A stretch of 24,038 bases of DNA from a virus. The notes under the pieces are model-generated. The model was not told where the DNA came from and searched no databases. It saw only the letters and a program-made list of their open reading frames with translations. A program made the position numbers and the translations under genes. This document shows, piece after piece, positions 1-24,038 of this stretch (within the stretch, counting starts at the first letter, position 1; the number at the start of each line of letters is the position of its first letter). The DNA lies in IMG/VR virus record IMGVR_UViG_3300047457_001129, positions 1 to 24,038 of that record; one strand, given 5' to 3'.

Positions 1-815
1 GTCTCTATGAGGACTACAGAGTCATCATTCAGCGTTGTGACATTCGAAATCTTGTGAGGCTTGATCAATTATATCATGATTATGAACCTGACATTACGTT
101 CCATTTTGCTGCTGAATCTCATGTTGATAATTCAATTGCTGGCGATGATCAATTCATCAGCACCAATATTGAGGGAACTCACAATATCCTAAAGTGTATT
201 CGTAAACATAATGGGAAACTTGTGCATGTCTCTACAGATGAAGTCTACGGTAGTTTGGGTCATGACGATCCAGGATTTACTGAAAGCACTCCATACGATC
301 CTCGCAATCCATATTCTGCAACCAAAGCAGCCAGCGACCATCTTGTTCGTGCTTATGTGAATACACATGGCATTGAAGCAGTTGTAACTAATTGCTCAAA
401 TAACTACGGTCCGCGTCAACATGCTGAGAAATTCATCCCGACTGTGATTCGTCACATCAAAAACAATACACCAATCCCAGTTTATGGTACAGGCGAAAAC
501 GTTCGCGACTGGTTATTTGTAGAAGACCATTGCGAAGCATTGCTTACTATTGGTGAAAACTTCAAGTCTGGTGAGCGTTATAACATTGGCGGTGGAGTTG
601 AGATGAGTAATCTTCAAATGGTTACACTCATTCTTGATTTGATGGGTAAGCCTGTTCACATGTATCAAAACTGGATCAATTTTGTGACTGATCGCAAGGG
701 ACATGACTTTAGATATGCGATGAACGCTGATAAAATTGCAAATGATTTGGGTTGGCAAGCAAAGACTCAACTTATCGATGGATTGACAAAAACTTTGGAG
801 TGGTATAATGCGTAA
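1..815 (+). CDS. rmlB: dTDP-glucose 4,6-dehydratase (RmlB), 5' partial
   Basis: This converts dTDP-glucose to dTDP-4-keto-6-deoxyglucose using bound NAD+, in the cytoplasm. The reading frame is open from base 3, so the gene starts outside the window; the GTG at 54 is an internal valine codon, because the in-frame residues before it (ending CDIRNLV) continue the family pattern. The N-terminal GxxGxxG NAD-binding motif is therefore missing only because of the window edge. Visible family marks are FHFAAESHVDNSI, the catalytic STDEVYG (the Asp-Glu pair), the YSATK active-site Tyr/Lys pair, and the NNYGPRQHAEKFIPT and RDWLFVEDHCEA segments. The stop overlaps the rmlA start by 8 bases, which indicates translational coupling. 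CDP-glucose or UDP-sugar dehydratases are the nearest alternatives, but the rmlA neighbour favours dTDP. Confidence 0.93.
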   Translation, partial: LYEDYRVIIQRCDIRNLVRLDQLYHDYEPDITFHFAAESHVDNSIAGDDQFISTNIEGTHNILKCIRKHNGKLVHVSTDEVYGSLGHDDPGFTESTPYDPRNPYSATKAASDHLVRAYVNTHGIEAVVTNCSNNYGPRQHAEKFIPTVIRHIKNNTPIPVYGTGENVRDWLFVEDHCEALLTIGENFKSGERYNIGGGVEMSNLQMVTLILDLMGKPVHMYQNWINFVTDRKGHDFRYAMNADKIANDLGWQAKTQLIDGLTKTLEWYNA

Positions 816-1680
816 GGGAATTATTCTATCAGGAGGATTAGGCACTCGCCTTTATCCATGCACAAAGGTGATATCAAAGCAGTTGCTTCCTGTCTATGAC
901 AAGCCGCTGGTTTACTATCCAATCTCAACATTGATGATGGCAAATATCCGCGATATTCTAATCATCACCTCACCAGCAGATCGTGCGCCATTTGAGAATC
1001 TAATTGGTAATGGTTCTCAGTGGGGATTGAATATTTCTTATGCTACTCAATTGGAGCCAAAGGGAATTGCTGAGTGCTTCCGTATTGCTGAGAAATGGAT
1101 CGGAGAAGATGAAGTTACCCTTGTTCTTGGCGATAATATTTTCTATGGCAACGAATTGATCAACCGTTTCAATCGTGCATCAAGTAATCATAAAGGATGT
1201 ACATTATTTGCATATCACGTCGCAGATCCTGAAAGATTTGGCGTGATTGAGCAAGACTCAAATGGAAATCCTCTGAGAATTATTGAGAAACCGCAAGTTG
1301 CTCCAACAAATTATGCAGTCACTGGGCTTTACTTTTATGACAATAAAGTAGTAGACTATGCATGGCAGATTCAGCCTTCTGCAAGAGGAGAGTTAGAGAT
1401 CACTGACATCAATAATCTTTATATGCAAAATTATGATTGTACAATTGAATATCTAAATCGTGGTATTGCATGGATTGATACTGGCACATTCGAATCTCTA
1501 TCTGAGGCATCAACTTTTGTTGGTTCAGTGCAACGAAGAACAGGCATGATGATTGCTTGCCCCGAAGAAATAGCGTATAATAATGCTTGGATCACAGAAC
1601 ACGAAGTTCGTCGTGCTGCTGAGAAGTACAGCAAGTCTGATTATGGTAAATATCTTGGTCAAATTTTGAGGATGAAATAA
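808..1680 (+). CDS. rmlA: Glucose-1-phosphate thymidylyltransferase (RmlA)
   Basis: This makes dTDP-glucose and pyrophosphate from glucose-1-phosphate and dTTP, the first step of the pathway served by the neighbouring rmlB. The 290 residues match the family length. The N-terminus carries the nucleotide-binding signature GGLGTRLYP (residues 9-17), then SKQLLPVYDKP (23-33) with the lysine that contacts phosphates, then YYPISTLM. GDNIFYG (108-114) contains the metal-binding Asp, and EKPQVAPTNYAVTGLYFYD and the RGELEITDIN stretch are also typical. The start is fixed by the overlap with the rmlB stop. The stop overlaps the ATG of the next gene (TAATG), so the genes form one operon. Nothing looks damaged, and the enzyme is probably active. 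Confidence 0.96.
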   Translation: MRKGIILSGGLGTRLYPCTKVISKQLLPVYDKPLVYYPISTLMMANIRDILIITSPADRAPFENLIGNGSQWGLNISYATQLEPKGIAECFRIAEKWIGEDEVTLVLGDNIFYGNELINRFNRASSNHKGCTLFAYHVADPERFGVIEQDSNGNPLRIIEKPQVAPTNYAVTGLYFYDNKVVDYAWQIQPSARGELEITDINNLYMQNYDCTIEYLNRGIAWIDTGTFESLSEASTFVGSVQRRTGMMIACPEEIAYNNAWITEHEVRRAAEKYSKSDYGKYLGQILRMK

Positions 1681-2975
1681 TGAGTGACGTAAAACAAATG
1701 ATTGAAGAATTGGTTGCCACTGTTGGCACACCGAAGTATGCTTACAATTGCAAAGAGTTTACTCCTGGCAAAGACACGGTCTTTTATTCTGGTCCATATT
1801 GGGACGAGAAGGAAGTCATTGCTGGCGTCACTGCATTCCTCACAGGTAAGTGGCTTGTCTCTGGCGAAAACGTTGCCAAGTTTCAGTGGGCATTTAGCCG
1901 CAAGTTCAATGTGAAGCATTGCCACATGGTGAACTCTGGTTCATCAGCCAACTTGACTATGGTTGCTGCTCTTAAGAAGCACTTGGGCTGGAAGGATGGC
2001 GATCAAGTTATCGTATCACCCGTTGGATTCCCAACAACGATTGCTCCGTTGGTTCAGAATGGTCTTGCACCAGTCTTTGTTGATATTGAAATGAAGACTT
2101 TGAACTTTGATCTTGATCATGTTGAAAAGTGGATCACCGATAAAACAGTTGCTATTTTCGTGTCGCCTGTTCTTGGTAATCCGCCGCATATGGATCGCAT
2201 CAAAGATATGTGCGAGCGACACGGCATTCGTTTGATTGGCGATAACTGTGATTCATTGGGCACAAAGTGGGATGGTAAGTTACTAACGGATTACTATTAT
2301 GCGTGGACAACTTCTTTCTATCCTGCTCACCACATTTCGACGGGCGAAGGCGGGATGGTTTGCTCAAACGACGAGCAACTCATCAACACTGCTCGCAGCA
2401 TTAGCTGGTGGGGTCGTGATTGCCGTTGCGTTGGTGCTGCTAATCTATTGGCTTGTGGAACGTGTGGTAATCGCTTTGATAAATGGCTTGAAGGATATAA
2501 TGGGATAATTGATCACAAGTATCTCTTCACGAACATGGGGTACAATCTCAAGCCACTTGATATGCAAGGTGCAATTGGTATTGAGCAGTTGAAGAAGATC
2601 GACGAGATTGATGTGAAGCGTCGTGTAAACTTCGCTCGCATCAAGCATCTCTTTGAGAAGTATATCCCTGGTGTTCGTGTTGCTGAGAATCTTCTCTTGG
2701 CTGATCCGTCATGGTTCGGTGTTCCGTTGATCACTGATACACCAGAACTCAAAGAAAAACTCCAAGCGTTCTGCGAAGAAAATAAGATTCAAACTCGCAA
2801 TTACTTCGCTGGAAATATTCTACTGCATCCTGGCTACAAGCATCTTGATGATGCTGCCAAATATCCGAATGCTAACAAGGCATTGAGCAACGTATTCTTC
2901 GTTGGATGCCCACCGCATTACGGTGAAGAAGTGTTTGCCTACTATGAGAGTGTAATGCAAAAATGGGTATGCTAA
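1680..2975 (+). CDS. E1-type PLP/[2Fe-2S] 4-keto-6-deoxy-sugar 3-dehydrase (DdhC/SpnQ-like)
   Basis: This is predicted to remove the C3 hydroxyl of an NDP-4-keto-6-deoxyhexose, working with a flavin/iron-sulfur reductase. It is 431 residues, close to the roughly 437 of RfbH/DdhC. It belongs to the DegT/DnrJ/EryC1 aminotransferase fold, but at the Schiff-base position it has SFYPAHHIS (212-220), with His instead of Lys, the mark of E1 dehydrases. Cys190, Cys248 and Cys250 reproduce the family C-X57-C-X1-C iron-sulfur spacing. The fourth Cys is at 259 (X8 instead of the X7 I recall), with another at 262. E1 of CDP-sugar pathways is the best-known relative, but rmlA and rmlB next door suggest a dTDP substrate, as for SpnQ-type enzymes. 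No E3-like reductase is present in the window. The exact substrate is inferred. Confidence 0.9.
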   Translation: MSDVKQMIEELVATVGTPKYAYNCKEFTPGKDTVFYSGPYWDEKEVIAGVTAFLTGKWLVSGENVAKFQWAFSRKFNVKHCHMVNSGSSANLTMVAALKKHLGWKDGDQVIVSPVGFPTTIAPLVQNGLAPVFVDIEMKTLNFDLDHVEKWITDKTVAIFVSPVLGNPPHMDRIKDMCERHGIRLIGDNCDSLGTKWDGKLLTDYYYAWTTSFYPAHHISTGEGGMVCSNDEQLINTARSISWWGRDCRCVGAANLLACGTCGNRFDKWLEGYNGIIDHKYLFTNMGYNLKPLDMQGAIGIEQLKKIDEIDVKRRVNFARIKHLFEKYIPGVRVAENLLLADPSWFGVPLITDTPELKEKLQAFCEENKIQTRNYFAGNILLHPGYKHLDDAAKYPNANKALSNVFFVGCPPHYGEEVFAYYESVMQKWVC

Positions 2976-3847
2976 ATGTTTTCGGAGGAAATGGATTCGT
3001 CGGATCGCAATTCTGCAATACAACGAAAAATGGGTATATCAAAAATTATCGAGAAAATATCGGAGTATTTTCTCCCGACGTTGTGTATTTTATTAGCACT
3101 GTTGACAATTATAATGTACACGTCGATCCTAATTTGGATATTGACACTAATCTAACGATTTTGATGAGAGTTCTGAACAATTATCGATTCTATATAGAGA
3201 CGAACAAAAAAGATGGATGTTTCAACTTCATCAGTTCTTGGTTTGTCTATGGACAGGACTCGGGTTTCGGAGAGGGTGCACGTGGCATTCCTGAAACAGA
3301 TCCTTGTGATCCAAAGGGATTTTATTCGATAACAAAACGATGCGCTGAGCAGTTGCTTATGTCTTATTGCGAGACATTCAATTTGAATTACCGCATTCTG
3401 AGATTAGCCAATGTCCTTGGTCCGAAAGATAAAAAAGTTTCTGCGAAGAAGAACGCAGTCCAATATCTATTGGGCGAACTCGCTGCAAACAAACGAGTCG
3501 ACCTCTATGATAGTGGTTATTTTTATCGTGACTATATTGATGTTAGGGATTGCGCTCGAGCAATCGATCTGGTGGTCAACAAAGGCGAACTCAACTCAAT
3601 CTACAACATCGGAAACGGAAAGGGAATAATCTTTCGTGATATTATTCGTTATGCTCGAGATGCAATGGACTCTGGCTCTGAGATTCGTACAATCGAGCAG
3701 AAAGAGTTTCACAAAAAGGTTCAGTCATCCCGTTCGTTCTTTATGGATAATACGAAACTCACAGAATTGGGCTATCGTTCAGAGTACACGATCAACGAAA
3801 CGATTGATACGATTATACATGACATTCTGACAAATAAAAATCACTAA
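2963..3847 (+). CDS. NAD-dependent epimerase/dehydratase family (candidate 4-keto-sugar reductase)
   Basis: This is an extended short-chain dehydrogenase of 294 residues. It shows the Rossmann glycine motif GGNGFVG (8-14), the catalytic Ser region ISSWFVYG (90-97), the YSITK Tyr/Lys pair (121-125), and a substrate-domain stretch RDYIDVRDCARAIDL. It follows the E1-type dehydrase and overlaps it by 13 bases, so the likeliest job is reduction of the C4 ketone to finish a 3,6-dideoxyhexose, comparable in place and size to abequose or paratose synthases (RfbJ/RfbS). That function is inference from order and family; a 4-epimerase or dehydratase role cannot be excluded. An ATG two codons downstream (2969) is an alternative start. 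The stop codon overlaps a CTAAATA box, which marks the end of this operon. Confidence 0.85.
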   Translation: MGMLNVFGGNGFVGSQFCNTTKNGYIKNYRENIGVFSPDVVYFISTVDNYNVHVDPNLDIDTNLTILMRVLNNYRFYIETNKKDGCFNFISSWFVYGQDSGFGEGARGIPETDPCDPKGFYSITKRCAEQLLMSYCETFNLNYRILRLANVLGPKDKKVSAKKNAVQYLLGELAANKRVDLYDSGYFYRDYIDVRDCARAIDLVVNKGELNSIYNIGNGKGIIFRDIIRYARDAMDSGSEIRTIEQKEFHKKVQSSRSFFMDNTKLTELGYRSEYTINETIDTIIHDILTNKNH

Positions 3848-3850
3848 ATA
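3844..3850 (+). promoter_or_regulatory. Candidate T4-like late promoter (CTAAATA)
   Basis: CTAAATA lies at the end of the sugar operon and 31 bases before the ATG at 3882, in the only real gap between the sugar genes and the head genes. T4 late promoters carry TATAAATA, and CTAAATA-type boxes have been described for T4-like cyanophages. No -35 element is visible, as expected for such promoters. A good Shine-Dalgarno sequence, GGAGAG (3873-3878), follows. The assignment rests on motif and position only. Confidence 0.55.
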
Positions 3851-3881
3851 TACTAGTAAAATCCCACAGTGTGGAGAGAGT

Positions 3882-5024
3882 ATGTTTGGCTTCAAGCAGT
3901 ATATTCCTTTATTAGCAGAACAGAAGAAACCAGTTCGCGGAATCCTGCACCTTCCACATCCTTCTGAAGCCGCTTTCGCCACTCGTAAAGGCGCAGTCGG
4001 TTCCACTCTCTCTAAAATTCAAGGTGTCATTAGCGGTCGCACTCCGATCACTCGTAAGATCGACGATCGCATGTCTTTTCAGGCTATTCGCACGCCAGAA
4101 GGCAAAGTCGGTGTGAAGTATAAAGGCACTGGCGCAACTTATAACTTCTCTGCTGAAGATATAAAGAAACAACACAGCGAAAAGCCATATATCGCTGGAC
4201 CACTCATGAATATTCTCAAGCACGTTCATAAAGTGCTTCCAAAGGGTTCAGGTGAGTATCAGGGTGGGTATCTCAGTTCTCTTGAAGACCGCACCGAAGA
4301 GGATGGCAACATCGGTCACAAACCAAATACTATTCGCTATTCTGTAGATAAGAAATCTGCAGAAGGAAAGAAACTTGCAAAGGCTCCATTGAGCATTGCA
4401 CTTCACTCACGCATTGCTGCTGATGGCAGCACATCTCCAATCGGCGAAGGCGAGTTACAAGAACATCCAGATGTCCATCTGATGAGTCATCTTGTTTCTA
4501 GCGAAGAAAGAAAACTATCTCCAGACGCAAAAAGAAAAGCACTTGAGCATATTGCTGCAGCCAAGAAACTTGGGCAAAAGCATTCTCATGATCACCATGA
4601 AGGTCATGATGAAACTCTATTGCGTTATGCAAACTCAACCATTGATACTGGTGAAAAGCCAAACGCAAAGGGCTATATCAAATTCCTAGAAAAGCACCAT
4701 CAAAAAAGAATAGATTCTGTAAAAACAGAAAAGGCTAAAAACCAAAAAGCAGAAGAAAGAAAAGCCTCGATCAATCATGTAAATGATAACCTAGATAAAT
4801 TCGATAAGACATTTGATATGCATCATCATATTCAACAAGCAACATATGCTGTTGCTGATGCATTATCTAAAACAGCTAGTGGTGGATACTCACATAAGAT
4901 TGACAATGAAGAGGCTGCAGGTGAGGGATTTGTTTCTGGTGGAATGAAGTTTGTTCCAAGAAAGTTCACTGAAGCAAATCGCAAACGTTCAGCAGCACTG
5001 AAAGCGCAAAAGAGCGTAATATGA
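3882..5024 (+). CDS. Conserved phage protein with capsid-targeting-like N-terminus and ligase-like motif I
   Basis: 380 residues. I recognise it as a family common in T4-like aquatic phages with no settled function. The N-terminus MFGFKQYIPLLAE resembles the T4 internal-protein targeting peptide (MKTYQEFIAE type) and ends in L-x-E, the consensus of the T4 prohead protease. Residues 57-100 (TRKIDDRMSFQ, then VKYKGTGATYNFS) look like motif I (KxDGxR) of nucleotidyltransferase/ligase folds, except that the Gly is Asp. GEYQGGYLSS (124-133) could be motif III, and NTIRYSVD with APLSIALHSR may follow it. A His/Asp-rich segment (KHSHDHHEGHDE, 233-244) could bind metal. The C-terminal third is charged and helical. 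GGAGAG at 3873 fixes the start, and the stop overlaps the next ATG (ATGA). It is probably a head-packaged protein; enzymatic activity is speculative. Confidence 0.75.
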   Translation: MFGFKQYIPLLAEQKKPVRGILHLPHPSEAAFATRKGAVGSTLSKIQGVISGRTPITRKIDDRMSFQAIRTPEGKVGVKYKGTGATYNFSAEDIKKQHSEKPYIAGPLMNILKHVHKVLPKGSGEYQGGYLSSLEDRTEEDGNIGHKPNTIRYSVDKKSAEGKKLAKAPLSIALHSRIAADGSTSPIGEGELQEHPDVHLMSHLVSSEERKLSPDAKRKALEHIAAAKKLGQKHSHDHHEGHDETLLRYANSTIDTGEKPNAKGYIKFLEKHHQKRIDSVKTEKAKNQKAEERKASINHVNDNLDKFDKTFDMHHHIQQATYAVADALSKTASGGYSHKIDNEEAAGEGFVSGGMKFVPRKFTEANRKRSAALKAQKSVI

Positions 5025-7756
5025 GTAAAGCAACATTTACCTTTGGAAGATTCAACCCGCCGACAGAAGTGGGTCATGGTAAGTTAGTTGGCGCAGTTCA
5101 AGCACATGCAGAAAAAAGTGGTGGCAAACATTATATTTTCCCATCACACTCTCAAGACGCCAAGAAAAATCCATTGAGTCATAAAGATAAAGTTGGTGCA
5201 ATGAATCGCATGTTTCCAAACGCAAATGTTGTTTCCTCTGGTAAAGTGCGTACAGCAATTGATGCGATGAAACATCTAGAAAAGCAGGGTCATAAAGAAG
5301 TTACAATGGTGGTTGGTTCTGATCGTGTCGACAACTTCCATTCTCTGCTCAATAAATATAGAACTAAAGAATTTCCAGGAATCAAAAAAGTAAACGTTGT
5401 ATCAGCAGGTCATCGAGATCCAGACGCAGAAGGTGCCGAAGGCATGTCTGCTTCTAAACTTCGCGAGTTAGTTGCTGCTGGTAAAAAGAAAGAATTTGTT
5501 TCACACTATAGCGACCCAAAACTCGGCGCTCATATACATGATAAGGTAAAAGCAGGTATGCAAATGGAATCAACAAACCCAGTCGGTATTTTTCTACTTG
5601 GTGGTCCAGGAAGCGGAAAGGATTATCTTCTCAAGAATATCTTTTCTCGTTTCGACCTAACTGAGGTTCAAGCCGATCAAATTCTCAATGGTGCTGCTGC
5701 AGAACTATTTGAATCAAGCAAAAATATCGTCATCAATGGCGCTAATGATGCTGAAAAGATCGAACTAGTACAGAATATGCTCGAAGGCTACACCTTTGAT
5801 TTTGTTCATGTATCTGTTACAAATAAAGTTTCTCGTTTGCGCAATGAACAGCGCGAACAACCAATTACTGAATCAAAGCGTATTGACAAATATCTAAAAG
5901 CTGAGCAATTAGCAAAAGATGTTGAAGCATTTATTTTCAATAACTCAATCAATCTCAACGAATCATCAGAGATGGAAAGATTGTTTTTCGGTTCTCAAAT
6001 CGAAAAACTTCTAGAAAGAGTTGTTGAACTCGGACTTCACATTGAAGAAACTCCAGCACCAAAATCGTTTTCAATTCTTCGCGAAAAGAAGTTTCCTACA
6101 GTTGCAAAAGATAAGGCATCAGGATTACCTAAGAAATATGTTCGTGGATTGAGTGCCTCAACAGCGAAAGCAAGAGCAGCTCATTGGAAAGAAAAATCAA
6201 AGTTATCTGACAGTGATCCGCGTGCATATGAACCAGCTCCTGGCGATGCAACTGCAAAAACGAAACCAAGCAAGCATACTCTTGCTGTTCGTAAGATGAT
6301 GGATGAGGCTGAGCAACAGAAAGTTCGTCGTGTTGCACGGAGCGGAAATGTTACTGCTGTCATGGATGCACGCAAAGATACTGGGCGCGTCAACGAAGGT
6401 GCTTCTGATTCTTCAATTGCAGCAAAAGCAAAGAAGTCTGGTATTTCTGTCGGCACACTCCGAAAAGTTTATAATCGCGGAGTTGCTGCTTGGAACTCTG
6501 GTCATCGCCCAGGAACGACACCACAACAGTGGGGTCATGCTCGTGTCAACTCCTATATCAACAAAGGTAAGACATATCATACAGCAGATAAAGATCTGCG
6601 TGAAGATGTAGAAGATCTAGATGCGCTATTTGAGATGCAATTGGTGGGTACAGACGAATATCGTAAGCATGCCATTGCTATGACACCAGGACAGGGAGAA
6701 GTTGAAAATGCTTACAAATCTAAAAAGAATGCTATTCCAGAAGAAACCGATTGTGGATGCGAAAGCGATTGCGGCTGCGACGATAGCAATCAAAATGAAT
6801 CGACTGGAGGAAGAAGTGAGCGAAGTGTTCCAAAGAGTTTTAGAGACCTCAGAACAGAAGCCAAAAAAGAAAAAGAAGAAGACACTCAAGTAACTGCAGT
6901 GTTTGATCCAAAATTAGGCGACTCTAAAAAGAAAGCATCAAATATCAAAACTCCACCAAGAAATATTGATTCAACAATGCAAGGTCTCCCAGTTGCATCT
7001 CGCTTCAATGCTTATGAAGAAAAGAAGCCAGAAGAAAAAGGTTTCATGCCAACCCCTCATCAGGTTCCTGCTCCTCCTGGCGGTCATTCTATTCCAAAAG
7101 GATATAAGCGAGTCAAAGATCATATCGCTGGTTGGAAACTTGTAAAGGAAGAAGATTCTCCAGAACTTACTCTTGAAGAAGCAGTTCAGTATCACCTCGA
7201 GAATAATATCTCGATCACAGAAAACGTTTTTCGTCCAGCATCTGAAATGTTCTTTGAAATGATCAAAGAAGCCAAGCGTCTTTATAAAGAAGGAAAGTAT
7301 ACTCCTAAAGACGAATGGGAAAAAGACATGCTTCAAACAGATATTGGCGAAATCGCAGAGTTCGAGGGTCAAGCAGTCGTTCTTGATTATCCAATCGAAG
7401 AGGGTCTTGAGGAGTGCTGGACTGGTTACACTCAGAAGGGAATGAAGAAGAAGGGTGACAAGATGGTCCCTAACTGCGTTCCGATGAGTGAAGCAGAAGA
7501 TCCAACTGGTGGTAAGGGTATCGGCAAACCATTCCGCTCAAACGGTGGTGGTGCTGTGTACGTTCGTGTTGGAGACGGTGTTCGCAAGATCAATTTTAGC
7601 CAATCTGGAATGACAAAGAAGTTCAACGATCCTGCAGCAACTCGCAGTTTCGTTGCTCGTCATCACTGCTTGTCTAATAAAGATAAGACGTCAAGATCTT
7701 ATTGGGCTTGTCGTTGGCCACGATTCTTCAGTAATTCAGGAAAAACATGGTGGTAG
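5021..7756 (+). CDS. Multidomain fusion: NMN adenylyltransferase-like + P-loop kinase + several phage modules
   Basis: 911 residues. Residues 1-180 are a nucleotidyltransferase of the NMNAT/cytidylyltransferase type: FGRFNPPTEVGH (8-19) is the HxGH-like motif with one extra residue, MVVGSDR at 96-102, and GMSASKLREL (141-150) is the SxSxxR-like motif. Residues 186-345 are a P-loop kinase-like domain with Walker A GGPGSGKD (194-201). Then come CTS-like PKSFSILRE (347-355), a basic module with KKYVRGLSASTAKARAAHW (371-389), and a module ending RPGTTPQQWGHARVNSYI (496-513). A DCGCESDCGC cluster (577-586) is a possible metal site, followed by CTS-like KSFRDLRTE (605-613). FRPASEMFFEMIKEAKRLY (737-755) opens another module, then ECWTGYTQKGMKKKG (798-812), and the end is a Cys/Trp-rich tail finishing GKTWW. 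The modules recur in aquatic phage proteins as I recall them. The role may be NAD synthesis, head packaging, or both. Confidence 0.85.
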   Translation: MSKATFTFGRFNPPTEVGHGKLVGAVQAHAEKSGGKHYIFPSHSQDAKKNPLSHKDKVGAMNRMFPNANVVSSGKVRTAIDAMKHLEKQGHKEVTMVVGSDRVDNFHSLLNKYRTKEFPGIKKVNVVSAGHRDPDAEGAEGMSASKLRELVAAGKKKEFVSHYSDPKLGAHIHDKVKAGMQMESTNPVGIFLLGGPGSGKDYLLKNIFSRFDLTEVQADQILNGAAAELFESSKNIVINGANDAEKIELVQNMLEGYTFDFVHVSVTNKVSRLRNEQREQPITESKRIDKYLKAEQLAKDVEAFIFNNSINLNESSEMERLFFGSQIEKLLERVVELGLHIEETPAPKSFSILREKKFPTVAKDKASGLPKKYVRGLSASTAKARAAHWKEKSKLSDSDPRAYEPAPGDATAKTKPSKHTLAVRKMMDEAEQQKVRRVARSGNVTAVMDARKDTGRVNEGASDSSIAAKAKKSGISVGTLRKVYNRGVAAWNSGHRPGTTPQQWGHARVNSYINKGKTYHTADKDLREDVEDLDALFEMQLVGTDEYRKHAIAMTPGQGEVENAYKSKKNAIPEETDCGCESDCGCDDSNQNESTGGRSERSVPKSFRDLRTEAKKEKEEDTQVTAVFDPKLGDSKKKASNIKTPPRNIDSTMQGLPVASRFNAYEEKKPEEKGFMPTPHQVPAPPGGHSIPKGYKRVKDHIAGWKLVKEEDSPELTLEEAVQYHLENNISITENVFRPASEMFFEMIKEAKRLYKEGKYTPKDEWEKDMLQTDIGEIAEFEGQAVVLDYPIEEGLEECWTGYTQKGMKKKGDKMVPNCVPMSEAEDPTGGKGIGKPFRSNGGGAVYVRVGDGVRKINFSQSGMTKKFNDPAATRSFVARHHCLSNKDKTSRSYWACRWPRFFSNSGKTWW

Positions 7757-8025
7757 AAAATAAGCCATATGAGGATCAAAAACTAAATAATTGGTCCTTT
7801 ATACGAACCTTCAAACATGATGTGTTGAATGAAGAGTTGGCTTGGCATCGTGATGAAAATGGTAGATTTATAGAAGTATTAGAGGGTAGCGGCTGGGAGA
7901 TCCAGTTTGACGATAAGTTACCAGAAAAGTTATACAAGGGCGATAGGTTTTTTATTCCCGCAAAAACCTTTCATAGACTAAAACGTGGGACAACAGATCT
8001 TACAGTAAAGATCGAGGAATTCTAA
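7747..8025 (+). CDS. Small cupin-like protein
   Basis: 92 residues, overlapping the previous gene by 10 bases and ending one base before the next ATG, so it is co-translated. The sequence reads as one small cupin barrel: an AWHRDENGRFIEVLEGSGW strand pair (32-50) that includes the usual EVLxGxG turn, then KLYKGDRFFIPAKTFHRL (61-78) with the second cupin motif (GD..FIP...H). His33 and His76 are candidate metal ligands. I recognise near relatives in T4-like aquatic phages, where they are annotated only as hypothetical or cupin. A role in the virion or in small-molecule binding is not known. No RBS is evident beyond coupling to the upstream gene. Confidence 0.75.
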   Translation: MVVENKPYEDQKLNNWSFIRTFKHDVLNEELAWHRDENGRFIEVLEGSGWEIQFDDKLPEKLYKGDRFFIPAKTFHRLKRGTTDLTVKIEEF

Positions 8026-9606
8026 ATGGCAGACGTAAAAGTTCCAGCACTCTTGCACAAGATGTCAAAGGCTGCACAAAAGGCTTGGTATAAGAAAAAT
8101 AATATGGCGATGCCTGATGATGCTGGCGGCAGATCTGCTGCAGCAGCAAAACGTGTAAAAGTTGCACCAAGAAAAGAAATTGCTGTCGAACCAAATTCTG
8201 TTCGCGCCATCAATGCTGCAAAACAAAAGGCTTATATGGCAAAGGGCGGTCGTCAACCAATCGGTGCTGCTGGTTCTGGTGGGCATAGTTCTATGGCTGG
8301 ATCAAATATGTCAACGGCAAAGGGTATCGTTGCTGGAATCAAAGCAGGATATAACCCAAAAGTTTCACTAGATCCATATGAGTCAGAGAAAGCAAAGAAA
8401 GTTGGTCCACGATCACTCAAACTCAAAAAAGAATCAGTTGATAAAGAAATGATTGGCGAAGTTAGTCGTATGATGGATAAAGTCATAAAGAAACCTTCCT
8501 CTGTTGATATCGCATCAGATGTCACAAAATTTCTAGAAAGAGGTGGAAAGGTTACTGTATATAAGCCACAAAAAGCCAAATTTAGAGCAGGAACAGCATT
8601 GGCATCAAAACACGATACAACAGTTGCAAAAGCCGCAGGTGGCAAACACGTCATGAGAAATCAGATTGGTAAAAATCTTGGGTTGGCTCGTGCAGGATTA
8701 CTAAACAAAATGCTCACACCAAGTAAAAAAGAAAAATTTGCCACTGAGTCAGTTGAACTCGACGAAGTCACAAAGAAAGAAGCTGAAGCAGTTATCGGCG
8801 GTCCAGTCAAGGAGAAACCAAAAATGCCACCAGGAAAACAGCCAGCAGGATATCGCTACGTTCGTTCACTTGCTCGCAAGGCTATGAAGGGTGGCGTCTC
8901 TGCAATTCATAAATCAATGGAAAAGACCATGCAAAAAGAAGATGTCAATGAGGCAGTCAAAGATGTGGCAGACGTCGGCGAGTATGATTACGAAGGAGAT
9001 ATGGCAAAGTCTCAACTTCGTAGTATCATGGCAAACTCAAAGCGCATGCATGATATGCTCGAAGAAAACACAAACTTACCTGAGTGGGTGCAGAGCAAGA
9101 TTACTCTTGCTGAAGATTACATTTCAACTGCATCAAATTATATGCAAGGTGAAATGAACGAAGAAGTCGAGCAGATTGATGAGAAAATGAATTTGGCAAA
9201 AGCCAAGATGGGTGATGTTGTGAAAGACTTCTATAAATCAAAGGCACCTCAATTCAAAGGAAAAAGCATGGCAAAGCGTCGTGAGATGGCTGTTGCTGCT
9301 AAACTTGGCGCTGAGCGAGAAGCAGGAATGCGCGAAGAAGTCGAGCAGATTGATGAAGTTGGGTCTCCGCTAGGCAATGATTATACTTGGTCGCCACTTA
9401 CTGGAAGCAGACCAAAAAAAGCCCAAGGATTAACACCTTCTAAGAAAGTTAAAGAAAAAGTCGTAACTGAAGCCGAAGGCACTATTGCTGTAACTCCAAA
9501 AGAAAAGGCACTCGCTGCGCATCACGGCGATCCAAAGAAGATCACATACGGTGATGTCATCAAGGCAAGACTCAAATCAGCCGCTGCAAAGAAGATGGGT
9601 AAGTAA
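8026..9606 (+). CDS. Charged modular phage protein with repeated acidic (I/L)xE motifs (candidate internal head protein)
   Basis: 526 residues, Lys/Ala/Glu-rich, with no signal peptide or membrane segment. Three acidic motifs punctuate it: ESVELDE (241-247), EEVEQIDE (379-386) and EEVEQIDE (437-444). Each ends in (I/L)-x-E, the T4 prohead-protease consensus. Between them are compact modules: KLPPGK-like basic stretches; a module with ENTNLPEWVQSKITLAEDY (347-365), which recurs widely in aquatic phage proteins; and MGDVVKDFYKSKAPQFKGK (395-413), also a recurrent phage module. The two EEVEQIDE copies are encoded by an identical 23-base repeat at 9160-9182 and 9334-9356. The start ATG directly follows the cupin stop. 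Function is unknown; the reading as an internal head polyprotein is inference. Confidence 0.75.
   Translation: MADVKVPALLHKMSKAAQKAWYKKNNMAMPDDAGGRSAAAAKRVKVAPRKEIAVEPNSVRAINAAKQKAYMAKGGRQPIGAAGSGGHSSMAGSNMSTAKGIVAGIKAGYNPKVSLDPYESEKAKKVGPRSLKLKKESVDKEMIGEVSRMMDKVIKKPSSVDIASDVTKFLERGGKVTVYKPQKAKFRAGTALASKHDTTVAKAAGGKHVMRNQIGKNLGLARAGLLNKMLTPSKKEKFATESVELDEVTKKEAEAVIGGPVKEKPKMPPGKQPAGYRYVRSLARKAMKGGVSAIHKSMEKTMQKEDVNEAVKDVADVGEYDYEGDMAKSQLRSIMANSKRMHDMLEENTNLPEWVQSKITLAEDYISTASNYMQGEMNEEVEQIDEKMNLAKAKMGDVVKDFYKSKAPQFKGKSMAKRREMAVAAKLGAEREAGMREEVEQIDEVGSPLGNDYTWSPLTGSRPKKAQGLTPSKKVKEKVVTEAEGTIAVTPKEKALAAHHGDPKKITYGDVIKARLKSAAAKKMGK
9160..9356 (+). repeat. Two identical 23-base direct repeats encoding EEVEQIDE
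   Basis: Bases 9160-9182 and 9334-9356 are identical and encode the same acidic motif in the 526-residue protein. Diverged copies occur in the next gene (for example around 10469-10491). The exact identity suggests a duplicated linker or a recombination junction between modules. Confidence 0.85.
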
Positions 9607-9607
9607 T

Positions 9608-11059
9608 ATGAAACATGTAGTCGAACTCAAATACACCAATCCTTCTCACGAACATGTTTCTTTGCGACGTCGCGTTGAAACAGTCAATCGTGTTGTTGAG
9701 GCTCAAAGTGCTGACGAAGCCTTGAATCGTGCTGCAAATCAGCAGCGTTCACTTGGATTTCGTATTCAATCTGCAAACATTGTTGAGCAGAAAATTGAAG
9801 AATCAACAAGTGCATTGATTTCAGAAGAAACTGAACTTGAAGAAGGAAAGATTGCAAAAGCACTTGCCGTTGGTGCAATGGCGCTTGCTTCCATGGGCGC
9901 AAAGGCTCACACTGACACAACAAAGTCAGTGGCTCAACTTGCTCAAGAACGCCCAGCACTTGCACAGCGATTGCATGATATTGGTGCGTCAGGTCAAGTT
10001 CCAGCATCAGATAAGCGTGCTGCAGAACTACAGAGAAAGCAGGATCAAGAAATGCCAGCCTCTGAGCGTCGTGCGAAAGAGTTGAAGAAAGAAGAAGTCG
10101 AACTCGAAGAAGGAAAGTATGCCTCAACGATTGCTGCAATTGCTGCTCAAGCATATGAACCAAAAGTTGGTGACAAAGTTCGCACTCGTAAGGGTGGACA
10201 AATCCCAGGAAAAGTCGAGAAGATCGAAAACAACAAAGTATTCTTCCGTCATCCAGAAGGCAAACTCTACGCAACGCATTCTAGCAATTTGATGAGAGAA
10301 GAAGCCGAGCAAGTGGATGAAGGCTCAAAGCGCATGAGTGCAGCCGTCAAATTGCAACGCGCATTTGACAAAGAAAAAACTGCAAGCGATGCCAGCCGTA
10401 AGCGTGGTGAGGAAATGCTGGATCAGGCTCGTGCAGAGTATGCAAAGAAGCAAGCCGCTAAGACAAACGAAGAAGTTGAGCAGGTTGATGAAGCCAACAT
10501 GCGTTTTGATCCAGAGGCTGCTGCTCGTCCAAAGTCATCTGATGTCAAGAACTTTTTGAATCGAGATAAGAATGCTCGTGCTGGTGCTGCTTCTAAAAAG
10601 TATATTCGTCGCATGACAAAACTCGGTGGTCTTGGTCCAAATCAAACTAAAAAAGACACTGAAAAACATATGAAGGATTATTTCGAAGAAGTTGAAATCT
10701 CAGAAGCATCAAAAGAAGGCAAATCTGTAATGTACGGTATGCGCGCTTCAATGAAAGCAATGGATCTGCGCCACGGCGTTGATTCAGACAAGCGTGATTC
10801 TGGCTACAAGATGTCACCTGCTGTTCGTGCTGCTCAAGCCAAGTCTGATGCTCTTTCTAAGGTTGAAAAACCAGTGCAGGCAGGAACTCTTGCTGCTCTA
10901 AAACGAAGAGAGATGAAGAAAGAAGCAGTAGATCCAGGCTCTATGAAGGTGGTAAATAAGAAAGTAAAAGCTGCTGACAAAATGATCAAAGCAGCAAAAG
11001 GTAAAGTGAATAAAATTGATCTAAAACCAACTCTTGATCTAGACAGTTATAAGGATTGA
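9608..11059 (+). CDS. Charged modular phage protein with five acidic cleavage-like motifs (candidate internal head polyprotein)
   Basis: 483 residues from the ATG at 9608, two bases after the previous stop. A longer frame reaches back to 9551, but that part lies inside the upstream gene and is out of character. The N-terminus (MKHVVELKYTNPSHEHVSLR, 1-20) forms a small alpha/beta domain. Motifs EETELEE (73-79), EEVELEE (162-168), EEAEQVDE (231-238), EEVEQVDE (288-295) and EEVEISE (360-366) divide the chain into five or six segments. The segment at 81-100 is a hydrophobic Ala-rich stretch. Residues 183-230 (YEPKVGDKVRTRKGGQIPGK and on) look like a KOW/SH3-like small barrel. The remaining segments are basic and helical. 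No enzyme motif is seen. The pattern suits a set of small proteins joined by protease sites, but that is inference. Confidence 0.75.
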   Translation: MKHVVELKYTNPSHEHVSLRRRVETVNRVVEAQSADEALNRAANQQRSLGFRIQSANIVEQKIEESTSALISEETELEEGKIAKALAVGAMALASMGAKAHTDTTKSVAQLAQERPALAQRLHDIGASGQVPASDKRAAELQRKQDQEMPASERRAKELKKEEVELEEGKYASTIAAIAAQAYEPKVGDKVRTRKGGQIPGKVEKIENNKVFFRHPEGKLYATHSSNLMREEAEQVDEGSKRMSAAVKLQRAFDKEKTASDASRKRGEEMLDQARAEYAKKQAAKTNEEVEQVDEANMRFDPEAAARPKSSDVKNFLNRDKNARAGAASKKYIRRMTKLGGLGPNQTKKDTEKHMKDYFEEVEISEASKEGKSVMYGMRASMKAMDLRHGVDSDKRDSGYKMSPAVRAAQAKSDALSKVEKPVQAGTLAALKRREMKKEAVDPGSMKVVNKKVKAADKMIKAAKGKVNKIDLKPTLDLDSYKD

Positions 11060-11062
11060 TCA

Positions 11063-11521
11063 ATGCTGAAGTTCAAACAATTTATAAACGAAAGTGTTGA
11101 CGATATTATTGATACCGATAGTCGCAGACTCTCAGAAAATATGGAAGCATTCAATGATGAGCTCGATAATCTCACATTGAAGCCATATCAAAATGCTCCT
11201 GTGTTTTTAGCGCAGTTGCGTGGTGTTTGCGAGCGTTATGGAATTCAGATTCCTCAATCAGCAACACCTGAATTCATGAATCTTGGCGCTGAGTTAGTAT
11301 ACTCTCTTGGCACTAGTGGGTTTCATCTTTACATTGTGTACGATACGCATGAAGAAGATGGATTTGTTGATGGTTATGCGCAAGTCGTTTCAAGTGATGA
11401 ATTGCAAGATTTGATGGGCATGTCTGTTGAGGACTTGGCTGGTGAGAGAGAAGCAATGCTTATTCCACCAAATACCTATCGCAAGAGAGATGATGACGCA
11501 GGCAATAGCGACGAATACTAA
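11063..11521 (+). CDS. Conserved phage protein with a close match to the T4 capsid-targeting peptide
   Basis: 152 residues. The first ten, MLKFKQFINE, fit the T4 internal-protein signal (MKTYQEFIAE) in length, in aromatic residues at positions 4 and 7, and in the I-x-E end where T4 gp21 cuts. The rest is an acidic alpha/beta domain (VFLAQLRGVCERYGIQIP, then an HLYIVYD strand) and an acidic tail rich in Asp and Glu. I do not recognise an activity. AAGGA at 11051-11055 provides the RBS. It sits between the motif-rich head proteins and another small conserved protein, consistent with the head module. Cleavage after Glu10 is predicted, not shown. Confidence 0.75.
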   Translation: MLKFKQFINESVDDIIDTDSRRLSENMEAFNDELDNLTLKPYQNAPVFLAQLRGVCERYGIQIPQSATPEFMNLGAELVYSLGTSGFHLYIVYDTHEEDGFVDGYAQVVSSDELQDLMGMSVEDLAGEREAMLIPPNTYRKRDDDAGNSDEY

Positions 11522-11524
11522 TAT

Positions 11525-11914
11525 ATGTTTTTTGATGAATTGAATGAATCGAATATTTTATTATATGCAGCCAAGTGCTATGATAAGCCAAACTGCATTG
11601 ATAGTGAGTTCGATGAAGATTATAAAAAACTTCGTTATATAAAGCGATTACTGCATCGATATAGAATTACAGGAGAGTTGAAAGAAAGACTTATTCTCAA
11701 TCATCTTGTAGTTGCTCAAAATGTTTTTGGTGTTGAGGCTTGCACAAGAATGCTGTTTTTGTGCATTGATTCTAAAGACTATAGCGCATTGAAAACATTT
11801 TTGTTATATACTTCTGCAATGCCACCACTAGTGAAAGGAATTCGAGGTAGAGATATTATTTCTAGTGACATTGAACTAGACAATAGAATTGTAAGTGTTC
11901 TGAGAGATCTTTAG
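11525..11914 (+). CDS. Conserved T4-like phage protein of unknown function
   Basis: 129 residues, starting three bases after the upstream stop. The N-terminus MFFDELNES is a shortened form of the targeting-like signal seen in its neighbours (aromatic residues, then L-N-E). The core reads CYDKPNCIDSEFDEDYKKLRYIKRLL.. in two parts, then GELKERLILNHLVVAQNVFG (residues 51-70) and a helical C-terminus. I recognise this core as a small conserved family in T4-like phages that lies near the structural genes. Its function is not established as far as I know. No signal peptide or membrane segment is present. Base use matches its neighbours. Confidence 0.78.
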   Translation: MFFDELNESNILLYAAKCYDKPNCIDSEFDEDYKKLRYIKRLLHRYRITGELKERLILNHLVVAQNVFGVEACTRMLFLCIDSKDYSALKTFLLYTSAMPPLVKGIRGRDIISSDIELDNRIVSVLRDL

Positions 11915-11964
11915 TTCATAGCGGACATACTGATTATAATAGAAAATAAAGACAAAATCAAGTA

Positions 11965-12327
11965 ATGAAAAAGTTCAACGAATTCAACGAATCAATTGCA
12001 ATGAGTGTCGGTAGTGGCGCTGTAGCAGGAATGCCAACAGCAACTCCAGCAGAACAAACTCCAGTTGGTTTAGGTAAAAAGAAAAAGATGCTTCGTCGCA
12101 TCACACCACATGATATGTTTGGTGGAATTCCAGTATTCAAAGTTCGTTCTGAAGACTATCAAAAGGCAGTCTTGGGAAAGAAAAAGTTCAAACACTATAC
12201 ATCCTATGTCTCTGGTTCGTTAGGTGAGGATGTTCGTGATTTCGCCGCGCAAAATCCATCTTCTGGAATAATTGTTCAAGATGAGATCACTGGCGCAATG
12301 TTTTTTCTGAAGCACGGGAAGAAATGA
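11965..12327 (+). CDS. Small phage protein with targeting-like N-terminus
   Basis: 120 residues. MKKFNEFNES at the start again follows the aromatic-aromatic-Glu signal seen in the other head-region proteins. Next is a flexible Ala/Pro/Thr stretch (14-36), then a basic patch GKKKKMLRR (37-45), and a folded part with MFGGIPVFKVRSEDYQKAVLG (51-71). The C-terminal half carries DFAAQNPSSGIIVQDEITG (92-110) and probably forms an alpha/beta domain. I know similar unnamed proteins from aquatic myoviruses, but no function. A 50-base AT-rich gap precedes it with only a weak RBS. It may be the last of the head-packaged set before the lysis genes. Confidence 0.7.
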   Translation: MKKFNEFNESIAMSVGSGAVAGMPTATPAEQTPVGLGKKKKMLRRITPHDMFGGIPVFKVRSEDYQKAVLGKKKFKHYTSYVSGSLGEDVRDFAAQNPSSGIIVQDEITGAMFFLKHGKK

Positions 12328-12328
12328 A

Positions 12329-12568
12329 ATGAAAAAGATCGCTTTCTTACTTGCTTTGTCATTTACCCTACTTGGGTGTGAAGATACATATAGATATCCA
12401 TGTCAAGATCCAGCAAATAAAGAAAAAGAAGAATGCAATCGTCCAGCATGTGAAGACGAAGGCATGTGTTATGATACTCTAAATGGTTTGCCACCAAAAA
12501 AGGCTGCTGAACCACAAGTTGAGGAAACCGCTGCCCAAGAAGCAGTAATTGAAAATACAGGAGAATGA
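12329..12568 (+). CDS. Small phage lipoprotein (spanin-like candidate)
   Basis: 79 residues. A basic start (MKK), a hydrophobic core (IAFLLALSFTLLG) and Cys17 in LLGC form a clear signal-peptidase-II lipobox, so the mature protein should be membrane-anchored in a Gram-negative envelope. The mature part is short and Cys-rich (Cys25, 36, 41, 47), with YRYPCQDPANKEKEECNRPA (21-40) and EGMCYDTLNGLPP (44-56), then an acidic Ala/Glu tail. I recognise the YPCQDPAN segment from other phages. Its place just upstream of a membrane protein and an endolysin suggests a lysis or superinfection role, for example an outer-membrane spanin; this is inference. Its ATG lies one base after the upstream stop. Confidence 0.75.
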   Translation: MKKIAFLLALSFTLLGCEDTYRYPCQDPANKEKEECNRPACEDEGMCYDTLNGLPPKKAAEPQVEETAAQEAVIENTGE

Positions 12569-12981
12569 TTATGTTTAAAGGTCCACGTTATACAGAAAGT
12601 GAATTGATGGCACGACTCAAGTTTACAGTCGGTCTCTCTCTTGCTTTTACATTGACAGGAATTGTGTTTGTAGTTCTCTACTCACTTATCTTTGTCACTC
12701 AGCCAATGCAACAATCACCAAATGACGCGAAGTTCTTTGAGTTGATTACTCCGATCGCAACTTTCTTGACTGGTATCTTATCGGGTATCATGTTAGGTAA
12801 GAACGAAAAGCAAGAAATTCCAGAAGCACCAAAGGCACCAGAACCTCCATCATTGGGTGAATTGTCACCATCTGATTTAGTTCCAGAGCCAGTTGCTGAG
12901 GTCGCACCACTCGTTGTTGCTGCCGCTGCTGGTGCAGCAGTTGTTGCTGCCGCTGATGAAGATGAAGACCACATCGCTTGA
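12565..12981 (+). CDS. Membrane protein with two transmembrane segments (holin candidate)
   Basis: 138 residues. Two hydrophobic segments are clear: 21-45 (SLAFTLTGIVFVVLYSLIF) and 58-78 (ending FLTGILSGIML), with a short polar loop between. A Pro/Glu-rich linker (85-113) leads to an Ala/Val-only stretch (114-130) that might form a third membrane segment, and the tail is acidic (DEDEDHIA). The start overlaps the lipoprotein stop (ATGA), and the stop overlaps the RBS of the endolysin gene. Small size, membrane segments and direct linkage to an endolysin make a holin plausible. A structural membrane anchor cannot be excluded. ATG at 12571 is an alternative start. Confidence 0.72.
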   Translation: MIMFKGPRYTESELMARLKFTVGLSLAFTLTGIVFVVLYSLIFVTQPMQQSPNDAKFFELITPIATFLTGILSGIMLGKNEKQEIPEAPKAPEPPSLGELSPSDLVPEPVAEVAPLVVAAAAGAAVVAAADEDEDHIA

Positions 12982-12989
12982 GGTGATTT

Positions 12990-14162
12990 ATGAGTTTAGT
13001 GTCATTACAAAAGAAGATCGGCGTAACAGCTGATGGCGCATGGGGTTCAGGAACACTCAAAGCCGCTGCAGCATATTATAAACTGTCTCCAGCAAGAGCT
13101 GCACACTTTTTTGGGCAAACTGCTCACGAAACTGGTGGATTCAAAGCATTTACTGAAAATCTAAACTATGGAGCAAAGGGTCTCCGTGGAATTTTTGGGA
13201 AATACTTCAAGACTGACGCAGAAGCATTGAAATATGAGCGAAAGCCAGAAGCAATTGCCAATCGTGTTTATGCTGGAAGAATGGGCAACGGTCCAGAAAT
13301 GTCAGGTGATGGTTGGAAGTATCGCGGTCGTGGTGCATTACAATTGACGGGTCGCGATAACTATCTCGCTTTCTCAAAATATTGCAATCGCCCAGACGTA
13401 ATGACAAATCCAGATCTCGTTGCTACTGAGTTAGCATTCGAGTCTGCAATGTTTTTCTTCGAACGAAACAAACTATGGAGCATTTGTGATCAGGGAGTGA
13501 ACGATGCTACGATATTATCCGTTAGTAAAAAAGTTAATGGTGGTACTCACGGCTTGGAAGATCGCAAGACTAAGACGAAAACGTACTATGCACAGTTGAG
13601 TGCTCCAGGTGCTGCTGTTACTGCGGCACCAAAACCAACGGTTGCTCCACCACCTGCACCTGCTGCCTCTGCATCAAAGGTAACTCCTGAGATGCAGTTG
13701 TCAGAACATTTCAATCTAAAAGAATTTACAAAATCTGAAACTGCGATTCGTAAAAGAATTGATAATACACCTAACTCTGAACATGCACAAAATCTCAAAA
13801 ATGTCTGTGAAAAAATTCTTGAACCTGTGCGTAAACATTTTGGCAAGCCTGTTCGTATTAACTCTGGTTATCGCGGTCCTGCCCTTAATGCTGCCGTTGG
13901 TGGTTCTAGTAAGTCACAACATTGTAATGGCGAAGCGGTCGACTTTGAAATCGACGGACTTCCAAACCCAGATTTAGCAAAATGGGTTGCTGAGAATTGT
14001 GAGTTCGATCAGATTATTCTAGAATTTTACGATCCAAAAGAGGGTCCAAACTCAGGTTGGGTACATGCATCATATACATCAAAGGGTGCAAATCGTAAAC
14101 AAAAATTGACTGCAGTTACTGAAAAGGGTAAGACAGTTTACAAGCCAGGATTTGTAGTGTAA
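12990..14162 (+). CDS. Two-domain endolysin: GH19 chitinase/lysozyme-like + M15 peptidase
   Basis: 390 residues with two predicted peptidoglycan-cutting domains. Residues 1-205 are GH19-like: LQKKIGVTADGAWG may be a remnant peptidoglycan-binding repeat, FFGQTAHETGGF (40-51) carries the catalytic Glu47, and WKYRGRGALQLTGRDNY (109-125) is the family core. An Ala/Pro linker (206-230) follows. Residues 235-390 are an M15-type D-Ala-D-Ala peptidase: RINSGYRGPALNAAVGG (289-305), zinc ligands His311 (SQH), Asp318 (EAVDFE) and His359 (GWVHASY). No signal peptide is present, so export would depend on a holin. The RBS GAGGTGA (12980-12986) overlaps the upstream stop. Both active sites look intact. It could alternatively be a tail-associated lysin, but its neighbours favour host lysis. 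Confidence 0.92.
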   Translation: MSLVSLQKKIGVTADGAWGSGTLKAAAAYYKLSPARAAHFFGQTAHETGGFKAFTENLNYGAKGLRGIFGKYFKTDAEALKYERKPEAIANRVYAGRMGNGPEMSGDGWKYRGRGALQLTGRDNYLAFSKYCNRPDVMTNPDLVATELAFESAMFFFERNKLWSICDQGVNDATILSVSKKVNGGTHGLEDRKTKTKTYYAQLSAPGAAVTAAPKPTVAPPPAPAASASKVTPEMQLSEHFNLKEFTKSETAIRKRIDNTPNSEHAQNLKNVCEKILEPVRKHFGKPVRINSGYRGPALNAAVGGSSKSQHCNGEAVDFEIDGLPNPDLAKWVAENCEFDQIILEFYDPKEGPNSGWVHASYTSKGANRKQKLTAVTEKGKTVYKPGFVV

Positions 14163-14168
14163 GGAAGA

Positions 14169-15203
14169 ATGACAACATCACTAACAGATATTCTTGGCAG
14201 TGAGATGCCGCCAGGACCGCAAGGTCCTCAAGGTGCAGTCGGTCCACAAGGTCCGCAAGGTGTGCAAGGCTCTCAGGGTGTTGCTGGTCCACAAGGACCG
14301 CAAGGCGCTCAAGGTAATATCGGTCTCCAAGGACCATCAGGTCCATCTGGACCTCAGGGTCCAACATTCAATCTTACTGTTCAAGAAGTTTATTCTTCCA
14401 ATAACGTTGTTGGAAATACAGTAACTAATGTAAGCCGCATTCAGTTTGACTTAGAATCTGCACTCAATACAATTGATCAGACCTCTGGTACAGTTCGTGT
14501 AACTAGTTCTAATTTCAAATATTGGGAAGTCGACGATGTTCTAAAACTGACCGCAATAGGCTTTGACACGGTCAACTTCAAGTCTGGAAACAACGTTGTA
14601 ATCGAAGCAAATGCGCAAACGATTCCTCAGAGTATTCGTTTTAGCGTTCCAAATGTTGATCTGAAGGTTGCCAAATCAGGTGATACACTTACTGGCAATC
14701 TAAACACGACAAATCTTGTTGCTGTTACTGATAATACCTTCTCGATTGGCGATTCTACTCATCGATATAAGAAAATTCATATCGGAGAAAGCGGTCTTCA
14801 GGTCGGATCAGCCAATATCTATTTCGACGGACATTTACACAGCACGGTGCCGTTTGCATCGAATGTTTCGTATATTGGTCCATCTGTCACCCTAGCAAAT
14901 ACTGTAACGACGACTTCAGACTCTGAGGTTGTTATCGACTCATTCCCTGCCGCTGATTATATTACTGTAAAATATGTTATTCAAGCAAAAAGTGTTGAAG
15001 GAATACACTCCACGGAATTGTTTTGTATGCACGATGGTATAACTGTCCATACCACAGAATATGCTGTTTTGATTACAAACTATACACTCGGAGTGTTCTC
15101 TGTTGTTATTGAAAGCGGGATCTGCAAACTCAAATTCTTCCCTGACAATCCTAACAATAACCTCATCACAATTCGATACTTGAGACAAGCATTGTCGAGC
15201 TAG
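14169..15203 (+). CDS. Collagen-like fibre protein (short)
   Basis: 344 residues. After a short N-terminus comes an uninterrupted Gly-X-Y collagen-like stretch at residues 16-66 (mostly GPQ), expected to form a triple helix. Residues 67-160 are beta-rich with no known motif. [16 protein letters not shown] (near 175-190) is a tail-fibre GDT(L/M)TG motif, followed by a [19 protein letters not shown] repeat that often appears as LGSxxxxWKxLHV in fibres. The last 95 residues ([16 protein letters not shown] onward, with [11 protein letters not shown] and HTTEYAVL) match the C-terminal domain of the 851-residue fibre downstream. AAGGAAG (14161-14167) is a good RBS. It is a virion appendage protein; the exact structure it belongs to is unknown. 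Confidence 0.85.
14211..14366 (+). repeat. Collagen-like Gly-X-Y repeat
   Basis: This encodes about 17 consecutive Gly-X-Y triplets, dominated by GPQ, in the short fibre. It is a 9-base and multiples-of-9 repeat at DNA level with many synonymous changes. Confidence 0.9.
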
Positions 15204-15217
15204 AAGGGCAAATTTTA

Positions 15218-15224
15218 CTAAATA
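15218..15224 (+). promoter_or_regulatory. Candidate T4-like late promoter (CTAAATA)
   Basis: The same CTAAATA box as at 3844 sits in the 62-base gap between two fibre genes, 42 bases before the ATG at 15266. A hairpin and a strong RBS (AGGAGA, 15254-15259) follow. Assignment is by motif and position. Confidence 0.6.
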
Positions 15225-15227
15225 TAA

Positions 15228-15252
15228 AGACTGATTTATTCATAGTCAGTCT
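15228..15252 (+). promoter_or_regulatory. 5'-leader hairpin
   Basis: AGACTGA (15228-15234) and TCAGTCT (15246-15252) are perfect complements and can form a 7-bp stem with an 11-base loop, just downstream of the CTAAATA box and ending one base before AGGAGA. There is no U-run after it, so a leader-stability or translation-control hairpin is more likely than a terminator. Confidence 0.5.
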
Positions 15253-15265
15253 CAGGAGATTATAA

Positions 15266-17821
15266 ATGGCGACAATGAATAGAACATTTAGCGTTAAAAC
15301 TGGTATTGACGTAGCAAATACCATTGTTGTCGACTCAAACCGACACCTGTCGAATGTTCCTACTGCGAACATCGGAACAGTAAACGCAACTTCTTTCGTT
15401 ACGACCGCTGGATTAGATGTAACTCTCCAAGCCAATACTGCTCGCACTACTGCAAACGACGCCTATGCTCAGGCTAATACCGCTCGAGATACTGCCAACG
15501 ACGCTTACGGTCAGGCGAATACTGCCAGAACGACAGCAAATGACGCTTATGCACAAGCCAATGCTGGATACTCACAAGCCAATTCTGCCTATGGGCAAGC
15601 CAACGCCGCATACGGTCAAGCAAACGCAGCCTATGGCCAAGCGAATGCAGCGTATGGGCAAGCCAATGCTGCCTATAGCCAAGCAAACACCGCAGCCAAT
15701 ACAGTTTCTGTTACTGTTGGTGGTCTAGTTTTACATAATAGAAAGTTACTCATTCAAAATACAAGTTCGATGTCAATCGAACTACTCGATGACGGAGTTA
15801 ACGCAAATCTAGTTTTCCGTAGTAGTGGTGGTGTTGCTTACGATCAAGCCAATGCTGCTTATGGACAAGCAAATACTGCACGTGATACTGCGAATGACGC
15901 ATATGGTCAAGCGAATACTGCTCGTACAACTGGCAATAATGCATATGGTCAAGCAAATGCCGCCTATGCACAAGCAAATACTGCTCGTGACACAGCAAAT
16001 GATGCTTACGGTCAAGCCAATACTGCTCGTACGACTGCAAACGATGCGTATGCTGCTGCAAATACTGCTGGCACTAATGCACTCAATGCATATGGTCAAG
16101 CGAATGCCGCATATGGTCAAGCAAATAATGGATATGCTCAAGCCAATGCAGCCTACGGTCAAGCCAATGCTGCTTATGGTCAAGCGAATGCAGCATACGG
16201 TGAAGCAAATCTAAAACTCAATCTAACTGGTGGTACAGTCTCTGGCGACTTGACTGTCTCTGGTAACTTGTATCTAACAGGTAATGCAACATATGTCAAT
16301 GTTGCAACCTTGAAAGTAAACGATTCTATTATTCAGCTATCAACAAACTCAACTTCTGATGCTGTTGATATTGGTTTCATGGGTCACTACAGCCCAGATG
16401 GCGGAACTACAAACCTACACACTGGATTTATTCGCCACGCTGCTGATGATATTTTCTACTTGATTGATGGTTATGGCGCTGAACCAACGAATAATATTAT
16501 TGACGTTGCTTCTGCAAATCTTGCATGGTTGCGTGCCAATGTCAATGCTGCTCAGTTGTTACTCAACGGTAGTGTCGTTGCAACTCAAGCCAATCTAACT
16601 CTTGCTCATAACCAAGCCAATGCCGCTTATGGTCAGGCTAATGCCGCATATGGACAAGCCAATGACGCTTATGCACAAGCCAATGCTGGTTATGCCCAAG
16701 CGAACACGGCTAGAGATACGGCAAATGGTGCATATGCCCAAGCCAACGGCGCTTACGCTCAAGCGAACGGTGCCTATGCGCAAGCCAATGGTGCCTTTGC
16801 TCAGGCTAATGGCGCTTATGCTCAAGCCAATGGTGCATATTCCCAAGCAAATGGTGCATATGATCAAGCGAATACTGCTGCAAACACGGTTCGTGTTTAT
16901 GCAAACAGCGCTGGTGGTCTATCCAATAAGTTCCTAAACTTTATCAATACCGCAAGTATTCAAGTTAGCGTAATTGATAATGCTGATGGTAATGCAAATA
17001 TTGCATTCATTACGACTGGTGCTGCAGTCGCTGACTCTTATGCTCAAGCGAATGCTGCTTATAATCAAGCCAATGCAGCTTACGGTCAAGCCAACGCTGC
17101 ATACGGACAGGCTAACGCTGCATACGGACAGGCTAACGCTGCGTATGGGCAAGCAAATGCAGCATATAGCCAAGCCAATGCAGCATATAACACTGCAAAT
17201 GTCAAAGTAGAAACAATTGCAACTGGTCTCGGTCTCGCAAATACCGTTTCCACTACCGCAAATGTCAAGACAGTCACGATTACACCAAACATTGCATCTA
17301 CGACAGTAATTGGTGTTACGAAACTTGTTGACTCGATCACCTCAACTGACACCGCAAATGCTGCGACTGCAAACTCAGTCAAGTGGATAAACGATGTCAA
17401 GGTCGCCAAGGCTGGCGATACGATGACTGGCAAGTTGACGATCAACACCGCAGGTGAAGGTCTTGAAGTCGCGAATGCAAATGTAACGAATACACTAACA
17501 GTTGAGTCATTGAAGGTTACAACTAATACTGTAACAACTGCGGCTTCTGGTCAAGTTATTCTAGATATTTTTCCAACAACAGATCTTGCTTCTGCAAAAT
17601 ACTTTGTACAAGCAAATAGCGGTTCAACATATCATACTACTGAAATTATCCTCGTCCATGAAGGCACAAATATTTGGATGACCGAATATGGTTCTATTCA
17701 AACTGGCGCTTCATTGGGTACTTTCTCGGCTGACATTGATAGCGGAAATGTAAGATTGTTGTTCAATGCTACACAATCAATCAATACAATTCGTGCTGTA
17801 CGTTATGGCATAGTCCCATAA
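15266..17821 (+). CDS. Heptapeptide-repeat fibre protein (AYGQANA repeats)
   Basis: 851 residues. The N-terminus ([18 protein letters not shown], 7-24) is shared with the 1267-residue fibre and probably anchors both to a common partner. Four blocks of a seven-residue repeat, consensus A-Y-G-Q-A-N-A with TARDTAND variants, occupy residues 56-146, 191-315, 449-543 and 590-645. Ala/Tyr spacing of seven suggests an alpha-helical trimeric coiled coil. The blocks are separated by beta-modules, including SGDLTVSGNLYLTGNATYVN (326-345) with a DSIIQLST-type stretch, and KFLNFINTASIQVSV (555-569). GDTMTGKL (718-725) precedes a C-terminal domain (755-851) shared with the preceding fibre. The RBS is AGGAGA at 15254-15259. 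It is a long tail or head fibre; the location is not determinable. Confidence 0.85.
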   Translation: MATMNRTFSVKTGIDVANTIVVDSNRHLSNVPTANIGTVNATSFVTTAGLDVTLQANTARTTANDAYAQANTARDTANDAYGQANTARTTANDAYAQANAGYSQANSAYGQANAAYGQANAAYGQANAAYGQANAAYSQANTAANTVSVTVGGLVLHNRKLLIQNTSSMSIELLDDGVNANLVFRSSGGVAYDQANAAYGQANTARDTANDAYGQANTARTTGNNAYGQANAAYAQANTARDTANDAYGQANTARTTANDAYAAANTAGTNALNAYGQANAAYGQANNGYAQANAAYGQANAAYGQANAAYGEANLKLNLTGGTVSGDLTVSGNLYLTGNATYVNVATLKVNDSIIQLSTNSTSDAVDIGFMGHYSPDGGTTNLHTGFIRHAADDIFYLIDGYGAEPTNNIIDVASANLAWLRANVNAAQLLLNGSVVATQANLTLAHNQANAAYGQANAAYGQANDAYAQANAGYAQANTARDTANGAYAQANGAYAQANGAYAQANGAFAQANGAYAQANGAYSQANGAYDQANTAANTVRVYANSAGGLSNKFLNFINTASIQVSVIDNADGNANIAFITTGAAVADSYAQANAAYNQANAAYGQANAAYGQANAAYGQANAAYGQANAAYSQANAAYNTANVKVETIATGLGLANTVSTTANVKTVTITPNIASTTVIGVTKLVDSITSTDTANAATANSVKWINDVKVAKAGDTMTGKLTINTAGEGLEVANANVTNTLTVESLKVTTNTVTTAASGQVILDIFPTTDLASAKYFVQANSGSTYHTTEIILVHEGTNIWMTEYGSIQTGASLGTFSADIDSGNVRLLFNATQSINTIRAVRYGIVP
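15431..15703 (+). repeat. Heptapeptide repeat block 1
   Basis: About 13 copies of a 21-base unit encoding AYGQANA/TARDTAND-type heptads (residues 56-146), with heavy synonymous variation between copies. Confidence 0.88.
15836..16210 (+). repeat. Heptapeptide repeat block 2
   Basis: About 18 copies of the 21-base unit (residues 191-315). This is the longest block, mixing AYGQANA with TARDTAND and TARTTAND forms. Confidence 0.88.
16610..16894 (+). repeat. Heptapeptide repeat block 3
   Basis: About 13-14 copies (residues 449-543). This block is distinguished by Gly in the last position (AYAQANG), which suggests a local expansion of one variant. Confidence 0.88.
17033..17200 (+). repeat. Heptapeptide repeat block 4
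   Basis: Eight copies (residues 590-645). The units at 17099-17119 and 17120-17140 are identical at DNA level, so at least one duplication is recent. Confidence 0.88.
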
Positions 17822-17824
17822 ATA
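17818..17824 (+). promoter_or_regulatory. Candidate late promoter box (ATAAATA)
   Basis: ATAAATA, preceded by C, overlaps the stop codon of the 851-residue fibre and stands about 108 bases before the next ATG. The location matches that of the boxes at 3844 and 15218. It would give an RNA with a leader of roughly 100 bases. Confidence 0.45.
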
Positions 17825-17853
17825 TAGTCGAAAAGTAAATCCATTGGAGGATA

Positions 17854-17886
17854 GTGAATCCGATGAGGTTTGATCTACTCATGTAA
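17854..17886 (+). other. Possible 10-codon leader ORF
   Basis: A GTG at 17854 follows GGAGG (17846-17850) by only three bases and opens a frame encoding VNPMRFDLLM before TAA (17884-17886). The in-frame ATG at 17863 is an alternative start with better RBS spacing and would give MRFDLLM. The stop lies inside the stem of the downstream hairpin. There is no direct evidence that it is translated. Confidence 0.35.
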
Positions 17887-17898
17887 ACTCTTTACATG
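17880..17898 (+). terminator. Hairpin: weak terminator or attenuator
   Basis: CATGTAAA (17880-17887) and TTTACATG (17891-17898) form a perfect 8-bp stem with a 3-base loop, followed by TGTTTATT, a poor U-tract. An alternative 5-bp stem, ATGAG (17863-17867) with CTCAT (17878-17882), would exclude it. It lies between two fibre genes on the same strand, so it may terminate or attenuate. The AT-rich stem makes it weak. Confidence 0.45.
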
Positions 17899-17931
17899 TG
17901 TTTATTCTCGCCTATCGTATTCTGAATCAAT

Positions 17932-20900
17932 ATGGCGACGAGTAATAAAACATTCAGCGTTAAACATGGTATTGATGTAGCCAATACCATTGTTGTCGAT
18001 TCAAGTCGTAATCTCACCAACGTTCAATCTGCGAATATCAGTGGCAACTTAACTGTTGGCTCTACAATATTCGCACAGAATATTATTCCATCTTCCAATA
18101 ATGCATATAGCCTTGGATCAAACACGGCTGTTTGGAAAGATCTTCACGTTTCAAGCAACACCATTTACATCTATTACGGAAATGCAAATGGTTCTCCTCT
18201 TGTTGCAACTCTTGGTGCTGATGAAGCAGGTATGCTTACATGGGATGCTGTGCCCATTACAGATCTCACTGGTAACGTCTTTGCTCAAGCAAATAGCGGA
18301 ACTGCTATTCGTGCCAATACGTTCAACTTTGTCAATACAGCCAACGTAACTGTTTCTGTTACAACAACAGCAAATGGTGTTGTAAACGTCGCGTTTGAAT
18401 CATTGGCTGGTGGCGGTGGTGGTGGAACTGGACCACAAGGACCGCAAGGTCCTTCAGGTGCTACTGGTCCAACAGGTCCATCTGGAACAGGTACTGGCAA
18501 TCCTGGTGCATTTAAAGACTCATTTGTTGGTGATGGTAGCAGCAACACATTCACACTTACAATACCACCAACAAGCGAAGCGCATACTCTTGTCTTTGTT
18601 GACAGCATTCTTCAAACAAATTTAGATTATAATGTTTCTTCGTCAAACATTGTATTCACTTCTGTGCCAGCATCGAACGCCGCAATTGAAGTTATTATCA
18701 TTGGCGACTCTGGTCCACAAGGTCCACAGGGACCAGCTGGTACTACTGGTTCTTCTGGTGCTACTGGACCACAGGGTCCAAGTGGTCCTGCTGGTCCAAC
18801 AGGTCCATCTGGAACTGGCACTGGTAATCCTGGATCGACAAGAAATGAATTTACTGGTGATGGTAATACAACCAATTTCACACTTACAGTTCCACCAACG
18901 AGTGAAGCGCATACTCTTATTTTTGTTGATACAGTTCTACAAAGAAATTCTTCTTATAACATTTCTGGTGCAAATGTGGTCTTTACTGCAGCGCCAGATA
19001 GTAATGCAGAAATTATTGTTTATACAATCGGTGACTCTGGTCCTCAAGGTCCTACTGGTCCATCAGGTCCAGGTGGAACAGGACCACAAGGTCCACAAGG
19101 ACCACAGGGTCCGCAAGGTCCACAAGGACCACAGGGTCTACAAGGCGCTCAAGGTGATGTTGGTCCACAAGGTCCACAAGGACCACAGGGTGTTGCTGGT
19201 CCACAAGGACCAATTGGTCCTTCAGGTGTAAAGGGTGACACTGGTGATTTCGGTGGAGCGTCATTTGAGTTCGTATACTTAACGAACACAGCAAACAGCG
19301 ATCCTGGCACAGCAAACGTTAAATTCAATAATACAAATCTTGCCAGCGCCACAACTCTTTATATTGATTTCATTGATTCAAATGCTGCGAACTGCTTCAA
19401 CTATTTGCAAACGATTGATGATTCAACATCAACAATCAAAGGCACATTTAAAATTGCAAATACTGCAAATACCTTGGATTATGCATACTTCAATATCAAT
19501 GGTCTTCATGATCATGTCTCAAGTTACTTCTATGTTCCTGTTGCACACTTAAATGGTGCAACAAGTTTCCCAGACACAACAAATGTATCAATCACTTTTG
19601 TTCGCACTGGTGACAAGGGTGATACAGGTCCTCAAGGTCCACAAGGTGTCGTTGGTCCTCAAGGACCGCAGGGTCCACAAGGTGTTGCTGGTCCACAGGG
19701 TCCACAAGGTAACGTTGGACCACAAGGTCCTCAAGGACCGCAAGGTGTTGCAGGTTCTGCTGGACCGCAAGGACCACAAGGTGTAACAGGTCCTCAAGGT
19801 CCATCTGGTCCAACAAGTAATGCATTTACTGTGACAATAGCACCAACATTTGTTGGTGCGTTGATGAATTTGTCCGCAAATCAAACGTTTACTGTTCCAA
19901 CAGAAATACGAGTAAATGCAAATAATGTTGTTTATGATACAAGTCCAAATAACGGATTCACAGCAAATTCAGCAAATGCTACATTCGTCATACCAGCAGG
20001 TATCACAAAAGTAAAATTGTCTGCCTCTGTTGTTGCAAGCAGTGGAACTGGACAGGTATATGCATATATTCAACATAATGAAGCGACAGTTTCATCATTC
20101 ACAACATCTACTGACACAGATACTCCTGGTGGAGATGGTGTTGTTGCGTTCACCCCAGTATTAAATGTAAGCGCCAATGATCGATTTGTTATTAAATTTG
20201 CTTCAGATACTAATAGAACTATAATAACTCGATCAACAGACATACCAACCTGGTTTGCTATTGAGGCTGTTGAAGGATCAGCGTTAAGCAATACTGCAAT
20301 TGTTGCTCCAGCTGGTCCGCAGGGTCCACAAGGACCACAAGGTCCAGCAGGTTCAAATGGTTCCGCTGGACCACAAGGACCGCAAGGTCCTTCAGGTGCT
20401 ACTGGTCCAACAGGTCCATCTGGAACAGGTACTGGCAATCCTGGTTCTACTCGAAACGAATTCACTGGCGACGGAAACACAGCAACATTTGTTCTGACTG
20501 TACCGCCAACTAGTGAAGCGCACACGATTGTATTTGTTGATGGTGTGCTTCAAGAAAATGCTGATTATAATATTGCAAGTGCGAATATTGTATTCACAAC
20601 TGCACCAGAAGATAACACATCAATTGTTGTTTATACAATCGGTGACTCTGGTCCTCAAGGTCCAACTGGTCCATCAGGTCCAGGTGGAACTGGTCCTCAA
20701 GGACCGCAGGGTCCTCAAGGTGTTGCTGGTCCTCAAGGACCTCAAGGTGCCACAGGTAATACTGGTCCACAAGGACCACAGGGTGTTACTGGACCACAAG
20801 GTCCTCAAGGACCATCTGGTGTTGCTGGATCTAGAACTTATACAGTAACAAACAGTGGCGCAAGTGCATATACGATTGACGGATCAAATAATCCAACAAT

Positions 20901-21735
20901 TTCTTTATTGCGCGGATTCACTTACACCTTTAGTATAAGTGCTTCTGGTCACCCATTCTGGATTCAAAGTGTTTCTGGCGCATATAGTTCTGGAAACATT
21001 TACAATAATGGTGTTACGAATAATGGCACACAATCTGGGACAATCACGTTTGCTGTTCCATATGATGCACCAAGCACATTATATTATGTTTGCCAATTTC
21101 ATTCATCGATGGCTGGCACAATCAACATTAGCGATGTTGGTCCAATTGGTCCTCAGGGTCCACAAGGTCCAAGCGGAGCAAGTGTAACTGGTCCTCAAGG
21201 ACCGCAAGGACCTCAAGGACCACAAGGACCACAAGGACCACAAGGTGTCACTGGTGATACTGGTCCGCAAGGTCCAACAGGTCCAGTTGGTAATTCTGTC
21301 TTTGTTACACAAAATAGCGCAGGATCGATCACTAGTAACACAATCAACTTTGTCAATACTGCAACTGTTACTGTTGTAACTTCAAACAATAATGGTGTCA
21401 TCAATGTTGCATTTACAAGTGTTGGTGGTGGCGGTGGTGGTGACGGCAACGCAAACGTCACTGTTTCTGCAACAGCCCCAACAGGTGGTCGTGCGAATCA
21501 AGACTTCTGGTGGAATAGTAACACTGGTTCATTGAAGATTTATTACAATGATGGCAACTCAACTCAGTGGGTTGATGCTGTTGTTCCAAAAATTGGTCCA
21601 CAGGGTCCACAAGGACCAAACGGATCAAATGGTGCTGCTGGTCCTCAAGGTCCACAAGGTCCAGCTGGCTCAACAGGACCAACAGGTCCGACTGGAGCTG
21701 GCGCTGAAACAATTCATCCGTTTTTATTTTTATAA
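17932..21735 (+). CDS. Giant collagen-like fibre with beta-modules and a cupredoxin-like domain
   Basis: 1267 residues. The N-terminus ([18 protein letters not shown], 7-24) matches that of the 851-residue fibre; [16 protein letters not shown] (58-73) and [13 protein letters not shown] (131-143) are fibre modules. Eight Gly-X-Y stretches (about 166-190, 260-302, 368-440, 562-628, 794-838, 906-966, 1069-1120, 1221-1258) alternate with folded parts. A 67-residue module with PPTSEAHT(L/I) occurs three times (193-259, 301-368, 838-905). Residues 968-1067 look like a cupredoxin, with His1007, Cys1054, His1057 and Met1060. The protein ends abruptly with IHPFLFL after the last collagen stretch, with no obvious C-terminal knob. 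No clear RBS precedes the ATG. It is a virion fibre, probably trimeric, with a possible role in host or particle binding. Confidence 0.87.
18508..20646 (+). repeat. Three copies of a 67-residue PPTSEAH beta-module
   Basis: Copies at 18508-18708, 18832-19035 and 20443-20646 encode the same order: F(V/T)GDG, F.LT(V/I)PPTSEAHT, (V/I)FVD..LQ, Y(N)(V/I), then IGDSGPQG. Each is flanked by [12 protein letters not shown] upstream and a collagen stretch downstream, so the duplicated unit includes both borders. Confidence 0.88.
19033..19251 (+). repeat. Longest collagen-like Gly-X-Y tract of the giant fibre
   Basis: This encodes about 24 Gly-X-Y triplets (residues 368-440) with runs of exact GPQ. Similar shorter tracts lie at 18427-18501, 18709-18834, 19615-19815, 20311-20445, 20647-20829, 21136-21291 and 21592-21705. 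Confidence 0.88.
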
Positions 21736-21748
21736 TTGGTAACTAACT

Positions 21749-22081
21749 ATGGCACAAACATATAAAGTATTAGGTCAATCTGCTCCTGCAGCAAATACAA
21801 CCGCAAATGTTTACACAGTTCCTGCTGCAACGCAAGCTGTTGTTTCTTCAATTATTGTTACGAATAGAAATAGCGCAGCAAATGTGACATATCGTCTTGC
21901 AGTTCAGCCAGCTGGAGCAGCATTAGCAAATCAACATTATATTGCATATGACTCAACTGTTACTGCACTTGACACAGTTGCATTATCTCTTGGTCTATCT
22001 CTTGGTAATACTGACGTGTTGTCAGTTTACTCAGCAAACGCAAATGTATCATTCAGTGTCTTTGGTGTAGAAATTACCTGA
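21749..22081 (+). CDS. Small conserved phage virion protein
   Basis: 110 residues. The order is YKVLGQSAPAANTTANVYTV (5-24), then SSIIVTNRNSAANVTYRLAV (33-52), then HYIAYDSTV (63-71) and LSLGLSLGNTDVLSVYS (79-95). The whole reads as one all-beta domain. I recognise the family from many aquatic tailed phages, where it lies beside fibre and baseplate genes; I know of no assigned function. It follows the giant fibre by 13 bases and precedes the glycine-rich gene by one base. A role as a fibre cap, clamp or decoration protein is plausible and unproven. Confidence 0.75.
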   Translation: MAQTYKVLGQSAPAANTTANVYTVPAATQAVVSSIIVTNRNSAANVTYRLAVQPAGAALANQHYIAYDSTVTALDTVALSLGLSLGNTDVLSVYSANANVSFSVFGVEIT

Positions 22082-22082
22082 T

Positions 22083-23774
22083 ATGGCTACGAAAGTTTTT
22101 TCATTAGCAACGTTATCTACTTTCGGAGTTTCTCCGACGGGCAGATACAATGCATTGAATCCAAATAGAATTACTAATCCATTATGGAATTTCCCAAGAA
22201 GAGTTGTTCTCACATTCACATCATCAGGATCATGGACATGTCCAACTGGCGTCGCAGAAGTTGAATATTTGGTAGTCGCTGGTGGTGGCGGCGGTGGATG
22301 CACTCTTTCAGGTGGTGGAGGAGCAGGTGGTTACAGAACAGGAACAGGATTACCAGTCACTGCTGGAACAACATACACAGTTACAGTTGGTGCTGGTGGA
22401 GCAGGTGGAACTGGCGTTGCTCCGAGCGGTACTATTGGATTTTCTGGCGGAAATTCAATTTTTAGCACCATAACATCAAATGGTGGTGGCGGTGGTGGTA
22501 GATATCCAGATGGACAAGCCTCTGCTGGTGGATCAGGCGGTGGTGCTCCACGATCTAATTTCGGATATCCAGGAAATACTCCACCAACAACTCCTTCTCA
22601 AGGAAATAGTGGCGGTAATGGTTCACCAGCACCAGGCGGACCAGGATTTGGTGGAGGAGGAGGTGGTGGTGCTGGTGGTGCTGGAGGAAATGCACCATCG
22701 GCTGGTGGTGGAGCAGGTGGTGCTGGAGCATCATCTTCAATTACTGGAGCTGCAGTAACTTATGCTGGTGGTGGTGGAGGTGGTGGAAATAGCACTGGTA
22801 CTGGTGGGGCAGGTGGATCTGGTGGCGGTGGTGCTGGTAGCGATGCTACAGGAACAGCAGGAACAGCCAATCTAGGTGGTGGTGGAGGCGGAGGCGGCAA
22901 TATTGCGAACGCAGGTGCTGCTGGCGGCTCTGGTGTTGTTGTTATTGCTTATAATGGTCCAGCAACAGTTAATGCAGTTCAATCATTTACAACAAGTGCA
23001 ACATGGGTATGCCCGATTGGCGTCACATTAATTGATTATCTACTCGTCGGTGGTGGCGGTGGTGGCGGCTATGGTGGCGGTGGTGGTGCTGGTGGTTTTG
23101 TCACTGGATCATCATTACCAGTTACATCTGGCAACACATACACATTCACCGTAGGTGGTGGAGGAACTGGCGCGAGCGGTCCATCAATATCTGTAAATGG
23201 TGCAAATACAACAATCACAAGTCCAGGATTTTCAACAATCACTGCATATGGTGGCGGGGCTGGCGCTGCCACACCAGCACCAGTTAATGGTAGTTCTTGG
23301 GCAGGAAATAATGGTGGTTCTGGCGGCGGTGGTGGTGGAAATCAAACTGGCGCAGGAACTCCAATCGCTGGCGGAAAGGGTGTGTATCCAGGAAGTTCAT
23401 TCGTCAGTGCAGCACGACAAGGTTATGATGGCGGAAGCGGAACTGGTTTAGGCAATTCTCCTGCTGGCGGTGGTGGTGGTGCTGGTGGTGCTGGCGGTAA
23501 TGCAACAACTCCTGCTCCTGGTGGTGGAGGAGCTGGTCTTGCATCAAGTATTTCTGGTTCATCAGTAACTTATGCTGGTGGAGGTGGAGGTGGTTCCTAT
23601 GGCGTGGGAGGTGCTGCTGGAGGAAATGGTGGTGGTGGAACAGGTGGATATAATGTTCCATCCGCTGTTGCAGGAACTTCAGGAACCGCAGGACTAGGTG
23701 GTGGCGGTGGTGGTGCTGGACCTGTTGGTGGTGCTGGTGGCTCTGGTATTATAATTATTAAAATCGTCGGTTAG
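22083..23774 (+). CDS. Glycine-rich adhesin-like protein with two tandem copies
   Basis: 563 residues, with many runs of five to seven glycines. Two homologous halves (about 40-290 and 300-563) each open with W-x-C-P-x-G-V and a YL(V/L)VxGGGGGG strand, pass through GTTYTVTVG or GNTYTFTVG, and close with GGSG followed by a hydrophobic V/I run. Repeated short Gly runs joined by loops are typical of polyglycine-II sandwich domains, as in the gp38-type adhesins of T-even-like phages, and similar glycine-rich domains occur in many phage tail proteins. The N-terminal 40 residues (MATKVFSLATLSTFGVSPTG, 1-20) may attach it to the fibre. Receptor recognition is the likely role, by inference. No RBS is evident, so coupling to the upstream gene is likely. 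Confidence 0.78.
   Translation: MATKVFSLATLSTFGVSPTGRYNALNPNRITNPLWNFPRRVVLTFTSSGSWTCPTGVAEVEYLVVAGGGGGGCTLSGGGGAGGYRTGTGLPVTAGTTYTVTVGAGGAGGTGVAPSGTIGFSGGNSIFSTITSNGGGGGGRYPDGQASAGGSGGGAPRSNFGYPGNTPPTTPSQGNSGGNGSPAPGGPGFGGGGGGGAGGAGGNAPSAGGGAGGAGASSSITGAAVTYAGGGGGGGNSTGTGGAGGSGGGGAGSDATGTAGTANLGGGGGGGGNIANAGAAGGSGVVVIAYNGPATVNAVQSFTTSATWVCPIGVTLIDYLLVGGGGGGGYGGGGGAGGFVTGSSLPVTSGNTYTFTVGGGGTGASGPSISVNGANTTITSPGFSTITAYGGGAGAATPAPVNGSSWAGNNGGSGGGGGGNQTGAGTPIAGGKGVYPGSSFVSAARQGYDGGSGTGLGNSPAGGGGGAGGAGGNATTPAPGGGGAGLASSISGSSVTYAGGGGGGSYGVGGAAGGNGGGGTGGYNVPSAVAGTSGTAGLGGGGGGAGPVGGAGGSGIIIIKIVG
22200..23771 (+). repeat. Tandem duplication of a ~250-residue glycine-rich domain
   Basis: Copies run about 22200-22952 and 22980-23771. 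They align by the W-x-C-P motif (residues 51-54 and 308-311) at the start, VTYAGGGGGG (residues 225-234 and 495-504) late in each copy, and the closing GGSG. The loops between Gly runs differ most. Confidence 0.8.
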
Positions 23775-23791
23775 GTAAAAATAAATAACAA

Positions 23792-24038
23792 ATGGCAATT
23801 AATTTTCCAAGTTCACCAAATCTAAATGACACATATTCCTATGGTGGAAACACCTGGCAGTGGGACGGTGAGTCTTGGGTCAGTTTAGGTCAAACACCAG
23901 ATGCTGGTCCTCAAGGACCACAAGGACCATCAGGTCCAGCTGGTGCTGGTGCAGATTTATACATCACTGCAAACAGCGCATCGAATACACTAACCAACAC
24001 AATCAATTTTATTAATACAGCAACAGTAACAGTTGCCG
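23792..24038 (+). CDS. Collagen-like fibre protein, 3' partial
   Basis: 82 codons are visible before the window ends. The N-terminus MAINFPSSPNLNDTYSYGGN, then TWQWDGESW, is a common phage fibre start (an FPSSP..G..Y...G.TW.WDG.(K/S)W module). [13 protein letters not shown] begins a collagen-like tract at about residue 39, and LTNTINFINTATVTV repeats the module found at residues 1134-1148 of the giant fibre. A weak AGGT lies well upstream of the ATG. It is most likely another long fibre of the same set. Confidence 0.82.
   Translation, partial: MAINFPSSPNLNDTYSYGGNTWQWDGESWVSLGQTPDAGPQGPQGPSGPAGAGADLYITANSASNTLTNTINFINTATVTVA

Follow-up and report, generated by a model that had tools for sequence, protein, structure and literature searches.

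Two adjacent genes of the window, the whole 24,038-nucleotide stretch of viral DNA analysed here (IMG/VR record IMGVR_UViG_3300047457_001129), probably encode cargo polyproteins of the capsid interior, made by a T4-like aquatic phage and cut by the prohead protease, the cleavage itself being inferred. Both are modular and lie on the + strand. Protein A (8026..9606, 526 aa) contains three strict motifs, ESVELDE (motif 1, 8746..8766) and two copies of EEVEQIDE (motif 2, 9160..9183; motif 3, 9334..9357), and protein B (9608..11059, 483 aa) contains five, EETELEE (motif 4, 9824..9844), EEVELEE (motif 5, 10091..10111), EEAEQVDE (motif 6, 10298..10321), EEVEQVDE (motif 7, 10469..10492) and EEVEISE (motif 8, 10685..10705), all on the + strand. 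An earlier note had read these eight acidic motifs in two adjacent proteins as protease sites in internal head polyproteins. Its description was accurate in position for all eight, and its reading is supported, without cleavage data. All eight motifs end in [ILV]-x-E and six in [IL]-x-E, the cleavage rule of T4 gp21, the remaining two being V-x-E. The eight sites fall in 2 of the 21 called proteins of the window, against 0.05 sites expected from within-protein shuffles. Neither A nor B matched Pfam or PHROG at E ≤ 0.01, and thus no catalytic or peptidase domain was recognisable; a tblastn search of isolates with protein B gave no match at E 1e-5.

Between motifs 1 and 2 (8767..9159, +) lie a VTKKEAEAVIGGPVKEKP..RYVRSLARKAM cassette, the sequence KEDVNE and a EYDYEGDMAKSQLRSI..TLAEDYI cassette. 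KEDVNE (8935-8952, +), spotted by eye, is inferred to be a possible degenerate site, as is KVVTE (9457-9471, +), which precedes the conserved cassette at the end of the C-terminal segment of A (9358..9603, +); residues ~484 to 526 of A recur in several relatives. The cassette KMNLAKAKMGDVVKDFYKSKAPQFKG.. (9184..9333, +), between motifs 2 and 3, comes first among the cassettes of a 152-aa protein in the relative G011, where it stands behind MKTYKQLQE, and the gene for this protein is two upstream of gp21. In protein B, the motif-bounded cassette B2 (9845..10090, +, 82 aa) belongs to cluster c3 (five proteins, 82-85 aa) and is 88-95% identical among proteins that otherwise differ, while B4 (10322..10468, +, 49 aa) belongs to cluster c4 (five proteins, 48-49 aa) and B5 (10493..10684, +, 64 aa) to cluster c5 (64 aa in 5/5 proteins).

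The recurrence of such modules in other aquatic phages, which the earlier note had put forward, was confirmed: at least 78 related IMG/VR loci were found (236 candidates passed), and there were matches in 12 cyanophage records. One isolate with linkers is P-TIM68, in a protein of 1006 aa. As EEVEQIDE was one of the six seed peptides of the IMG/VR locus search, this set is motif-enriched by construction. Among the 91 sources are seven contigs as well as loci taken out of these contigs, with redundancy removed at the protein level, and absolute motif frequencies are inflated because the query contained the motif and the contigs overlap their own loci. This selection bias bears less on where the sites lie in the seven long contigs. 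In this enriched set, 232 motif sites were counted in 100 of 2188 non-redundant proteins, compared to a mean of 3.5 and a maximum of 6 in 30 shuffles. The prefix EE[VAT]E continues as x?[ILV]xE in 210 of 285 cases, versus 273 of 5737 (4.8%) when the remaining xxxE of these proteins are counted. A chance origin in acidic, low-complexity protein was ruled out by the shuffles together with this prefix control.

The linker consensus is K-E-E-V-E-Q-[I/L/V]-[D/E]-E, and the conservation of KEEVEQ upstream of P3 exceeds what the T4 rule needs. P3 is I, L or V at 232/232 sites, as imposed by the search pattern, and V at 26% of them, beyond the I/L rule. Immediately after the invariant P1, itself fixed by the pattern, P1' is diverse, being L, V, K or I at about 48% of sites, unlike the few T4 sites viewed, which have A. 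The motifs do not fit the A-X-E rule of SPN3US at P3-P1, and the combination of A at P3 and E at P1 was seen twice among the 285 unconditioned EE[VAT]E prefixes. Inside segments, [IL]xE occurred 86 times, compared to 80.9 after shuffling. The depletion expected if cassettes must survive was therefore not found, and either folds protect these sites or the fragments are cut further.

That the motif lies at module borders was also borne out, with 22.3% of internal BLAST alignment ends falling in the motif or no more than 3 aa away, against 6.4% for a shifted-position null (maximum 9.1% of 300). The alignments are not independent, and this null corrects for it only in part. A masking artefact was excluded by an unmasked run and by six decoy-mask runs (4.9-7.4% at decoys). 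By sequence comparison, exchangeable cassettes are bounded by the linker, with 88-95% identical ones standing between different neighbours. Cassettes are typically 50-120 aa long, down to 42 aa; 100 of 326 segments fall into end-to-end groups of three or more, and 226 remain outside. AlphaFold2 models were poor for both A (mean pLDDT 50, pTM 0.17, the three motifs in 10-residue blocks of pLDDT 32-49) and B (mean pLDDT 56, pTM 0.20, motif blocks of pLDDT 39-69), and linker disorder is undecided for this reason. These low-confidence models place 7/8 motifs in helices, in full or in part, a picture that lends no support to free linkers.

In 6 of 25 subjects, a cassette that follows the linker elsewhere follows a T4-type N-terminal capsid-targeting sequence (CTS) ending in [I/L/F]-x-E, and homology begins directly after the E in five of the six, L069:7762 being off by one. 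Writing the junction as a slash, we observed MKTYKQLQE/RINMAKAKMGDV against EEVEQVEE/KMDMAKAKMGDV, MIGFKEFITE/RGEDSKGHF against EEIEDIME/RGEDSKGHY and MIKFNEYTVLEE/GRPSQRHPL against EEVELSE/GRPSQRHPL, with three more pairs among the 25 rows. The six rows come from L069 (twice), L057, G011, L079 (the G016 protein) and L073, of which L079 and L073 are mutually related. Among the other rows, two are shifted by 1-2 residues (L051, L075), two are unclear (L061, L078:918), nine start at Met without a CTS and six are uninformative (contig edge, internal start or other family). The GLYANIHAKRKRI cassette stands behind [IL]xE in 3/3 proteins of the contig set; in small-phage loci it begins a few residues after Met in 7/8, and the eighth has no pattern match. 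In T4, the corresponding cuts are MKTYQEFIAE/A for IPII and IPIII and ..STITE/A for IPI.

A similar equivalence was observed between CTS ends and the gp23 junction in two of the seven contigs. MKSFKEFIKE/DAPANAMGAAGIS resembles gp23 LWE/AAPANAMGSAGIS (E=6e-11), and the likeness is weaker in G007 (E=1e-4); none was found in the other five. The window itself encodes a small protein, MKKFNEFNE/S.. (11965..12327, +), whose start was set by eye and which lies outside the CTS pattern used; in its homologues in G005 and G007, a CTS leads into what is almost a copy of the N-arm of mature gp23. The rule of the phages' own protease is seen in gp23, where L-x-E occupies the T4 E65 column in 9/9 rows, T4 included. 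Against phages, a 400-base stretch of gp23 gave no megablast match.

We then considered the protease and the genomic setting. Co-occurrence with a gp21-like protease, which the earlier note had proposed as a check, was observed: S77 is encoded by 8 of 22 long relatives (22 of the 78 loci were tested), and these eight are all the long relatives with gp23 away from a contig end. No head genes are present on the window contig, a 24 kb fragment, and gp21 of the window phage is only inferred for that reason. In G005, an S77-encoding relative, the cluster matches the window genes at 48-80% identity with the order kept. Seven long S77 relatives were analysed as whole contigs, the eighth, G013, being left out. 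Their 45 sites comprise 33 in the syntenic cluster, 8 in genes of the gp20-gp23 region (two of them overlapping) and 4 elsewhere. A motif spread over other phage proteins, which would have spoken against the earlier note, was not seen, since the 4 of 45 sites outside cluster and head region come close to the 2.35 expected by shuffling across the full proteomes of the seven contigs. The linker is also present in proteins at the gp67, gp68 and gp22 positions of relatives; the gp67-position protein of G007, which resembles T4 gp67 by gene order and MAFFT alignment only, has EEAEQIDE and EEVEQVDE around a cassette.

In the window, A and B are flanked by genes for CTS-like N-termini, the DUF6267 protein (3882..5024, +; MFGFKQYIPLLAE/Q) and the MLKFKQFINE/S protein (11063..11521, +). 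The window also encodes a 911-aa multi-module protein with cytidylyltransferase, kinase-like and DUF5824 parts (5021..7756, +) and a DUF7207/phrog_407 protein (11525..11914, +), a synteny marker of the cluster. A and B are absent from the set of CTS-like N-termini, and their targeting is unexplained as a consequence. Cytidylyltransferases of the class in the 911-aa protein have been detected in cyanophage virions. In S-CREM2 virions, gp160, which carries EETEISE, was detected by mass spectrometry with 7 unique peptides and gp154 (MKNFSSFLTE/A) with 3 (PMC10665884 Table 3), although the authors noted that separation from virions may have been incomplete (PMC10665884). Besides EETEISE, gp160 carries EENLEE as a further predicted cut site, and S-CREM2 has an S77 protease, gp143. 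Two further virion-detected proteins, S-CREM2 gp155 and gp156, have no relative in the analysed protein set.

In the mechanism that we propose, small cassettes strung together through the acidic linker would enter the prohead core as a chain, where the gp21-type (S77) prohead protease of the phage would cut after the last E of [I/L/V]-x-E. About ten cassettes would be freed, four from A and six from B, to stay with the DNA or exit the head, and some would probably be ejected into the host in the manner of internal proteins; the cut, the fate of the fragments and their ejection are all inferences. Many aquatic relatives of T4 appear to make chains of this type. A and B would resemble T4 IPI-IPIII as proposed head-internal cargo, the IP N-terminal propeptide also ending in [I/L]-x-E at the cut, but each T4 IP is a single protein whose one site is N-terminal, whereas A and B are many concatenated cassettes with a repeated internal site and no CTS. 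Several [I/L]xE sites per head protein are likewise a feature of T4 gp22 and gp67, which are cut in T4, while A and B offer motifs only; unlike A and B, the T4 core proteins serve as scaffolds that are largely removed once they have been cut, and they have neither a repeated linker nor cassettes that can be exchanged. According to a T4 review, gp21 cuts gp22 and gp67 into multiple fragments; on gp68 the review disagrees with itself, a third core protein being named as cut in the text but gp68 being listed as uncut in the table (PMC9026906). For phiKZ and SPN3US, the accessible portion of the source states that the prohead proteases gp175 and gp245 cut head and ejection proteins after x-x-E, and that substrates have long propeptides with several cuts, in which they resemble the processing proposed here; the SPN3US rule there is A-X-E, cuts mainly remove propeptides and, in that portion, concatenated cassettes like those of A and B are not described (PMC10052503). 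The papers searched gave no description of such a phage polyprotein with a repeated linker.

The sequence data leave room for other explanations. The linker could serve mainly as a recombination joint, in that cassettes are swapped by homologous recombination through a conserved short stretch of DNA while the protein stays whole. Its codons are indeed conserved above background, with an identical-codon fraction for EEVEQIDE of 0.72-0.78 versus 0.57 expected, CAG at 84/121 Q codons in the motif versus 11/31 in the same context outside, and GTC at 86/173 V codons versus 8/31 outside, and the 88-95% identical cassettes between different neighbours fit such a joint. At I, D and the last E, these codon differences shrink or disappear. 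We consider this explanation on its own unlikely, because these cassettes also stand behind CTS ends whose only common feature with the motif is [ILF]xE, an outcome not expected from a DNA joint by itself, the variants EEVELDE, EEVEQVDE and EEVEISE preserve P3 and P1 despite varying DNA, and one octapeptide is written in 23 distinct DNA forms among 52 copies; joint and cleavage could nevertheless coexist.

An uncut linker that acts inside the chain as a signal for targeting to, or binding of, the scaffold core would suit the conservation of KEEVEQ upstream of P3, the lack of an N-terminal CTS in A and B and the helices modelled at most motifs. It is nonetheless improbable in our view, given that P1' is diverse right behind the pattern-fixed P1, that [I/L/F]xE before the junction is the feature common to linker, CTS ends and gp23 junctions, and that nothing requires a binding motif to be placed where cassettes meet. 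Finally, A and B might be polyvalent proteins injected whole. In the part of Iyer et al. 2017 available, these have 2-15 domains per chain, are predicted to enter with the DNA and are processed in some cases, and a polyprotein analogy is drawn (PMC5512222). The multi-module build of A and B, the detection of relatives in virions and the neighbouring multi-domain enzyme of 911 aa would agree with this. It is very doubtful all the same, as polyvalent proteins have embedded peptidase and enzyme domains in the same partial source (PMC5512222) and A and B show neither, their linker fits a protease rule and cassettes go down to 42 aa.

The preferred reading, cargo polyproteins cut by the prohead protease, can be extended tentatively, without our leaning towards the extension: a linker conserved in both DNA and protein may be recombination joint and protease site at once, such that any cassette placed between two linkers would be packed, cut free and carried to the next host as in a plug-in cargo system, and it may have entered the core genes at the gp67 and gp22 positions. 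If the cargo reading is true, unannotated shuffling proteins of aquatic T4-like phages would be explained as head cargo, and a sequence rule, testable on existing virion mass-spectrometry data, would predict which proteins are head cargo and where their mature ends lie. The strategies of tailed phages would come to include a true capsid polyprotein, by which many small cargo proteins could be packed and swapped at once. Many cassettes would then be candidate early host take-over or counter-defence factors, of which T4 IPI is an example.

The eight acidic motifs that an earlier note had described between 8746 and 10705 were all found where it had placed them, in the adjoining ORFs A (8026-9606, plus strand, 526 aa) and B (9608-11059, plus strand, 483 aa). 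Six of the eight fit [IL]-x-E and the remaining two carry V at P3. Neither protein matched Pfam or PHROGs at E<=0.01. The recurrence of modules in aquatic phages was borne out for A, parts of which were placed by tblastn in 12 phage records, all from Synechococcus or Prochlorococcus phages; for B, no phage record was matched by tblastn. Using A as the IMG/VR query, the best 78 of 236 loci were retained. Among 2188 non-redundant proteins (91 sources), 232 sites were detected in 100 proteins, with up to eight per protein in the motif-rich proteins of related loci, compared to a mean of 3.5 sites (maximum 6, 30 runs) after shuffling within proteins. This count is inflated, as EEVEQIDE was among the seeds for the locus set. 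A test based on EE[VAT]E prefixes alone is less biased: 210/285 of these run on as x?[ILV]xE, versus 273/5737 for other xxxE in the same proteins.

The proposal that the motif lies at domain borders was supported by blastp comparison of the 100 motif proteins with the 2188: 22.3% of internal alignment ends fell in the motif or at most 3 aa away, compared to 6.4% (maximum 9.1% of 300) when motif positions were shifted along the same proteins, and six decoy-mask runs gave 4.9-7.4%. In motif-masked runs, 584 of 2935 internal alignments started 0-4 residues past the last E. Segments bounded by two motifs (n=131) had a median length of 69 aa (interquartile 50-120, range 42-734), and 100 of 326 segments grouped end to end, giving 22 groups of at least three. 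Several groups are nearly constant in length, including those of the B cassettes B2 (82-85 aa), B4 (48-49 aa) and B5 (64 aa), each with neighbours that differ from protein to protein; B2 retains 88-95% identity across otherwise dissimilar proteins.

Head genes are absent from the window, a 24,038-base complete record but a fragment of the virus genome. In the 22 longer contigs tested, from the 78 loci, an S77 protease (gp21) scored above the Pfam cut-off in 8, the association of motif and gp21-like protease that had been anticipated, and gp23 was matched in 10, two of these at contig ends. Seven of the 8 S77 contigs (96-197 kb) were read whole. Their 45 strict sites, including two overlapping, compare to 2.35 expected from shuffling the seven proteomes combined; 33 fall in a cluster syntenic with the window (markers DUF6267, cytidylyltransferase and DUF7207), 8 in gp20-gp23 head-region genes and 4 elsewhere, none of the last being of the EEVEQ[IV]DE type.

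The head-region carriers, named by position in the T4 gene order (20-67-68-21-22-23), are the gp67- and gp22-position proteins of contig G007, the gp68-position protein of G008 and a 751-aa protein of G016 between the gp67 position and gp21. In the gp67-position protein (G007:176974-177525), EEAEQIDE and EEVEQVDE flank a cassette preceded by an acidic stretch resembling that of T4 gp67, a likeness based on gene order and MAFFT alignment; BLAST joins it to gp67-position proteins of two further loci (E about 1e-5). A linker-bounded stretch of the G008 protein recurs (36% identity, E 7e-6) in a 1431-aa eight-motif protein of locus L068. The gp22-position protein of G015 has about 54 residues more than that of G014, with ..EDQLDE and ..YSMIDE near the ends (by eye). 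In five of the seven contigs, the gene directly upstream of gp21 codes for a protein of 121-129 aa whose role is unknown and which looks beta-like by eye (G008:135042-135416, L125; G011:68332-68721, L130; G014:16476-16844, L151; G015:47917-48282, L138; G016:27327-27710, L145).

T4 gp23 is cut at E65, and this column reads L-x-E in 9/9 aligned gp23 rows (T4, Sf-CH8 and the seven contigs). PMC9026906 gives the gp21 rule as L/I-X-E. In 6 of 25 listed subjects, a cassette that follows the linker in one protein stands behind an N-terminus resembling the capsid targeting sequence (CTS) in another, and homology begins right after E on both sides in five, with a one-residue offset in the sixth; for example, MKTYKQLQE/RINMAKAKMGDV of G011, two genes upstream of gp21, pairs with EEVEQVEE/KMDMAKAKMGDV (slash, presumed cut). 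Of the remaining subjects, nine begin at Met with no CTS, and 10 show a shifted start, are unclear or carry no information. T4 IPII and IPIII start with MKTYQEFIAEA, and CTS-like N-termini occur in 96/2188 proteins versus 20.8 after shuffling (maximum 30 of 50). For G005, the sequences are MKSFKEFIKE/DAPANAMGAAGIS.. in the homologue of window gene 11965-12327 and LWE/AAPANAMGSAGIS.. in gp23; the two match at 58% over 38 columns (E=6e-11). The G007 pair matches at 55% over 29 (E=1e-4), and no such match was found in the other five of the seven contigs. Linker, CTS end and gp23 junction coincide in a hydrophobic residue, any residue and E before the bond, the pattern that a protease site would leave.

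Each of the two homologues (G005:156919-157284, L107; G007:37910-38275, L110) opens with a CTS-like sequence, continues with what is nearly a copy of the N-terminal arm of mature gp23 and closes with a basic tail; such proteins perhaps dock on the inner face of the capsid. CTS-like N-termini were also seen on HAD-phosphatase-like proteins with a D[IV]D[DE]TL motif (G005:27420-28037, L101; G007:95943-96542, L113; G011:81510-82115, L131; G016:95816-96589, L148), which because of this N-terminus are possibly packaged enzymes.

Table 3 of the cyanophage S-CREM2 study reports unique peptides from purified virions for gp154 (cytidylyltransferase; 3), gp155 (5), gp156 (6) and gp160 (7), with gp157, gp158 and gp159 not among the rows covered here; its authors caution that such proteins were possibly unseparated from virions (PMC10665884). 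Virions of S-SM1 also yielded a cytidylyltransferase, according to PMC3037559. S-CREM2 gp154 begins MKNFSSFLTE/A, and gp160 contains KKEETEISE/GKKDACYHK (by eye) and shares cassettes with contig-set motif proteins. The adjoining gp159 is homologous to the window DUF7207 protein; for gp155 and gp156 the contig set contains no relative.

The GLYANIHAKRKRI cassette sits 3-4 residues past [IL]xE in 3/3 contig-set proteins, whereas it begins a few residues from Met in 7 of 8 small-phage loci fetched from 98 records matching the G016 protein; the eighth, L163, gave no pattern match for this cassette. Six of the eight are Autographiviridae, and T7-like phages are not known to have a prohead protease. 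In several marine small phages (L162, L164-L169) a cassette of this type (about 50 aa) forms a separate small gene or ORF, and it lies close to scaffold or capsid genes in some of them.

Elsewhere in the window, a 911-aa protein (5021-7756) joins cytidylyltransferase, ATPase/kinase-like, DUF5824 and other small modules, and is possibly another multi-part head cargo protein. A protein rich in long AYGQAN/AYAQAN repeats (15266-17821) and collagen-like GPQGPQGP proteins (14169-15203 and 17932-21735) are probably tail fibre related. Beside the cargo cluster, 3-3847 encodes a dehydratase, nucleotidyltransferase, aminotransferase and epimerase (by eye from translations), probable sugar-nucleotide genes.

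Among the matches listed, no open PMC paper described a head polyprotein of a tailed phage in which a protease linker recurs (subscription papers and preprints were outside the scope), and none named EEVEQIDE, DUF6321, DUF5824, DUF6267 or DUF7207. The closest ideas are those of PMC9026906 on the CTS and the core proteins of T4 that are cut several times, of PMC10052503 on giant-phage ejection proteins that undergo processing, and of PMC5512222 on polyvalent proteins.

The best-supported reading is that A and B are head-core cargo polyproteins, their cleavage, timing and fate being inferred. V at P3, which some linker sites have, falls outside the T4 gp21 rule, and at P1' about 48% of sites have L, V, K or I. 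Depletion of [IL]xE inside cassettes was looked for and not found; structure models of A and B were poor, with most motifs drawn within helices. As head-core cargo, A and B would be cut by gp21 of the same phage after [I/L/V]-x-E, which would free about ten cassettes; both lack a CTS, and core targeting may be achieved via the acidic KEEVEQ part of the linker or via N-terminal domains. At several codons the motif DNA is more conserved than codon bias would explain, so the linker may also serve as a cassette-exchange joint.
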